A stretch of 64,000 nt of DNA from Fidelibacterota bacterium (GCA_016934035.1 JAFGTP010000040.1:124001-188000), one strand, 5' to 3'. Positions 1 to 64,000 are shown, counted from the first letter of the stretch. Numbers and translations are program-made. Notes: generated by a model from the sequence alone, not told the origin.

Positions 1-1218
1 CTGTCCCATGGATATCTGGGCGCTGCGAAGGGGCGTCCAGCCGTCAATATCTTTCATGATACCCTGGACTTCACCCGGCAACAGTATTCCTGTCTTTGTG
101 TCAAAACCGAATTTACGAACATAATGGTAAAGAGTTGGAGTGCCTAATTTTTGCGCTATCCGGATTGTACCGACATTGCTGGAATGCCTGATAACATCGG
201 CAAAACTCATATCCGGCAGGGTTTCATGGTCCCTGATTTTTTCAGTCTGAATGATGATGAAGCCCTGGTGAGTTTCAATGGTATCTTCAGGAAATATAAT
301 GCTTTCTTCCAGTGCAGCGGCGGCGGTAAATATCTTAAAAGTGGACCCTGGCTCAAAGACATCGGTGAGTGGAATATTTTTTCGGTTTTCTGCCGGGTAA
401 TTTTGGTAATTGTTGGGATCAATGGTCGGAGAAGAGGCCATGGCCAGAATATCTCCGGTGTTGGGATCCATCAGTATCCCCATGGCTTTGTCTGCCTGTG
501 TTTTTTTATGAGCGGCCACAATTTCTTCATGTAAAATGTTTTGATACTCAATATCCAGTGTCAGGGTAATATTATTACCGTTCTCAGGTTCCCGGCAGGG
601 GAGGTTCGGACGGGTTTCATATTGTCCGGTTCCCGTCATAAAAAAAGTCTGAAATCCCGCTTCGCCAGATAGTTTGTCATCAAAAAATTTTTCTAGGCCT
701 TCAATTCCAATATTGTCCACACTGGTGAACCCAAGCGTTTGTCCGGCGAGGTCATTATAAGGATATTGTCGTCTGATATTTTCTTCCAGTTCCAGGGCCT
801 TTAAACAGGGTATATGTTTTTTAATAGAATCAGCTGTGGCGGATGATATATCTCGGTCGATGAAAACAAAGTTTTTTGAGGTATTGAATTTGTTGATAAG
901 ATCGGTGGGTTTTACATTTAAATATTTTGAAAGGATTAAAGCCAATTCATTTTTGTCGGTTATTTCTTTAGGGTGCACGCCGATTGAATACCGTTTCACA
1001 TTGATAGCCAACCCTCGACCTTTGCGATCGGTTATGATACCCCGCTGGGCTTTGATCTCTTTTTGTTTGTGTGACATATTGAGAGAATAATTTCGGTAGG
1101 TTCCACTGTTCTGTATCTGAATTGAAAAAAGCCGCAGCACGATCAGGCACCAAAAAATGACCATAAAAATGGAGATGAACCTGGTTTTTTTTCGAATATG
1201 GGATAGTGTCTCTCTCAT
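1..1218 (-). CDS. ftsI: Penicillin-binding protein / FtsI-like transpeptidase, C-terminus cut by left window edge
   Basis: Open frame on minus strand from ATG at 1218 to window edge (absent from ORF track because it lacks a stop); translated MRETLSHIRKKTRFISIFMVIFWCLIVLRL..., PBP dimerisation domain, and FEPGSTFKIFTAAAALEE (SxxK motif) and RHSSNVG (SxN). Located directly after rsmH/ftsL-like gene. Confidence 0.9.
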   Translation of the reverse strand, partial: MRETLSHIRKKTRFISIFMVIFWCLIVLRLFSIQIQNSGTYRNYSLNMSHKQKEIKAQRGIITDRKGRGLAINVKRYSIGVHPKEITDKNELALILSKYLNVKPTDLINKFNTSKNFVFIDRDISSATADSIKKHIPCLKALELEENIRRQYPYNDLAGQTLGFTSVDNIGIEGLEKFFDDKLSGEAGFQTFFMTGTGQYETRPNLPCREPENGNNITLTLDIEYQNILHEEIVAAHKKTQADKAMGILMDPNTGDILAMASSPTIDPNNYQNYPAENRKNIPLTDVFEPGSTFKIFTAAAALEESIIFPEDTIETHQGFIIIQTEKIRDHETLPDMSFADVIRHSSNVGTIRIAQKLGTPTLYHYVRKFGFDTKTGILLPGEVQGIMKDIDGWTPLRSAQISMGQ

Positions 1219-1490
1219 TGGCCCTTTTCTATTGTGACACTCAGGGTTTCCGGGTCCGGAACAACCATCTTTAATTGTTCCCGGGCGATATGCTGAATTC
1301 TTTCAGAGCGGGATAATCTTTCAATATCAATTTTCAGTTCACGATTTTCTGTAATGAGTTCTTTTTCCCGCTGTTCCTTTTCACTTAGTTTTTTCATCAT
1401 GATGTCGACTGTATTTCTCATCCAGACATAAAATAATCCGGAAGCGATGATCAATAACCCCAGAAAAAGAAGTTTGAAGTTTCGGCTCAT
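1215..1490 (-). CDS. ftsL: FtsL-like small cell-division membrane protein
   Basis: Frame 1215..1613; likely start at 1490 (MSRNFKLLFLGLLIIASGLFYVW...), single TM plus coiled coil, sits between rsmH and ftsI as in dcw clusters. Confidence 0.7.
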   Translation of the reverse strand: MSRNFKLLFLGLLIIASGLFYVWMRNTVDIMMKKLSEKEQREKELITENRELKIDIERLSRSERIQHIAREQLKMVVPDPETLSVTIEKGQ

Positions 1491-2410
1491 AACATCTCCA
1501 CGACACGCAGCTTTGCACTGCGGGAACGGTTGTTGGTCTTTATCTCTTCGTCTGACGGTAAAACAGGTTTTCTGGTGAGATTTTTCATGACTGCTTTGTG
1601 GCTGCAGGCGCAAATCGGTAATTCAGGCGGACAAATACAGTCGGTGGTTTTGTCTTTGATGAAATTTTTTATAATCCGGTCTTCCAGGCTATGATAGGAA
1701 ATGATTGCCAGTCTGCCTGCGGGCTTCAACATCATGGTGGTTTGCTCCAGGGCGATTTGCAATACCTCCAATTCCCGGTTAATGTGAATACGAAGGGCCT
1801 GAAAAACACGGCTCAGGGCTTTGTTGTGAAATCTTTCCGGGTTAAATTTTTTGACAATATTGGCCAAATCTTCTGTGGTTTTTATCGGTTTCTGCGAACG
1901 GATTTTTTCAATTTCACGTGCGATTTTTGCAGAGGCTTTTTCTTCTCCGTATTCCCAAAGCACCCGGCGAATTTCATTGATATCCGCATTATTTACAAAA
2001 TCTGCTGCCGATTGTACAATGTCAGGAGAAAATCTCATATCCAAAGGGCCGTTGTGTCGAAAAGCCAGTCCCCTGTCATTATCTTCAAGGGCAAAAGAAG
2101 ACATTCCCAGGTCCATCAATATTCCGTCAACTTTGATATAACCGTTTCTAAAACAATATTTTCGTATATTCTCAAAGTTTTGGTTAATGTAAAGATGTTT
2201 CTGGATTATTTTATGGGTATCCTGGCAATATTGAATAGCCTTGGGGTCTGCATCAAATCCAATCAGTACGGCATTTGAATGGGTTTCCATTGCAATCTGT
2301 GAAAAGTGGCCCCCGGTGCCCAGTGTACAGTCTACATAAATACCAGATTTATCGGTAATTAGATAATTCATGCATTCATGTAAGAGTACCGGTACATGGA
2401 TAAATTTCAT
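1487..2410 (-). CDS. rsmH: 16S rRNA m4C1402 methyltransferase RsmH/MraW
   Basis: HVPVLLHECMNYL, DCTLGTGGHF, LMDLGMSSFALE, GRLAIISYHSLEDRIIKNFI motifs; follows mraZ. Confidence 0.97.
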   Translation of the reverse strand: MKFIHVPVLLHECMNYLITDKSGIYVDCTLGTGGHFSQIAMETHSNAVLIGFDADPKAIQYCQDTHKIIQKHLYINQNFENIRKYCFRNGYIKVDGILMDLGMSSFALEDNDRGLAFRHNGPLDMRFSPDIVQSAADFVNNADINEIRRVLWEYGEEKASAKIAREIEKIRSQKPIKTTEDLANIVKKFNPERFHNKALSRVFQALRIHINRELEVLQIALEQTTMMLKPAGRLAIISYHSLEDRIIKNFIKDKTTDCICPPELPICACSHKAVMKNLTRKPVLPSDEEIKTNNRSRSAKLRVVEML

Positions 2411-2425
2411 TCAATTGCCCTCTTT

Positions 2426-2875
2426 TTAGAGATTCGCTTCAATCTCTGCAAAAAAATCATCATCGATTGGAATGTGATTGAGTTCGTCCTGGTTAAAAAT
2501 TTCCTCACTCCATAATTCAAAAGTATCGCCCATACCGACTATTTTTACGTTGTCTTTGATCTGGGCGAAGTCCAATAGTTTTTGGGGTACCAGCATGCGG
2601 CCCTGTTTATCACATTTGACTCTTGATGCATCATGGGTGTATTTCCGTAAATAAGCACGTTGATTTCTGTTTGTTTTCCGTAGCTTGGCCGTTAAATTGC
2701 CAATGAACTCATCCCATTCCGGTGCCGGATATACCACAATGCAGGTGTCTGGACCTTTTGACATTACGAATTCCACCTGCTCCTCATCGGTCCACTGGCG
2801 ATAGGCAGCGGGAATACTCACTCGATTTTTTGTATCGAGTTTGTGCAGGAAATTGTCGGAAAAATTATTATTCAT
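2426..2875 (-). CDS. mraZ: MraZ transcriptional regulator (SpoVT/AbrB-like)
   Basis: LDTKNRVSIPAAYR and DKQGRMLVPQKLLDFA duplicated DxKGR motifs; immediately upstream of rsmH. Confidence 0.95.
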   Translation of the reverse strand: MNNNFSDNFLHKLDTKNRVSIPAAYRQWTDEEQVEFVMSKGPDTCIVVYPAPEWDEFIGNLTAKLRKTNRNQRAYLRKYTHDASRVKCDKQGRMLVPQKLLDFAQIKDNVKIVGMGDTFELWSEEIFNQDELNHIPIDDDFFAEIEANL

Positions 2876-2890
2876 GTCAAATTAGGTTTT

Positions 2891-2920
2891 TTATGGGATA
2901 TTATGGGAATTCATGTGAAT
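2891..2920. promoter_or_regulatory. Candidate MraZ-binding repeats: three 10-bp-phased ATGGGA-type repeats
   Basis: ttATGGGAta / ttATGGGAat / tcATGTGAat in perfect 10-bp register (plus-strand sequence) between mraZ promoter and start codon. Confidence 0.75.
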
Positions 2921-2930
2921 TCTTACCACA

Positions 2931-2959
2931 ATATTATGGCTTTCAGGGCTCTTTGTCAA
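2931..2959 (-). promoter_or_regulatory. Sigma70-type promoter of mraZ/dcw cluster
   Basis: Minus strand TTGACA (2959-2954), 17-nt spacer, TAATAT (2936-2931). Confidence 0.75.
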
Positions 2960-3125
2960 GTTATTTCTGTGAGTTATTTTTATCGGTGGTTATGCGGCGA
3001 GGGGAAAAAACCGTGAATTTAGAATTTTTAGATAGAATGACACTGAATCCACCAAATGGCAGTTCAGTTTTTGGAAAAATCAGTTCTTGGATGAAAAGAT
3101 GAGGTTTTTGAAAAGATTTTGAAAA

Positions 3126-3968
3126 TTAGCGGTTGATTATTCCATCCTTGGTTATTACAAGTCTGGCGGGTGCAACGCCGTAATCCACGCTATCCAGTTT
3201 TGTACCGTTTAAATAGAGGCTAACCACTTCCGGGCGTCCGACGCGTAGGTCAAAAACTTCGAAGGCAGTCCATTCACGAGTTGCTCCCGGTCTGAAGAGG
3301 GCTTCTGAGGTGTCCTTTTGGTCCAGTACGATTTTGACCCAGCAGGTGTCGTTTATTTCGATATTCAGTTTTAATTGTGTGTTGCTGTCTGCAACTGTTG
3401 ATGCATTATTTTCCGGTTCCGAATTAACGGGTTTACCCTCACTCATTGGTTTTTGCTGGGTGTCGAGATCTTCTTCCTGGGCCATTTCAGCATCAATGCT
3501 GTTGAAGGTGGTTTGAAGAGAATCCATCTCTGTTAATTGTTGTTGGAGAGAGTTGACTGTTTTTGCATCATTTTCCGATAGAACCTGTTTCAGAATAATA
3601 ATGACAAAGACCAGCAGGATTAATATAACCATGAAGGTAATCAGTTTGCTCCGATCACTCATCTGGCTGAAAGAAGAGTTGATGTTTAAAGGCGTTTTTT
3701 CATCAGTTTTTTCAGGGTAATTTTGCATAACATCATGTTTTTTTGATCCTGAAAAATCTTCATATTTTTTTAAATATTCCAAGGGGTCAAAACCGAGTTC
3801 CTGGGCATAGGTCTTGACAAATAATCGAATATAAAGGTCTGGCAATTGTGTAAAATCACCCTTTTCAATATTTTTGAGATTATCAATGCTGATTTTAATT
3901 TTTTGGGAAACCTGTTCAAGTGTCAATCCCAAGGCTTTTCTTTTTTCCTGAAGTTCTTTGTAAAACAT
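3126..3968 (-). CDS. RodZ-like protein: N-terminal HTH (Xre/HTH_25), TM, C-terminal DUF4115-like domain
   Basis: ELQEKRKALGLTLEQVSQKIKISIDNLKNIEKGDF..., TM ITFMVILILLVFVIIIL, C-terminal beta-rich WVKIVLD...REWTAFEVFDLRVG. Confidence 0.8.
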   Translation of the reverse strand: MFYKELQEKRKALGLTLEQVSQKIKISIDNLKNIEKGDFTQLPDLYIRLFVKTYAQELGFDPLEYLKKYEDFSGSKKHDVMQNYPEKTDEKTPLNINSSFSQMSDRSKLITFMVILILLVFVIIILKQVLSENDAKTVNSLQQQLTEMDSLQTTFNSIDAEMAQEEDLDTQQKPMSEGKPVNSEPENNASTVADSNTQLKLNIEINDTCWVKIVLDQKDTSEALFRPGATREWTAFEVFDLRVGRPEVVSLYLNGTKLDSVDYGVAPARLVITKDGIINR

Positions 3969-4052
3969 ACCCTACCCAACGATTTAAAATTAGTTTTTAG
4001 TTGCCTTGAAATTTAGAAGAGGTTACTTCAATAATTCAATATAAACTTTGAA

Positions 4053-4640
4053 TTATAATAATTTATGCTGATTTTTATTCAAAAAATTGAAAAATCTGGC
4101 GACGGGAAAACCCACCACATTATAAAAACAGCCGTGGATTTTTTCCACAAACAGTCCGCTATAATCCTGAATGGCATAGGAACCGGCTTTATCAGCATAT
4201 TCATAATTTTTTAAATAATGATTGATCATATCATCAGAGAGAGGGAAGAAGGTTACTTCGGTAATTTCCACAAAAGAGAGGGTTTTGCTGTTAACGGCAT
4301 TGATAACTGCAACACCGGTCTGTACCTCATGGGTCCGGCCACTTAATTTTTTCAGCATGTCGAAAGCGTGGGATTTGTTTTGGGGCTTTTCCAGAATTTC
4401 ATGATCGATGACGACAATGGTATCTGATCCGATCACCAGCCCCTGTTTTTTTGTTGTTGCGACGTCTTTTGCTTTTTCGATAGCGTGGGTTTCGACCAAT
4501 TCCATTGGTGTTTTATCAATAATTCGGTCTTCTTCATATTCTGATTTTTGAACAGTAAATTTTAATCCAACCATTTCGAGGATTTCCTGACGACGGGGAG
4601 ATTGGGAAGCCAGAATAATTTTTTGTGATGTCCAGTCCAT
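4053..4640 (-). CDS. maf: Maf-family nucleotide pyrophosphatase
   Basis: IILASQSPRRQEILEMVGLKF, GSDTIVV, SGRTHEVQTGVAV, YADKAGSYAIQDYSGLFVEKIHGCFYNVVGFP. Confidence 0.95.
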   Translation of the reverse strand: MDWTSQKIILASQSPRRQEILEMVGLKFTVQKSEYEEDRIIDKTPMELVETHAIEKAKDVATTKKQGLVIGSDTIVVIDHEILEKPQNKSHAFDMLKKLSGRTHEVQTGVAVINAVNSKTLSFVEITEVTFFPLSDDMINHYLKNYEYADKAGSYAIQDYSGLFVEKIHGCFYNVVGFPVARFFNFLNKNQHKLL

Positions 4641-4648
4641 GAGTGCTC

Positions 4649-7600
4649 CTAGTTTTTGACCATTTTTCCGATAAAGGAATCTTTTTTGCCTGTGGCAATG
4701 GATTTTGCCAGAATTTTAAAGACATAGGTTCCCCTGGCCATGGGATCACCAAAATCGTCTGTTCCATCCCAATATATCTGGTTATAGCCATTCGGTTCAC
4801 TCAACTGGTTTTTAAATTCTTTTATTTTCAAACCAGATACAGTGTAAATCGTAATGGAATAATCACATACTTCAGAGGTGAAAAAAGTAAATTGGGTTTC
4901 GTTTTTGAAAGGATTGGGGTAATTGAAGAGATGTGACAATTGAAAAGATACTGATTTTGAATAGGAAAAACTGAAATTCATGGCTGTACTGTTGTTGGCA
5001 TTGTCCCAGGCCTTTGCCTTGATATAATGTTCGCCCGGCTCAATCCTTTCCGGTAATGGAATGATGATGGTTCCTACAGTATCGCTGCCCTCGTCATAAG
5101 AAAAGGCTGATGTCAAGTCCTGAAGGTCATTGTTTTCATTAAATTCCAGGGAAATTGTGTGGCCCATTTTTCCGGTAAGGTTGATGCCGTGTTCATCACT
5201 GATACGCAGGGCAAGAAGGTCGTTTCCCTGGACTGTTCCTCCGTCAGAAAAGAGTTCATTGTTTTTAAGCAGGGTTATTTTGGGACCTGTGGAATCAGCG
5301 ATATTTTCCGATCCTGAAAATAAAATTGAGTTGTAAACACCCACGAAATCGGTTTGTGCTTCATCATTCCAGCCATAGATGTGCAATTTACCGTAATCCT
5401 TGCTGTAGTTCAGGTCTTTGGGAACAAAGAATGAGGATTTGAACAGGCCGTTTTCAACCGTGATATTGCCCTTAAAAAGGACATCGCCGGGAAGTTTATA
5501 GGAAATGGATCGTTCTTCGCTGGGGTTCATGGGATTGTAAAATCTTGTGACACTTTGTTTACTGTCAAATAGGGATATGAGGGCTTTCCCGGTGAAATTT
5601 TCAATACTTGAACTGCCTTCTATCTGAACATTTTGCAAGGCTTTCAGTGTGTCATTTTCCAAAGCGGAAAATTCACCGGTTTCATAGGGTAAAGCCAGGT
5701 ACATTGCAGGATCACCGAAAAGAACATATTTGGCATTATTGTGAAAGGAGCCGACAACAAAATTTTTCAGCAAGTCACCTGTTCTGATTTTATTAATTCT
5801 GTTATTGCTGAACCAGTAGGTGAATATTTTTTGGAGTAGCAGAACATTGTTGCTGTTCACTGTCGGCCTCGAAGCTCCGATGCAGGCAATGCCGCCGTCA
5901 GCTTTCATGGTCACCAGCTTTTCGGGCATGCAATCATTGAGTACATCATCATATTTACCCCAGGTACAGGTGCCTGCAATCCAAAGTGGTAATTTTCTCA
6001 GATTGACGATATTGGGTAACTCTTCCGAAGAAAAAGCATCTTCCTGGGCCCATTGGTCCGGGCCGCCGTGGCCGATGTAATTGATCAGAACAGTGCCTTC
6101 AGTTAGTGCGCTGTGAATGGCTTCTGTGGCGGCTGGTTTTTTAACACCGTATTTGGATTCATCCTGAGACTCAGGAAAGTCTGTCAGGTAAATTTTTTTC
6201 AGGTTGAAAATATCGGGGAATACAGTGGTTGATAAGGTTTCAGAATCTTTGACAAATTCCGGTTCATCAGGCCAGGGACGTGTTGGGTCGTCGGCCACAA
6301 AAGTGGCTGTACTGCGCCAAGTGCCAAAATTTGGGTCCAGAATATAGTCTTCTAATTTTTCCAGGTAATTATTGACTTCATCAGGGCTGGAAACCGGGAT
6401 TCTGCCGGTAGCCAGGTCGGGGATGAGATCACCGGCGGTCAGATAGGTAAATTTAAAATCTGAGGCGTAATAATCCCAATTGTGTTCCGGGGCCCAAACC
6501 TGATAGGTCATGACATGATTTTTTGTCTCGCTTTTTATACCGCGGTGATCAAAGGTACCGTCACCCAGAAGCAGTAAATATTCAGGTTTGATGTTCCAGT
6601 TTTCAAAGGCATATTTGAGAAAATTTCTGATGGCTTCAGCATCCAGAATGTCGCCATTAAACTGCCTCATAATAGCATTTTGGGTGGTGACAAAAGTGGT
6701 CAGTTGGTTCTCGGCCTTGACTTTGGCGCTATGGATTTCTGCGATTTTATTGGCAGCAGAAAGAAAACTTTCGTCGGTAATGATGACATATTGGGCATCT
6801 TTATTTTCATAGAGACTCGTAAAATCAGGATGATCAATTTGGGTGATGGATGTAATTTCAGAATAATTGGATTCAGATGTCAGCAGGTAGGTCTTTCGGT
6901 CACTGGCTGGATTGAAATCGGTAAAGGATAATTTATTTCCATCAATTTCAATAGGTAATTCCTGAATATGATGCCGGCCACTGATATCAAAAACCCGCGG
7001 CGTATCTGTCAGTTTCACGTCAAGATTGTATCGAATGGTTCCACTTTCTTTGGGAGCGTAAAAAAGCAGTTTGCTGCTGATATCGGACAGTTTGATTTTA
7101 TAGGTAGCCTGAACATAATCCAGGTAATTTATCCCGCTGCTGTTGTATTGCTCAATGCGCAGGGTATTGGTCCGTGGAGAAAGCTGTGTGTGGAAGGTTT
7201 TTTCCAGATGGTCATATTCATAAAGATAAATTTTGTTTTCTATAACATTACTGTTCAGATTAATCCTGAAATACTGGGTGTTGCTTTCGGAGCCGGATTT
7301 TAATCGCAGGGTGATGTTAGCCGGAAAATTTTGATCGCTGGAAGGCAGAATGAAATATTCGACATTATTGGAACCGTTCCCGTTAAATATTTTATTATAC
7401 CAGTCGTTGCCGGATTCCAGAATATTGTAGTTTTCTTTTTCTTTTCTCCAAAGAAAGTCGGTTGAATCAACGGCAAAATCAGGGGCTGTCGTGATTTTTT
7501 CAGCCAATTCTATTTCCCTGGGATTGCCTTCGCTATCAGCCACCAAGACCCAAAAATAATTGTTGAAAGAATAAGGGTTCCTGAGGAAGTCAACCTCATT

Positions 7601-8515
7601 GATTAAATTGACAGTCTGACCAGTCGGTGATTTTCCATAAAAAAGGATGAAATCTGCTTCGCTAAAAGCTGAATTGCCTTTAACATAAAAACTTCGGGGA
7701 ATTTCAATTAAGGGAGCGGGATTGTAATCTGTAATCTTTTGTCCGAATGTGGCATTGGCATAAAGAAATATTCGGCTTTTGGCAATGCTGGTTTCAGTCA
7801 GTCCGGCTTCTTTCAACTGGTCAAAAGTAATTTTAAATATATTGTTAAATCCATCCCCATTATTGAAATCGTAGGCGGACTTGTCAGAGATTGCAATGCG
7901 AAACCATTTTCCCATTGCGAAAGATGGCAGGGTGATTTTGTGCAACGGTTTTTGGTACTGATGTTCATTTCTTGAAAAACTGTTGAGATAGGTGAAATCA
8001 AACTTTTCTGTTTGTTGAATTTGAAAAGGGTGCCTGTATTTTATGCTCACCCTGGCAAATTTCAACTGTCTCAATTTTTTTGTATCACCATCGTATTGGA
8101 TGGGGTAAACAGTCAGGAACAGAGTTGGTATTTTACCGGCCATGCCCAGCGCCTCAATTTCAAGAGGTTCTTTGTTCAGAAGAGTATTGACAGATTCCTC
8201 TTCAGAAAATTGAAAATCGGTATCTTCCCATTGGGTGTTGGAAAGGACAATGGATGGCTTATCTGAATTCGGAAGCGCCAGTTTGTAACTCCAAAAAGGG
8301 ATATTGTATTTTCCTGCAGGACGATAGTATGCATCCGGAACCGTGATATTTATGGATCCGTTTGTGGCTTCCTGTTGCAGAGTCGCTCTGGTTTCATTGC
8401 TGATTGTAAAAACAAATTGTTGGCTGTCTTCTTCCAGAATTTGCAGATTATAACCAAAACCGGTTGTTATTGGAATCAGGCAGGATAATAGAATGAAGAA
8501 TTTGATTTTATACAT
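4649..8515 (-). CDS. C25 (gingipain)-like peptidase, PorU-type, with FlgD-like C-terminal type IX secretion-type domain
   Basis: 1288 aa, N-terminal signal; catalytic-type motifs VLINYIGHGGPDQWAQED and LWIAGTCTWGKYD; C-terminal FNYPNPFKNETQFTF...GYNQIYWDGTDDFGDPMARGTYVFKILA. Confidence 0.88.
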   Translation of the reverse strand: MYKIKFFILLSCLIPITTGFGYNLQILEEDSQQFVFTISNETRATLQQEATNGSINITVPDAYYRPAGKYNIPFWSYKLALPNSDKPSIVLSNTQWEDTDFQFSEEESVNTLLNKEPLEIEALGMAGKIPTLFLTVYPIQYDGDTKKLRQLKFARVSIKYRHPFQIQQTEKFDFTYLNSFSRNEHQYQKPLHKITLPSFAMGKWFRIAISDKSAYDFNNGDGFNNIFKITFDQLKEAGLTETSIAKSRIFLYANATFGQKITDYNPAPLIEIPRSFYVKGNSAFSEADFILFYGKSPTGQTVNLINEVDFLRNPYSFNNYFWVLVADSEGNPREIELAEKITTAPDFAVDSTDFLWRKEKENYNILESGNDWYNKIFNGNGSNNVEYFILPSSDQNFPANITLRLKSGSESNTQYFRINLNSNVIENKIYLYEYDHLEKTFHTQLSPRTNTLRIEQYNSSGINYLDYVQATYKIKLSDISSKLLFYAPKESGTIRYNLDVKLTDTPRVFDISGRHHIQELPIEIDGNKLSFTDFNPASDRKTYLLTSESNYSEITSITQIDHPDFTSLYENKDAQYVIITDESFLSAANKIAEIHSAKVKAENQLTTFVTTQNAIMRQFNGDILDAEAIRNFLKYAFENWNIKPEYLLLLGDGTFDHRGIKSETKNHVMTYQVWAPEHNWDYYASDFKFTYLTAGDLIPDLATGRIPVSSPDEVNNYLEKLEDYILDPNFGTWRSTATFVADDPTRPWPDEPEFVKDSETLSTTVFPDIFNLKKIYLTDFPESQDESKYGVKKPAATEAIHSALTEGTVLINYIGHGGPDQWAQEDAFSSEELPNIVNLRKLPLWIAGTCTWGKYDDVLNDCMPEKLVTMKADGGIACIGASRPTVNSNNVLLLQKIFTYWFSNNRINKIRTGDLLKNFVVGSFHNNAKYVLFGDPAMYLALPYETGEFSALENDTLKALQNVQIEGSSSIENFTGKALISLFDSKQSVTRFYNPMNPSEERSISYKLPGDVLFKGNITVENGLFKSSFFVPKDLNYSKDYGKLHIYGWNDEAQTDFVGVYNSILFSGSENIADSTGPKITLLKNNELFSDGGTVQGNDLLALRISDEHGINLTGKMGHTISLEFNENNDLQDLTSAFSYDEGSDTVGTIIIPLPERIEPGEHYIKAKAWDNANNSTAMNFSFSYSKSVSFQLSHLFNYPNPFKNETQFTFFTSEVCDYSITIYTVSGLKIKEFKNQLSEPNGYNQIYWDGTDDFGDPMARGTYVFKILAKSIATGKKDSFIGKMVKN

Positions 8516-8709
8516 AAGGTTCCTTATCGATTAATAAATTTGAAATTTATCATTCCCTAAATGTAATTGCAATTGAAGAAATAAATAAATGTTCCGGGAA
8601 ATATTAAAAAATTATTCAAACCCGAAAGCAAAAAATATGGCTTAAATTATTGAAAATAATAGGATTGTTTGATAAATAAACCATTGGTTAATTAAATATT
8701 TCTTTATTC

Positions 8710-8738
8710 TTGCATTAAGTTTATCTGAAAATTAAATT
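8710..8738 (+). promoter_or_regulatory. Possible ffh promoter
   Basis: TTGCAT, 17 nt, TAAATT upstream of ffh ATG at 8775. Confidence 0.4.
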
Positions 8739-8774
8739 TACGTGCTTTAGACAACTTGGATTCTGGAAAGAAAA

Positions 8775-10100
8775 ATGTTAGATCAGTTACAGGATGGTTT
8801 CGGAAAAATAGTTAAGTCTCTTCGAGGAGAAGGGAAGATCACGGAAAGCAATATACGGGAATCCATGCGCAATATTCGTCGCGTATTGCTGGAAGCTGAT
8901 GTCAATTACAAAATTGTTCGGGAGTTTACTGACAGGGTTCAGGAAAAGGCCCTGGGCGCCGATGTTGCCAAAAACCTGAAGCCGGGACAGGTAATCGTTA
9001 AGATCATCAGTGATGAACTGAAAACCCTGCTTGGTCGGAATCCTTATCGAATGAAAACCGCGAACACGCCGCCAACAGTAATTATGCTGGTTGGATTGCA
9101 GGGTTGCGGTAAGACGACATTATCCGGAAAACTTGCAAAGAAACTGAAAAGTGAAGGCCAAAGGCCCCTGCTAGTGCCTGTTGATGTTTACCGGCCTGCT
9201 GCAATCGAGCAATTGGCTGTTCTGGGTAAACAGATTGATGTTCCGGTTTTTACGGAAAAAGGAAATGTAAAGGGACGGGTCAAAGCTGCTATTTCTCATG
9301 CACGAAAAAATAATCATGACACTATTATCATAGATACTGCTGGTCGTTTGCATATTGACAAAAATATGATGTCTGAATTGCAAATGATCAAAAAAGTGGT
9401 CTCACCCAACAATATCATATTCGTTGCAGATGGTCTCACCGGTCAGGATGCCGTGAATACCGGCCAGGAATTTCAGGCGCAGATCGGATTTGATGCCATT
9501 GTCCTGACCAAGATGGACAGTGATACAAAGGGCGGGGCGGCTTTGTCTATTGTGGAATCCACTGGAAAGCCGATATATTTCCTCAGTACCGGCGAAAAGT
9601 TGGAAGATCTGGAAGTATTTCATCCGGAGCGGATGGCAGAACGAATACTGGGAATGGGCGATATCATTTCCCTGGTCGAGAAAGTTCAGTCAACTGTGGA
9701 TGAAGAAGCTGCTGCAAAACTGGAAAAACGCATCATGCAGCAGCAATTTGATCTTGAGGATTATCTATCTCAGATCAAACAGATGAAAAAAATGGGGCCT
9801 CTGGAAAATATTCTTGAGATGCTTCCCGGCGCATTTCGCAATGCTGCCAAAAACCCACAAATAGATCCCAGAGAAATCGATAGAATGGAAGCCATCATTT
9901 TGTCGATGACAAGACATGAAAGAAGAAAGCCTGATATACTTAACGGCAGCCGAAGAAAAAGAATTGCTGCCGGAAGCGGTACCCAGGTCAGTGATGTTAA
10001 CAGATTAATAAAACAATATAACCAGGTTAAAAAGCTCACCAAGCAAATTGGAAAAATGAGGCTGCCCAAAAACCTTGCCTCAGTTTTTAAGATGGGCTGA
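8775..10100 (+). CDS. ffh: Signal recognition particle GTPase Ffh
   Basis: GLQGCGKTTLSGKLA, DTAGRLHIDKNMM, TKMDSDTKGGAALS, M-domain. Confidence 0.98.
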   Translation: MLDQLQDGFGKIVKSLRGEGKITESNIRESMRNIRRVLLEADVNYKIVREFTDRVQEKALGADVAKNLKPGQVIVKIISDELKTLLGRNPYRMKTANTPPTVIMLVGLQGCGKTTLSGKLAKKLKSEGQRPLLVPVDVYRPAAIEQLAVLGKQIDVPVFTEKGNVKGRVKAAISHARKNNHDTIIIDTAGRLHIDKNMMSELQMIKKVVSPNNIIFVADGLTGQDAVNTGQEFQAQIGFDAIVLTKMDSDTKGGAALSIVESTGKPIYFLSTGEKLEDLEVFHPERMAERILGMGDIISLVEKVQSTVDEEAAAKLEKRIMQQQFDLEDYLSQIKQMKKMGPLENILEMLPGAFRNAAKNPQIDPREIDRMEAIILSMTRHERRKPDILNGSRRKRIAAGSGTQVSDVNRLIKQYNQVKKLTKQIGKMRLPKNLASVFKMG

Positions 10101-10122
10101 TAACCAATTTAAGGAGGAAAAC

Positions 10123-10605
10123 TTGGCTGTAAAAATTAGATTATTTCGCATCGGAAAAAAGAAAAAACCCATGTACAGAGTTGTGGTTATGGATTCCCGC
10201 AGAGGAAGAAATAGCGCTTATATTGAAAAAATAGGTTTTTATAATCCGCTTACCAACCCTGCTGATATTTTAATCAATAAAGAAAAAGCCATTGATTGGT
10301 TAAAAAAGGGTGCGATTCCTACTGATACAGTTGCAAAACTTTTCCAGCACAGCGGCGTAGCCCTGGAATACCATTTGGAAAAAAATAAAGCTGATGAAAA
10401 AACCCGTCAGGTTGAAATTCAAAAATGGGAAATGGCCAGAAAAATTGCTATTGATCAAAAACGCCAGGCTGAAGAAGAAAAATTGAAAAAACAGGCTGAA
10501 GAAGAAACCGCCAATGAACCGGTTGTAGAACCTGAAGCCGATGAACCAGTGGTGGAAGAAGAGACTGTAGAAGAAGAAAAATCCGAAGAAAAAACAGAAG
10601 AATAA
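10123..10605 (+). CDS. rpsP: 30S ribosomal protein S16 with acidic C-terminal extension
   Basis: AVKIRLFRIGKKKKPMYRVVVMDSRRGRNSAYIEKIGFYNP; TTG start at 10123 preceded by AAGGAGG (10111). Confidence 0.95.
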   Translation: MAVKIRLFRIGKKKKPMYRVVVMDSRRGRNSAYIEKIGFYNPLTNPADILINKEKAIDWLKKGAIPTDTVAKLFQHSGVALEYHLEKNKADEKTRQVEIQKWEMARKIAIDQKRQAEEEKLKKQAEEETANEPVVEPEADEPVVEEETVEEEKSEEKTEE

Positions 10606-10708
10606 AAAATTCTTTTAAATATTTTTAATTCGTGATAATTTTCTGAGATATAAATATTGCGTTTGATTATAAAATTGTTCTCTAGAAACTAGCAATAAGG
10701 AGATAGTT

Positions 10709-10942
10709 ATGCAAGAATTCGTAGAGTATATTGTAAAGAAACTGGTTGACCATCCTGACGATGTAAAAGTAACCCAGATTGACAGTGAAAAAACCACTAT
10801 TCTGGAACTTCAGGTTAAAGAAGGTGACTTGGGAAAAGTTATTGGTAAAAGTGGAAGAACTGCCAAAGCCATCAGAACACTTTTGACAGCGGCCGCAGCT
10901 AAATCCGGACAAAAAAGAGCTATTCTTGAAATCGTAGAATAA
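10709..10942 (+). CDS. KH-domain RNA-binding protein (KhpA-like)
   Basis: MQEFVEYIVKKLVDHPDDV...GDLGKVIGKSGRTAKAIRTLL; between rpsP and rimM. Confidence 0.93.
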   Translation: MQEFVEYIVKKLVDHPDDVKVTQIDSEKTTILELQVKEGDLGKVIGKSGRTAKAIRTLLTAAAAKSGQKRAILEIVE

Positions 10943-10954
10943 TTCTATCAAACG

Positions 10955-11455
10955 ATGAGCAGTGAAAAACTTTTATACCTGGGCAATGTTAAAAAATCTC
11001 ATGGTGTCAAAGGTGAAATTTTACTCACTGTGAACAATGAAAATATTAAGTTTACCAATGATTTGAAGAAAGTGTGGTTGGGTGAAGATCCCAATCACAT
11101 TTCTTCCTGGGAAATAGAGAACTACAGAATTACAAACGAAAAAGTTTTTTTGAAATTGCGAAATGTTGAAACTCCGGAAGAAGCTGATTTTCTCAAAGGC
11201 CTGAAAGCCTATCTGAATGTCGGGACCATAGAAGAACTAAGCATCCATGATACCATTGGTTTTCAGTTGATCGATGACAGAACCGATGACTTCATCAGTC
11301 ACATAATCGGAATCGAACAAAATGCCATGCAGGATCTGGTCCTCTTTGAACATAACGGAGAAACAAAAATGATTCCGGTTGTGGAAGCGTTTATCCGGTT
11401 TATTGATTGGGAAAAAGAAAAGGTCTACGTGGAGCTGATAGAAGGACTGATCTGA
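10955..11455 (+). CDS. rimM: 16S rRNA processing protein RimM
   Basis: LYLGNVKKSHGVKGEILL, PRC-barrel half; synteny. Confidence 0.92.
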   Translation: MSSEKLLYLGNVKKSHGVKGEILLTVNNENIKFTNDLKKVWLGEDPNHISSWEIENYRITNEKVFLKLRNVETPEEADFLKGLKAYLNVGTIEELSIHDTIGFQLIDDRTDDFISHIIGIEQNAMQDLVLFEHNGETKMIPVVEAFIRFIDWEKEKVYVELIEGLI

Positions 11456-12138
11456 TGAAAATTTTTATTGTGACAGCCTTTCCCCAGATCATGGAAGCCT
11501 ATCTGACTGAGAGCATGATTCGGAAAGCCAGAGAACTGGGCCTTGTGAAATTTGAAATTTGGGACATTCGGGATTTTACCCATGATAATTATCGCCAGAT
11601 TGATGATTCACCTTTTGGTGGCGGCGCTGGCATGGTCATGAAACCGGAACCTTTTTTTGAAGCCCATGATAAAATTAAAAAACTACTGGGCAAGCCTAAA
11701 CCTCGGGTAATTTTTCCTTCTCCGCAAGGGAAAATTTTCAAACATGATCTGTCGCTGGAACTGGCGCAGGAAGAAGATTTGACCTTCTTTTGCGGTCATT
11801 ACAAAGGCGTGGATGAACGAGTGATTGAGGCTTTGGTAACGGATGAAATCAGTATGGGCGATTTTGTGCTCACAGGAGGTGAACTGCCGACCTTAGCGAT
11901 TATTGATGCAACCGTCAGGCACATTCCCGGTGTATTGCATGACTATGACTCAGCAGAAACCGACTCCTTTGCTGATAATCTGCTGGAAGGCCCGATTTAT
12001 ACAAAACCTAGGGAGTATAGGGGACTGATAGTACCAGATATCTTGCTGTCCGGGCACCATGCCAAAATCGCTGAATGGAGACAACAACAGAGAATTTGTC
12101 GAACTGAAAAAAGAAGAAATGATTTACTGGAAAAATAA
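11455..12138 (+). CDS. trmD: tRNA (guanine-N1)-methyltransferase TrmD
   Basis: MKIFIVTAFPQIM..., DDSPFGGGAGMVMKPEPF, SMGDFVLTGGELP; start ATG overlaps rimM stop (tgATG). Confidence 0.97.
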   Translation: MKIFIVTAFPQIMEAYLTESMIRKARELGLVKFEIWDIRDFTHDNYRQIDDSPFGGGAGMVMKPEPFFEAHDKIKKLLGKPKPRVIFPSPQGKIFKHDLSLELAQEEDLTFFCGHYKGVDERVIEALVTDEISMGDFVLTGGELPTLAIIDATVRHIPGVLHDYDSAETDSFADNLLEGPIYTKPREYRGLIVPDILLSGHHAKIAEWRQQQRICRTEKRRNDLLEK

Positions 12139-12162
12139 AAAATAATAGATTGGAGGCCTAAT

Positions 12163-12504
12163 ATGGATAAATTAGCCGCAGCAGCAGCAAGCCAGCTGAG
12201 AGACGATTTGCCGGAATTTAAAGCGGGTGATACTGTTGAAGTTGATGTAAGAATTATTGAAGGTGCCAAAGAACGCATTCAGCTGTTCAAGGGCGTTGTT
12301 ATTGCCCGCAAAGGAAGCGGTATCAATGAAACCTTTACTGTCAGAAAAATTTCCAATGGTTTTGGTGTCGAAAGAATTTTTCCGCTTCACTCACCAAAAA
12401 TCAAAGGAATGAGAAGAGTTGCAGTCGGCAGAGTTCGCAGAGCAAAACTCTATTATCTGCGCAACCTGACTGGAAAAGCTGCAAGAATCAGGAATCTTGA
12501 TTAA
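12163..12504 (+). CDS. rplS: 50S ribosomal protein L19
   Basis: [60 protein letters not shown]. Confidence 0.97.
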
Positions 12505-12533
12505 ATCCTAATCATTCAAAATTTCTATTTTAA

Positions 12534-12557
12534 AGGCCACTCATGGAGTGGTCTTTT
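12534..12557 (+). terminator. Rho-independent-type terminator after rplS
   Basis: AGGCCACTC-ATG-GAGTGGTCT followed by TTT..CATTTTTG. Confidence 0.8.
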
Positions 12558-12602
12558 CATTTTTGTTCATTTCAGGAATGAAATTAATTCCATTTATATC
12601 AG

Positions 12603-12631
12603 TTGATAAAAATCAATTGATTTTGTAATAT
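12603..12631 (+). promoter_or_regulatory. Promoter with 16-bp perfect palindrome in the -35/-10 spacer, upstream of trkH/ktrB-like gene
   Basis: TTGATA (12603-12608), 17 nt, TAATAT (12626-12631); spacer contains AAAATCAATTGATTTT (12609-12624). Confidence 0.65.
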
Positions 12632-12651
12632 CGAATGATATTAAAACTGTT

Positions 12652-14049
12652 ATGATAAATATTATAGAAAAATTTAAAATAATTTTTGATTCTGCCGGCT
12701 TTTTTACCAAAAACCCCGGCAGAACCATATTATTTTCATTTATGTCTATCATTATTTTCGGGTCTATTCTGTTGTCCCTGCCTTTTGCCACGGCAGACAA
12801 AATTCCTTTGCACTATATTGATGCTTTGTTTACTTCAACATCGGCTGTTTGTGTCACCGGCCTGATTGTGCAGGATACAGCCACCCGATTCAGTTTATTT
12901 GGAAAAATCATTATCATGGTTCTTATTCAGGCTGGGGGTCTCGGCATTATGCTCATGAGTTATTTTGCTTCTTTTATACTGAGAAAGAAGTTTTCTATCA
13001 AAGAAAAAATAACCATGTCCTATATGCTCAATGTCAATGATTTACGCAAGGTCACCAGTTCAATGGTACGGATAATACTCCTCACCTTTGTGATTGAGTT
13101 GATTGGTGCAGTTTTGCTGTATATCGATTTTTCCGGATTTTTCGGCCATGGTAAAAAAGCCCTATTCTTCTCACTTTTTCATTCTGTATCCGCTTTTTGT
13201 AATGCTGGGTTTGCCTTGTTTTCCGACAGTTTTATGCAATTCAAAGGAAATTTGAGTCTCAATCTGGTAATCACAATACTCATTATTCTGGGAGGATTGA
13301 GCTTTGGGGTGATCTTTAATGTGCTGGAAGTATTGTCGGCAAAATTAAAAAGAAAATGGTATGGGGAACACAAAATAACAAAATTATCCATCAATACCAA
13401 AATTGTATTGATTTACTCCGCCGTTTTGATTTTCTCCGGTATGCTGATATTTTACTTCTTTGAGCATCAATACATTTTGCTGGAAAATAGTATTGGCACT
13501 CAGTACATTTCATCTTTTTTTCAATCGGTAACCCTGCGAACGGCAGGATTTAATACATTGGATATCGGTAAACTCCAAATGAATACTATCCTGGTGATGG
13601 TGGTTTTCATGTTCATTGGCGGTGCTTCCGGCTCAACAGCCGGCGGTGTGAAAGTCAATACTTTTGGCCTCATCATGGCCTACATACGTACATTGCTTCA
13701 GGGAAAAACAAATCTGATTATTATGAAACAGCATATTCGAAAGCGTGTGATCAATAAAGCCTTTTTATTGGTAATCCTGGGTTTAACAGTGGTTTTTTTC
13801 GGAACATTAACATTAACCGTGACAGAAAACTTTGCACTGGAAGCCATTTTATTTGAAGTTGTTTCGGCCTTCGGTACGGTAGGCTTATCCATGGGCATTA
13901 CCTTTTATTTATCTTTGATTGGTAAAGTTGTCCTGGTAGCCATTATGTTTATCGGACGAGTTGGCTTGCTGACATTGATGTTTGCCCTGTCAGACCGTGA
14001 AAAAGCAACAGATATAAAATATCCTGAAGGAGAGATATCCATCGGATAA
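12652..14049 (+). CDS. TrkH/KtrB-family potassium uptake channel subunit
   Basis: ALFTSTSAVCVTGLIV, SAFCNAGFALF, SVTLRTAGFNTLD, GGASGSTAGGVKVNTFG P-loop-like repeats; multiple TMs. Confidence 0.95.
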   Translation: MINIIEKFKIIFDSAGFFTKNPGRTILFSFMSIIIFGSILLSLPFATADKIPLHYIDALFTSTSAVCVTGLIVQDTATRFSLFGKIIIMVLIQAGGLGIMLMSYFASFILRKKFSIKEKITMSYMLNVNDLRKVTSSMVRIILLTFVIELIGAVLLYIDFSGFFGHGKKALFFSLFHSVSAFCNAGFALFSDSFMQFKGNLSLNLVITILIILGGLSFGVIFNVLEVLSAKLKRKWYGEHKITKLSINTKIVLIYSAVLIFSGMLIFYFFEHQYILLENSIGTQYISSFFQSVTLRTAGFNTLDIGKLQMNTILVMVVFMFIGGASGSTAGGVKVNTFGLIMAYIRTLLQGKTNLIIMKQHIRKRVINKAFLLVILGLTVVFFGTLTLTVTENFALEAILFEVVSAFGTVGLSMGITFYLSLIGKVVLVAIMFIGRVGLLTLMFALSDREKATDIKYPEGEISIG

Positions 14050-14061
14050 AAGGAGTCATTT

Positions 14062-14754
14062 ATGGCAAAAGAAAAAAATTTTGGAATTTTTGGTTTGGGG
14101 ACTTTTGGATTGCAGGTCTGCAACACCCTGGTTGCCAAAGGTGGCAAAGTCATCGCCATTGATAAAAATTTTGATAAAATCGAAAAGGTAAAAAACATTG
14201 CCATGCAGGCTTTACATCTGGACAGTACCGATGAGGACGCCATCAATAATGCACCTATTGAAGATATCGATGTCGCCATTGTCGGAATGGGAGACAGCAT
14301 TGAATCCAGCATTCTGACAACAGCAATTTTAAAAAAGAAAGGCGTGCCACGGATTATTGCCAGGGCCATTTCGGATATTCATGAAAGAGTACTGAAACAG
14401 ATCGGCGCCACGGAAGTGCTGAACCTTCAGATTGAAGAAGGAAAACGTCTGGCGAACAGTCTCATGAGTCCGGAAATCGTGGACAGAATTGAACTAGGAA
14501 ACCAACAGGTCATGGTTGAAATGTTTGTTCCGGAAACCTTTGTCGGAAAATCCCTGGTTGAATTGGACCTGCGCAAAACACTGAATATCAATATCGTATC
14601 GGTTAAACGTCATGACAGGAGTATTGATGATGATGGCTCACCGGTGGGAGAAGAAATTGTCATCTTTCCCACAGCCGATACAAAATTTCAGGATGGCGAC
14701 AGGCTCATTGTGGCTGGACTGGAAGCTGAAATCGCAAAAATGAAGGAATACTGA
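14062..14754 (+). CDS. TrkA/KtrA-family RCK (TrkA_N + TrkA_C) regulatory subunit
   Basis: FGIFGLGTFGLQVCNTLVAKGGKVIAIDKN (Rossmann), C-terminal TrkA_C-like domain. Confidence 0.93.
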   Translation: MAKEKNFGIFGLGTFGLQVCNTLVAKGGKVIAIDKNFDKIEKVKNIAMQALHLDSTDEDAINNAPIEDIDVAIVGMGDSIESSILTTAILKKKGVPRIIARAISDIHERVLKQIGATEVLNLQIEEGKRLANSLMSPEIVDRIELGNQQVMVEMFVPETFVGKSLVELDLRKTLNINIVSVKRHDRSIDDDGSPVGEEIVIFPTADTKFQDGDRLIVAGLEAEIAKMKEY

Positions 14755-15584
14755 TGTTTTTACTAAAAAATAAATATTTCTACTTTCTTGCAGCCATTAC
14801 CATTGGTATCCTACTGGGCTTTTCTATCTGGGGATATCTTGCACTGATGAACAATGGCGGGCACCAATCCTATGAAATCAAATACATTGCGGAATGCTTT
14901 ATTTTTTCAGCCCTGCTGGCGACTTCCTTCATCGCCGGCCTTTTCATCTTTCTCCATCACCGAAGTGTGAAGATTTACAAAGAATTGGATAAAATGTATG
15001 AACTTTTCGACAGAGGAAATTACTACACTCAGAATTCCTTTAAAAAACTGGGGCCTTTGGGTGAAAAAATAATTCGAATCAACCGACATCTTATTACAGT
15101 CAATGAACTTAAAACCAAAAAGATCAGCAGCGATTCAAAAATTATGAATTTTCTTCTGCGGCACACTCACGAGGAATTACTGGTTTTAAAAAATAACGGC
15201 ATTATTGTAAAAGCCAGTAAAGAATTTTATGACAAAAATGAAGTAGATAAAGAAATTTTTATCGGAAGTTCCATCGATAACATGGTTGAGAAGTTTGAGT
15301 TTTCCAATATTTTTGAAGAAATGAACAAAGGTCAGGTCGTTGCTCTCAAGAGAAAGGTGTTTTTAAAGGCCGATGATGAAAATGGCGCCATCAAGTATCT
15401 GGTTTTCTTTCCTATTTTCAATATAACCAATAATTTAAGTAATTCGATTTGTATTTTTGTCAGTGAAGGACGTTTTAAAAAATATAAAGCATCAATGAAT
15501 AATGATCCGATCAATGAAAATGTATACAAGAGTTCTTCGATCATGAGGAAAATTTCCGGACTGTTTAATCAGAACATGCCTTAG
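14754..15584 (+). CDS. Membrane protein with two N-terminal TMs and PAS-like cytoplasmic region, translationally coupled to trkA-like gene
   Basis: ATG overlaps preceding TGA (14752-14756); TMs FYFLAAITIGILLGFSIWGYLAL and CFIFSALLATSFIAGLFIF; HAMP-like/coiled linker. Confidence 0.6.
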   Translation: MFLLKNKYFYFLAAITIGILLGFSIWGYLALMNNGGHQSYEIKYIAECFIFSALLATSFIAGLFIFLHHRSVKIYKELDKMYELFDRGNYYTQNSFKKLGPLGEKIIRINRHLITVNELKTKKISSDSKIMNFLLRHTHEELLVLKNNGIIVKASKEFYDKNEVDKEIFIGSSIDNMVEKFEFSNIFEEMNKGQVVALKRKVFLKADDENGAIKYLVFFPIFNITNNLSNSICIFVSEGRFKKYKASMNNDPINENVYKSSSIMRKISGLFNQNMP

Positions 15585-15650
15585 GACTATTTTAAAAGAT
15601 ACTGACCGGTTCCATTTTTTTAGTCCATCAATTATTTTATAAAAGGGCTT

Positions 15651-16079
15651 CTAATCGGTCATTTTTTTATTCTGATAATCGTAAAGCATTTCGCGGAAAA
15701 CTGCATAAGTCACCAAGTCATTCATATCAAAAACGATATGAACTTCTTTCAGATATTGAGGGACTTCAAATTTTAAATTTTCATCTTCAGTCATCAGCAA
15801 TCCTTTTGAATTGAATTTTTGCAGAAATTCAACATTTTTGATGGAATGTTTGGGAAAGAAATGGACGGCAAATTTTCGATCCATATCATGGTATAAAAAC
15901 GGGACTTCAATATAGGATTCATGGTCACATTCTTCGCATTTGAACAAATTTATTTCACCCTCAAAAACCTTGGTCCGCATGGCAGGATCAAACGTGACAT
16001 TGACGGCACTCCAGATCATCAATTTCTGCTGGTGACCGCAATTGGGGCAGGTCAATACATGCTCTTTTTTTACTGACAA
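15651..16079 (-). CDS. CpXC-domain (zinc-ribbon-like) protein
   Basis: LTCPNCGHQQKLMIWSAVNVTFDPAMRTKVFEGEINLFKCEECDHESYIEVPFLYHDM; TTG start at 16079 with AAAGGAG 6 nt upstream preferred over ORF-track start 16160. Confidence 0.75.
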   Translation of the reverse strand: MSVKKEHVLTCPNCGHQQKLMIWSAVNVTFDPAMRTKVFEGEINLFKCEECDHESYIEVPFLYHDMDRKFAVHFFPKHSIKNVEFLQKFNSKGLLMTEDENLKFEVPQYLKEVHIVFDMNDLVTYAVFREMLYDYQNKKMTD

Positions 16080-16142
16080 AATCAACTCCTTTGGTTTTTG
16101 CCAAAGATAAGGAATTGTAAACGGAAAAAAAATGATAAATTT

Positions 16143-16170
16143 AAAAGGCCCCCGAAACAACCGGGGGCCC
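16143..16170 (-). terminator. Strong hairpin followed by T-tract on minus strand
   Basis: GGCCCCCG-GTTGTTT-CGGGGGCC-TTTT read on minus strand (stems 16147-16154 / 16162-16169). Confidence 0.65.
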
Positions 16171-16570
16171 GGACAGTACCAGTCTGCTTTTGACAGATCT
16201 ATTGACTGTCAAAACTGCTTCAGTCAATTTTTTGCATTATCCTACACCTGGCAAAAATATCCCATTCTTCTAACTAAGTATAAAGTATAAGGAAATTAAG
16301 CGACATATTTTGGATTGAATGGGAGTTTATTGTTCATAAAATATTAAAAGGAAACCAGGTAACGTCAATTTAACCGGCCTGGGCTGAGTAATAATTTTTT
16401 ACCCAGGACAGTCAAATATTGCTGACAGACCGCTTGTTTGGCAATCATATTATCCGGTTTCCAATATCGTCTGGAAAAAATATTATTATTAGTTCATGAA
16501 AATTAAAATAAGAACAGGAATCCTCAATTTTATAACAATTTTATGATTTTCTTTGTGATTTTAAATTCAT

Positions 16571-17026
16571 TTAGTCATCTATTGTTATTTCCTGCCGGCA
16601 ATGATCATCACCCATTAAAATCGATTCATGAAGGACCACGTTGACCGGTTTGCGAAAAAGAGTTTGAAAAATTTTTTTTGTATAGCCGACAGTGCAATGG
16701 CACAGGAAGGGATTTTTGACCCCATTTTTTGCCAATGGACAGGTGCATTCCTTGAAAATCAAGGTGATTTTATGGCCAAGTTTTGTGAATGTTGGTTCGT
16801 TGTAATATTGAATTTTAAAGGCTTCGAATAGCAGGTCCAGTTCAGTATTTTCTGAATACTCATCCCGGATTTTTTTTGCACCTTCCAGGAATAGAGATAA
16901 ATTTGAACATTCTGCTCCACAGGCATGTAGGATTTCGATACCGGTGGAATCCAGTTTTGATGTTTCATCTAATATTTTGTTGATCCAGGTCGTGATTTTG
17001 TTGTTGTTAGTCATTTTATATTCCAA
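16571..17026 (-). CDS. Cys-rich uncharacterised protein (DUF6144-like)
   Basis: HACGAECSNLSLFLEGAKKIRDEY...FKECTCPLAKNGVKNPFLCHCTVGYTKKIFQTLFRKPV. Confidence 0.6.
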   Translation of the reverse strand: MEYKMTNNNKITTWINKILDETSKLDSTGIEILHACGAECSNLSLFLEGAKKIRDEYSENTELDLLFEAFKIQYYNEPTFTKLGHKITLIFKECTCPLAKNGVKNPFLCHCTVGYTKKIFQTLFRKPVNVVLHESILMGDDHCRQEITIDD

Positions 17027-17044
17027 ATAATTAAAAGTTTAAGA

Positions 17045-17077
17045 GCAATCCTCCCTTTTCAAAACAGGGAGGATTGC
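17045..17077 (-). terminator. 11-bp stem hairpin downstream of 17084 gene
   Basis: GCAATCCTCCC ... GGGAGGATTGC; minus-strand downstream CTCTTAAACTTTTAATT. Confidence 0.55.
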
Positions 17078-17083
17078 AGATTA

Positions 17084-17548
17084 TCATAGATTTTGCAATA
17101 AGGTCATAAATTCCTTCTTATGTAATTGTGTATAGGATTGAATTATTGCAAATATGGGAACAAAGATAATCATCCCGATCAGTAATCCTTTGCCTAAGGA
17201 AGCGAAATTATGGTCTTTTAGCTGGGTGTAAATGATCCATAGAACGTTCACGGTAATAAGAAAATGAGTGATATGTGCCGGTATATTGGATGCATTCCAT
17301 GGCATGATGAATAATCCCATTGTTCCGTAATAATATAACGGTAGAAGGGGGATAGCTAAAAAATATTCCATTTTTGTAATCTGATAAATAAAAAAACATA
17401 AAAGATAGATAATAATCGACAGGGAACAGGCATTGAATGCCAGCCATTTAGGCATGTTAAGTTTTAAAATTCCCATAAAAAAATAGCTATTGTTCAACAA
17501 TGCCAGTAACATTAAAATTGCTATTATCAGACCCAAGTGCTTATTCAT
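17084..17548 (-). CDS. Predicted multi-pass membrane protein, unknown function
   Basis: Several hydrophobic segments, e.g. HLGLIIAILMLLALLNNSYFFMGIL. Confidence 0.6.
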   Translation of the reverse strand: MNKHLGLIIAILMLLALLNNSYFFMGILKLNMPKWLAFNACSLSIIIYLLCFFIYQITKMEYFLAIPLLPLYYYGTMGLFIMPWNASNIPAHITHFLITVNVLWIIYTQLKDHNFASLGKGLLIGMIIFVPIFAIIQSYTQLHKKEFMTLLQNL

Positions 17549-18054
17549 ACATTAACCTCTTTTTTCATTAATATTAAAATTTTGTAAATCTATTGCGTTA
17601 AATTATTTATCCAATAGATGTTAGTGTTAAATTTTTATAAATATAAACCAGGTTCAGAGGACAAATCTGAACTTATAATTATTAACCTGTGGTTTTCGAA
17701 GGTTAATTAGAGGTAGTTGTGAATTTTAGTACTTTTCTCATTGTTTAATCATCAATTAATATGGGTACAATTTTAATTTAATTATTCTTCATAAACAATA
17801 TTTTTTGTCAGGAACTACTAAAAAATCAGCATCAGGCAGTGGTGAACCGGGAAAGTTGTTATAGCGTTTTTCATATAGGTTTTTTACCATTGAGTTAACT
17901 CTGTTATAATCAGAGTTAAATTTATTTTAAGTTAACTGCCCTCACATAAAAAACCGGTCCTGCACGATGCACTTCAGAACTTATTGATGGAGCCGGGTGA
18001 TAATTAATATTGACACTTTAACCGAATCGGTCTGTCATCTGTGGTTACCAAAAT

Positions 18055-19134
18055 TTAGGGTCTCCATCCGTTCAATAATTGATTTTGGGTATACCATTGT
18101 GCTGATTTTTTATCCAGTCCCGGACGAGTAGGGCTTTCCAATGCACCGGGTCCATAATTGTTGTATTCAAAAAAACGTGAGTCGGGTTCCAGTTCAAACC
18201 AGATTCTTTCGCCATTGCTGGCTTGTGAAGATATTTTCGCATAGCCTGCTGCACTAATATGATCGTCCATAAAGCAATGAATAAAAACAGCGCTGCCTGA
18301 AACTTGGAGATTCGCTTCCGGATGCCAGGGGCGGCCAAGACATACAGAGGCTTGCGGTACAGTTGTATCTACTTTTGTAAACCGGCAATCCTGAAATAGA
18401 AATCCATAGGGATAGCTGGCCAAAGTGCTGGGCGCTGTGATGTAGCCGGTGGTGCTTTTATTCTCGCGATTTCTGGATACAATTTCGCATTCTCTGAACA
18501 GACATTGCCCGGCGCCGAAAATAAAATCCACATGTCCCAATATCTTACATTGATAAAAATAATGTCGTCCGGCATCTCCAAAAAATGTATCCTGATAGCC
18601 TGAGATGGTGCAGTGACGGAATATTGCCCGGTCGTTGTCTTGTTCCGTCATTAGAGCAACGGCCTGGGGATTTTTTACTTTACTCGGGTCATCATCATTT
18701 TTTGCCGCATTGGCGGAATAATCAAAGCCATTTTCAATGGTCAGGTTTTCAGCATGAAAATCCGGCGCTGTGATGCGTAATGTAAAACATCCCCGGGTAC
18801 CGAGTTTTTCTCCATCGGGGCCTTCGCTGTCACCGGTTGCATCAAAGGAAATAATTGTGGATTCTCTATCTTCACCCAAAAAAGTCACCATCGGTTTATC
18901 TATAGTCAGTTTTTCGTAATATCGTCCTGTTTTGAGATAAATGGTGAACGGAGAGTTATTATCAGCAGGCACGGTTGCCAGGGCGGCTTTAATGCTTTTA
19001 AAGATCGGAGTACCATTGTTGGATTTGTCATGATCACCGGCATCGACGATTGCGTCATAAAAACCAGATTGTTCACGATTACAACTGAAAGTTAATAATA
19101 AAAACATGAATATTGTGATCACTTTTTTGTCCAT
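18055..19134 (-). CDS. Pectinesterase-family (CE8-like) lipoprotein
   Basis: Lipobox LLLTFSCNREQ; RYYEKLTIDKPMVTFLGED, ALMTEQDNDRAIFRHCTISGYQDTFFGDAGRHYFYQCKILGHVDFIFGAGQCLFRECEI, CLGRPWHPEA. Confidence 0.93.
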   Translation of the reverse strand: MDKKVITIFMFLLLTFSCNREQSGFYDAIVDAGDHDKSNNGTPIFKSIKAALATVPADNNSPFTIYLKTGRYYEKLTIDKPMVTFLGEDRESTIISFDATGDSEGPDGEKLGTRGCFTLRITAPDFHAENLTIENGFDYSANAAKNDDDPSKVKNPQAVALMTEQDNDRAIFRHCTISGYQDTFFGDAGRHYFYQCKILGHVDFIFGAGQCLFRECEIVSRNRENKSTTGYITAPSTLASYPYGFLFQDCRFTKVDTTVPQASVCLGRPWHPEANLQVSGSAVFIHCFMDDHISAAGYAKISSQASNGERIWFELEPDSRFFEYNNYGPGALESPTRPGLDKKSAQWYTQNQLLNGWRP

Positions 19135-19268
19135 ATTCTGCCTTTTTTAATTTTTTCAAAATTATATTAAATTGTGAAACCCCAAATTACTGAATGATGC
19201 CAATAACTTCAGAAATTAGATTTTCACGACGGTAATTCAAAGGAAAAATAAATTATTTTAAAAAACTA

Positions 19269-19297
19269 TTGACATCCATTCGGTGTTATTGTAATAT
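19269..19297 (+). promoter_or_regulatory. Sigma70-type promoter
   Basis: TTGACA (19269-19274), 17 nt, TAATAT (19292-19297), upstream of ATG 19350 with AAGGAG RBS. Confidence 0.75.
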
Positions 19298-19298
19298 T

Positions 19299-19328
19299 AA
19301 GAGTACTCTTTAATAAAGAGTACTCTTT
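19299..19328. promoter_or_regulatory. Tandem palindromic operator: AAGAGTACTCTT x2
   Basis: AAGAGTACTCTT at 19299-19310 and 19316-19327 (second extends to AAAGAGTACTCTTT), 17-bp centre-to-centre, directly downstream of -10. Confidence 0.8.
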
Positions 19329-19349
19329 TATAAATATTAAGGAGCCGAT

Positions 19350-19991
19350 ATGATCAATGAAAAAGCTTTGAAAAAAGTGGAACTTAAAGTGTTTAGATTG
19401 TCATCCAATGATGGTTTGTTTGATTTTTTCCTGGGGTGTTTTGTATTGATGTTTGCTGTGGCACCATTGCTCAGTTCAAGTCTGGGGGATTTTTGGAGTT
19501 CTATTGTGTTCCTTCCTTTTTGGGTCATAATTTACTTTGTCCTCCTGTTGATCAAAAAAATGGTGATCCTACCCCGAACAGGTAGAGTAAAATTTGGAGA
19601 ATCCCATAGGAAAAAGATGAGGAAATTCCATCTGATCATGTTCATTACCAATTTATTTGTGTTAATAATTGGAGCGTATTTTGTGGTAACCACCAGAAAT
19701 ATGGCAGGATGGGTCCCTGGTGCCATTTTTGGATTTGCTGTGTTGGTGCTATCCAGTGTCGCAGCTTATTTTTTTAATTACCTTCGCATTTTTATTTACG
19801 GTCTTGTCATGCTGCTGGCTTTTTTGATTGGCGAAAGGCTTTTTATCCGTTTTCAGTTTTCTCATCATGGTTACCCGGTTGCTTTCGGCATTACATCCTT
19901 TGCTATTATGATTTCTGGAATAATCCTCTTTATTCGGTTTTTAAAAAAATATCCGCTGCCTGAAATCCATTCAGAGGAGGAATTGGTTTGA
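19350..19991 (+). CDS. Predicted multi-TM membrane protein encoded with wHTH regulator
   Basis: Five or so hydrophobic helices; TTGA overlap with downstream regulator. Confidence 0.65.
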   Translation: MINEKALKKVELKVFRLSSNDGLFDFFLGCFVLMFAVAPLLSSSLGDFWSSIVFLPFWVIIYFVLLLIKKMVILPRTGRVKFGESHRKKMRKFHLIMFITNLFVLIIGAYFVVTTRNMAGWVPGAIFGFAVLVLSSVAAYFFNYLRIFIYGLVMLLAFLIGERLFIRFQFSHHGYPVAFGITSFAIMISGIILFIRFLKKYPLPEIHSEEELV

Positions 19992-20317
19992 ATAAGCCCT
20001 TCTTTGAAGAAGAAAATTTACACTTGCTGGGAGAATTGGATCCGGTGGTCCATGTGCCGGCCCGACTGATGATCATTACTTATCTATATGTTGTGGAAAG
20101 TGCCGATTATGTTTTTCTGATGCGTTTAACCGGTTTATCCTGGGGAAATTTGTATACACATATCACAAAACTCGAAAGTGCCGGATATCTTGTCATGGAA
20201 AAAACCTTCAGGGGCAAAAAGCCTGTCACCATTCTTCATCTCAGTGATCATGGTCGAGAAGTTTTTCGTAAATATAAAAAGGACATGATGAAGGTGCTGG
20301 ATGGGTTGCCGGATTAG
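19988..20317 (+). CDS. Winged-helix transcriptional regulator (MarR/ArsR-like, HTH_34 type)
   Basis: LLGELDPVVHVPARLMIITYLYVVESADYVFLMRLTGLSWGNLYTHITKLESAGYLVMEKTFRGKKPVTILHLSDHGREVF; TTG start after GGAGG. Confidence 0.85.
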   Translation: MNKPFFEEENLHLLGELDPVVHVPARLMIITYLYVVESADYVFLMRLTGLSWGNLYTHITKLESAGYLVMEKTFRGKKPVTILHLSDHGREVFRKYKKDMMKVLDGLPD

Positions 20318-20435
20318 GATATTATTCCGTATGATCAGGCCTTTGAATCCCGGAATAAATTGAGACTAAAAAATTGAATATTTTAGATTTAATTTCATAA
20401 CATGTGGCAGGCGTTTTTTCGGATTTTGGATTAAT

Positions 20436-20918
20436 CTAAGTCTTTTTTAAAAATATAACCTTATGGTCCTTTTCTCCGTAATAATCCGGTAATACAGCTA
20501 TCAGTTCGCAACCCGATTTAAGATAAAATTGCCTTGTTGGTTCATAAATTGGCCGTGATGACGTTTCAATCCAGATATTCCTGCCGCCCATCATTTTAAT
20601 ATGTTCAATTGCCATGGCCATTAATATTTTTCCGAGGCCCTTGCCCTGGTGGGATTTGTGAACGGCAATCCAATAGAGATCAAAACTATCGGCAGTACCG
20701 GGTATTTTTCCGTAAGTGGTAAAGCCAACGGGCATATTTTCGATTTCAGCAATATTAAAAATATAGCCACTTTTTTCTTCGCCTTTTTCGATATTTTCCT
20801 GGGCCAGTTCCCGGGCGATTTCCACCTCAGAATGGTAGAAAAAACCGGTTGATTCCAGGATTTCACTGACGTGATCTATATCATCCTGATTGACTTCTCG
20901 TCGAAATTTCATTTGCAT
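20436..20918 (-). CDS. GNAT-family N-acetyltransferase
   Basis: DLYWIAVHKSHQGKGLGKILMAMAIEHIKMMGGRNIWIETSS...FYLKSGCELIAVLPDYYGEKDHKVIFLKK. Confidence 0.9.
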   Translation of the reverse strand: MQMKFRREVNQDDIDHVSEILESTGFFYHSEVEIARELAQENIEKGEEKSGYIFNIAEIENMPVGFTTYGKIPGTADSFDLYWIAVHKSHQGKGLGKILMAMAIEHIKMMGGRNIWIETSSRPIYEPTRQFYLKSGCELIAVLPDYYGEKDHKVIFLKKT

Positions 20919-21880
20919 CAGTTTAAATCCTTCAAAATTTGTTTGATCATGTATTCATGATGATAACCCGCCTCATTCAGGGCTGCGACAAAGCCACTGT
21001 CATTGGAAATGCAAGGATTACCGTTGATTTCCAGTATATAGGGTTGGTTGTTGTCGTCAACCCTTAAATCCACCCTGACATAACCATGCAGGTTAAAGGA
21101 ATTCCAGCAAAGATCACAGCTCTGCAAAATCATGTTTTTCAGCAAACCATTATCATCAAGTGTTCCAAACCTTCGGTTGGTCTGTTTATATTCTTCGCTG
21201 GTTTCATCCCATTTTGCTTTGTAACCGACAACTTTGGGCTTGTCATCAAAATAGGATGAAAATATCATTTCTGCAGGAGGTAGGACCTCGTGTCCGTTTT
21301 CAGTTGCCAGTAGACTGATATTAAATTCTCGTCCCTCGATGTATTCCTCAATAAAATAATGAGAGGAAGATAATTTTTTTAGTTTTTCTACCTTAGAGGT
21401 TTCCTTTAAGGTAAAAACAGAATCCGTATCGATGCCAACTGAAGCTTCTTCCCAGATTGGCTTCACAATATAGGTTTTCTCCGGGGTTAACCGGTTAATT
21501 TCTCCAATTGCATAAAAATCAGCGGTGGGGATATGATGCAGGCGCATCATTTTTTTAGCCAATACCTTGTTGGTTGTTAAAAACAAGGCATCCAGAGGAA
21601 CGCCGGTGTAGGGGATCTTCAGGGCATTCAGAAGGGCCGGCGCGACGTATAAAAGTTCACCTTTGCCCCAGCCCGATTCCACGAGATTGAAAATAATATC
21701 AGGACTTTGGCTTTGTATTTTTTTTAAATCGGTGTAAATATCATCCCCGACAGATGCGCTTGAAACTTCGTGGCCTAATTTCTGACAGACCGCCTGAACT
21801 AAATCTCTTTGAGCCAGGACATCAATTTCATCTTCTGTGTTATTCTGAATTTTATTGTGCAGAATGATGATTTTACTCAT
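20918..21880 (-). CDS. ATP-grasp ligase, D-Ala-D-Ala ligase-like (copy 2)
   Basis: TYIVKPIWEEASVGID, YFIEEYIEGREFNISLL, YVRVDLRVDDNNQPYILEINGNPCIS. Confidence 0.88.
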   Translation of the reverse strand: MSKIIILHNKIQNNTEDEIDVLAQRDLVQAVCQKLGHEVSSASVGDDIYTDLKKIQSQSPDIIFNLVESGWGKGELLYVAPALLNALKIPYTGVPLDALFLTTNKVLAKKMMRLHHIPTADFYAIGEINRLTPEKTYIVKPIWEEASVGIDTDSVFTLKETSKVEKLKKLSSSHYFIEEYIEGREFNISLLATENGHEVLPPAEMIFSSYFDDKPKVVGYKAKWDETSEEYKQTNRRFGTLDDNGLLKNMILQSCDLCWNSFNLHGYVRVDLRVDDNNQPYILEINGNPCISNDSGFVAALNEAGYHHEYMIKQILKDLN

Positions 21881-22856
21881 AAGAAAAATTCCGTTTAATG
21901 GCCGATTTCAGAATTTCGGAGATAATATCCTGATAGGATTTACCATTTAGATAGCATAAAATGGGTAAGTCTGATGTTTCCGGATTGAGTCCGGCCAAAG
22001 GGTTGACCTCAATAAAACTCAATTTATCATAACGGTCAATTTTGACATCAACACGCCCTCCGTCAAAACAATTGAGCGCTGTCCAGGCCCCCAGGGCCAT
22101 GTTTGTGCATTCTTCCAGCAATGCTCCGGTGACTGGCCGGTACTCTACCAGGTCTTCAAAATTTTCCTTTGTATTATAGGAATATATTTGGGTCATTTCT
22201 TTTTCTTTATAAATAATTTCCATGGCGCCAGGCACATAGGCCTCTTCACCAGATCCCAATACACCGACGGTAAATTCCCGGCCGGGAAGATACTCTTCGA
22301 CGATTACCGGTTGATTGAACTTTTTTAATTTCAGGCTGCAAGCCGTCAATAATTCTTCCTGTGAATGAATGACAGAGCGTTTATCGATTCCTTTGCCGGT
22401 CCCTTCAGAAATGGGTTTGGCAAATAAAGGATATTGAAGGTTGACTTTGGCGATATCTGATGTTTTGTAAATTACCTCAAAGGCCGGTGTGTTGAGGCCA
22501 CAATCCCTTACAATTTGCTTGGCAAAAGCTTTATTTAAAGATACTCCGAGCGTCACGGGATTGGAGAATACATAAGGTATCTTAACCATATCCAGCAGCG
22601 CCGGAACAAGAGATTCACGGCCTTCGCCATATAATCCTTCTGCGATATTAAAAACCATATCCCATTTTTGTCCCTGTTGCAGCTGTTTAATTAAATTTTG
22701 TGCATTGCCAATACGAACGGTTTGATGCCCTTCGTTTCTTATGGCCTTTTCGATCCCTTCAATGGTGCTCACTTTGTCAAATTCTGCTGTTTCTTCCGGA
22801 GAATATCCGTCTTTCAAATAATCTGCTCGCAGATCGTATGTTAATCCTATGATCAT
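21873..22856 (-). CDS. ATP-grasp ligase, D-Ala-D-Ala ligase-like (copy 1)
   Basis: LFAKPISEGTGKGID, VIVEEYLPGREFTVGVLG, GGRVDVKIDRYDKLSFIEVNPLAGLNP. Confidence 0.9.
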   Translation of the reverse strand: MIIGLTYDLRADYLKDGYSPEETAEFDKVSTIEGIEKAIRNEGHQTVRIGNAQNLIKQLQQGQKWDMVFNIAEGLYGEGRESLVPALLDMVKIPYVFSNPVTLGVSLNKAFAKQIVRDCGLNTPAFEVIYKTSDIAKVNLQYPLFAKPISEGTGKGIDKRSVIHSQEELLTACSLKLKKFNQPVIVEEYLPGREFTVGVLGSGEEAYVPGAMEIIYKEKEMTQIYSYNTKENFEDLVEYRPVTGALLEECTNMALGAWTALNCFDGGRVDVKIDRYDKLSFIEVNPLAGLNPETSDLPILCYLNGKSYQDIISEILKSAIKRNFSYE

Positions 22857-24598
22857 TTTTTTTTCTTTTCCATTTTGGATGTGATGTAGCCTTCAAAAAA
22901 ATTTCGGGCATTGGTTCCCAGCGTCCTGTTTTTATATCCGCCCTCCTGGACAAATAAAACAGGGACCGGAATTCGGCCGATTTCAGTGCCATTATTTTTA
23001 AAATCACTTGCTTTTAGTGACCAGGTCCCGGTTGGGTCGCCCTTGGCCGGGTCAAAGCCCAGACTTACAATCAGGTAATCGGGTTTATGTTCCAGGATTT
23101 TTTTTATAGCCCGTTTCAGAAAAACCAAATATTCCCCTCCGGTTATGTTTTCTTTTAGTGGGAAGTTGATGTTGTAACCTTCGCCGATCCCTTCACCTTT
23201 TTCCTCTTCAAAACCGGTAAAATATGGGTAAGCAAAGGAGGGATTGCCATGAATTGAAATTGTCAGCACATCCTTGCGGGAATAGAAAATTTGTTGGTGG
23301 CCGTTTCCGTGGTGATAATCAATATCTAATATGGCCACCTTTCCATATTGCGACAGAAAATGAGCTGCTATGGATGCATTATTGAAATAACAAAAGCCGC
23401 CGAATACATCTTTTTCGGCATGGTGTCCGGGTGGGCGAACCAAGGTATAAGCGCTGTGATAACCTTCCAGTAATAATTCAGCTCCGGTCAGGGCACAGTT
23501 GACACCGGAGCGGGCTGCTAAAAACGCATTCTTATTGATCGGTGTAAATGTATCGATGCAATAATATCCAGCGAGAACGGAAAAATCTTTCGGCGGACGT
23601 GTTAGATTTCTGATGGGGAAGACATAGGGATAAATGGACTTTCCTGCAGGGATTTTGTCGCAGACGGTTTTGATATAATTAAATAACTTGGGATTATGCA
23701 CTTCGGTGATGTGTTTGTCCGGGTATCCTCTTGAAGGCCTTATTTTAAAAACCTTTAATTTTTCAATTTCCTGTAAAATGCTTTTTATGCGGATGGGTGA
23801 TTCGATATAGCCTTTTTCTTTAACATGATGAATGTCATGCATGTCATTGATGATCAGCATGATTTCATCTTTAACCGAACCGGTTTTCTGTATCGGCCTC
23901 TCTTTGTCGATGTATTTGAATTCTCTCAATCTGACAGGGTTATCAGTAATGGATTTGACAACTGTCTGAATATAATCTTCCGGACAATAATCAGGATATT
24001 TTCGTTCCAAAAGAGCTCTGATAATTTTTTTTGCTTTCAGGGCAGACAGTTGAACATCATTTCCCAGGTCATCAAATACCAGATATGGCGGGCAATCATC
24101 TTTGGGATTGACAGAGGTTTCATATTGGGTGCCGATGATGGGCCTGGCCCCGTAACGTTCATAAAAGGCCAACCGTGCTGCATTCTGTTTGAGAAGGCTT
24201 TTGTCCCTGCACAAATTTTCATCATCAGGAAGACATTCCATGAAAATTCCCAGAGAATTGAGCAGTTGGGCTTCTTCCCGGATTCTTTCGTAAACAGCGC
24301 CACCGATTCCCGAGGCAGTTTTACCCGGTTTTACCGCAATATAATCCAGAAAACAGAAATTCAAGTCCGGCAGATAAAACAGAAGGGCAAATCCTTTCAC
24401 ATTGCTCCTGCCATCTTCTGCGACAAAGAGCTGGGATGAAAACCGATATTTTAACGGATTTTTCATCTGTTCCAGAATTTCGATAATTTTTTCTTCTTTT
24501 ACTGCTGGAAAATGAATTCGCAAAATATCAAATACCTGTTGAATAACATGAATATTGGATGGATGGTAGGTATCGGAAATCTTTCGGATTCTGAACAT
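22853..24598 (-). CDS. Fusion: N-terminal GNAT-like domain + C-terminal histone-deacetylase/acetylpolyamine amidohydrolase-like domain
   Basis: GNAT-like FCFLDYIAVKPGKTASGIGGAVYERIREEA; deacetylase YTLVRPPGHHAEKDVFGGFCYFNNASIAAHFL, VAILDIDYHHGNGHQQIFY, LIVSLGFDPAKGDPTGTW, VLFVQEGGYK. Confidence 0.9.
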   Translation of the reverse strand: MFRIRKISDTYHPSNIHVIQQVFDILRIHFPAVKEEKIIEILEQMKNPLKYRFSSQLFVAEDGRSNVKGFALLFYLPDLNFCFLDYIAVKPGKTASGIGGAVYERIREEAQLLNSLGIFMECLPDDENLCRDKSLLKQNAARLAFYERYGARPIIGTQYETSVNPKDDCPPYLVFDDLGNDVQLSALKAKKIIRALLERKYPDYCPEDYIQTVVKSITDNPVRLREFKYIDKERPIQKTGSVKDEIMLIINDMHDIHHVKEKGYIESPIRIKSILQEIEKLKVFKIRPSRGYPDKHITEVHNPKLFNYIKTVCDKIPAGKSIYPYVFPIRNLTRPPKDFSVLAGYYCIDTFTPINKNAFLAARSGVNCALTGAELLLEGYHSAYTLVRPPGHHAEKDVFGGFCYFNNASIAAHFLSQYGKVAILDIDYHHGNGHQQIFYSRKDVLTISIHGNPSFAYPYFTGFEEEKGEGIGEGYNINFPLKENITGGEYLVFLKRAIKKILEHKPDYLIVSLGFDPAKGDPTGTWSLKASDFKNNGTEIGRIPVPVLFVQEGGYKNRTLGTNARNFFEGYITSKMEKKKK

Positions 24599-24608
24599 AA
24601 AAGTTTTT

Positions 24609-25868
24609 TTATCTGATGGGATCGTAATATTTGAACAGGTTACCTTCGTAATTTTTCATGAGGATGTAATCACCTTCACGGCCCTGATAATATTCAGGCA
24701 GCAAGGGTATTTTTCCTCCACCCCCGGGTGTGTCGATGACATAATGAGGAATAGCATAACCACTTGTAAACCCCCTCAGTCCCTTAATAATTTCCAAACC
24801 CTTGGAAATTGGCGTTCGAAAGTGGGCCGAACCGGGAATTGGGTCGCATTGGTAAAGATAATAAGGCCGTATTCTGATTTTTAATAATCGGTGCATTAAT
24901 TCTTTGATCGTTACGACATCATCGTTGACTCCCTGCAGCAACACGGTTTGACTGCCCATCACGATTCCCGCGTCGGCCAGTCGATTGACAGCTTCGACAA
25001 CTTCAGGCGTAATTTCATCCGGATGGGTGCAATGAATGCTCATAAATAGAGGGTGGTATTTTTTTAACATCTTCACGAGACCATTGGTGATCCGCTGAGG
25101 GAGAACCATGGGCACTTTTGTGCCGATTCTGATGATTTCAATATGAGGAATGGCCCGCAGTGAAGAGAGTAGAAATTCAATATGAGTTTCCGGTAAAGTC
25201 AGTGGATCACCGCCTGACACAACAACATCCCTAACCGCTGGATTGTTTCTGATGTATTCAATCGATTTTTCCCAGGCCTTGATGCCAAAATGCTTTTTAT
25301 CCTTAAGAACCATGTGCGAACGGGTACAATAGCGACAATAAGTGGCGCAAAATCCGGTTGATACCATTAATACTCTGTCCGGATAGCGATGAATCAGATT
25401 ATTTACCGGGCACATGGCTTCTTCATGAAGAGGGTCTGATTCTTCCCCTGGTGAAATAAGGAGTTCCCGCATATCAGGAATTACCGTTCTGCTTAGAGCA
25501 GACTTGATGGATTTTCCTGACAGCAAACTGGCATAATATGGGGTAATTCTTAAAGGAAGTTTTCTTGTTTTTGACAGAAAATCAATATCCTCAATACTGC
25601 TGATATCAATAATCTCAGAAAGTTTTTTTATACTGGTATAACTTTTTTGGATTTGCCACCGCCAACTGTTCCACTGTTTGTCTGTTGCATCCGGGAAATA
25701 AGTTTCTCTGAATTTTTGAGTGTCTGGGCTAACAATTTTAAAGTCTGAATTTGGGATTTCTGTTCTGCTAAAGGGTTTTTCTTCAGTGCTGGCTGTTTCC
25801 AACACGGCTTCTTCTAATGAAAGGTCCTTTTGTAAAGGAGGCTCTGAATTCTGATCTGGATTGTTCAT
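24609..25868 (-). CDS. KamA-family radical SAM lysine 2,3-aminomutase
   Basis: STGFCATYCRYCTRSHMV (CxxxCxxC), VVSGGDPLTLP, RIGTKVPMVLPQRIT, YLYQCDPIPGSAHFRTPI, IDTPGGGGKIPLLP. Confidence 0.92.
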   Translation of the reverse strand: MNNPDQNSEPPLQKDLSLEEAVLETASTEEKPFSRTEIPNSDFKIVSPDTQKFRETYFPDATDKQWNSWRWQIQKSYTSIKKLSEIIDISSIEDIDFLSKTRKLPLRITPYYASLLSGKSIKSALSRTVIPDMRELLISPGEESDPLHEEAMCPVNNLIHRYPDRVLMVSTGFCATYCRYCTRSHMVLKDKKHFGIKAWEKSIEYIRNNPAVRDVVVSGGDPLTLPETHIEFLLSSLRAIPHIEIIRIGTKVPMVLPQRITNGLVKMLKKYHPLFMSIHCTHPDEITPEVVEAVNRLADAGIVMGSQTVLLQGVNDDVVTIKELMHRLLKIRIRPYYLYQCDPIPGSAHFRTPISKGLEIIKGLRGFTSGYAIPHYVIDTPGGGGKIPLLPEYYQGREGDYILMKNYEGNLFKYYDPIR

Positions 25869-26384
25869 TATTGAATTATACTTCTTTCTACTTTTTTTAA
25901 TCTGAATGTTTGTTGTAAATAATTGAATGTCAACTCATTTCGAATGTTAAATTTTTGAAATGAATTATGCTGAAATTTACTGTTGGCAAATTTAAAATCA
26001 AGGGATAAAAATATAAAATTTTTGGTCCAAATCAGGTTGAAAATCAGTTGAAAAAGCTGTGGGAGTATTATTGTTTTTTTGAAACAAAATATTGTGCTAA
26101 TTGCCAATTAATCAGCGCAATATAAGAATTGACCATTTCCGGAATATTGGCCTGATATGAGTCTATCGGTGGCCGCTGTTCACCCACTGAATTTTCCAGG
26201 ACCCGGGACGGTCTTCAGCCGGCAGATATACTGTGCTAGTATTTTCAAGATTTTGGAAAATATTTTCGAAGACACAGCCAGTGAATGATTGCAAACCAAA
26301 ATAATTTTAAAGAAGGGGAACATACCTGAATTCAAGGCTTTATTCCCTGCTGTTGATTTTTGGCTCAATGTGGGAAGGGCCCAT

Positions 26385-26972
26385 TTAAAACCGGTACCCA
26401 ATCCTGATTCCGGGTTCAAGTCCCCAGGGTGCCTGTTCCACCTCATCAAGCCCAATTTTTATTTTCCGGTTTGTCAAGGGGACCAGAATATTGATGCCTG
26501 GATTGATTGTCAATTTTTTCTTTAAAACCCATGTGTATCCAAAGGGTACACCGACAAAAAAGCTATTGAAGTTTCCTCTCTGGGCGTTGGCCGAGGTTAC
26601 AACATCATCCCGGGTATATAACATCAAAAAACCAGTGCTCCATTTTTTCAAATCTCTGTGGGAATAAATTTCAAACCGATATCCCAATGCATTCAGTTCA
26701 TCTTCCTGGAACGATTCATCGGTAAGATGCCTGTCATTGATTTCAATATGGGCCAGTACCAGAGAATGTTTCGTGCGCCCGTGGCCCAGAGAACCGCTCA
26801 GGTTGACACTGTTCCATGCCCCGATTCTGGGGGCCATTAAGTCATACTCAATTCCCCATTGGCAATGACTTTCAGCCTCATTCTGGGCCTGAAGGACCGG
26901 CGAAAAAATAATGATGAGGCTTAGGAAATAAAAGTGGGGGATGATTGAACTAATGATTTTTTTAAATTTCAT
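26385..26972 (-). CDS. Secreted/outer-membrane hypothetical protein
   Basis: Likely start MKFKKIISSIIPHFYFLSLIIIFSPVLQAQ at 26972; beta-rich sequence ending in aromatic residue (YRF). Confidence 0.6.
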   Translation of the reverse strand: MKFKKIISSIIPHFYFLSLIIIFSPVLQAQNEAESHCQWGIEYDLMAPRIGAWNSVNLSGSLGHGRTKHSLVLAHIEINDRHLTDESFQEDELNALGYRFEIYSHRDLKKWSTGFLMLYTRDDVVTSANAQRGNFNSFFVGVPFGYTWVLKKKLTINPGINILVPLTNRKIKIGLDEVEQAPWGLEPGIRIGYRF

Positions 26973-27049
26973 ACATATCCTTTTATTTAAATGGGTTTTA
27001 CGGCCGGTTTTCGTGTATTTTAATTGAGACCGTAATGTTTTTTTTATTG

Positions 27050-27805
27050 TCATATTTTGTAAGTCAGGGATGGCTGGTTTTTTTCCTGTGATTGGTTATA
27101 TTTTTGAGCATACCTGCCATATTCCTTCTGCAAAAGGTTCCGGGTAATTTCCTTTCCATGGCCGGGCATAAACCATTGACAGTGTGTCTTGAGTAAATCC
27201 TTCCAACTGGCGATCAATTGCTGCTGGTCATCGGCAAAGGGTGGAAAGATTGAGTTTTTGAGGATACCGAACATGGTATCTCCGACAATGGCAATTTCGT
27301 CGTCCACGATGATACTGATGGAATCGCATGAATGACCGACAGTCCGAAGGATTTGTACCTTGCTGTAAAGGTTGTATAAATCGGGATGGTCCTGTATCAA
27401 TATATCCGGTTCAAAGGGTTCATATCCCAATTTTCTGGCGCCGATCCATTGCCCCAGTCTGGCAATCCCTTTGGTGATCCAAAAGGTTCCGTCAGGTAAG
27501 CGTGTGTAGCCGGTTTTGACCGCATCCCGGGCCGCACCTGAAACCAGGATTCTGCAATGACTTATTTCTTTGATCCTCCTGGCAGACTGGCAATGGTCAA
27601 AATGGGTATGGGTCAAGATCAGGCCGGAAAGGTTTTCCGGCGAGAGGCCCAGCCTGTGAATATTTCTGATTAACTTTCCAAAGGCTGATTTTGTACCGGT
27701 ATCCACGAGAAAATTGGCATTATCCAACTGGACCAGGTAGGCGTTGCTCCTTCCGGACAGCACTCGGCTTATTTTGCAACCATGTTTTGTTTTCCATTTT
27801 TTCAT
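27050..27805 (-). CDS. MBL-fold metallohydrolase
   Basis: GLILTHTHFDHCQSARRIKE, TVGHSCDSISIIVDDEIAIVGDTMF, MPGHGKEI. Confidence 0.92.
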   Translation of the reverse strand: MKKWKTKHGCKISRVLSGRSNAYLVQLDNANFLVDTGTKSAFGKLIRNIHRLGLSPENLSGLILTHTHFDHCQSARRIKEISHCRILVSGAARDAVKTGYTRLPDGTFWITKGIARLGQWIGARKLGYEPFEPDILIQDHPDLYNLYSKVQILRTVGHSCDSISIIVDDEIAIVGDTMFGILKNSIFPPFADDQQQLIASWKDLLKTHCQWFMPGHGKEITRNLLQKEYGRYAQKYNQSQEKNQPSLTYKI

Positions 27806-28027
27806 CTGTTTGCAAGAATCTTTCTTTTTTATCGGCCGCCTGATCCAATATCATCGGCATAGGTAAGTTTCGGCCTAAATTTAAGCAATATGATCCTGAT
27901 TATTTTGATCTATATCATCCCAGGCGGGTTTGGTATATTAAATTCAAAGTTTTGGACATTGGACAAATGGAATCCAGTGCGTAAAATCCGGTTAATACAA
28001 AAGAAGATACCAAGTTCTCCTTTGGAC

Positions 28028-28408
28028 CTAGTTGAGTGCGATAATTATACTGGTTATTAATTGAATACCTGCCACCGGGGCCCAGATTCGTTCTATTTTA
28101 CTGGGGGTTATGGCATTCATTACAGTACCAAGGCCGAAGAAGGCCACCACAAACCAGACTGCAATTTTGGAAAAGGGCATCATGGACGGCGCGACCAGTC
28201 CGGCTCGGGATAAAACAATGCCGGTGATCAACAGCAGAACCAGAATGTTAGCAATAGCGACAACCCTCATTTTGGGAGGGTACCTGCCCGGAAATTTTCC
28301 TCCCATAGAAGCAGCTCCCCAGGGAAGACCTGCCACCAGACAGGCCTGAAAAAGCATCACAATTCCTGATAAAAAAGTAAAAATAATAATTGACAGGGTT
28401 ACGATCAT
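28028..28408 (-). CDS. Small four-TM membrane protein
   Basis: Four hydrophobic helices. Confidence 0.55.
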   Translation of the reverse strand: MIVTLSIIIFTFLSGIVMLFQACLVAGLPWGAASMGGKFPGRYPPKMRVVAIANILVLLLITGIVLSRAGLVAPSMMPFSKIAVWFVVAFFGLGTVMNAITPSKIERIWAPVAGIQLITSIIIALN

Positions 28409-28495
28409 TTTTTTTCCTCGGTTGAAGGGTTCAATATTTCAACAGATCAAATTGCCGGCAGGTGAATTCCTTTCGGTTTTCAAAGTTTTTATCCT

Positions 28496-29533
28496 TTATT
28501 TCAATAGTTGAATCGCATATTCCAACTGCCGGTCCCTCTTTTTTTTAATATCATTTTCTGTTTGGGGAACTCTGATATCGGGCAGAATGCCATTCCACTC
28601 AAAGGGCACTCCGTCATATCGTTCGATATAACCCGATGGAACAGATATCCTTTTCCCGCTTGGTAACTCAAACTCCGGTAAGGTTTCCGGTGAATGGTTC
28701 GCCGAAATGCCGCCACCGCCGCCTGTTGTATCCCCGAGAATGGTCACCTGGGGAATTTGCTTGAGCAGTTCGGTTGTCAGTTCTCCGGCGCTGAAAGTGG
28801 ACCCGTTGACTAAAACAACGACAGGGTTTGTGTAGGTAAAAGGTCCCCGGGGCTCAATGGGAGTCAAATCCAGCAAAGCGCCTAAGGAATAGAATTTTGG
28901 CCATTCCAGAGGTGAACTGATAAAACGGGAGACCACCGTTTCAACATTCTGAAGGTTTCCTCCTCTTTTTTGCCGAATATCAATAATCAGCCCCTGAGTA
29001 TCTTTTAAAAAATCCAGTACATGGGCAAATTCACGAACCAGATAGTCGTCATGAAAATTCGATAAAAAGACATATCCGATATTTTCGGGCAATATCTGAT
29101 ATTCCGCGCTTGTGCTTGCTGTCAGCAGGAGTTCTTTGGTAAAATATCTTCGGACTACAAAGGGACTGTAGGCGTGCCTGTCTTTAAAGTGCCTCCGGGG
29201 ATAAAAGGGGTAAACTTCACTGCCTCCGGGTGTCCGGTAATAGACATGCCCGTCTTTCAGTTCAGCCAATAAATCGCCAAGCACCCAATAAAATTCATCA
29301 CCCTCAGCAGCTGCGACCCGGCCCTGGTAAAGAGTATAAAGCGAATCCCAGTCAATTTTTTTTAAGGCGAAAAAAGGATAGGTCTGATTTACCCGGACCC
29401 AGGTTGCTTCAAAATCTTCCATATTTTCATGGGAACCCGGCGTCTGGACCCAAAAATCACTGCATTGCCATAAGATTGAACTGAAAAGCAGGATACACAG
29501 ATAATTTTTTATTGTTTTCATGTGCATTTTCAT
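28496..29533 (-). CDS. S41-family (tail-specific/CtpA-like) peptidase, putative lipoprotein
   Basis: Lipobox-like SSILWQCSD; LAELKDGHVYYRTPGG; VVLVNGSTFSAGELTTELLKQIPQVTILGDTTGGGGG. Confidence 0.88.
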   Translation of the reverse strand: MKMHMKTIKNYLCILLFSSILWQCSDFWVQTPGSHENMEDFEATWVRVNQTYPFFALKKIDWDSLYTLYQGRVAAAEGDEFYWVLGDLLAELKDGHVYYRTPGGSEVYPFYPRRHFKDRHAYSPFVVRRYFTKELLLTASTSAEYQILPENIGYVFLSNFHDDYLVREFAHVLDFLKDTQGLIIDIRQKRGGNLQNVETVVSRFISSPLEWPKFYSLGALLDLTPIEPRGPFTYTNPVVVLVNGSTFSAGELTTELLKQIPQVTILGDTTGGGGGISANHSPETLPEFELPSGKRISVPSGYIERYDGVPFEWNGILPDIRVPQTENDIKKKRDRQLEYAIQLLK

Positions 29534-29535
29534 AT

Positions 29536-30318
29536 TTAAAAGTGGAAGGATAATTCAATCACCAGATTATCGCTGGCAGAAATGAGCGGATCCCAGGTAC
29601 TGATTCTGAATAATTCAAAACTGTAACCGGCTTTCAGTGACAGGTGGTCCAACAGATGCTGTCGCAGGCCGATATTCAATGAGGAATTTAAGCCGGACAG
29701 AGGGGTCAGCAGTTTTGCCGGCGATTGACTATCTTCTTCACTGTCAACCATGCGAAAACACAAAGAGAGCCCCGACAATCGCACCGAGGTCTCAACGATT
29801 GATTTTGGACCCAGGCGGACCCTGCCGGTTATGTCAATTCCCATGGAAAACAAAAAGGCATAGGATTGGGCATAATCAAAGCCGGCAACGGCAATATTCG
29901 GGTCGTTGTAAAAAAAGAACAGTTCAGCCGTAGGCCCTAGGAACAGATTCAGGCTGCGATGGAAAAGTTTTCGTTCATGAAGGGGGTAAAGAAATCCCTG
30001 ATTCAGAGTAAACTGCGTGATGTTGGACGATACATGATGATTGTTGATGGCCTTTGAATTTCTGTATTCCAAATCAAATCGGTATAAAACCTTTGGGTGC
30101 TGACTGGCCCATCCCACAGTGAAACAGGGCATTCTTCCAGTGTATTTTTCATCGGAAATGTAATTGTCCGCAAGAGAATAATCACCCCATCCGCAGGCAA
30201 ACGCAATGGCCCTGGTGCCAAAAGTCGGCTCCAGGGCAGGTGCCTGACCGAGACAATGAGTGCCTGACATCAGGAGCGTTGTCCAAAGGGTTATTAATAT
30301 TTTTGTCTGTTTTTTCAT
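29536..30318 (-). CDS. Secreted outer-membrane-like hypothetical protein
   Basis: Signal peptide; beta-rich, ends VIELSFHF; partner of S41 gene (2-nt gap). Confidence 0.55.
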   Translation of the reverse strand: MKKQTKILITLWTTLLMSGTHCLGQAPALEPTFGTRAIAFACGWGDYSLADNYISDEKYTGRMPCFTVGWASQHPKVLYRFDLEYRNSKAINNHHVSSNITQFTLNQGFLYPLHERKLFHRSLNLFLGPTAELFFFYNDPNIAVAGFDYAQSYAFLFSMGIDITGRVRLGPKSIVETSVRLSGLSLCFRMVDSEEDSQSPAKLLTPLSGLNSSLNIGLRQHLLDHLSLKAGYSFELFRISTWDPLISASDNLVIELSFHF

Positions 30319-30553
30319 AATGGTACGTCTCTATATAGGTTGGAATACCAACGATTGGCGGTCTATTGGTTTCGATTTTGTCTTTTTGCTTTTCATTTTA
30401 TAATTTGGCAGTAAGATATTTCCAATAGTTACAAAATTTGTGTTGTCGACCTGGTTGCCAAGCTCAGCGACAGTATCCAGAAATTAACCACCACCTGGTA
30501 TTTTAATCATCCATAAGGACTCTCGATGAACTTTTAACAGCCGGCTGTTGTTT

Positions 30554-31876
30554 TTATTCCTTCGTAAAGGTGAATTGTCCGCCACCTTGTTTCAATATCA
30601 TGGTTTTATCGGCCGGATTAAATTCTAATACAATTCCTGCCTGGTCGAATGTGAATTGGTCTTTTTCGGTTGCTTCAAGGGTAAATGAGGATTGGCCTGT
30701 GGCCTGTGCCAACAGCTTGTCTCCTGCTTTGGTAATGGTCATTTTCAAAGCAATTTGCTCAGAAGCATAAACGCCTAAATATTTGTCTAAATCTTCCGGG
30801 TTCAAATTCAATGTTGTGAAAGATGGAATTTCCCAGGGCTTGTCATAAACAGCACTTAGAACAGCAATGGAAATATTATTATTATTGTAGTTTGTACCGT
30901 TTGAAATTAAAGCATAGGAAATTTTATCGTCCGGAAAATGAGAATATACGGAACTAAAACCATCAATCCCGCCTGTGTGTCCGTAGCTGGTCCAATTGTA
31001 GAAAGGAAATTGAAACAAACCCATTCCAAAACCATCTTTTGTGGTTTTCATGATCTCAAGACTTTCAGGTTTTAACAGTTTCCCACCAAACAGAGCATCG
31101 GCAAATTTTGTCAAGTCTGTTGCCGTGGAAATAATTCCGCCGGCACCTAATGGAATAGAGAAGTCTGTTTCGCTTTCTAATTTCCAGGTCCCTGCAAAGG
31201 TATAAGATTTACATTCGTTTTTAGCGGTATTGATTTTTCCGAAAACATCCGTGCTTGTCAATCCGAGAGGGTGAACAATGGACTCTCGTAACAGGTCAGC
31301 ATAGGATTTTGCATAAATCTTTTCCAGAATGTAAGTCAACAGCACAAAATTTGAGTTGCTGTATTCTGCTTTGCGATCTGGCTTAAAATCGCTGCCCCCT
31401 TTGGCAATAATCTCCACCATTTCATTTTCTGTTTTCGGCTGTGTGTTCCAGGTCAGATAGTCCTTGTCGTTCGTGAAATTGTGAATTCCGCTGCGATGGC
31501 CCAGTAAATGTTTTATCCTTATTTTATTGGCATTTTTGATGGCCGGAAACCAGTGATCAATCGTTTGGTTTAAATCTAATTTTTGTTCTTCAACGGCTTT
31601 TAAAATCAAAACCGTCGTGAAGGACTTGGTAATGGAACCAATTCTGTATTTGGAGTTCTCATTAGCTTTGATATTGTTCTCAAGGTCGGAAAAACCTACA
31701 GTTTGGGTATAAATGATTTGTCCGTTTTTGGAGACGGCAATACTTCCCATAAATTTGTTGTTTGCTTCCAGCGTCCTGAAATACATGTCCAGTTTTGCTT
31801 TGTCAATATTGGTCTGAGCTGGCCCGATTTGAATTAAGATCAAAACAAGTAATGTTGTGAAAAGGATCTTTTTCAT
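30554..31876 (-). CDS. Serine hydrolase, class C beta-lactamase-like
   Basis: Likely start MKKILFTTLLVLILIQIGPAQ; YRIGSITKSFTTVLI (SxxK), YSNSNFVLL (YxN), YGHTGGIDGFSS (HxG). Confidence 0.92.
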   Translation of the reverse strand: MKKILFTTLLVLILIQIGPAQTNIDKAKLDMYFRTLEANNKFMGSIAVSKNGQIIYTQTVGFSDLENNIKANENSKYRIGSITKSFTTVLILKAVEEQKLDLNQTIDHWFPAIKNANKIRIKHLLGHRSGIHNFTNDKDYLTWNTQPKTENEMVEIIAKGGSDFKPDRKAEYSNSNFVLLTYILEKIYAKSYADLLRESIVHPLGLTSTDVFGKINTAKNECKSYTFAGTWKLESETDFSIPLGAGGIISTATDLTKFADALFGGKLLKPESLEIMKTTKDGFGMGLFQFPFYNWTSYGHTGGIDGFSSVYSHFPDDKISYALISNGTNYNNNNISIAVLSAVYDKPWEIPSFTTLNLNPEDLDKYLGVYASEQIALKMTITKAGDKLLAQATGQSSFTLEATEKDQFTFDQAGIVLEFNPADKTMILKQGGGQFTFTKE

Positions 31877-31951
31877 TTTTTCGATTCTCCTATTCTTGGC
31901 GTTTCGGCCTGTCATCCGGAAATAGCGCATAATGGTCGACGAGTAAAATTT

Positions 31952-32393
31952 TTAGTAATTTTTTGTTCTGGTATATTTTTTACCAACTAATAATTCATTA
32001 ATGATATTATCAATTTTTAATCCATCAGGATAAGTGTATATAGCTTCTTTCAGTTTTATTTCTCCAAAAATTGGCTCATTCTTTTCCTTTTGATTTATCA
32101 GAATTAATAAATACTCCATTAAAATGATTTTCTTCATCGAAAGAATTCATTGCAATGAAACTATGAATAATTTGATTGATTACAAACCTCCAATCCTTTT
32201 CTTTTTTATGAATAGATTGTAAATCATAATGTTGGTCAAATCGATGTGAGTTTATAAAGTTAACGACAGTATTTTGAGTTTTAAACAACTCCAACTTAAT
32301 TTTTCTATTTAAAAAGTCAGGTGGGATTTTAATTGCTTCATCAAGTTTTCGAATGATACAAGCTCCAATCATTAATGCTTTCTCAACTTTCAC
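31952..32393 (-). pseudogene. Hypothetical gene apparently split by a frameshift near 32090
   Basis: Frame 32076..32393 (…VINQIIHSFIAMNSFDEENHFNGVFINSDKSKGKE*) runs into overlapping frame 31952..32137 (…KNEPIFGEIKLKEAIYTYPDGLKIDNIINELLVGKKY) that reads like its continuation. Confidence 0.5.
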
Positions 32394-32649
32394 AAAAGAA
32401 TGAGGCTGCTTCTTTTTTTAATATCGAAAATTGAAGATAGCTAAGTAACTGTTATATAATTCTTTTTTCCAAAAATAACTTTCGTTTATCATTTTAAATT
32501 ATGCCTAACTTCTTAAAGATGCTATACTGCGTATAAAATATCAAATATCAAAATTTACGGTCTATTAACAATAAAAAAAGAATAAAAATGGCTAAAAATT
32601 AGGTGCGATGGTAATCTGAAGGTCTTGTAAAGGGCCGGAGTGGATGTAT

Positions 32650-32683
32650 AAAAAAAAGCCCTGCTCCCTTAATGCAGCAGGGC
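32650..32683 (-). terminator. Rho-independent terminator downstream of GH5 C-terminal fragment
   Basis: GCCCTGCT...AGCAGGGC then T8 on minus strand. Confidence 0.8.
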
Positions 32684-32719
32684 AGGGCCGGGTTTGCAAA
32701 AATTCAACGTGTCATGAAT

Positions 32720-32842
32720 TTATTTTTTTGGAATGAGAATATCCATGATCCCATCAATAGGCTCAAGTATTTCTTCATCCACTAACGGAAAATCATTCTT
32801 CCAGTTCCAGTGACAGAAGGTTATATTGTATGGAATATTCAT
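32720..32842 (-). pseudogene. Duplicated C-terminal fragment of the GH5 gene at 34485..35564
   Basis: 40-aa frame MNIPYNITFCHWNWKNDFPLVDEEILEPIDGIMDILIPKK* versus CHWNWKNDFPMVDEETLKPIDELMNILIPEK*; 26-nt exact match ggaaaatcattcttccagttccagtg. Confidence 0.85.
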
Positions 32843-32955
32843 TTTTTTAAGACAAGGTAGGTTTAATAATTTGATCACATTGATAAGCAAAAAAGCTAAA
32901 TACTAGCCCAAAATTTTTAATTGAATGAGCTCCGAGAATTGTTTTTATTCGATTT

Positions 32956-34122
32956 TTAATGGTCTTTCTCTGTGCATATATCAGGTGCTTTTCTATCTTT
33001 TTCTGATTGAGGTACCTGTCTGTACAGTTCCTGAATCCAATCTTTTTCAGCTTTAGCACCACCTTTGTCTATGCTGCGGTCAATCCTGGATAATGCCAGG
33101 TCAATTGCAATTTTTGCTCCTTGAATATCTCCTTTTGAGAGGGCTACTGCAGCTTCGGCCCTGGCCCGTGTATGTGCTTCAACAAACCCGCCCGAGCCTT
33201 TTTTCAAAGATTCTTCTGCAGTTTTAGCACCTTCGCCGAAACGGGCCTGATAATAGGCATGCTCCAGACATAATCCAGACTGCAATTCCGCCGGATAGGT
33301 TTCTTTCAATTCCAGGGCCCGGTCTAATTCAGCGCCGGCGATATCGATCCTGCCCATGTCAAGATAATGATAAAAGGCAAAATGGTGGGCGGCTACTGCA
33401 ACCTGGTCTTTCTCTTGGTTCGACAGTTCCAATAGACGGTTTACAAGCAAATGGTCTAATTCTCGTGGTCGGGTACCGTTTAAAGAAAAGGCCGAAAGTG
33501 TCATCAATATCTGACGGCGTTCAGCTCGATGTCCTCCTCTGAGAATGTCAAGCAATTGACCACCGTCACTGGCAAAACCTTTGGTACTAAAAGGTAACAA
33601 TGCTCCAACAGTAGTTCCCAGCGCCAAAATCGCCACGATCATCAGGAAAAAGGTAATATGTCCCCATATAATATGCCCAGGTTGCGTCATGTTTATGATG
33701 AGGATACTTGCTGTACTGATAACAAAAAGGCACAAACCGGCAAATGGTCCTCCAATTATGAGGAGCGCCATACCCTGGGATTTACTCTGTCCTACTCTCG
33801 GTACCATTAGAGTCAGTCCTCCTAAGGTATTTAATGTTGTGTTCCATCGCCATCGTACTTTTCCCTGTTCACGAACCCACTTAAAAGGGCCGACAGTGAG
33901 CATGAAAAAGGAATAACCGGCAAGTTTCCCTCCAATGACATGCCCCAGTTCGTGAATCAGAATCACTAAAATTAGTGCGCCAAAAAGATAAATGATCATT
34001 CCAAATACATTGGGCGTTGAAAAGATCGGTATATCAAATGAAAATTTGCTAAAAGAGCCGATTAACCAGCCTATAAAGCCACCGAAGAGAAGAATTCCAC
34101 CAAAGATGATTATTTTTTTCAT
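32956..34122 (-). CDS. M50-family site-2-protease-like membrane metalloprotease
   Basis: LILVILIHELGHVIGGKLAGYSFFMLTVGPFKW (HExxH), multiple TMs. Confidence 0.85.
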   Translation of the reverse strand: MKKIIIFGGILLFGGFIGWLIGSFSKFSFDIPIFSTPNVFGMIIYLFGALILVILIHELGHVIGGKLAGYSFFMLTVGPFKWVREQGKVRWRWNTTLNTLGGLTLMVPRVGQSKSQGMALLIIGGPFAGLCLFVISTASILIINMTQPGHIIWGHITFFLMIVAILALGTTVGALLPFSTKGFASDGGQLLDILRGGHRAERRQILMTLSAFSLNGTRPRELDHLLVNRLLELSNQEKDQVAVAAHHFAFYHYLDMGRIDIAGAELDRALELKETYPAELQSGLCLEHAYYQARFGEGAKTAEESLKKGSGGFVEAHTRARAEAAVALSKGDIQGAKIAIDLALSRIDRSIDKGGAKAEKDWIQELYRQVPQSEKDRKAPDICTEKDH

Positions 34123-34254
34123 TTTGTAACCCTTTTTTATTGGCGTTTAAAGGCCTCCGAGATTTATTCACTCTCTGACCTCTCCTTTTATATGTCCCAA
34201 TGAGGACGTTGGGACCGGATAATAGTAATTATTGTAGGATTTGATTAAAAATTT

Positions 34255-34464
34255 TTATTTACCAATGATTCCCAGTGTTAGCAAAATTCCGAACCCCATT
34301 AATAATATTCCAGCAACCTGGTAAAACCGATGTACATTTTTGCCCCACAATTTTTCTGATCTGGCTACTAACAGTCTATAAATAATAAAATTACTTTTGG
34401 ATAGTCCGCCTATAAACATAAAAAAACCAATGACAATCATGATAATATACCAAATGTTATTCAT
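34255..34464 (-). CDS. Small two-TM membrane protein
   Basis: MNNIWYIIMIVIGFFMFIGGLSKSN...VAGILLMGFGILLTLGIIGK. Confidence 0.5.
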   Translation of the reverse strand: MNNIWYIIMIVIGFFMFIGGLSKSNFIIYRLLVARSEKLWGKNVHRFYQVAGILLMGFGILLTLGIIGK

Positions 34465-34484
34465 GCCATGTCACCTTAATTGAA

Positions 34485-35564
34485 TTACTTTTCAGGAATC
34501 AAAATATTCATCAATTCATCAATGGGTTTCAGAGTTTCTTCATCCACCATTGGAAAATCATTCTTCCAGTTCCAGTGGCACCAGGCGATTCCATTATCAT
34601 TGCATACTTCCATGATATCTTTGTACCATTGCTGGCGCATTCTCATGTCAGTGGTTGGAAAACACCCGAATTCACCACAGTAGAGCGGCAATCCCAATTC
34701 CCTGGCTTTATCGATGGCCGGTCTGAATTCATTGACAAAGGTTTCCTTGCTGTAAGTGCCGATGAAATCCTTCATTGCCGTCACGGCTTCCTGGTCATAC
34801 CCGGACAGGTCGTCCACGGGAATGAGGTCACCCGGATAATTCACCGGGCCTTCATATCGGGCCCAGCCGGTCCATCCGGCTTTCCAGTGAGTGAATGGCA
34901 ATGGTGTGTAAGTATGAAAACTGAGGATGATGTTGTTGTCGCCGGCGGGCACTTTGAGGTGGGGAAAGGTTTCGGCCTGCTGCCAGTTGACAGAACCCAT
35001 GATGATGGTGCGTTCTGGTTCCAGTTGGCGGACTTCGGAAATCGCCCAGTTGATCAGTTTGTTCCAGTCTTCCGGGTCATCGGCTACGGCTTCGTTCATC
35101 ATTTCATAAGCTACCATATCATTTGGATATTTATTTAATTTTGCAGATAATTGCCGCCAAAAATTGATGAAATCCTTCTGGGCCCCTTCTTCTTCCCAAA
35201 GGGTCCTTCTGTCAGGAATATTGAAATGATGAGAGCGCAGGGTGTGCAGATCAACGATGACTTTCAGGTTGTTTTTGATTGACCATTTGATCGTATTATC
35301 CAGCAGCTTGAAGGCTTTCTTTTCCTGTTTGCCATCTTCTGTCCAGAATTGTTCTTCGTCGATGGGCAGGCGGACATGGTCAAAGCCATTTTCTTTGATC
35401 TGCTTGAAATCTTCTTCGGTCACATATTTTGCTCGTTCTTGGCCGCGTATATTGGTCTGTGACAGCCAGTGGCTGACATTGACGCCCCGTTTGATGACAA
35501 AATCACCAGCATACATATTGGCTCCCATTGCTAAGGTTAAAATGGTTATGAGTATTTTTTTCAT
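34485..35564 (-). CDS. Secreted glycoside hydrolase family 5 (cellulase-like)
   Basis: Signal peptide MKKILITILTLAMGANMYA; RGVNVSHWL, VAYEMMNEAVAD, GEFGCF, CHWNWKNDF. Confidence 0.92.
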   Translation of the reverse strand: MKKILITILTLAMGANMYAGDFVIKRGVNVSHWLSQTNIRGQERAKYVTEEDFKQIKENGFDHVRLPIDEEQFWTEDGKQEKKAFKLLDNTIKWSIKNNLKVIVDLHTLRSHHFNIPDRRTLWEEEGAQKDFINFWRQLSAKLNKYPNDMVAYEMMNEAVADDPEDWNKLINWAISEVRQLEPERTIIMGSVNWQQAETFPHLKVPAGDNNIILSFHTYTPLPFTHWKAGWTGWARYEGPVNYPGDLIPVDDLSGYDQEAVTAMKDFIGTYSKETFVNEFRPAIDKARELGLPLYCGEFGCFPTTDMRMRQQWYKDIMEVCNDNGIAWCHWNWKNDFPMVDEETLKPIDELMNILIPEK

Positions 35565-35590
35565 TTTTAAATGTCCTTTCCACTTGTTGC

Positions 35591-35700
35591 CAGGCTGTTT
35601 AATTGTCAGGCCGGGCCTCTCGCAGCTTGCTTCACATCAACTAGTTGAGATCCTTCACAAAGTCGGGAAGGACCTTTTCAGAAGGTTTTTAAACAGCCTG
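35591..35700. repeat. ~110-bp palindromic element with 12-bp perfect terminal inverted repeats between GH3 and GH5 genes
   Basis: CAGGCTGTTTAA (35591-35602) ... TTAAACAGCCTG (35689-35700); internal TCAACTAGTTGA palindrome. Confidence 0.7.
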
Positions 35701-35711
35701 TTATCCATGCT

Positions 35712-38225
35712 TTATTGTATTTGAATGGTCACTTTTTCCCTGATGTCAACAGAAGAGGAACCAACCAGAATTTCAAATTCACCGGCTTCAACTTCCCAAT
35801 CATGTTTTTCTGGATTGTAAAAAGCAAAAGCGTTTTTATTCAATTCGAATGTGATCGTTTTTTCTTCACCTTGTTTCAACATCACTTTGTCAAAGGCTTT
35901 CAGTTCTTTGATGGGGCGGGGAAGTGAACATTCTTTGTCTGAAACATAAAGTTGCACAGCTTCGGCTCCGTCCATTTTTCCGGTATTTTTCATTTTTACA
36001 GATACTGTTACAGTTTCGTCCATTGAATAGGATTTTTTATCGGTAGCGATTCCCGAATAATCAAAAGTCGTGTAAGAGAGGCCGAAACCAAAGGGAAACC
36101 TGGGCTCTGTAGCGGCTTTGTCCCAATACCGGTAGCCCATGAAAATCCCCTCCTGGTAAAAGACTTTGAGGTCTTCATCGTGGTCAAAGTAGGAGTTGTA
36201 GCAGGGGTTTTCTTCCATGGTTTTTGCGAAGGATGCTGGTAGTTTTCCGCTGGGATTGGTCAGACCAAAAAGGATTTCCGCAGCAGCCAGATTACCTTCC
36301 TGGCCGGGATACCAGGCCAGCAAAAGGGCGTCGGCTTTGTCGATCCAGGAGGCCATTTCCACATTGCCACCGGCATTGAGCACAACGATGATATTGTCAT
36401 TGACTTTTGCGATTTTATTGATGAATTCGCTCTGATTGTATGGCATTTCAAAAGTGCGGTCAAAGCCTTCACTTTCTTTACCGGGATTGAAACCAACCGC
36501 CAAAATAACAACATCGGCCTCGTGCGCAGCTGCCAGGGCTTTTTCGCTGTACTCTTCCGGCTTCATTTCCACAATGGCTTCAGCCAAACCCAGTTGGATC
36601 ACAGCACCACCGCCGTTCTGATAAAATTGGAGTTCAAGATTGTATTCCTGGCCGGCATTGAGGAATTGTTCCTTTTTGCCTACTGTCGGCCCCTGGTCGC
36701 GCCACATGGAGACAATTTCAATGCCGTCAAGAAAAATTTTGTAGCCGTCATCGCCTTTGCCGGCAAGGGTGTAGGCCCCGGATTTTTCCGGAGTGAAGCA
36801 GCAAGTGAACCTGGCTGAGTAATCTTCGCTGGGAATGGCCTCTTCGTCCCACATATCACTGTCTGTGAGGTCCAGTTTTTCATAGGCTGTGGACAAAATA
36901 ATATCACCTTCCAGTTTTTTTCCCAGGTAATAGTCAGCCTTGACACCGGGGACTTTTTGGCTGTTTTCATAATAGTAAAATTTGTTCTCATCAAAAATAC
37001 CTTCCGGTAGAGTTGCCCCGGTGAATATTCCTTTTTCAAAAACCACCGCAACATTTTCTCCGGCAACTTTCTCTACTGCTTCTTTTAATGACATCGGATG
37101 CAGTGGATCGGTGTACGAACTGCCGCCGCCGCCGGATACGACAGGATTGCCGTTGGGACCAATAAGGGCTATTTTTTTTAATTTTTCTTTTTGTAAGGGT
37201 AAGGTATTGTCAGCATTTTTCAGAAGGACCATTCCACCGCGGGCGGCTTCCAGTGCTGTTTTTCTGGCGAATTTCTCATCCAGGACGTAACCTTTGCTGA
37301 TGTCCGGGTTTTCAAAATATCCAAATTCGACATAGGTTTTCAGGATTCGGCGGATTTTGTCGTCGATGACGGATTCGTCCAAAGCGCCACTTTCAATAGC
37401 CGGGATCAGAGTTTCTTTGTTCATCATGGCGCCGGAAGGCATTTCCAGGTCAAGGCCCCCTTTGGCGCAGGCCAGTCCGTCATAGGTGGAAACCCAGTCG
37501 GACATGATAAAGCCGTCAAAGCCCCATTTTTCTTTGAGAATTTCGTTGTTGAGGTAATGGTGTTCAGAAGCATGAATGCCATTGATCAGATTGTAGGATG
37601 TCATAATCGCGCCGACATTGCCTTCCTGGACAGTTGCCTTGAAGGCCGGCAGATAGATTTCATGCAGGGTCCGTTCATTCATGTCGGAAGAGCAATGATG
37701 GCGGTTGAATTCCTGGTTGTTGGCGGCGTAATGTTTGGCGCAGGCGACCACTCCCTCTTTCTGCATGCCGAGGGTGTATTCCTTGGCCATTTGCCCGGCT
37801 AGATAGGGGTCTTCTCCCAGATATTCGAAATTTCTTCCGCAAAGGGGCATACGATAAATATTCATTGCCGGGCCCAGCATGACATGACAATTTTGTGCGC
37901 GGGATTCGCTGCCAATGGCCTTGCCCACCTGACCGGCTAATTTTCTGTCAAAAGAGGCTGCCAGCGTAATCGATGCCGGATAGGCGGTGGATTTGCCAAA
38001 ATTTCTCACACCCACTGGGCCGTCTGCAAAATGGATTTCCGGAATGCCCAGCCGTTCAACCGGCATAATGTTGAATTGTTTATAGCCGCCGATAAATTCG
38101 ATTTTTTCTTCCAGAGTCATGGCGCTGATTTTAGCTTCTATATCCACTTTGGCGGTCTGGGTGCTGCTGCAGGACAATAAAAAACCGAACACTAGGTTGA
38201 TGATGACCAAAAATTTGCTTCTCAT
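35712..38225 (-). CDS. Glycoside hydrolase family 3 beta-glucosidase-type with PA14 insertion and Fn3-like C-terminus, lipoprotein-like
   Basis: FGFLLSCSS lipobox; ACAKHYAANNQEFNRHH, GFIMSDW, FTPEKSGAYTLAGKGDDGYKIFLDG (PA14), C-terminal VQLYVSD. Confidence 0.95.
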   Translation of the reverse strand: MRSKFLVIINLVFGFLLSCSSTQTAKVDIEAKISAMTLEEKIEFIGGYKQFNIMPVERLGIPEIHFADGPVGVRNFGKSTAYPASITLAASFDRKLAGQVGKAIGSESRAQNCHVMLGPAMNIYRMPLCGRNFEYLGEDPYLAGQMAKEYTLGMQKEGVVACAKHYAANNQEFNRHHCSSDMNERTLHEIYLPAFKATVQEGNVGAIMTSYNLINGIHASEHHYLNNEILKEKWGFDGFIMSDWVSTYDGLACAKGGLDLEMPSGAMMNKETLIPAIESGALDESVIDDKIRRILKTYVEFGYFENPDISKGYVLDEKFARKTALEAARGGMVLLKNADNTLPLQKEKLKKIALIGPNGNPVVSGGGGSSYTDPLHPMSLKEAVEKVAGENVAVVFEKGIFTGATLPEGIFDENKFYYYENSQKVPGVKADYYLGKKLEGDIILSTAYEKLDLTDSDMWDEEAIPSEDYSARFTCCFTPEKSGAYTLAGKGDDGYKIFLDGIEIVSMWRDQGPTVGKKEQFLNAGQEYNLELQFYQNGGGAVIQLGLAEAIVEMKPEEYSEKALAAAHEADVVILAVGFNPGKESEGFDRTFEMPYNQSEFINKIAKVNDNIIVVLNAGGNVEMASWIDKADALLLAWYPGQEGNLAAAEILFGLTNPSGKLPASFAKTMEENPCYNSYFDHDEDLKVFYQEGIFMGYRYWDKAATEPRFPFGFGLSYTTFDYSGIATDKKSYSMDETVTVSVKMKNTGKMDGAEAVQLYVSDKECSLPRPIKELKAFDKVMLKQGEEKTITFELNKNAFAFYNPEKHDWEVEAGEFEILVGSSSVDIREKVTIQIQ

Positions 38226-38506
38226 TGTTTCTCCTTTATTCTTTTGATAGATGGTATAATTTTTCCCTCATGTGATTTTTTAGGATAATAATATATTGGG
38301 AGTGATGATGAATACTAAATATATGCCAGACCAACGGACTTAAAACCATGGCTATTTGTCGTCGATGAAAAAAATAATTCAGGTAAAAGGGAGATTATTT
38401 CGGCTGATTTTTTTATTGATTTAATAAACAATTTATCAAATTGATAAAACTTCTGTCCGTAAATTGGCTATTGATTAACTTGGGAATTTACCCTAATTTT
38501 TTTTGA

Positions 38507-40318
38507 ATGGAAAAAAGAATTTTATACCCATTAATTACCTGCCTCTATGATAAAGTAGTGGGGCCCCAAAAGGCAGAGGGACATAATCTGGAATTCTGGC
38601 GGGAGCGGATTTATGGGGCGGTTTCAATCACCCAGATCTTGCTGGGATTTATTGCATTAATTGTCAGTATTTTAGCATGCATACCCGGGCGAATGGTTTT
38701 TATTGCCCTCTTTGATGGGATGATTTACATTTCCCTGCTTCTGGTTCTTTTTAATCGTCGAATACCGCTTGAAATCAAGACTTCGTTATTGTGCTTTTTT
38801 TTATATCTGATCGGTGTCGTCCTCCTGCTATTACTGGGAAAAATCGGGGCCGGCTATGCCTGGCTATTCAGTTTTCCGGTTATTGCCGGTATTTTAAAGG
38901 GTTTAAAAGCAGGTGTGGTGTCTGTCATGATTAATGCGGTGACGCTGATTATGATCGGTGTTTTCCTGATCCACCTGGGCTTGTTTCCAAACCTGCCCAT
39001 CGAGGAGTATGATATTCTGGCCTGGATGACGGTATCGGTGAATTTTGTTCTTCTGAATGCGCTTGTCACCGTGGCGATTGGCGTTATTCTGCGAGGATTA
39101 AAAATTTCGATGCAGGAGCAGCAAAAGCTGGCGGCCAGTCTGACCCAAAAAAAGGAGCAACTGCAGAAATCAAACCTCAAATTGCGGCAGGAAATCAAAA
39201 AACGGATACAGACGGAACTGGATTTACGGGAAACCATCGGTCTGGCTGAGTCCGCCAATATTGTGAAGTCTGAATTTTTATCCAATGTCAGCCATGAAAT
39301 TCGCACGCCATTGAATGCAATTATGGGGTTTTCCGGTCTTTTGACCGGTTCGATTGAGGGCGATACGACCCGGGAGTATGTCCGGTTGATACAGGCTGCA
39401 GGCCATGATCTGCTGACGCTGATCAACAAGATATTGGATGTTTCCAGGGTTGAATCGGAGAAAATGACCATTAAAAAGGATATTGTTGACATCAAAAAAA
39501 TATATTCGGATTTAAAAATTCTTTTTGAGAAACAAATTGAGGATAAAGGGCTGCACTCAGAGTTTGTGCTCCAGGATAATGGAATTGATTTTATTATACA
39601 TGATGAAATCCGGATCAAACAGGTGGTAATGAATGTCATCGAAAATGCCGTTAAATTTACCCAGGCAGGCGAAATCGGTGTTTTCTTTCACCTGGTTGAA
39701 AATAAAGATAGAGGTAAAGTAGACCTGATCATTGAAGTCCGGGACACAGGCATCGGCATTCCTGAAAGTGATTTTGAAAATATCTTTGAAACTTTCTGGC
39801 AAAAAGACGGCAAAGCAACCCGGGAATATGAAGGTACCGGAATCGGATTGTCGCTGGCACGCAAACTGACCCGGCTGATGAATGGAGAAATCCAGGTAGA
39901 AAGCACTGTCGGCCAGGGGAGTCTGTTTCGCATCCTTTTTCAGGACCTGGAAAGGCCCTCTGAAGAATTACTGAAACAAAAAAATATTTCAAAATATTCG
40001 ATGAAAATCAGCAAAGAAGTTGATTCAGATAGTCCGGTGAAAAACGGAAAAGCCCGGGAGCAGATAGTCCATATTTTACAAACTGATATCCTACCTCAGA
40101 TTCAGGATTTGGAAGGCAATGCCATCATCAATGACATTCTGCAGTTTTCCCATTCACTGCACAATTTGAGTCAGGAATACGATGATAAAATTTTGAGAGA
40201 ACTGGCCCGGAAATTAATCAGCAGTTCGCTGACTTATGATATGCAAAAAATCATGACAGGGCTTCAGGAATTACGGCAATATGCCCGGCAACTGGCCTCG
40301 GAAAAACCGGCTGTTTAG
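38507..40318 (+). CDS. Membrane sensor histidine kinase (HisKA + HATPase_c)
   Basis: Six-ish N-terminal TMs, coiled coil, FLSNVSHEIRTPLNAIMGFSGLL (H-box), VMNVIENAVKFT (N-box), VRDTGIGI, GTGIGLSLARKL. Confidence 0.95.
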   Translation: MEKRILYPLITCLYDKVVGPQKAEGHNLEFWRERIYGAVSITQILLGFIALIVSILACIPGRMVFIALFDGMIYISLLLVLFNRRIPLEIKTSLLCFFLYLIGVVLLLLLGKIGAGYAWLFSFPVIAGILKGLKAGVVSVMINAVTLIMIGVFLIHLGLFPNLPIEEYDILAWMTVSVNFVLLNALVTVAIGVILRGLKISMQEQQKLAASLTQKKEQLQKSNLKLRQEIKKRIQTELDLRETIGLAESANIVKSEFLSNVSHEIRTPLNAIMGFSGLLTGSIEGDTTREYVRLIQAAGHDLLTLINKILDVSRVESEKMTIKKDIVDIKKIYSDLKILFEKQIEDKGLHSEFVLQDNGIDFIIHDEIRIKQVVMNVIENAVKFTQAGEIGVFFHLVENKDRGKVDLIIEVRDTGIGIPESDFENIFETFWQKDGKATREYEGTGIGLSLARKLTRLMNGEIQVESTVGQGSLFRILFQDLERPSEELLKQKNISKYSMKISKEVDSDSPVKNGKAREQIVHILQTDILPQIQDLEGNAIINDILQFSHSLHNLSQEYDDKILRELARKLISSSLTYDMQKIMTGLQELRQYARQLASEKPAV

Positions 40319-40350
40319 TTATTATTCAATCCATGAATTTCGGGCGCCAT

Positions 40351-40515
40351 TCAGTCCTGTAATTTCCCCTCACCATATTTGAACTCAAAGAATATTCCCG
40401 GTTTCGGGTTGCGCTCCAGATTGTCGATCTTCTAAACAATGGGCCTGTACGTGGGAGCCGTGGCGGACAGAAGAAACTGTGTTGCAAGGAGAATGATAAG
40501 GAAAAATTTTTGCAT
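40351..40515 (-). pseudogene. Small signal-peptide ORF interrupted by an in-frame TAG
   Basis: MQKFFLIILLATQFLLSATAPTYRPIV*KIDNLERNPKPGIFFEFKYGEGKLQD*; TAG at 40434-40432. Confidence 0.4.
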
Positions 40516-40525
40516 CCTGTCTCCC

Positions 40526-40573
40526 AAAAACTGGCCTCTTTCTCCACGATGACCATGAGAGAAGAAAGAGGCC
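40526..40573 (-). terminator. Terminator downstream of 40581 gene
   Basis: GGCCTCTTTCT...AGAAAGAGGCC then AGTTTTTG on minus strand. Confidence 0.7.
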
Positions 40574-40580
40574 TTTGGTC

Positions 40581-42056
40581 CTATTTATCGACTTCCCTGA
40601 TGATGGACCACTCATGACCGCAGTTTTTACAGACCCGCAGGTCTTTGAATCGGTCTGTGATTTTTGTTTCTGTTTTTACAGAGGTGCCGACATGTTCATC
40701 ACCTCTGTAGGTATCTGTGGTGGTGGTTTGGGTTCGAGTGCTGCGACTCAGCCAGATGCTTCCAATGCCTAACCCGCTCCAGTAATTACAATTGGGGCAG
40801 CGATTGTATTCCAGGGTCTTCATCATGTAAGCAATGACCAGTGACCCAATGATCGGTAAAAAGAGAATAGCCAGGAAGGGTTCCAGGTAAAAATAGGCGT
40901 CATGATAAATCAGAAACAGGAACCATAGATGGCCCAGAAGCACTCCCAATATTCCCTGAATCAGCACCAAACTGCTGGTGGATACTTTTTTGTTCAGGCT
41001 CCTGATGGATACAAACAATGTCACTGCCACAATGGGAAGCATGGTATAAACCAGTCCGATGCCAAGGACTAAAATGATTAAAATAATGTAAAAGGGCCAA
41101 TACAGAATTCCGGGAAGGATTTTGTCAATGGGGCCGTCTTCGCCAAAGAATTTATCCAGACCTGTCAGAAGGTTGGGCAGATTGCGATAGGTATTTCCAA
41201 AACCGAAATTTCTGACCATTTTTGATAAGGGCAGCCAGGCAGCTATACGTCCCTGGGGACTGTCGGCCAAATCGACGTGGATGATTTTCTCATCTTTTAA
41301 TTCAAAATAAACCACACGTCCGGCGCTTTTTCCTCTATACAGTTCAATATTTTCAAAATACCAGGCTTCATTATTGCCGGTGGCCATTTTTGCTACTTTT
41401 CCTGACGGGAAACCAAATTTATTCATGAGCCAGCCGGAATCTTTGCCAGCGGCTTTTTTTTGCAGTATTTCAAGGGTGTACAGCCAGAGGTTGCCTCCCC
41501 GATAACGGGCCTCGGATTGAGATTCGTCCAGTTTTCCGAACGGGATCAAATAATCAACCAGTGTCCAGCCGGTTTTTCCATCAGGTAATTTGATTTCCGC
41601 CCAGTGGCGTTCGCTCAAAATCATATCCCGAAGAACTGTCACCTGTTGTTCGTCATAAGACCGATCCATTTCCAGAATAATTTTATCGTCTGCATTGTAG
41701 GGATTGTAGACTGCTTCGGAATAGAGAGCGCGGGAGCCCATTTTTTTCCGGTACCCGATTTGTGCGGTTTTGCCAACGGGCATATATTTTTTCTTGACCC
41801 AGCCAATGTCACCATTTTTCTTTTTGATTTGAAAGGCCAGAAATTCCTCGGCGATTACTTCTACGGTTTCACCGGCCCGGACTGTGCCAATGACGGCGTT
41901 TCTGACTTCCAAAGCTGCGTTTTCTTTAAATGTTGCTTTTACACCTTTAATGTCATCAAGGGTTTTTTCGTTGTTGCATCTACTCAGTCCAATCAAAAGA
42001 ATGGTACTGATTAAAAATAAATTTTGACGCATTTTTTTACTCCTTTTATCAAACAC
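40581..42056 (-). CDS. Lipoprotein-like protein with SH3-like repeats, TM segments and C-terminal zinc-ribbon cysteines
   Basis: LIGLSRCNN; two WVKKKYMPVG / WTLVDYLIPFG SH3b-like units; CPNCNYWSG...CKNCGHEW. Confidence 0.65.
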   Translation of the reverse strand: MFDKRSKKMRQNLFLISTILLIGLSRCNNEKTLDDIKGVKATFKENAALEVRNAVIGTVRAGETVEVIAEEFLAFQIKKKNGDIGWVKKKYMPVGKTAQIGYRKKMGSRALYSEAVYNPYNADDKIILEMDRSYDEQQVTVLRDMILSERHWAEIKLPDGKTGWTLVDYLIPFGKLDESQSEARYRGGNLWLYTLEILQKKAAGKDSGWLMNKFGFPSGKVAKMATGNNEAWYFENIELYRGKSAGRVVYFELKDEKIIHVDLADSPQGRIAAWLPLSKMVRNFGFGNTYRNLPNLLTGLDKFFGEDGPIDKILPGILYWPFYIILIILVLGIGLVYTMLPIVAVTLFVSIRSLNKKVSTSSLVLIQGILGVLLGHLWFLFLIYHDAYFYLEPFLAILFLPIIGSLVIAYMMKTLEYNRCPNCNYWSGLGIGSIWLSRSTRTQTTTTDTYRGDEHVGTSVKTETKITDRFKDLRVCKNCGHEWSIIREVDK

Positions 42057-42174
42057 AAACTTAGACTTTAGTGAAAAAAAAATTATGAAACAACGTTAAT
42101 TTAAATTGAAATTAAAGTCTTTTATGTCACTCAGGTTAAATAGCTGAAATTTTTTGGGTTTAACACCCTCACCC

Positions 42175-44619
42175 CTAACCTTTACCTAAAACCACCGTCA
42201 CCTTATGCACCTGATTATCAGCGAAAACCGGCAGAATATTTCCGTTGATCACTTTCCCGTCAACTTCCACGGATTTTACGCCTTTGGAAATGTTGTCCGG
42301 ATTCAGCACAGTAATTTGATAGGTTGCATTCTGGAATTTGCGGGTCACTTTGTATTCTTTCCAGGATGTGGGGATACAGGGATCGATTTTCAATCCGTTA
42401 AATTCCGGCTGGACACCCAAAATGGCCTGTGAAATGGCCACAAAGGACCAGGCGGCTGTTCCGGTAAGCCAGGAATTTTTTCCCTCTCCAGGAGTAGGAG
42501 CATCGGAGCCGGCTGTCATCTGGGAGTAGACATAGGGTTCGGCCCTGTAGGTCTCAATCTGGCTTTCCTTGGATGCCGGCAAAATGGCTTTGTAATATTC
42601 CATGGCCTGATTGCCATGTCCGAGTAGGGTTTCTGCAATCTGTATCCAGGTGTTGTTGTGAGTAAAGATACCGGCATTTTCCTTGTAGCCCGGCGGATAG
42701 GAACTCACTTCACCCAGGTTCAGGTGGTAGGTCTGATAGGCCGGTTGCTGCAGTTTGATACCGTTGGGTTCGGCCAGATATTTTTTGACACTGTGCAGGG
42801 CTTTTTCTGCATAGCCGTTTTCCAGACCGGCTTTACCGAGGATACACCAGCCCTGGGACTCGATGAAGATTTTTCCCTCCTCACACTCTTTGGAACCGAT
42901 GACCTTTCCTGCGGCGTCGTAAGCGCGTTTGAACCATTCTCCGTCCCAGCCATGTTGGTAAATTTTTTGGCGCATTTCTTCACCTTTTAAGGTGGTGGCT
43001 GCTGCCTGTTCTTTTTGGCCCAGTACCTGATAAATGGCTTCCATATCATCGCAGGCACGGCAAAATAGTCCGGCAATCATCACTGATTCCGCAGTCTTGC
43101 CATCCCCATTGTCTACAGCCAGTTGAAAACTTTCGCCAGGTGTGGATGAGTGGCAATTGAGATTGAGGCAATCATTCCAGTCCGCATGTCCGATTAGGGG
43201 CAAACCATGCGGACCGAGATTTTGCAGGGTAAAATCAATCGATAATTCCAGGTGGTCCATCAGGGTTTCTGTTTTTTCGGCTTTGTCGGCGTAACCGATT
43301 TTTTTATCGAGAATCGTGAAATCACCGGTTTCTTTCAGATAGGCGGTTGTGGATAAAATCAACCAGAGATGATCGTCCATAAAACCGCCACCGATGTCGG
43401 CATTGCCTTTTTTGGTCAGAGGTTGGTACTGGTGATAACAGGTCCCGTCGGATAGCTGGGTTGAGGCGATATCAAGGATTCGTTGACGAGCGCGTTGAGG
43501 CTGATAGTGGACATAGCCGAGAACGTCCTGATTAGAGTCCCGGTAACCCATACCCCGTCCGATACCGGATTCATAAAAGGAAGTGGCCCTGGAAAAATTC
43601 AAGGTGGCCATACATTGATACTGGTTCCAGATATTGACAGACCGGTCAACATTTTCGTCATCAGTGCGGGCCTGGTAGACGGAAAGCCATTCTGACCATT
43701 GGTTTTTTAATTGCTGAAAAGCCTTTTCGGCTACGGAATTTTCGTAGAATTCAGCTTGGATGCTTGTATATTCAGCTTTATTGATTACATGTGGTGCAAT
43801 GAATTTTTTATTTTGGTCATTCTCAGCATATCCCAGCAGGAAGGTCATTTTTTCTTCATCACCGGGTTGCACATTGAGATCAATTTGGTGGGATGCGATG
43901 GGCGCCCAGCCATAAGCAATACTATTTGCAGACTTTCCTACTTTTATTACTTGTGGCATTTCCAGACCATTATACATACCTACAAATGCATCGCGATTGG
44001 TGTCAAAGCCGGATATGGTCCGGTTCACTGAAAAATAGGCATAGTGGTTACGGCGCTCCCGATATTCGGTTTTGTGAAAAATTGCCGACCCTTCCACTTC
44101 CACTTGGCCAATGGAAAAATTTCGCTGAAAATTTGTCATGTCGTCCATAGCATCCCAGAGGCACCATTCCACGAAACTCCAAAGACGCAGATTTTTCGGT
44201 TTATCACTCAGGTTTTTGATGGAAACCATCCAGACTTCATGACGATAGCCCAGGGGGATGAAGAAAGTGATTTTCACTTCCACACCATTCTTTTGTCCCG
44301 TGATGGTGGTGTACCCGAGACCGTGACGGCATTCATAATGGTCCAGGTCCTTCCGCATGGGCTTCCACATCGGTGTCCAGGAATCATCACCACCCTGAAT
44401 GTACAGATAACGACCATTGTTGTCCATTGGAATCGAGTTGTAACGGTAACGGGTGAGGCGACGCAGTTTCGCATCCTGATAAAAAGTATACCCGCCGGCT
44501 GTATTGGATATAATTCCGAAGAATTCTTCACTTCCCAGGTAATTGATCCATGGTAGCGGCGTGTCCGGTCGGTTAACCACATATTCTTTGTTTTTATCGT
44601 CAAAATATCCGTATTTCAT
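42175..44619 (-). CDS. GH94 phosphorylase, cellobiose phosphorylase-like
   Basis: MKYGYFDDKNKEYVVNRPDTPLPWINYLGSEEFFGIISNTAGGYTFYQDAKLRRLTRYRYNSIP; GMGYRDSNQDVLGYVH. Confidence 0.93.
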   Translation of the reverse strand: MKYGYFDDKNKEYVVNRPDTPLPWINYLGSEEFFGIISNTAGGYTFYQDAKLRRLTRYRYNSIPMDNNGRYLYIQGGDDSWTPMWKPMRKDLDHYECRHGLGYTTITGQKNGVEVKITFFIPLGYRHEVWMVSIKNLSDKPKNLRLWSFVEWCLWDAMDDMTNFQRNFSIGQVEVEGSAIFHKTEYRERRNHYAYFSVNRTISGFDTNRDAFVGMYNGLEMPQVIKVGKSANSIAYGWAPIASHQIDLNVQPGDEEKMTFLLGYAENDQNKKFIAPHVINKAEYTSIQAEFYENSVAEKAFQQLKNQWSEWLSVYQARTDDENVDRSVNIWNQYQCMATLNFSRATSFYESGIGRGMGYRDSNQDVLGYVHYQPQRARQRILDIASTQLSDGTCYHQYQPLTKKGNADIGGGFMDDHLWLILSTTAYLKETGDFTILDKKIGYADKAEKTETLMDHLELSIDFTLQNLGPHGLPLIGHADWNDCLNLNCHSSTPGESFQLAVDNGDGKTAESVMIAGLFCRACDDMEAIYQVLGQKEQAAATTLKGEEMRQKIYQHGWDGEWFKRAYDAAGKVIGSKECEEGKIFIESQGWCILGKAGLENGYAEKALHSVKKYLAEPNGIKLQQPAYQTYHLNLGEVSSYPPGYKENAGIFTHNNTWIQIAETLLGHGNQAMEYYKAILPASKESQIETYRAEPYVYSQMTAGSDAPTPGEGKNSWLTGTAAWSFVAISQAILGVQPEFNGLKIDPCIPTSWKEYKVTRKFQNATYQITVLNPDNISKGVKSVEVDGKVINGNILPVFADNQVHKVTVVLGKG

Positions 44620-44693
44620 ATTTTTATTCTCCTGATAGTTTTAATTGATCTTTTGGTTTTATTTAGATTGTTTTATGTCATTGTGAGGGGTAT

Positions 44694-46385
44694 TTATTGA
44701 TGGGGTCTATTTAAATATCCGGCATAAGCCACCAGAATCGCATTCCAGTTGATGCAGGTTTCATTGGAAGCATAACTGTCCCTGGAATCCACATAGCAAA
44801 AGGCTGGCGGTGTTTTTTCATTGTACAATTCTTGTAACAGAGGATCCTGCAGATTTTCATTGGGCCCACCAACCAGAAATCCGGGGTATATGGACCCGTC
44901 ATGGGTGAGCGAACAAATTCGATTGTGGACATTGACGGGATATTTCTCGCCAAACCCGGTGACAAAAGAGAGGTTCAGCCCATTAGCGCCCAAAATGAAA
45001 TGAATTTGGTGAACGGCCGCTTTCCTGTAAGGATCATTGGTGAATTCGTAGCCACCGGCCAGCAGGATAAAGCCAAAATTCAGATCAATCTGCAAGGAAC
45101 CCCAGCGATAGTCACCCGAATTCAGCAGGACGCCATAGCCATTGGTTTGATATCTGGTCAGCATCATCTCGCAAAAATTTTGCCACTCTTTGGACAAGTG
45201 CTGTTTTAATTGAGGATTACTGCGATTTGGGGCTAGTTTTACATAGCTGACGACACCGAAGGGCGCCACATTGCACCAGGAAATTTCATTGGGAAACAGT
45301 GTGATTTTATCTGCTGCGGCAGTTATGGAATCCTCAAAGGATTTATCCTTAAAAGTGCGGTACATTTCAACTGCTGCCCAGAATCGTTCATCGGCATCAT
45401 TTTCGTCGCCATAAGTCCCGGTTCGAATATCTTCGGGGTTTTGAAAGCCGCCCTGGGGAATATTTTCTGTATGCATTTCCAGGTAATACCAGGCCCTCAG
45501 TGCAGCTGCTTTGCATTGATTGGCAAAGGGCTTATCAAATTTTTTAAATATCCGTGCTGCCTGTGCCGCTGCAATTGTAAAATCGGCTGTTGCGGCCGTG
45601 GTTTTGATCATCAGGACTTGGGTCTTTTTATCTTCATGGGGTTTGAGATCAAGTGATTGAAAAGCTGGTTCAGTGACTTTGTGGAACAATCCGCCGTCTT
45701 CATCCTGCATTTTCAACATCCATTCCATTTCATACCGGATCTCATCCAGCAAATCCGGGATGCGGTTTTTACTTTCGGGAATACCGATAGTGTCGCTTTG
45801 AAACCCTTCCGGAAATATTTCATAGGCCAACAACATGACAGCGACTGAATAGGCGCCATTGACAATATAGCGGCCGTAATCACCGGCATCATGCCAGCCT
45901 CCGGATACTTCCCGGAGACCGGATTTCTGTACATCTCTGTGATACTCCGCATCTTTGGTATGACAGGCGGGATGGACGAAATCACCGGCAAATTCCGATG
46001 TCAATTCCAACCCGCAGCGCTGAATGTAAAAAGTTTTCAGTGATTCCTGATAGAGATTATCATAAACATTTTGCCTGATGAAAAAGGACGCTGACCGGCC
46101 GTTTTTGGGTGTTTGAATTATGTATTCGCCGGCTTGCTGAAAGGGTGTGAAATCTCCCTCATAAATGGTTTGTCCTGTGGCCGGGTCGGATTGTTTTATT
46201 TCGTATATTTTCCCGGAATATACCTCTTTACCGGTGGTTTTTTCAACCAATGAAAAGGATTCATCTCCGTTTAGGAAATAAACCGGTTTTTGGGATTGGG
46301 ATAAATATCCGACCTGATTGACTGCGATTTGGGCAAAAACTGAATTGCAAAGGACAATCAAGGTGATTAAGGCTAATTTTTTCAT
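44694..46385 (-). CDS. Secreted glycoside hydrolase family 9 endoglucanase with N-terminal Ig-like (CelD_N) domain
   Basis: Signal MKKLALITLIVLCNSVFA; IAVNQVGYLSQSQKPVYF; VSGGWHDAGDYGRYIVNGAYSVAVML; ETCINWNAILVAYAGYL. Confidence 0.93.
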   Translation of the reverse strand: MKKLALITLIVLCNSVFAQIAVNQVGYLSQSQKPVYFLNGDESFSLVEKTTGKEVYSGKIYEIKQSDPATGQTIYEGDFTPFQQAGEYIIQTPKNGRSASFFIRQNVYDNLYQESLKTFYIQRCGLELTSEFAGDFVHPACHTKDAEYHRDVQKSGLREVSGGWHDAGDYGRYIVNGAYSVAVMLLAYEIFPEGFQSDTIGIPESKNRIPDLLDEIRYEMEWMLKMQDEDGGLFHKVTEPAFQSLDLKPHEDKKTQVLMIKTTAATADFTIAAAQAARIFKKFDKPFANQCKAAALRAWYYLEMHTENIPQGGFQNPEDIRTGTYGDENDADERFWAAVEMYRTFKDKSFEDSITAAADKITLFPNEISWCNVAPFGVVSYVKLAPNRSNPQLKQHLSKEWQNFCEMMLTRYQTNGYGVLLNSGDYRWGSLQIDLNFGFILLAGGYEFTNDPYRKAAVHQIHFILGANGLNLSFVTGFGEKYPVNVHNRICSLTHDGSIYPGFLVGGPNENLQDPLLQELYNEKTPPAFCYVDSRDSYASNETCINWNAILVAYAGYLNRPHQ

Positions 46386-46446
46386 TTGCTGACCTATTTT
46401 TTTTTGTTGTCCGTCATGGCTGTCCTGGAAGCTTTGGCAGGGGCAT

Positions 46447-48837
46447 TTAGCCCATGACTACGATAATTTCATTTTCTTCTTTCATCCCTTTTTCCGGAAT
46501 GAAATTGTCTTTCATCCTTACACCGTTAAGGGTGACGATCTTCACACCTTTTTGAACGCAATTGGGATTTTGGACCAATATATTCAGCGTTTTTCCGCGG
46601 AATTTTCGGACCATTCTGAATTCCCGCCAGGTATCGGGGATACAGGGATTAATTACCATTCCATTATAGTCCGGTTGCAGGCCCAGCACACAGGTCATTG
46701 TGGAATAGTAGGACCAGGAGGCCGTACCACTCAGCCAGGGCAGGCTGGAAGCGCCAAATCTTGGATGATGATGGCTGAAGGTTGACTGGCAGTAGACATA
46801 GGGTTCTATTTCCCGGACTTCGGCAATGTCATTGTAGGCCGAGGGGGTGTAGGCTTTTAGGTACTCAAAGGCACGATTGCCGTTTCCCAGCAGGGTTTCC
46901 GCGATAATGGCCCAGCCCTGAGTGTGACAAAAGATAGAGCCGTTTTCCTTGGAGCCTTTTGGGAAGAGTGTCGCTTTGATTACTGAGGGATCGGCGAATT
47001 CGTAGGGTTCACAAACGGTAATGCCATATTTAGTTGCAAGACGATTGTGAACTGATTCCATTGCTTTTTTGGCTTTTTCTTCCGTTGCGTGACCACTGAA
47101 AACCGCCCAGGATTGTGGGTTGAGCCACAACTTACCTTCGTCGCATTCTTCAGCTCCGAATTTCATCCCATCGTCACGATAAGCGCGCAGGTAATAGTTG
47201 CCGTCCCAGGCATATTCGTCTATATTTCTGTCTAATGTCGTCAGGTTTGCGGTGCCCCATTCCACTTCGGAAGGTTTGTTGAGCCTTGCGCAGATTTCAA
47301 TGTAGGTTTTCAATGCATAGCGTAATTGCATCGCCACAAAAACCGTTTCACCTTTCTGCCCTAATTCCAGACAGTCATTCCAGTCGGCGAGCAGTCCACA
47401 GGGCAGATTGTGAGCGCCGCTTCGTTCCAGATTAAATTCAATGGCGCGACGTAAATGTCCCAGCACTGTGGCTTCTCCTTTGTCAGCAAAGGGTAGAACC
47501 TCGTTGTAAAATTCCACATTACCGGTTTCTTTCACATAGGCCGGTACTGTGTTGAATAACCACATACAATCGTCAGAACGATATTCTTCTTCTTTGGGAG
47601 CTTTTTCTTTGCCGGGATGGTGGTCAAAAGGTTTTACAACCGGCATGGCGCCACCGGTAGAAACCTGTCCCGTAATCATGAGTCTCAGACGGTTTGCTGC
47701 TTCATCCGGAATGTTGTGCAGCACGCCCAGAATATCCTGCACAGTATCCCGATAGCCCAGCCCGTCTCGCTCTCCGCTGTAAACCAGACTGGCTGCCCGT
47801 GACCATGTGTATGTCATCATAGAATTGTAAGGATTCCAGACCTGCAGCATATTTTCAATATCTTTATCAGGAACTTCTACCTGCAATGCTGAAATACGAT
47901 TGTGCCAGTGATTGCGTACTTTTTGGAATTCCTCTTCGATTTTGCCTTCGGGTTTCAGGCTTTCAATGGCTTCCCGGCCTTCGCCGTCGGCTTTGCCAAT
48001 ACCCATAACAACAGTGAAGGATTGACTGGTTCCAGGGTCCAGTTCCATATCAATTTGCAGAACACCGCAACCGTTCCCGGAAACGGCTATGGAATTTGTA
48101 CATTGGCCCTTTTTAACAACTTCGGGGTTGTGATAGCTGTTATAGGTGCCGATGAAAACATTTTTGTCAGTGTCATAACCAGTTGGTTCTGCGCCAATCA
48201 ATCCCAGGAAGGAATGGCGGCAGGAGTCGCCTTTGGTAAAATCTTCTGGGGCATAGGGCAGATAAACATTCACACCATGATCAAGAATATTATTGATGAC
48301 CTTCATGGTCAGGGTATATTGTGAATATTGCAGGTTGAGAAAATCATTGTTCAAAATCCAATGTCCGGCGTATTCCACATAAGTAAAAAGACGCAATGTA
48401 CGCTTTTTGTCATCCGTGTTACTGATTTTTATCTGCCAGCATTCATGGTTTTTTCCAAGAGGAACGAAATATTTAGTTTCAGATTTTATCTTTGAATATT
48501 CCGATTCGATGATAGTGTATCCGGTGCCGTGGCGGCAGATGGATTTGTATTCATCAAGAGACTTGCCTACCGGTTGCCATGCCGATGACCAGTAATCGCC
48601 GGATTTCTGGTCGCGGATATAGAGATTGCGACCCGGTTGATCAATTGGTGTGTTGTTAAACATCAGACGCATGAATCGTCCCTGGGCGGCAGATTTATAA
48701 AAACTGTATCCGCCGGCATTGTTGGTGATAATGGCGCCATATTCAGTAGAACCGAGGTAATTGCTCCAGGATTTCGGTGTATTCGGACGCTCTATCACAT
48801 ATTCTTTATTTTTATTATCAAAATGTCCAAATCTCAT
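46447..48837 (-). CDS. Second GH94 phosphorylase, divergent specificity
   Basis: MRFGHFDNKNKEYVIERPNTPKSWSNYLGSTEYGAIITNNAGGYSFYKSA; GLGYRDTVQDILGVLHNIP; WSSAWQPV. Confidence 0.92.
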   Translation of the reverse strand: MRFGHFDNKNKEYVIERPNTPKSWSNYLGSTEYGAIITNNAGGYSFYKSAAQGRFMRLMFNNTPIDQPGRNLYIRDQKSGDYWSSAWQPVGKSLDEYKSICRHGTGYTIIESEYSKIKSETKYFVPLGKNHECWQIKISNTDDKKRTLRLFTYVEYAGHWILNNDFLNLQYSQYTLTMKVINNILDHGVNVYLPYAPEDFTKGDSCRHSFLGLIGAEPTGYDTDKNVFIGTYNSYHNPEVVKKGQCTNSIAVSGNGCGVLQIDMELDPGTSQSFTVVMGIGKADGEGREAIESLKPEGKIEEEFQKVRNHWHNRISALQVEVPDKDIENMLQVWNPYNSMMTYTWSRAASLVYSGERDGLGYRDTVQDILGVLHNIPDEAANRLRLMITGQVSTGGAMPVVKPFDHHPGKEKAPKEEEYRSDDCMWLFNTVPAYVKETGNVEFYNEVLPFADKGEATVLGHLRRAIEFNLERSGAHNLPCGLLADWNDCLELGQKGETVFVAMQLRYALKTYIEICARLNKPSEVEWGTANLTTLDRNIDEYAWDGNYYLRAYRDDGMKFGAEECDEGKLWLNPQSWAVFSGHATEEKAKKAMESVHNRLATKYGITVCEPYEFADPSVIKATLFPKGSKENGSIFCHTQGWAIIAETLLGNGNRAFEYLKAYTPSAYNDIAEVREIEPYVYCQSTFSHHHPRFGASSLPWLSGTASWSYYSTMTCVLGLQPDYNGMVINPCIPDTWREFRMVRKFRGKTLNILVQNPNCVQKGVKIVTLNGVRMKDNFIPEKGMKEENEIIVVMG

Positions 48838-48868
48838 TTAATTCCTCCGAGATTATTTTTTTAGGCAT

Positions 48869-48954
48869 AGGTCGCAAAGTTCGCAGATAAGACGCAGAGT
48901 TTATAAACAAACTTTTTTCTGAATTACCTTTGCGTTCTCTTCTCACTTCGCGTT
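48869..48954. repeat. Imperfect inverted GCAAAG-rich intergenic repeat
   Basis: ggtcgcaaagttcgcagataagacgcagag (left) and ctttgcgttctcttctcacttcgcg (right, inverted). Confidence 0.55.
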
Positions 48955-48958
48955 GAAT

Positions 48959-49954
48959 TTAAAAGTCCTCAGAATTTTTTTTCATATAATCAAGCAATTC
49001 GTCGGCCTGTGTGAACGCCAGGGCTGTGTAAGTATCTGCTGCACCGTAATAAATGGCAATTTTTCCGGTATCGGCATCACAAATATTCGCACAAGGGAAC
49101 GCCACATTTGGCACAAAGCCCACGGTTTCATAGTCTTTTTCGGGTGTCAGCAGATAGTCCCTGGTTCGGTAAAGCACTTTTCCGGGATTATCGATGTCCA
49201 GGAGTACTGCACCAAAGCTGTAGACAAATCCATTACATGTGCCTGAAACGCCATGATAAAATAAAAGCCAGCCTTCGGTGGTTTCGATGGGGACCGGGCC
49301 GGCGCCGATTTTGGTGCCTTGCCACCACCCCTGGCCGCCTTTGCCCATCAGCCATTGATGATTACCCCAATGGACCATGTCCGGGCTTTCACTGATAAAT
49401 ATATCGCCAAAAGGAGTATGGCCGCTGTCGCTTGGGCGGCTCAGTAACAGGTATTTATCCTTAATTTTTCTCGGAAACAGCACACCATTACGGTTAAAAG
49501 GCATCAAGGGGTTCGGCAGGCGGACAAAGGTTTTGAAATCTTCGGTTTTGCCCAGTCCGATAGAGGCGCCGTGCATATCATCACACCAGGTGATATAATA
49601 TCTATTTTCAATTTCGACAAAGCGCGGATCATAGCCGTAACTGATGGGTTTTGGATTACCCTTTTCATCCACCCAGTTGATTGGGTCCGGACCAATTTCC
49701 CATTTCAGGGCATCTTTGCTGCGGCCGAAAAAAAGTGTTGCGCGGCCATTTTTCTGATCACCCCGAAAGACACCGGCAAATTCACCGTCCACCGGCAAAA
49801 CTGCGGAATTATAGATGCGGGCTGCTTTGGAAATCGGGTTCCATCCGATGATCGGGTTTTGGCTAAAGCGCCATACCGGTCCGGGGCAGCCGGCCGGTTT
49901 GGGTTCCCAGGGAATATTCGGAAGGGCCTTTCCGATAATTGTTTTTGTCATCAA
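48959..49954 (-). CDS. GH130-family beta-mannoside/mannooligosaccharide phosphorylase-like
   Basis: ARIYNSAVLPVDGEFAGVFRGDQKNGRATLFFGRSKDALKWEI; YGYDPRFVEIENRYYITWCDD; KIGAGPVPIETTEGWLLFYHGV. Confidence 0.9.
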   Translation of the reverse strand: MMTKTIIGKALPNIPWEPKPAGCPGPVWRFSQNPIIGWNPISKAARIYNSAVLPVDGEFAGVFRGDQKNGRATLFFGRSKDALKWEIGPDPINWVDEKGNPKPISYGYDPRFVEIENRYYITWCDDMHGASIGLGKTEDFKTFVRLPNPLMPFNRNGVLFPRKIKDKYLLLSRPSDSGHTPFGDIFISESPDMVHWGNHQWLMGKGGQGWWQGTKIGAGPVPIETTEGWLLFYHGVSGTCNGFVYSFGAVLLDIDNPGKVLYRTRDYLLTPEKDYETVGFVPNVAFPCANICDADTGKIAIYYGAADTYTALAFTQADELLDYMKKNSEDF

Positions 49955-49998
49955 TTGTTCCTATTCATTCAAAGTGTGATTTTTTATGGCTAAAAAAA

Positions 49999-51402
49999 TT
50001 ATGCAACGGCATTGTCAAGTTTACGGCGTTCTGCCAACTCAGCTTCAATAATTTCCACTTTTTTGTCATTCAGCGGATAAAAGAATATAATGACTGCTGA
50101 TAAAAGCCCAAAAGCAGCGGGGATAATGCTGAAAAGAGCGATCAGGCCTTTTAAACTGCTGGCGGTTTGGACCTGGTTGGGTTCAAAGCCCACTCCAGAC
50201 ATGAGTTTGAGCGCGACAAAAGCACCGATAGCCCAACCGATTTTTTGAGACATGGTGCTGGCTGAAAAGACCAGACCGGTGGCACGGCAGCCGTTTTTCC
50301 ATTCCGCATAATCAGCTGTATCAGCATACATGGCCCATAATAAAACGCTCATGGGGCCTCCGGTGATAGAGCCCAGAATTTGCATAAAATAGATTAGCCC
50401 CAGTTGTCCGGCGTCGAGGAAATAAAAACTGGCAGTACTAAGAATAGAAATGATAAAATAGACTAAAAATATTTTTTTCTTTCCAACTCTTCGGGCTATC
50501 CAGTTGATTATAAAAACACCCAGGAGAGAGGATATTTGACCGATGGTATTAAAGGCTGAAACCAGGGCTTCAAAACTGTAGGTTTTTCCACCGAGAAGGC
50601 TGACTTTTTGTTCACCGATAACATATTTAAAATAATGGGCTGTAACACTGCCACGAACGGCCACAAAAAGAATAAAGGTTAATGTTCCCAGCAGGAGAAT
50701 GACCCAGGGACCGTTGGTGACCAACTCTTTCAAGTCTTTGATCACTGAGGTTTTCTGTGATTTTGGTGGGTGGACCCGTTCCCTGGTTCCTTTAAAAGCA
50801 ATGAGAAAGAATATTACTGCTGCGATTCCATATATTACAAAAGACAATTGCCAGCCCCGGGCGTCATTGCCTTTTCCCAGGCCTTTTACCATGGGCAACA
50901 GGGTTGCGCTGACAATAATTCCGGCTGCATAGGCAAAGATAAATTTGATGGAAGATACCGAAGTCCGCTCGTTGGAATCGGCAGAAATTACTCCAAGAAG
51001 AGCAGTATAAGGTATGTTGATGGCCGTATAAAGCATCATAATGAGTATGAAAGTGGTGTAGGCCCAGATCATTTTTCCGGCCATGCTAAATTCTGGAACC
51101 GTAAATGTGAACACACCAACAACGGCAAAGGGAATGCAGAGCCAGAGCAGGTAGGGCCGGAATTTTCCCCATCGTGTGACGGTCCGGTCTGCAACAACGC
51201 CCATCATCGGGTCATTGATGCCATCCCAAATTCGGCTGACTAAAAACATGGTTGCTGCCGCACTGGCGGGAATCAGAAATACGTCGGTGTAAAAAAAGGT
51301 AAAATACATCATGAAGGTTTGCCAGTAGAGCACTGAAGCCAGGTCACCAAATCCATAAGATAGTTTTTCAGTTAATTTTAATTTTTGCGTGTTGTTTTCC
51401 AT
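49999..51402 (-). CDS. GPH/MFS-family sugar:cation symporter
   Basis: KLSYGFGDLASVLYWQTFMMYFTFFYTDVF, RIWDGINDPMMGVVADRTVTRWGKFRPYLLW. Confidence 0.93.
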   Translation of the reverse strand: MENNTQKLKLTEKLSYGFGDLASVLYWQTFMMYFTFFYTDVFLIPASAAATMFLVSRIWDGINDPMMGVVADRTVTRWGKFRPYLLWLCIPFAVVGVFTFTVPEFSMAGKMIWAYTTFILIMMLYTAINIPYTALLGVISADSNERTSVSSIKFIFAYAAGIIVSATLLPMVKGLGKGNDARGWQLSFVIYGIAAVIFFLIAFKGTRERVHPPKSQKTSVIKDLKELVTNGPWVILLLGTLTFILFVAVRGSVTAHYFKYVIGEQKVSLLGGKTYSFEALVSAFNTIGQISSLLGVFIINWIARRVGKKKIFLVYFIISILSTASFYFLDAGQLGLIYFMQILGSITGGPMSVLLWAMYADTADYAEWKNGCRATGLVFSASTMSQKIGWAIGAFVALKLMSGVGFEPNQVQTASSLKGLIALFSIIPAAFGLLSAVIIFFYPLNDKKVEIIEAELAERRKLDNAVA

Positions 51403-51415
51403 TTTTATAATCCCC

Positions 51416-52420
51416 TTATGTTGATTGCCTCTTGATGAGTTCCGTTGGTATAATTTTATGTATGATTGTTTGTTTATTATTTTTAATGCTGTCTAACAGC
51501 AGTTCAGCCGCAACTTTGCCAATATCGTAAGCCGATTGATTGACTGTTGTCAAAGAGGGTTCGATCATGGCGCCGGTGGGATTGTTGCTAAAGCCGGCCA
51601 GGGCAATATCATCGGGAATTTTCAAACCGGTTTTTTTGATTTCCTGAAAGGCGCCAAAGGCCACCGGGTCGGTAACTGCAAAAATGGCATCCGGTTTAAC
51701 CTTGCATCTCTTATATAATGTTAAAAAACCGACCTTGCCGTCTTCTTCATTTAGGCCATTTTCAACGACCAATTCCGGGTCAAAGGGAACTTTGTTGTAT
51801 TCAAGAGCTGCCTTGTAACCTAAAAATCGCTGCTGGGCTATTTGCAGATTTGAAAACCCTGCCAGATGAGCAATACGCCTGTAACCTTTTTCCACCAAAA
51901 ATTGGACTAAATCAAAAGCGGCCTGGTAATCATTGGTAGAGACGCTGGAAGCCGGTATTACAGAACAGATTCGGTCAAAGAAAACCAGAGGTATTTTGTT
52001 ATCAAGGACCTGTAAAAAATGGTCAAAGTGTTTTGTTCTTTCGGAAATGGAAACCATTAATCCGGCAATTCTTTGCTGAATCAGGGTTTCAACATTACGA
52101 ACCTCGTTTTCATAATTTTCATTGGACTGGCAGATGAGGATGTTGTATCGGGCTTTTTCCATGACGTCGGAAATGCCGGCCATAATCTCGGCAAAGAAAA
52201 CATGCCTTACCTGAGGTACCAGAACACCGATAATATTGGATTGACCTCGCTGTAAACTCTGGGCGATAATATTGGGCCTGTATTTCAGTTCCCTGGCGGT
52301 TTTTCTGACAATTTCTCTGGTCCTGACGCTGACCTCGGGGTGATCGCTCAGGGCCCTGGAAACGGTTGATGTCGATAAATTGAGTTTATTAGCGATGTCT
52401 GTGATGGTGATTTTCGACAA
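51416..52420 (-). CDS. LacI-family transcriptional regulator
   Basis: ITITDIANKLNLSTSTVSRALSDHPEVSVRTREIVRKTARELKYRPN; periplasmic-binding-like core. Confidence 0.97.
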   Translation of the reverse strand: MSKITITDIANKLNLSTSTVSRALSDHPEVSVRTREIVRKTARELKYRPNIIAQSLQRGQSNIIGVLVPQVRHVFFAEIMAGISDVMEKARYNILICQSNENYENEVRNVETLIQQRIAGLMVSISERTKHFDHFLQVLDNKIPLVFFDRICSVIPASSVSTNDYQAAFDLVQFLVEKGYRRIAHLAGFSNLQIAQQRFLGYKAALEYNKVPFDPELVVENGLNEEDGKVGFLTLYKRCKVKPDAIFAVTDPVAFGAFQEIKKTGLKIPDDIALAGFSNNPTGAMIEPSLTTVNQSAYDIGKVAAELLLDSIKNNKQTIIHKIIPTELIKRQST

Positions 52421-52458
52421 GTTTAAAATTCCTTTATTTTTGCGGCGACAAACAGTTT

Positions 52459-52474
52459 TCGGGAACGTTTGCGA
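52459..52474. promoter_or_regulatory. Candidate LacI-family operator
   Basis: TCGGGAACGTTTGCGA = TCG-nn-AACGTT-nn-CGA interrupted palindrome 39 bp upstream of lacI-like start. Confidence 0.55.
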
Positions 52475-52656
52475 TGTATAAAATAAAACTTTTTATCGGG
52501 TTTTGCACGAAAAATTTTTATAGGATTTTTTCCTGATCTGAAAAAATTTTGACAAAGTTTCTACCAATTTTTGATATCTGAAAGGGCCCAAAACAATTGT
52601 CCGGCGGCTATTCGATAATCAATCTTTTTGAAGGGTTTTGGGCCTGTCGATCTTAT

Positions 52657-53622
52657 TTATGGATTATAAACCCTGAATTTTTCGCGATTTAATTTTCCTG
52701 ATTCCTTGAGGTCTTCCTCATTCCAGTTACCGTCGGAAGCTGAGCTGGGATAGAGTACAGAACAGCTTTCATCTTTGTCCGCTAGAGACCATGTGACCCA
52801 GCTGATTTTGTGTTTTTCCATCCAGTCGATCCAGGCATCAAATTCAGCAAAGTCCAGAGGGCCATCACCCGAGGCTTCCATACTGGCGCATTCCGATACA
52901 AAAAGTGGCAGACCTTTGGCCAGGGCATAGTCCCCACGCTCCCGCAACCATTGTTTATGAGTGCGGGCATAAAAGTGCAGACTGTACATGATATTGTCAA
53001 ATCCTGTGAGCGGGTCATCAGCCGCAAGATGAACATCCTGGTCCCAGTGGGGACTGCCTACCAGAATGATATTATCCGGATCAAACTGCCGGATTGCTTG
53101 AATAATTTCCATGGAATAGGCTTTCACTTCTTCCCAGGAATTGTGAACCGGTTCATTAAAAATCTCGTAGATGATGTGGGGGTGGTGACCATATTTTTTT
53201 GCCATTTTGGAGAAAAAATCAACAGCTTCTTCCCTGAATATCTGATGAGAATGCCAATCAATGATGACATAAATATCCTCATTGATTGCCCCATTGATGA
53301 CAGCCTCAATTTTTTCAAGGCTAAAATCAGGATTTTGAAAATAGGCGTTTTCGCTATTGACACCGACGCCCAGGGCTGTTCTGACGACAGTCACCTTCCA
53401 GTCTTCTTTCAGCCATTTTACTGTGCCTTCATTATAAAATCGAGGCCACCAGTTGTGCCATCCATAACTCAAACCACGCAGAACTATCGGGTCGCCTGTT
53501 CTGTTGACGAGCTGAACCCCTTTGACCTGCAATTGTCCATTGGTCTCAACAAAACCTTTTTCACAAGATGTTAGAGATAACACTATAATCATAGTGGATA
53601 TCAATATTTTGGTTTTCATCAT
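52657..53622 (-). CDS. GH5-family endoglucanase-like lipoprotein
   Basis: LSLTSCEKG lipobox; GLSYGWHNWWPRFYNEGTVKWLKEDWKVTVVRTALGV, HIIYEIFNEPVHNSW, LFVSECASMEASG. Confidence 0.92.
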   Translation of the reverse strand: MMKTKILISTMIIVLSLTSCEKGFVETNGQLQVKGVQLVNRTGDPIVLRGLSYGWHNWWPRFYNEGTVKWLKEDWKVTVVRTALGVGVNSENAYFQNPDFSLEKIEAVINGAINEDIYVIIDWHSHQIFREEAVDFFSKMAKKYGHHPHIIYEIFNEPVHNSWEEVKAYSMEIIQAIRQFDPDNIILVGSPHWDQDVHLAADDPLTGFDNIMYSLHFYARTHKQWLRERGDYALAKGLPLFVSECASMEASGDGPLDFAEFDAWIDWMEKHKISWVTWSLADKDESCSVLYPSSASDGNWNEEDLKESGKLNREKFRVYNP

Positions 53623-53645
53623 GTTTGCTCTCCTGTTTTAATGGG

Positions 53646-55529
53646 CTAATATCCTTCACCGATAATTTTGTCGAACCAGTTCTTTTTGAGAAAAACCGAA
53701 GTCAATCCAATAATTACCAGGCAAATGATGAAATAAATCCATTGCAGCGTTACCAGGTAAAGAGGCATGGCCACCAAGGCTGTCTGCCAAATAATCCCGA
53801 CAAATATATTGACCATGTCCCGTTTAAAGTGACTGTCATTGACAAATCCAGGATTTTCTGCCAGGACCAGGTCGTGGACCGGTTTCCAGAATCCCCAGGG
53901 GCGCACTGATTTATAGAAACTTTTCAGCGTTTCCTGATCAGCAGGCGGGGTCATTTTTGTGGCAATAATACAACCAATTATGGATATGATCAGTGTGATT
54001 GGAAAATAATACAGCTGATAGGCACCGGGAATAATTTTGGCAAAAATCAGGGCTGGAACCAATCCGAAAACCATTCCCCAGAAATAACCGTGGCCGTTGA
54101 AGCGCCACCAGTACCATTTCAAAATATTGGAGGCCATGTAAGCGCCCCAAAGCCCGCTGACAATCCATTTCAAAACAGAGTCAATATTTTGGGCCATGAC
54201 CCCTAGGACCATGGATATGGCCACGAGGATGATTCCGAACAATTGGCTCATTCTGGCGATTTGTTTGCCGCTGGATTTTGGATTAATATATTTCAGATAA
54301 ATATCATTGACGATATAGGCCTGGCCGGCATTGAGTGTACCGGAAAAGGTTGAGACAAAAGCGGCAGATAGGCCAGCTATCATGAGGCCCAGTAAACCGA
54401 CCGGAACAAATTCATTCATGGCTGAGGGCAGAATCTGCTCGAAATCGATTTTTCCGCCAACAATCAGGTTCATTCGATCATAGAATAACAGGCCTAAAAC
54501 AATAAAACCGGCGATCATCATATAGCGAAAAGGCATTAAAATGACGGAAACGGAACCGCTCATCATGGCAGCTTCTTTGGGGTTTCTGGCCGAAAGGATT
54601 TTCTGCATATCGTAATTGGGTGCAGGCCCGGCAAGGGATACCAGCAGGCCTTTGAATACCATCATCATCATAAAAACAGCAAAGAGCGAGTAGCCGTCGG
54701 ATTCAATGACAGCATTGACCTCATTGATAATATGAGTCCAGTCAAGATTGAGGCGAATGCCAGCAAAAGGATTGAGCCAGCCATCGGGAACATTGAGGTG
54801 CCCCACTGAACTTAATTTGACCATGGCAATAATGCCGACAACGATCGCAGAAATTGTAATGATAGCGTACTGTATGACATCGGCCCATACAATACCGGAC
54901 ATCCCGCCGACCAAACTGTAGACAGTGGCAATTAGAGTAAAAACAACGCCATAGACATGCGGGATATATTCCGCAGGAATGATATTGGGATCAAAATGAA
55001 AGAGGTTTGCCAGAAAATCCCAGGGCAGGAATATCATGAGAAATTTTCCCAGGCCGATAAAGCCGTAAGCCAAAAATCCCAGGCAACTGATCAATGCGAA
55101 GATGACAACAATGATGTGAGAGAGTTTTGTGCCCTGACTATCGCCGAACCGGGTCTTGAGCCATTCGGCGCCGGTGGTCACACCGGATCGTCTCAGCCAC
55201 ATGGATAAATAGACCATCAGAAAAATCTGGTTGAAAACAGGCCAGAGCCAGGGTATCCAGATGGATTTTAATCCGTAAATGAAACCGATGGTGACCAGCC
55301 ACATGGTCCCGGAAATGTCCAGCATACCGGATGCATTGGAAAGTCCCAGCATGTACCAGGGTAGCCGATTGCCACCCAGCAGGTACTCTTTTTCCCCCTG
55401 CTCTGCCCGTTTTTTCATCATAAAGCCAATGACTGTAATGGTGGCGATATAAAGCAGAATGATAAGAAAATCAATCAGTTGCAATTTCATTTGGTACTCC
55501 TCAATGTTAATTTTCCCTCTTATTCTCAA
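53646..55529 (-). CDS. Sodium:solute symporter (SSS) family transporter
   Basis: LLGGNRLPWYMLGLSNASGMLDISGTMW; ~13 TMs; ATVYSLVGGMSGIVWADVIQYAI. Confidence 0.93.
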   Translation of the reverse strand: MRIRGKINIEEYQMKLQLIDFLIILLYIATITVIGFMMKKRAEQGEKEYLLGGNRLPWYMLGLSNASGMLDISGTMWLVTIGFIYGLKSIWIPWLWPVFNQIFLMVYLSMWLRRSGVTTGAEWLKTRFGDSQGTKLSHIIVVIFALISCLGFLAYGFIGLGKFLMIFLPWDFLANLFHFDPNIIPAEYIPHVYGVVFTLIATVYSLVGGMSGIVWADVIQYAIITISAIVVGIIAMVKLSSVGHLNVPDGWLNPFAGIRLNLDWTHIINEVNAVIESDGYSLFAVFMMMMVFKGLLVSLAGPAPNYDMQKILSARNPKEAAMMSGSVSVILMPFRYMMIAGFIVLGLLFYDRMNLIVGGKIDFEQILPSAMNEFVPVGLLGLMIAGLSAAFVSTFSGTLNAGQAYIVNDIYLKYINPKSSGKQIARMSQLFGIILVAISMVLGVMAQNIDSVLKWIVSGLWGAYMASNILKWYWWRFNGHGYFWGMVFGLVPALIFAKIIPGAYQLYYFPITLIISIIGCIIATKMTPPADQETLKSFYKSVRPWGFWKPVHDLVLAENPGFVNDSHFKRDMVNIFVGIIWQTALVAMPLYLVTLQWIYFIICLVIIGLTSVFLKKNWFDKIIGEGY

Positions 55530-55618
55530 GAATTTTGACTAATCTAATGATAAGAAAAATTAAATGAAATAAAAATAAAGAATTGTACATAACAGTTGAA
55601 AATTCCAGAGGAGATATA

Positions 55619-55804
55619 ATGGATTTTACCAATCCTCATATTGGATATCTGAAAAAATCTGGGCGGTATCAAAATGTACTGGAAGGGGCTATTGAAAGGA
55701 TCACAAAAAGAAATTTTTTTAAATTAAAAATTCAAATAAGCTTGTTTGGGGGAAGATTTGTAATCAGAATGACTTATTGGGAAATTTCTTTTGTGAAATT
55801 TTAA
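55619..55804 (+). CDS. Possible 61-aa small ORF
   Basis: ATG 55619 preceded by AGAGGAG; MDFTNPHIGYLKKSGRYQNVLEGAIERITKRNFFKLKIQISLFGGRFVIRMTYWEISFVKF. Confidence 0.25.
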   Translation: MDFTNPHIGYLKKSGRYQNVLEGAIERITKRNFFKLKIQISLFGGRFVIRMTYWEISFVKF

Positions 55805-55805
55805 A

Positions 55806-55848
55806 CCACAGCTGCGCTTCCAATAAAGTTGTGAAAACGCAGCTGTGG
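55806..55848 (-). terminator. Terminator-type hairpin for 55856 gene
   Basis: CCACAGCTGCG...CGCAGCTGTGG, 11-bp perfect stem; minus strand continues TTTAAAATTT. Confidence 0.65.
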
Positions 55849-55855
55849 GTCAGGA

Positions 55856-56227
55856 CTATACACCAACCGGTTTTTTTACAACCATGTAAATTTTTTTGAC
55901 AGGATCAAAGTGATAATAGGTATTTCTGTAATGGAAATATTTCCGGCCGTTAATGTGTAAAACAATATGATCGGCTGGTAAATTACTGATACAGAGACCT
56001 ATGGGTGCTGATATTACTTTAAAGCCGCTGACACCTTTTCGGTAAAAAAGGCCATTGTGGAAATATATCTTGCTGCTGCCGTGGATCAGGGTCTTGTACC
56101 CGGATGGCAGGGTGCGAATGCGTACCACTTTGGCATGGGGCCCGAAATAGGCCAAGGATTCGGACGGAATACTCATTATTACAAAAGAAAAAACAAGGAC
56201 AATGAGAAATTTTTTTGATTTAACCAT
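55856..56227 (-). CDS. Small exported protein, DUF6515-like
   Basis: Signal peptide; YFGPHAKVVRIRTLPSGYKTLIHGSSKIYFHNGLFYRKGVSGFKVISAPIG. Confidence 0.65.
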   Translation of the reverse strand: MVKSKKFLIVLVFSFVIMSIPSESLAYFGPHAKVVRIRTLPSGYKTLIHGSSKIYFHNGLFYRKGVSGFKVISAPIGLCISNLPADHIVLHINGRKYFHYRNTYYHFDPVKKIYMVVKKPVGV

Positions 56228-56359
56228 GATAACATCTCCCTAAATAATTAAACATTTCAAAATTCTTTACTGAGACAGCCAAAGTTTTTCAATGTTAAAG
56301 GGAAAAATGCAAGGTTAAATGAACTTGTGACAGAGCTCACAAATTTAACACGGATAAGT

Positions 56360-56803
56360 TTATTTCGCTTCCTCGTACATTCGATAGTGAGTTTCTGACA
56401 TCCCCAGTTTTTCATAGGTTTTCCGGGCGATGAAATTTTCTTTTTCCACATAGAGCCGAAAGCCGCAGACCTTCTCCGATTCTGATAATTTTTTGACGTG
56501 ATGATAAAGAGAGGAATACACCCCCTGGCGGCGGAATTCTTTTTCAACATAAACTGACTGTATCCACCAGAAAAAGCCATTGCGCCAATCGCTCCATTCA
56601 GTGGTGACCATCAGTGAACCGGCGATTTTACCATCAATTTCAGCCATCAGGTAGAATCCCAGGCATGGATTTTGGATCATCGTTTCAACCCCTTTGGTGA
56701 TGATTTCTTTGTGAAGTGATTTGTTTTCTGTTTCCAGTGCCATATTGATGTTGAAGCGGGCAATGGTGTCAATGTCTTTTTCATTTGCTTTTCTAATTTC
56801 CAT
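56360..56803 (-). CDS. GNAT-family N-acetyltransferase
   Basis: WIQSVYVEKEFRRQGVYSSLYHHVKKLSESEKVCGFRLYVEKENFIARKTYEKLGM. Confidence 0.92.
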   Translation of the reverse strand: MEIRKANEKDIDTIARFNINMALETENKSLHKEIITKGVETMIQNPCLGFYLMAEIDGKIAGSLMVTTEWSDWRNGFFWWIQSVYVEKEFRRQGVYSSLYHHVKKLSESEKVCGFRLYVEKENFIARKTYEKLGMSETHYRMYEEAK

Positions 56804-56913
56804 ATTAATCGACCTTTTTGTTTTATTATGACTTGATTTTGTGTTATTTTACTGTTAATTCGATTAAACAACAATCAAATATAATTGCTTCAAATTTTAA
56901 AAAGGAACATCAA

Positions 56914-58203
56914 ATGAAAAAGTTTTTAGTTTTAATTTTTTTAACGATAATCCTGACAGGGTGTCAGTCAAAATACGCCGGTGTCCCCAGGTTCTATGAA
57001 AAACTATTGGATCGGGCCTTTGTCAAGGCAGGTGAGAATGCCTCGGAAATGATGACTGCCCTGGCGCAGACGCCCATGGAACAAAAGGAAGCAATGGCCT
57101 TTCTCATCAGTTATATGCCGGAGATGGATTTAAAGAGTTTGCCTGCTGATTTTTTATTGGAAAACGTGGAATACGCCTATAGAGCACGTGCGAAATTTCC
57201 CTGGTGTGCCGCTTTGCCGGATTCTGTTTTTTTCAATGAAGTTTTGCCTTATGCCAATATATCGGAAGAACGGGAGATGTGGCGAAAGGACTTTTACAAC
57301 CGGTTCTCCAAATATGTGGAAAATACCGATGATATGCTGAAAGCAATTTTTATCATTGCCGATACAATCAACGAAGAAACCGGTGTGGAGTACAACACAA
57401 AACGTTCCCGTGTGGACATCAGTCCGCTAAAAGCCATTGAAGAAAAAATGGCCACCTGCACAGGCTTGTCCATCTTGCTGACAGATGTTTACCGTTCTGT
57501 TGGTATTCCTTCCCGTCTTGCCGGAACGCCGATGTGGACCAACTATAAAGGAAACCATACCTGGAGTGAAGTGCTGGTGAATGGCCAATGGCATTTCATC
57601 GAATATTACCCCGACACACTGGACCGGTCTTGGTTCAATGCTGATGCCGGCAAAGCTGATCCCGACAATCCATTGCATTGGATTTACGCCGTGTCCTATA
57701 AACCAACAGGAGAATTTTATTACGCCAGTGGCCTGTCAAACTATCTGGTGGGCAAAATTGATAAAGAGCTTCTTCCTGAAAGACTGCGAAAATATTATGA
57801 TCAGGAAAAACACGATCTGGTGAAATATGAAAAACCCTATGTTCACGGTGTGAATGTCACTCAGCGATATATTGATATTTATAAAAAGGATATGGAAAAA
57901 ATGGCCCTTGCCAATGATGAACTATGGGCTGGTTTTGTTGTTTTGAAAAATAAAAATGATCAATCAAGTCATTCCAGAATTAAATGCCGGGTGGAAGTCT
58001 ACCTGAACGATGAAATGGTCAATTTTGGTTATTCACCGAAAGAAACCGATGACCTGAACCAATTTCTGAAATTAAAACTGAAAAAGAACACCGATTATAA
58101 AATTATTGTGAAAAATGGCGAGCTGGAAAAGGACCATGTTACCGGTATTTCAACCCAGGAACCGGACGACCAGGAATTTAAAATCTTTTTAGGGTTGGAA
58201 TAG
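56914..58203 (+). CDS. Transglutaminase-like-domain lipoprotein
   Basis: MKKFLVLIFLTIILTGCQS lipobox; MATCTGLSILLTDVYRSVGIPSRLAGTPMWTNYKGNHTWSEVLVNGQWHFIEYYPDTLDRSW. Confidence 0.88.
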   Translation: MKKFLVLIFLTIILTGCQSKYAGVPRFYEKLLDRAFVKAGENASEMMTALAQTPMEQKEAMAFLISYMPEMDLKSLPADFLLENVEYAYRARAKFPWCAALPDSVFFNEVLPYANISEEREMWRKDFYNRFSKYVENTDDMLKAIFIIADTINEETGVEYNTKRSRVDISPLKAIEEKMATCTGLSILLTDVYRSVGIPSRLAGTPMWTNYKGNHTWSEVLVNGQWHFIEYYPDTLDRSWFNADAGKADPDNPLHWIYAVSYKPTGEFYYASGLSNYLVGKIDKELLPERLRKYYDQEKHDLVKYEKPYVHGVNVTQRYIDIYKKDMEKMALANDELWAGFVVLKNKNDQSSHSRIKCRVEVYLNDEMVNFGYSPKETDDLNQFLKLKLKKNTDYKIIVKNGELEKDHVTGISTQEPDDQEFKIFLGLE

Positions 58204-58600
58204 TACAGGGGCCCTTTTGGATCATCGAAACAGGATGAAATCCCTGTGGCCCATTTTTCTTTTTGGCTGGGGCCAGGCAATGTAAACTCAACAATCTTAG
58301 AATTTGATTTGGGATAATTTAAATTTTTCTATCCTAACATTTTTTTGTTCACGCTTAATTCCATAAAAAATAAGTTTTTTTTAAAATCCTCAGGGCTTAT
58401 TTTTCCACTGGTAAAAAAAAGATTTGAATGAAAAACAAAATTCAAAATAATCAGATGAGGTACTCTGGCCGGACGACAAATGTTCTTCGGTCGTTTATCT
58501 GCGCCTGCTGATATTCTAAACAATATTCCCAATCGATATATTCTAAAGTCCCTGGATTTAATTCTGAGGCAAATTTTTATTTAAAAAAAGGAGAAAACCT

Positions 58601-59494
58601 ATGGTCCATGCCAATATTTTACAGACTATCGGGAGAACACCCTTGGTAAAAATCAACAATATGATCTATAAACCGGGCGTCAATATTTATGCAAAACTGG
58701 AAGGTTTCAATCCCACCGGAAGCATCAAAGACAGGATTGCCTGGCGAATGATCCAGCAGGCCGAAAATGCAGGCGTGCTGACCCGGGACAAGGTTATCAT
58801 AGAACCCACATCCGGCAATACCGGAATCGGACTGGCCATGATTGGGGCGGCCAGGGGATATCAGGTGGTAATCGTCATGAGCGAAGGGGTCAGTGAAGAG
58901 CGTCGCAAAATTCTGCGGGCTTTCGGAGCCGAAGTGGTGTTGACAGAAAAAAAATATGGAACTGACGGAGCGATATGCAGGGCGAAAATGATGGTGGCTA
59001 CAGAGCCGGATAAATATTTTTTCCCGAACCAGTTTTCAAATGAATACAACAAAATTGCCCATTACAAGGCTACCAGCCAGGAAATTTGGGAACAAACCAA
59101 TGGCGAGATTGATTATTTTGTATCATCAATCGGGACTTCCGGCACTATTATGGGCGTTGGCAAGGCGCTGAAAGAAAATAAACCATCGATCAAAATCGTC
59201 TGCGCCTATCCTGAAAAAAACCATTATATACAAGGTTTGAAAAACATGGAAGAAGCCCTGGTACCTGAAATCTATGAGCCGGATCAGATTGACGAGAACA
59301 TCGTTGTCAGTTCTGAAGAAAGCTTTGAAGTGGCGCGTCGAATTGTGAGAAACGAAGGTATATTCGTCGGCATGAGCAGTGGTGCTGCGATGCTGGCTGC
59401 AATGAAACTCAGTGAAAAAATCAGCCGGGGAAATATTGTGGTGATTTTCCCTGACCGTGGTGATAAATATTTAAGCACCGGTTTGTTTGGGTAG
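58601..59494 (+). CDS. PLP-dependent cysteine synthase family (CysK/CysM-like)
   Basis: IGRTPLVKINNM, FNPTGSIKDRIAWRMI (PLP Lys), EPTSGNTGIGLAMIGAARGY, SSIGTSGTIMGVGKAL. Confidence 0.95.
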   Translation: MVHANILQTIGRTPLVKINNMIYKPGVNIYAKLEGFNPTGSIKDRIAWRMIQQAENAGVLTRDKVIIEPTSGNTGIGLAMIGAARGYQVVIVMSEGVSEERRKILRAFGAEVVLTEKKYGTDGAICRAKMMVATEPDKYFFPNQFSNEYNKIAHYKATSQEIWEQTNGEIDYFVSSIGTSGTIMGVGKALKENKPSIKIVCAYPEKNHYIQGLKNMEEALVPEIYEPDQIDENIVVSSEESFEVARRIVRNEGIFVGMSSGAAMLAAMKLSEKISRGNIVVIFPDRGDKYLSTGLFG

Positions 59495-59558
59495 GTCCAT
59501 TGTCAATAGTTGCAGAGGGTAGGGCCTTCCTGATATTTTGAACTGATCAATGGTGCAC

Positions 59559-60275
59559 TCACAGATGATTGATCAAATCCATGGGATAAGAGATGATGAT
59601 TTTAGCCCCGTTTTTTACCAATTCTTCCCTTTCCCTGAATCCCCAAAGGACGCCAACACCAACCATGCCGGCGCTGAGGGCTGTCTGCATATCGATACCT
59701 GAGTCCCCGATGAAAAGCATCTGCCCGGGAGCGGTCCTCAATTTTTTACACATGTCCAGGGCGACCTTCGGATTTGGTTTTTTCTCTTCTTCAGTGGATA
59801 AGCCGGCAACGATTTCGAAGCAATCAGGTAACAATCTCCGGACAATTTTTTGGGTAAATTCATCGGCTTTGTTTGATAGTATGCAGAGTTTCAGGTTGCG
59901 TGATTTCATTTCTTCTATCAAAGATGTTATGCCGGCATAGGGTCTTGTCTGGACCGTACAATGCTCACGGTACAGAGCCACCATTTGGTCATAAACATTT
60001 TTTATGGTCCGATCATCCCGAACGGTTTCAGGCAGAGAAACTCGTACCAGATTCATAATTCCTTTCCCCAGAAAATTTTTGTAGGCTTCTACAGAATGAT
60101 TTGGAAAATGATGGGTAAGCAATATGTGATTCATGGAATCTGCCAAATCTTCCAGAGAATTTACCAGGGTACCATCCAAATCAAAAATTGCACCTTTTAT
60201 ATTCAGGTCAGTATTCAAATATTTCTCCTTTGACAATGGAAAACCGGTTTGCAAACTGATGGAGTCAATTGACAT
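59559..60275 (-). CDS. HAD-family phosphatase (phosphoglycolate phosphatase-like)
   Basis: GAIFDLDGTLVNSLEDLADSMN, LCILSNKADEF, KKPNPK, FIGDSGIDMQTALSAGM. Start codon uncertain. Confidence 0.9.
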   Translation of the reverse strand: MSIDSISLQTGFPLSKEKYLNTDLNIKGAIFDLDGTLVNSLEDLADSMNHILLTHHFPNHSVEAYKNFLGKGIMNLVRVSLPETVRDDRTIKNVYDQMVALYREHCTVQTRPYAGITSLIEEMKSRNLKLCILSNKADEFTQKIVRRLLPDCFEIVAGLSTEEEKKPNPKVALDMCKKLRTAPGQMLFIGDSGIDMQTALSAGMVGVGVLWGFREREELVKNGAKIIISYPMDLINHL

Positions 60276-60348
60276 TCAGGTTTGACTGCTAGCAGAAGCA
60301 CTGTGATTTTGGGTTTTTGAAGAAAAACCGGATGGGACGAGGAATGAA

Positions 60349-61122
60349 TTAATTTCTGTTCCTGACATAGATGTGCTTAATTCGTCGGTTTTCGACGTCT
60401 CTTTCATCAATTTCAAAATGGACTTTCAAGGATTTAATCAGGGGCGTAAGTTTCTGAAATCCATAGTTTCTTGGGTCAAAATCCGGTTTTTTTTTCATAA
60501 TCAGGTTGCCGACTTCTGCCAGGAAAGCCCAGCCCAGGTCATCGGCCAGATCATCGATCGTTATTTTTAACAGATTGATAAATTTATCGTCAATGGCATC
60601 AATTTCATCGTTTCCATGTGGCGCTAAACTGGGTGTGCTGGTTTTGGTTACCGGTGTTGTGCCGGCCTGTTTTCTTCCACCGGACTCAATGATTTCTATA
60701 TAGATGAATTTGTCGCAGGCTACGATGAAAGGGCCGGGTGTCTTTTTTTCGCCAATTCCAATGACCAGCATTCCCGATTCCCGCAATCGTGTCGCCAGTC
60801 TCGTGAAATCGCTGTCACTGGAAACCAGGCAGAACCCGTCAACTTTTTGGCTGTGCAGAATGTCCATGGCGTCAATGATCATGGCTGAATCGGTAGCATT
60901 TTTCCCTGATGTGTAGCTGTATTGCTGTACCGGTGTAATGGCATGTTCCAGCAAGGCCGGCTTCCAACCGGAAACTGTCGGTTTGGTCCAGTCGCCGTAT
61001 ATCCTTTTGATCGTCGGTGTTCCCAGTTTTGCGATTTCATCCAGCATGCCTTTGATATTTGAATAGGGAATGTTGTCCGCATCGATGAGCACGGCTAATT
61101 TTAAATCGTTTTTTTCTCTCAT
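60349..61122 (-). CDS. NYN-domain putative RNase with C-terminal OST-HTH/LOTUS domain
   Basis: LAVLIDADNIPYSNIKGMLDEI, DSAMIIDAMDILHSQKVDGFCLVSSDSDFTRLATRLRESGMLVIGIGE; C-terminal LGWAFLAEVGNLIMKKKPDFDPRNYGFQKLTPLIKSLKVHFEID. Confidence 0.9.
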   Translation of the reverse strand: MREKNDLKLAVLIDADNIPYSNIKGMLDEIAKLGTPTIKRIYGDWTKPTVSGWKPALLEHAITPVQQYSYTSGKNATDSAMIIDAMDILHSQKVDGFCLVSSDSDFTRLATRLRESGMLVIGIGEKKTPGPFIVACDKFIYIEIIESGGRKQAGTTPVTKTSTPSLAPHGNDEIDAIDDKFINLLKITIDDLADDLGWAFLAEVGNLIMKKKPDFDPRNYGFQKLTPLIKSLKVHFEIDERDVENRRIKHIYVRNRN

Positions 61123-61263
61123 GGGTGTACTTTCATGGTTCTGACAAAAGAAATTGTCCGGTTTTTTTCGATTGATAAAATCATGGTGCAATTTAATCAA
61201 CTTTAGGGATTTATCAACGCACCTTTTTTTATAACATCAGTTCTATGTATGATAATTACTCAA

Positions 61264-61380
61264 TTATTTTTTAGCAGTTATCCCATGAAATATCTCATTG
61301 GAGACAATTTCGATTGTCACTTTTCCAGGTCCCGGACGATAATGGGAATTATCGTCAACAGTTGGAATCTTGTCCTGCAT
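61264..61380 (-). CDS. Possible 38-aa small ORF directly after SulP gene
   Basis: MQDKIPTVDDNSHYRPGPGKVTIEIVSNEIFHGITAKK*, 6 nt after sulP-like stop; no clear RBS. Confidence 0.25.
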   Translation of the reverse strand: MQDKIPTVDDNSHYRPGPGKVTIEIVSNEIFHGITAKK

Positions 61381-61386
61381 GGCTTT

Positions 61387-63072
61387 TCAAGAGGCGATTT
61401 GAGCGGTTTTTTTATGAGGCAGGCTGGTGATCATTTCTAAAGCCTTATTCAGAGCATCATTGAAATTATTAAAAATCAATTCTCTGGCCAATAATTTTTC
61501 CATATGGTATTTCTCAAAGTCCTGCATGATTTCATTGTTGACACCGGAGAGAAGGACTTTAACGCCCTCTTTTTTTAATATTTTGATGGTGCCCTGAAGG
61601 TTGCGCAACCCGGTCTGATCGATGAAGGATACATGGCGCATACGAATAATCAGCACTTTGCTTTTCATCCCCAGTTCTTCAATCAGTTCGGAATACCGTT
61701 TGGCCGAACCGAAAAATAAGGGGCCGCTGATTTCATAGATTCCCAGTTCATCGGGCAATGCAGAATAATCTTCAATGATGTCGTTATCGACAATGTATTC
61801 GATGCGGTTTTCACTGATATCAGCCATCCGTTTCATGAATAATATTGCGGAAAGTACCACACCGACTTCTATGGCCACTGTCAGGTCAACAAAAACAGTC
61901 AAAAAGAAAGTGGTCAGCAAGATCAGGATATCAAAATAAGAGCCTTTCAGAATAGAGATAAACGACTTCCATTCGCTCATATTGTAGGCAACGACAATGA
62001 GAATACCTGCCAGGCAGGACATGGGAATGAGTTTGGCCCATTTTCCCAGAAAGAGCATGATCAGCAGTAATGTAATCGCGTGAATAATGCCGGATATCGG
62101 TGTTCTGCCCCCGTTTTTGACATTGGTGGCAGTGCGGGCGATAGCACCGGTGGCCGGTATGCCGCCGAAGAAGGGCGTGACGATATTGGCGATTCCCTGG
62201 GCGATGAGTTCGGTATTGGAGCGATGCTTGCCACCGATCATACCGTCGGAAACAACTGCTGATAATAAAGACTCGATACCACCCAGCAGGGCAATGGCCA
62301 GGGCTGGTTCCAGGTAATTTTTGATTTCCAGCAGATGAATTTTGGGAATATTGAAATCAAATCCGCTGGGAATATTCCCGAAATAAGTTTCGATTGTGGC
62401 CACATCCAGATGGAAAAAATGGACAATTGGAGTAATGACCAGGATGGCGATAAAAGAACCGGGGATTTTAGAGACGAATTTTTTTGAAAATACGGATATA
62501 GCAATGGTCACGACGGTCACAATCAGTGCAATCCGGTTAATCTGTCCCAGTTGGGAAAAATAAAGGACCCATTTATCATAAAAACCCGATGGTACATTAT
62601 CAATGGAAAGGCCCAGAGCATCTTTGATTTGAGTGGAAAAAATCACCAGGGCAATGCCGCTGGTAAAGCCGACAACCAGGGGGTGAGGAAAATATTTAAG
62701 CAAAGTACCCAGCCGGAAGAGGCCAAAGAGCACCATAAAAATACCGGCCAGAATCGTGGCGATGATCAGCCCGTTGGTGCCGTATTGTTCGACGATACCG
62801 TAAACAATAACGATAAATGCACCTGTAGGCCCGCCGATCTGAACACGGCTTCCGCCCAATAAGGAGATTAAAAAACCGGCAACAACCGCTGTGATAATTC
62901 CTTTTTCCGGCGAAACTCCGGAGGCCACGGCAAAGGCGATGGATAATGGAAGGGCGACAATTCCGACTACAATTCCCGCCAGTATATCACTGTAAACCTG
63001 ATGTTTGCTGATTCCGGTTTTGAGTATCGTATAGAGTTTTGGTTTAAAAATGTTGTTCATTTCATATCTCAC
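61387..63072 (-). CDS. SulP-family anion transporter with C-terminal STAS domain
   Basis: DILAGIVVGIVALPLSIAFAVASGVSPEKGIITAVVAGFLISLLGGSRVQIGGPTGAFIVIV; STAS VLIIRMRHVSFIDQTGLRNLQGTI. Confidence 0.96.
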   Translation of the reverse strand: MRYEMNNIFKPKLYTILKTGISKHQVYSDILAGIVVGIVALPLSIAFAVASGVSPEKGIITAVVAGFLISLLGGSRVQIGGPTGAFIVIVYGIVEQYGTNGLIIATILAGIFMVLFGLFRLGTLLKYFPHPLVVGFTSGIALVIFSTQIKDALGLSIDNVPSGFYDKWVLYFSQLGQINRIALIVTVVTIAISVFSKKFVSKIPGSFIAILVITPIVHFFHLDVATIETYFGNIPSGFDFNIPKIHLLEIKNYLEPALAIALLGGIESLLSAVVSDGMIGGKHRSNTELIAQGIANIVTPFFGGIPATGAIARTATNVKNGGRTPISGIIHAITLLLIMLFLGKWAKLIPMSCLAGILIVVAYNMSEWKSFISILKGSYFDILILLTTFFLTVFVDLTVAIEVGVVLSAILFMKRMADISENRIEYIVDNDIIEDYSALPDELGIYEISGPLFFGSAKRYSELIEELGMKSKVLIIRMRHVSFIDQTGLRNLQGTIKILKKEGVKVLLSGVNNEIMQDFEKYHMEKLLARELIFNNFNDALNKALEMITSLPHKKTAQIAS

Positions 63073-63200
63073 TATTGATTTGTTTCTGTTTCGAATCGTT
63101 TTAAAAAAATCTGATTTTAAATTTATTAAAATTTTTTGGAATAATTACGCAAGTTTTTTTAAGATTTTTTAATGGGGGTGACAAAATAACCGGAGTCAAT

Positions 63201-63234
63201 TGAAAAAGTCCCGAACCTTGAGAGATTCGGGACT
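63201..63234 (-). terminator. Rho-independent terminator of MFS gene
   Basis: Minus strand AGTCCCGAA-TCTCTCAAGG-TTCGGGACT-TTTT. Confidence 0.85.
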
Positions 63235-63315
63235 CAAACTGAAAGGGAATTTACCGGTTGAGGGCCCTGCTTTGTGAATGAAATAATCGCTTTTAGTGCA
63301 GGGCTCTGTCTGCCT

Positions 63316-64000
63316 TTATTTTTGCCGAATACGATAAAAGGCAAAGGCCCCAATAACAATAAAGGAGATCATCGGCAGGAAATAGGAGTAACTGACGCCA
63401 ATAAGGTCAATCAGTGCTCCCTGCAGTGGGGTGATGATAGCGCCACCCAGGATGGCCATGATCAGGCCGGATGAACCGACTTTGATTTCTGCGTCGGTGA
63501 GTCCTTCGCTGCCCATTCCGAAGATGGTTGGAAACATCAGGGACATAAAAGCTGAAATGCCAATCAGTGAAATGACACCGGCCATACCGCCAATAAAAAT
63601 AACACTGAGTGACAGCAAAATAGCCATGGCCGACGCAAAGAAGAGAAGTGTTTGAACTTTGTATTTTTTCATCAGCGCTGTAAAAACCCAGCGTGAAGCA
63701 CCAAATAAGACCAGTGCCCCGGTATGGTACCGCAGGGCTACTTCCGGTGTCACTTGCAGATGTTCCGGTATATAAAAATTGGTGTAGGTCCAGACGGTGA
63801 TCTGGGCGCCGACGTAAAAGAATTGGGCAATTACGGCAAAGGTGTAATTGGGTTTTTTGAATAAATCTTTGAAGGTCCTGAAAAGGTGAATGTGGTGACT
63901 GTCATCAGAAACCGAGGGCATTTTTGTCATGGCAATGAGGACCCAGACCCCAACCAGGATTGCAGCAATGGAGAGGTAGGGAAAAATGACAATGGCCAGG
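63316..64000 (-). CDS. FucP-like MFS sugar permease, 5' end cut by right window edge
   Basis: Frame stays open beyond the ORF-track Met (63930) to the window edge; FYVGAQITVWTYTNFYIPEHL, GMGSEGLTDAEIKVGSSGLIMAILGGAIITPLQGALIDLIG. Confidence 0.88.
   Translation of the reverse strand, partial: LAIVIFPYLSIAAILVGVWVLIAMTKMPSVSDDSHHIHLFRTFKDLFKKPNYTFAVIAQFFYVGAQITVWTYTNFYIPEHLQVTPEVALRYHTGALVLFGASRWVFTALMKKYKVQTLLFFASAMAILLSLSVIFIGGMAGVISLIGISAFMSLMFPTIFGMGSEGLTDAEIKVGSSGLIMAILGGAIITPLQGALIDLIGVSYSYFLPMISFIVIGAFAFYRIRQK

Follow-up and report, generated by a model that had tools for sequence, protein, structure and literature searches.

The locus analysed here raises the question of whether five tightly packed genes form a functional unit and, if so, what they may produce. 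They lie at positions 20436-25868 of a 64,000-nucleotide stretch of DNA from a Fidelibacterota bacterium; this whole stretch is referred to as the window. The original prediction, made from the nucleotide sequence, had described them as an operon suggestive of an unrecognised pathway for the assembly of a β-lysine or polyamine conjugate or peptide.

Operon layout, conservation and spread

All five minus-strand open reading frames were recovered where they had been predicted, and the five family assignments were upheld by the Pfam and NCBIfam profile scores of the window proteins, on which family assignment was based (TIGR00238, Hist_deacetyl, Dala_Dala_lig_C twice, and Acetyltransf_1). The features of the operon are:

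25869-26384, minus strand: presumed promoter region, A+T-rich; no match in Rfam
24609-25868, minus strand: KamA, radical SAM/PLP enzyme resembling lysine 2,3-aminomutase, with which the operon opens (419 aa)
22853-24598, minus strand: fusion of an N-terminal GNAT and a Zn-dependent, ApaH-like deacetylase (581 aa; Hist_deacetyl 243.5 bits)
21873-22856, minus strand: AG1, D-Ala-D-Ala-ligase-like ATP-grasp protein (327 aa; Dala_Dala_lig_C 89.8 bits)
20918-21880, minus strand: AG2, more divergent D-Ala-D-Ala-ligase-like ATP-grasp protein (320 aa; Dala_Dala_lig_C 60.8 bits)
20436-20918, minus strand: predicted GNAT N-acetyltransferase, last gene of the operon (160 aa; Acetyltransf_1 47.7 bits)

KamA and the fusion gene are separated by 10 bases (given as an 11-bp gap in the original prediction), and the subsequent genes overlap by 4, 8 and 1 bp. 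The operon is separated from the next upstream gene, on the same strand, by 516 bp of A+T-rich DNA, and its downstream neighbours are convergent (19350-20317, plus strand). A promoter and terminator scan of the operon gave no signal above that of shuffled sequences. Riboswitch control was considered and rejected, as Rfam searches of the window and of 34 cassette loci returned only tRNAs and one unrelated TPP riboswitch.

A scan with the fusion protein, using one genome per species, yielded at least 573 related stretches. Among the best 80 of these at least 573 loci, several of which lie on contigs that end early, an ATP-grasp homologue was located within a few kb in 46, KamA in 40 and all five genes in 34. 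Three main gene orders were observed among the fusion loci, namely KamA-fusion-AG1-AG2-GNAT as in the window, KamA-AG1-AG2-GNAT-fusion and KamA-AG1-AG2-fusion-GNAT, with the fusion gene thus in the second, last or fourth place. Where the fusion gene was unlinked, AG1 was encoded elsewhere in the genome in 29 of 32 cases (E<=1e-30), and nearly all of the AG1 loci that were fetched had an adjoining KamA gene, most of them together with AG2 and GNAT genes; two of the three genomes lacking AG1 carried KamA.

The distribution of AG1 and the fusion was determined in two genome sets. Within the order Bacteroidales of the Bacteroidota (197-genome sample), AG1 was present in 29 genomes and the fusion in seven, all seven of which were AG1-positive (hypergeometric p 8e-7, with relatedness ignored). 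Within the phylum of the window, 18 of 245 genomes encoded AG1 and two the fusion, both of them AG1-positive. Genomes with AG1 and without the fusion usually retained the neighbourhood KamA-AG1-AG2-GNAT, and we therefore regard these four genes as the core of the cassette and the GNAT-deacetylase fusion as an optional fifth member. The core was found in Bacteroidota, Desulfobacterota, Pseudomonadota, Chloroflexota, Ignavibacteriota, Planctomycetota and other phyla, as named in the titles of records that are mostly metagenome-assembled genomes (MAGs). Some carriers are, going by these titles, freshwater or digester MAGs; Desulfofustis glycolicus DSM 9705 and Prolixibacter denitrificans DSM 27267 are among the cultured ones. 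Of the 60 core loci that were fetched, some of them incomplete, 56 contained KamA, 50 contained GNAT and 46 had the complete set of four core genes. Furthermore, pairwise distances co-varied from gene to gene (rho 0.46-0.65 for KamA versus each partner), and 0 of 300 permutations in a Mantel test on gene distances were as high as observed.

Because the cassette recurs across phyla, the five genes are, as judged from their sequences, a conserved system and no chance juxtaposition. Co-occurrence across phyla, put forward as a check in the original prediction, was hereby borne out, and of the proposed five-gene operon the part that stands is its reality and recurrence, with the core narrowed to four genes. 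The window's cassette genes have their nearest relatives (61-77% identity) in cassettes from Bacteroidota or of mixed phyla although there are few carriers in the host phylum, which suggests that the cassette was horizontally transferred.

Active sites of the encoded enzymes

KamA scored 323 bits against TIGR00238 (cut-off 199) and matched the lysine 2,3-aminomutase (LAM) of C. subterminale (2A5H) with an E-value of 1.7e-117. Invariant in all 32 cassette homologues were the cysteines 174/178/181 of the SAM cluster (CxxxCxxC), K386 (corresponding to the PLP lysine, Lys337, of LAM), R183 (Arg134) and the pair D342/D379 (D293/D330), which in the LAM structure holds the side-chain amine of lysine. 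The residues that mark a lysine 2,3-aminomutase (the cluster, the PLP lysine, the Asp pair and the Arg) are thus all present, in agreement with the lysine-2,3-aminomutase-like enzyme that had been predicted, and because of their invariance lysine or a close diamino acid is favoured as the putative substrate and glutamate disfavoured. KamA remained under the cut-offs of the AblA model (TIGR03820; 434.6 versus 525.4 bits) and of the models for glutamate 2,3-aminomutase (398 versus 650 bits), arginine 2,3-aminomutase (354 versus 600 bits) and EpmB (251 versus 369 bits). It is without the C-terminal Zn domain, ending at LAM residue 369 with a LAM_C profile match limited to positions 1-57 of 127, and the Zn-domain partner Cys268 of LAM is replaced by D, S, N, T or E in the cassette KamAs, 71 of which form a clade of their own apart from AblA (support 100/99). 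On account of the AblA score under cut-off, the missing Zn region and Cys268, and the separate clade, the cassette KamA is distinct from AblA. Clusters of similar build also contain two further KamA lineages. The first was found in records labelled Chloroflexota and Deltaproteobacteria, the second in the window's own order and in one Desulfuromonadales-labelled record.

Both ATP-grasp proteins scored under every Ddl/Van cut-off (AG1 149 and AG2 101 bits versus a Ddl cut-off of 243) and have conserved N-terminal motifs of their own (AEFDxxxT and FNIAEG in AG1, FNLxE in AG2). R268, D270, E283 and N285 are invariant in AG1, as are R269, D271, N286 and N288 in AG2, where E284 is nearly invariant. 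The nearest solved folds to an AlphaFold2 model of AG2 (pLDDT 93) were all D-Ala-D-Ala or D-Ala-D-lactate ligases, at approximately 20% identity. The metal-binding E/N residues and the catalytic Arg of ATP-grasp carboxylate-amine ligases are accordingly kept in both proteins, with the fold modelled for AG2, and the assignment of AG1 and AG2 as dipeptide-ligase-type enzymes holds. Since every complete cassette has two distinct ligases, each product molecule may contain two amide bonds.

The deacetylase domain of the fusion is closest to acetylpolyamine amidohydrolases both in sequence and in fold (TM 0.87-0.90 for a model of the deacetylase half). H392, H393, D427, H429, D516 and Y555 were invariant in 81 of 81 sequences, so that the catalytic set of ApaH, consisting of the Asp-His-Asp zinc ligands, the His pair and the catalytic Tyr, is complete throughout; a pair of predicted acetylating and deacetylating activities in the operon, as had been proposed, is supported. 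Glu106 of M. ramosa ApaH contacts the polyamine, and a promiscuous ApaH has a His at this position (PMC11532494). The aligned residue of the fusion is Ser, Pro or Ala, with the acidic residue lost, the residue at the ApaH 117 position is an invariant Phe, and an Arg occurs two residues past the 106 position in 53 of 81 sequences. Because Glu106 is lost and the adjoining stretch reads C-x-DTFTP almost without variation, the substrate of the deacetylase probably differs from a polyamine and is an amino acid or peptide. Concerning the conjugate originally proposed, β-lysine fits the complete lysine site of KamA, and the polyamine option is weakened by the absent Glu106 equivalent. The N-terminal GNAT of the window's fusion scored weakly, under the Pfam cut-off, and had no significant match among solved structures; GNAT models matched the N-terminus in 24-27 of 36 fusion homologues, and the predicted secondary structure of this half appears GNAT-like.

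The terminal GNAT belongs to the family of PDB 2R7H (sequence search E 6.5e-30, profile search E 3.3e-57), a deposited structure labelled 'putative D-alanine N-acetyltransferase'. Our literature search for 2R7H found no functional study, and the one paper naming it concerns another protein. Neither GNAT of the window matched the AblB model (TIGR03827, cut-off 205.1 bits), and only two of 28 GNAT homologues did so, weakly (best E 5.8e-6); by these profile scores the terminal GNAT is not AblB.

Proposed pathway and rival explanations

The intact active sites, the conserved co-occurrence and the separateness from AblA/AblB, as seen in the sequences, are the basis of the following proposal, in which lysine as the substrate, the ligation partners, the order of the steps, the acetylated amine and the osmotic role are those that we infer. 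KamA would produce L-β-lysine from L-lysine. AG1 and AG2, as Ddl-type enzymes, would use ATP to activate a carboxylate as an acyl phosphate and would link β-lysine with other free amino acids through two amide bonds, formed one after the other, to yield a dipeptide or tripeptide; the terminal GNAT would cap an amine with an acetyl group. Where the fusion is present, it may add or remove acetyl, either to protect and deprotect intermediates while the peptide is assembled or as a switch for the turnover of the finished solute. Acetylation of lysine N6 before peptide condensation has a precedent in aerobactin synthesis as outlined in PMC2922099, the AblA/AblB osmolyte is a precedent cited in PMC9337991, and N-acetylglutaminylglutamine amide (NAGGN) is an N-acetylated dipeptide osmolyte made by the GNAT-type enzyme Ngg (PMC8070244). 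The product would be a peptide related to Nε-acetyl-β-lysine. We consider β-lysine peptide chemistry by itself to be fairly probable; for the fuller proposal of a cytoplasmic pathway to a small N-acetylated β-lysine di- or tripeptide, likeliest serving as an intracellular stress or compatible solute, the chances appear evenly balanced.

The genomic context was examined for osmotic functions. The window's genome also carries AblA (766 bits) and AblB (332 bits), both above cut-off, with a sodium/solute symporter gene between their genes and a MarC gene beyond. Three genomes from the window's phylum have ablA-ablB immediately after the core, and in this phylum AblB occurred in eight of 18 AG1-positive versus 20 of 227 AG1-negative genomes (p 2e-4, with relatedness ignored); in Bacteroidales the co-occurrence of AG1 and AblB was seen in no genome, with one expected, which is not significant. 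Genes of MscS-type channels were located at most three genes away in seven of 140 loci, a small count that was noticed post hoc, one of them 25 bp upstream of a fusion gene, and MarC genes lie inside three operons as well as beside ablB in the window's genome. Most loci have no osmotic neighbour, and no osmotic riboswitch was found at the 34 cassette loci searched. Taken together, the gene context points modestly to osmoadaptation, whereas the original prediction had named no physiological role, and an osmotic role of the cassette is plausible at somewhat less than an even chance.

Four other explanations were weighed against the proposed solute pathway. Ddl-like ligases make dipeptide antibiotics, and the cassette could thus encode a secreted β-lysine peptide antibiotic or signal resembling bacilysin or dapdiamide, with the GNAT conferring self-protection and the deacetylase serving as activator. 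The patchy distribution (only two of the phylum's 245 genomes encode the fusion) fits horizontal spread of such a trait, and DMT-type membrane genes adjoin a few clusters. Among the neighbour families, however, no exporter, self-resistance or regulator gene recurs beside the cassette, and a secreted antibiotic is disfavoured for the lack of a recurring exporter or self-resistance gene; the fixed enzyme set over many phyla also resembles primary or stress metabolism, and we regard this explanation as unlikely. Relatives of D-Ala-D-Ala ligase act in wall synthesis, EpmB belongs to the KamA family, and ATP-grasps and GNATs are capable of modifying macromolecules, all of which would agree with modification of protein, tRNA or cell wall by β-lysine or a β-lysyl peptide, similar to the action of EpmA/EpmB on EF-P. 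This is quite improbable given that the score of KamA against EpmB (251 bits) is far under the cut-off and under its own AblA score, that efp, mur and tRNA-modification genes were not seen among the recurring neighbour families, and that free amino acids are the substrates of Ddl-type ligases.

Conjugation or detoxification of polyamines, in which the ligases would couple polyamines with amino acids and acetylpolyamines would be deacetylated by the fusion, draws on the nearness of the deacetylase domain to acetylpolyamine amidohydrolases. The residues at and around the 106 and 117 positions speak against it, as does the lack of recurring polyamine genes in the cassette neighbourhoods, making it very unlikely. 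A plain AblA/AblB pathway for the cassette was rejected, as a genuine pair is present elsewhere in the genome. The related explanation of a redundant Nε-acetyl-β-lysine pathway, with KamA and GNAT acting as AblA/AblB and the ligases as unrelated passengers, is compatible with the intact lysine site of KamA and with the clusters that adjoin ablAB; it is most improbable in view of that pair, of AG1 and AG2 being as constant as KamA, and of the AblB model matching neither GNAT of the window.

Returning to the solute pathway, the separate lines can tentatively be joined into a single reading, rather less likely than not, in which an acetylated β-lysine tripeptide made by KamA and two dedicated ATP-grasps would represent a new class of cytoplasmic β-peptides, its acetylation set by the fusion, and the cassette would spread as a mobile stress-tolerance module over many phyla.

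Relation to known systems

In the searchable open literature no published description of the cluster was found, in keeping with the original prediction, which had not recognised the pathway as published. The amidoligase survey by Iyer and colleagues from 2009, in which such neighbourhoods might be listed, lay outside this search. If the proposal is true, a new class of natural product or osmolyte would be added for organisms that are frequent in marine and anoxic sediments, there would be dedicated enzymes for β-amino-acid amide bonds, and a physiological role would be given to the uncharacterised AG1, AG2, GNAT-deacetylase fusion and 2R7H GNAT family. An acetyltransferase and a deacetylase in one polypeptide is also an unusual regulatory arrangement.

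At the level of single enzymes, AG1 and AG2 resemble the Ddl/Van ATP-grasps in fold (modelled for AG2) and in the ATP/acyl-phosphate residues, but differ by the low identity of AG2 (~20%), by scores under the cut-offs and by their own N-terminal motifs. The fusion shares with ApaH (cluster 4 classical deacylases) the fold, the Zn ligands, the His pair and the RPPGHH and EGGY motifs, and differs in its N-terminal GNAT, the loss of the polyamine-contacting Glu and the C-x-DTFTP segment. The terminal GNAT has its family in common with PDB 2R7H, which is known as a deposited structure with a putative name.

At the level of pathways, the likeness to AblA/AblB drawn in the original prediction holds for the kind of enzymes, a KamA-type aminomutase and a GNAT, but not for the known pathway itself, which is separate in this genome. 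The cassette KamA forms its own clade and lacks the Zn domain, its GNAT is of a different family, and two peptide ligases and a deacetylase are added. The proposed product is similar to that of AsnO/Ngg (NAGGN) as an N-acetylated dipeptide osmolyte formed by acetylation and a non-ribosomal peptide bond, whereas the cassette genes include neither an AsnO-type amidotransferase nor Ngg, and its route would use an aminomutase and two separate Ddl-like ligases without asparagine-synthase-type amidation. We class the cassette with AblA/AblB and NAGGN, as a putative pathway to an acetylated small molecule derived from lysine.

Surroundings of the cassette in the window

The cassette region is flanked by a pectinesterase-family protein on one side and a serine beta-lactamase-family protein on the other, and a further stretch of the window is occupied by a cluster for cellulose/β-glucan utilisation:

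12652-14049, TrkH potassium-uptake gene
18055-19134, pectinesterase-family protein
30554-31930, serine beta-lactamase-family protein
35712-51402, cellulose/β-glucan cluster: GH3 with PA14, MASE11 histidine kinase, sugar MFS transporter, and a GH9 cellulase flanked by two GH94 phosphorylases

The TrkH gene lies ~6 kb past the end of the operon and was not counted toward the proposed osmotic role because of this distance.

Variants of the fusion and further KamA lineages

In the stretch L033:2313-4997, a stand-alone gene for the GNAT-deacetylase fusion has an MscS-type channel gene 25 bp upstream on the same strand. At another locus the operon contains a deacetylase-like ORF of 330 aa (L168:7593-8585), too short to include the GNAT half; the same genome additionally encodes the full fusion protein (L036).

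Outside the main KamA clade, clusters with KamA, two ATP-grasps and a GNAT were found in two more lineages (L047, L170, L173, L178-L180; L041, L043, L045, L049, L073). The gene order in one of these is AG1-AG2-GNAT-KamA, and a MarC gene is often located within the clusters of the other.

Co-occurrence with the ablA-ablB pathway

The cassette's own genome carries the canonical ablA - sodium/solute symporter - ablB set of the known Nε-acetyl-β-lysine osmolyte pathway at a separate locus (L106:1386-4983, G000:C36), adjoined by a MarC gene, and both AblA and AblB exceed the NCBIfam cut-offs. Three genomes from the window's phylum have ablA-ablB directly after the four-gene core (L143:4524-10562, L144:1293-7418, and L145:1567-7604), so that each of these stretches encodes two different KamA enzymes.
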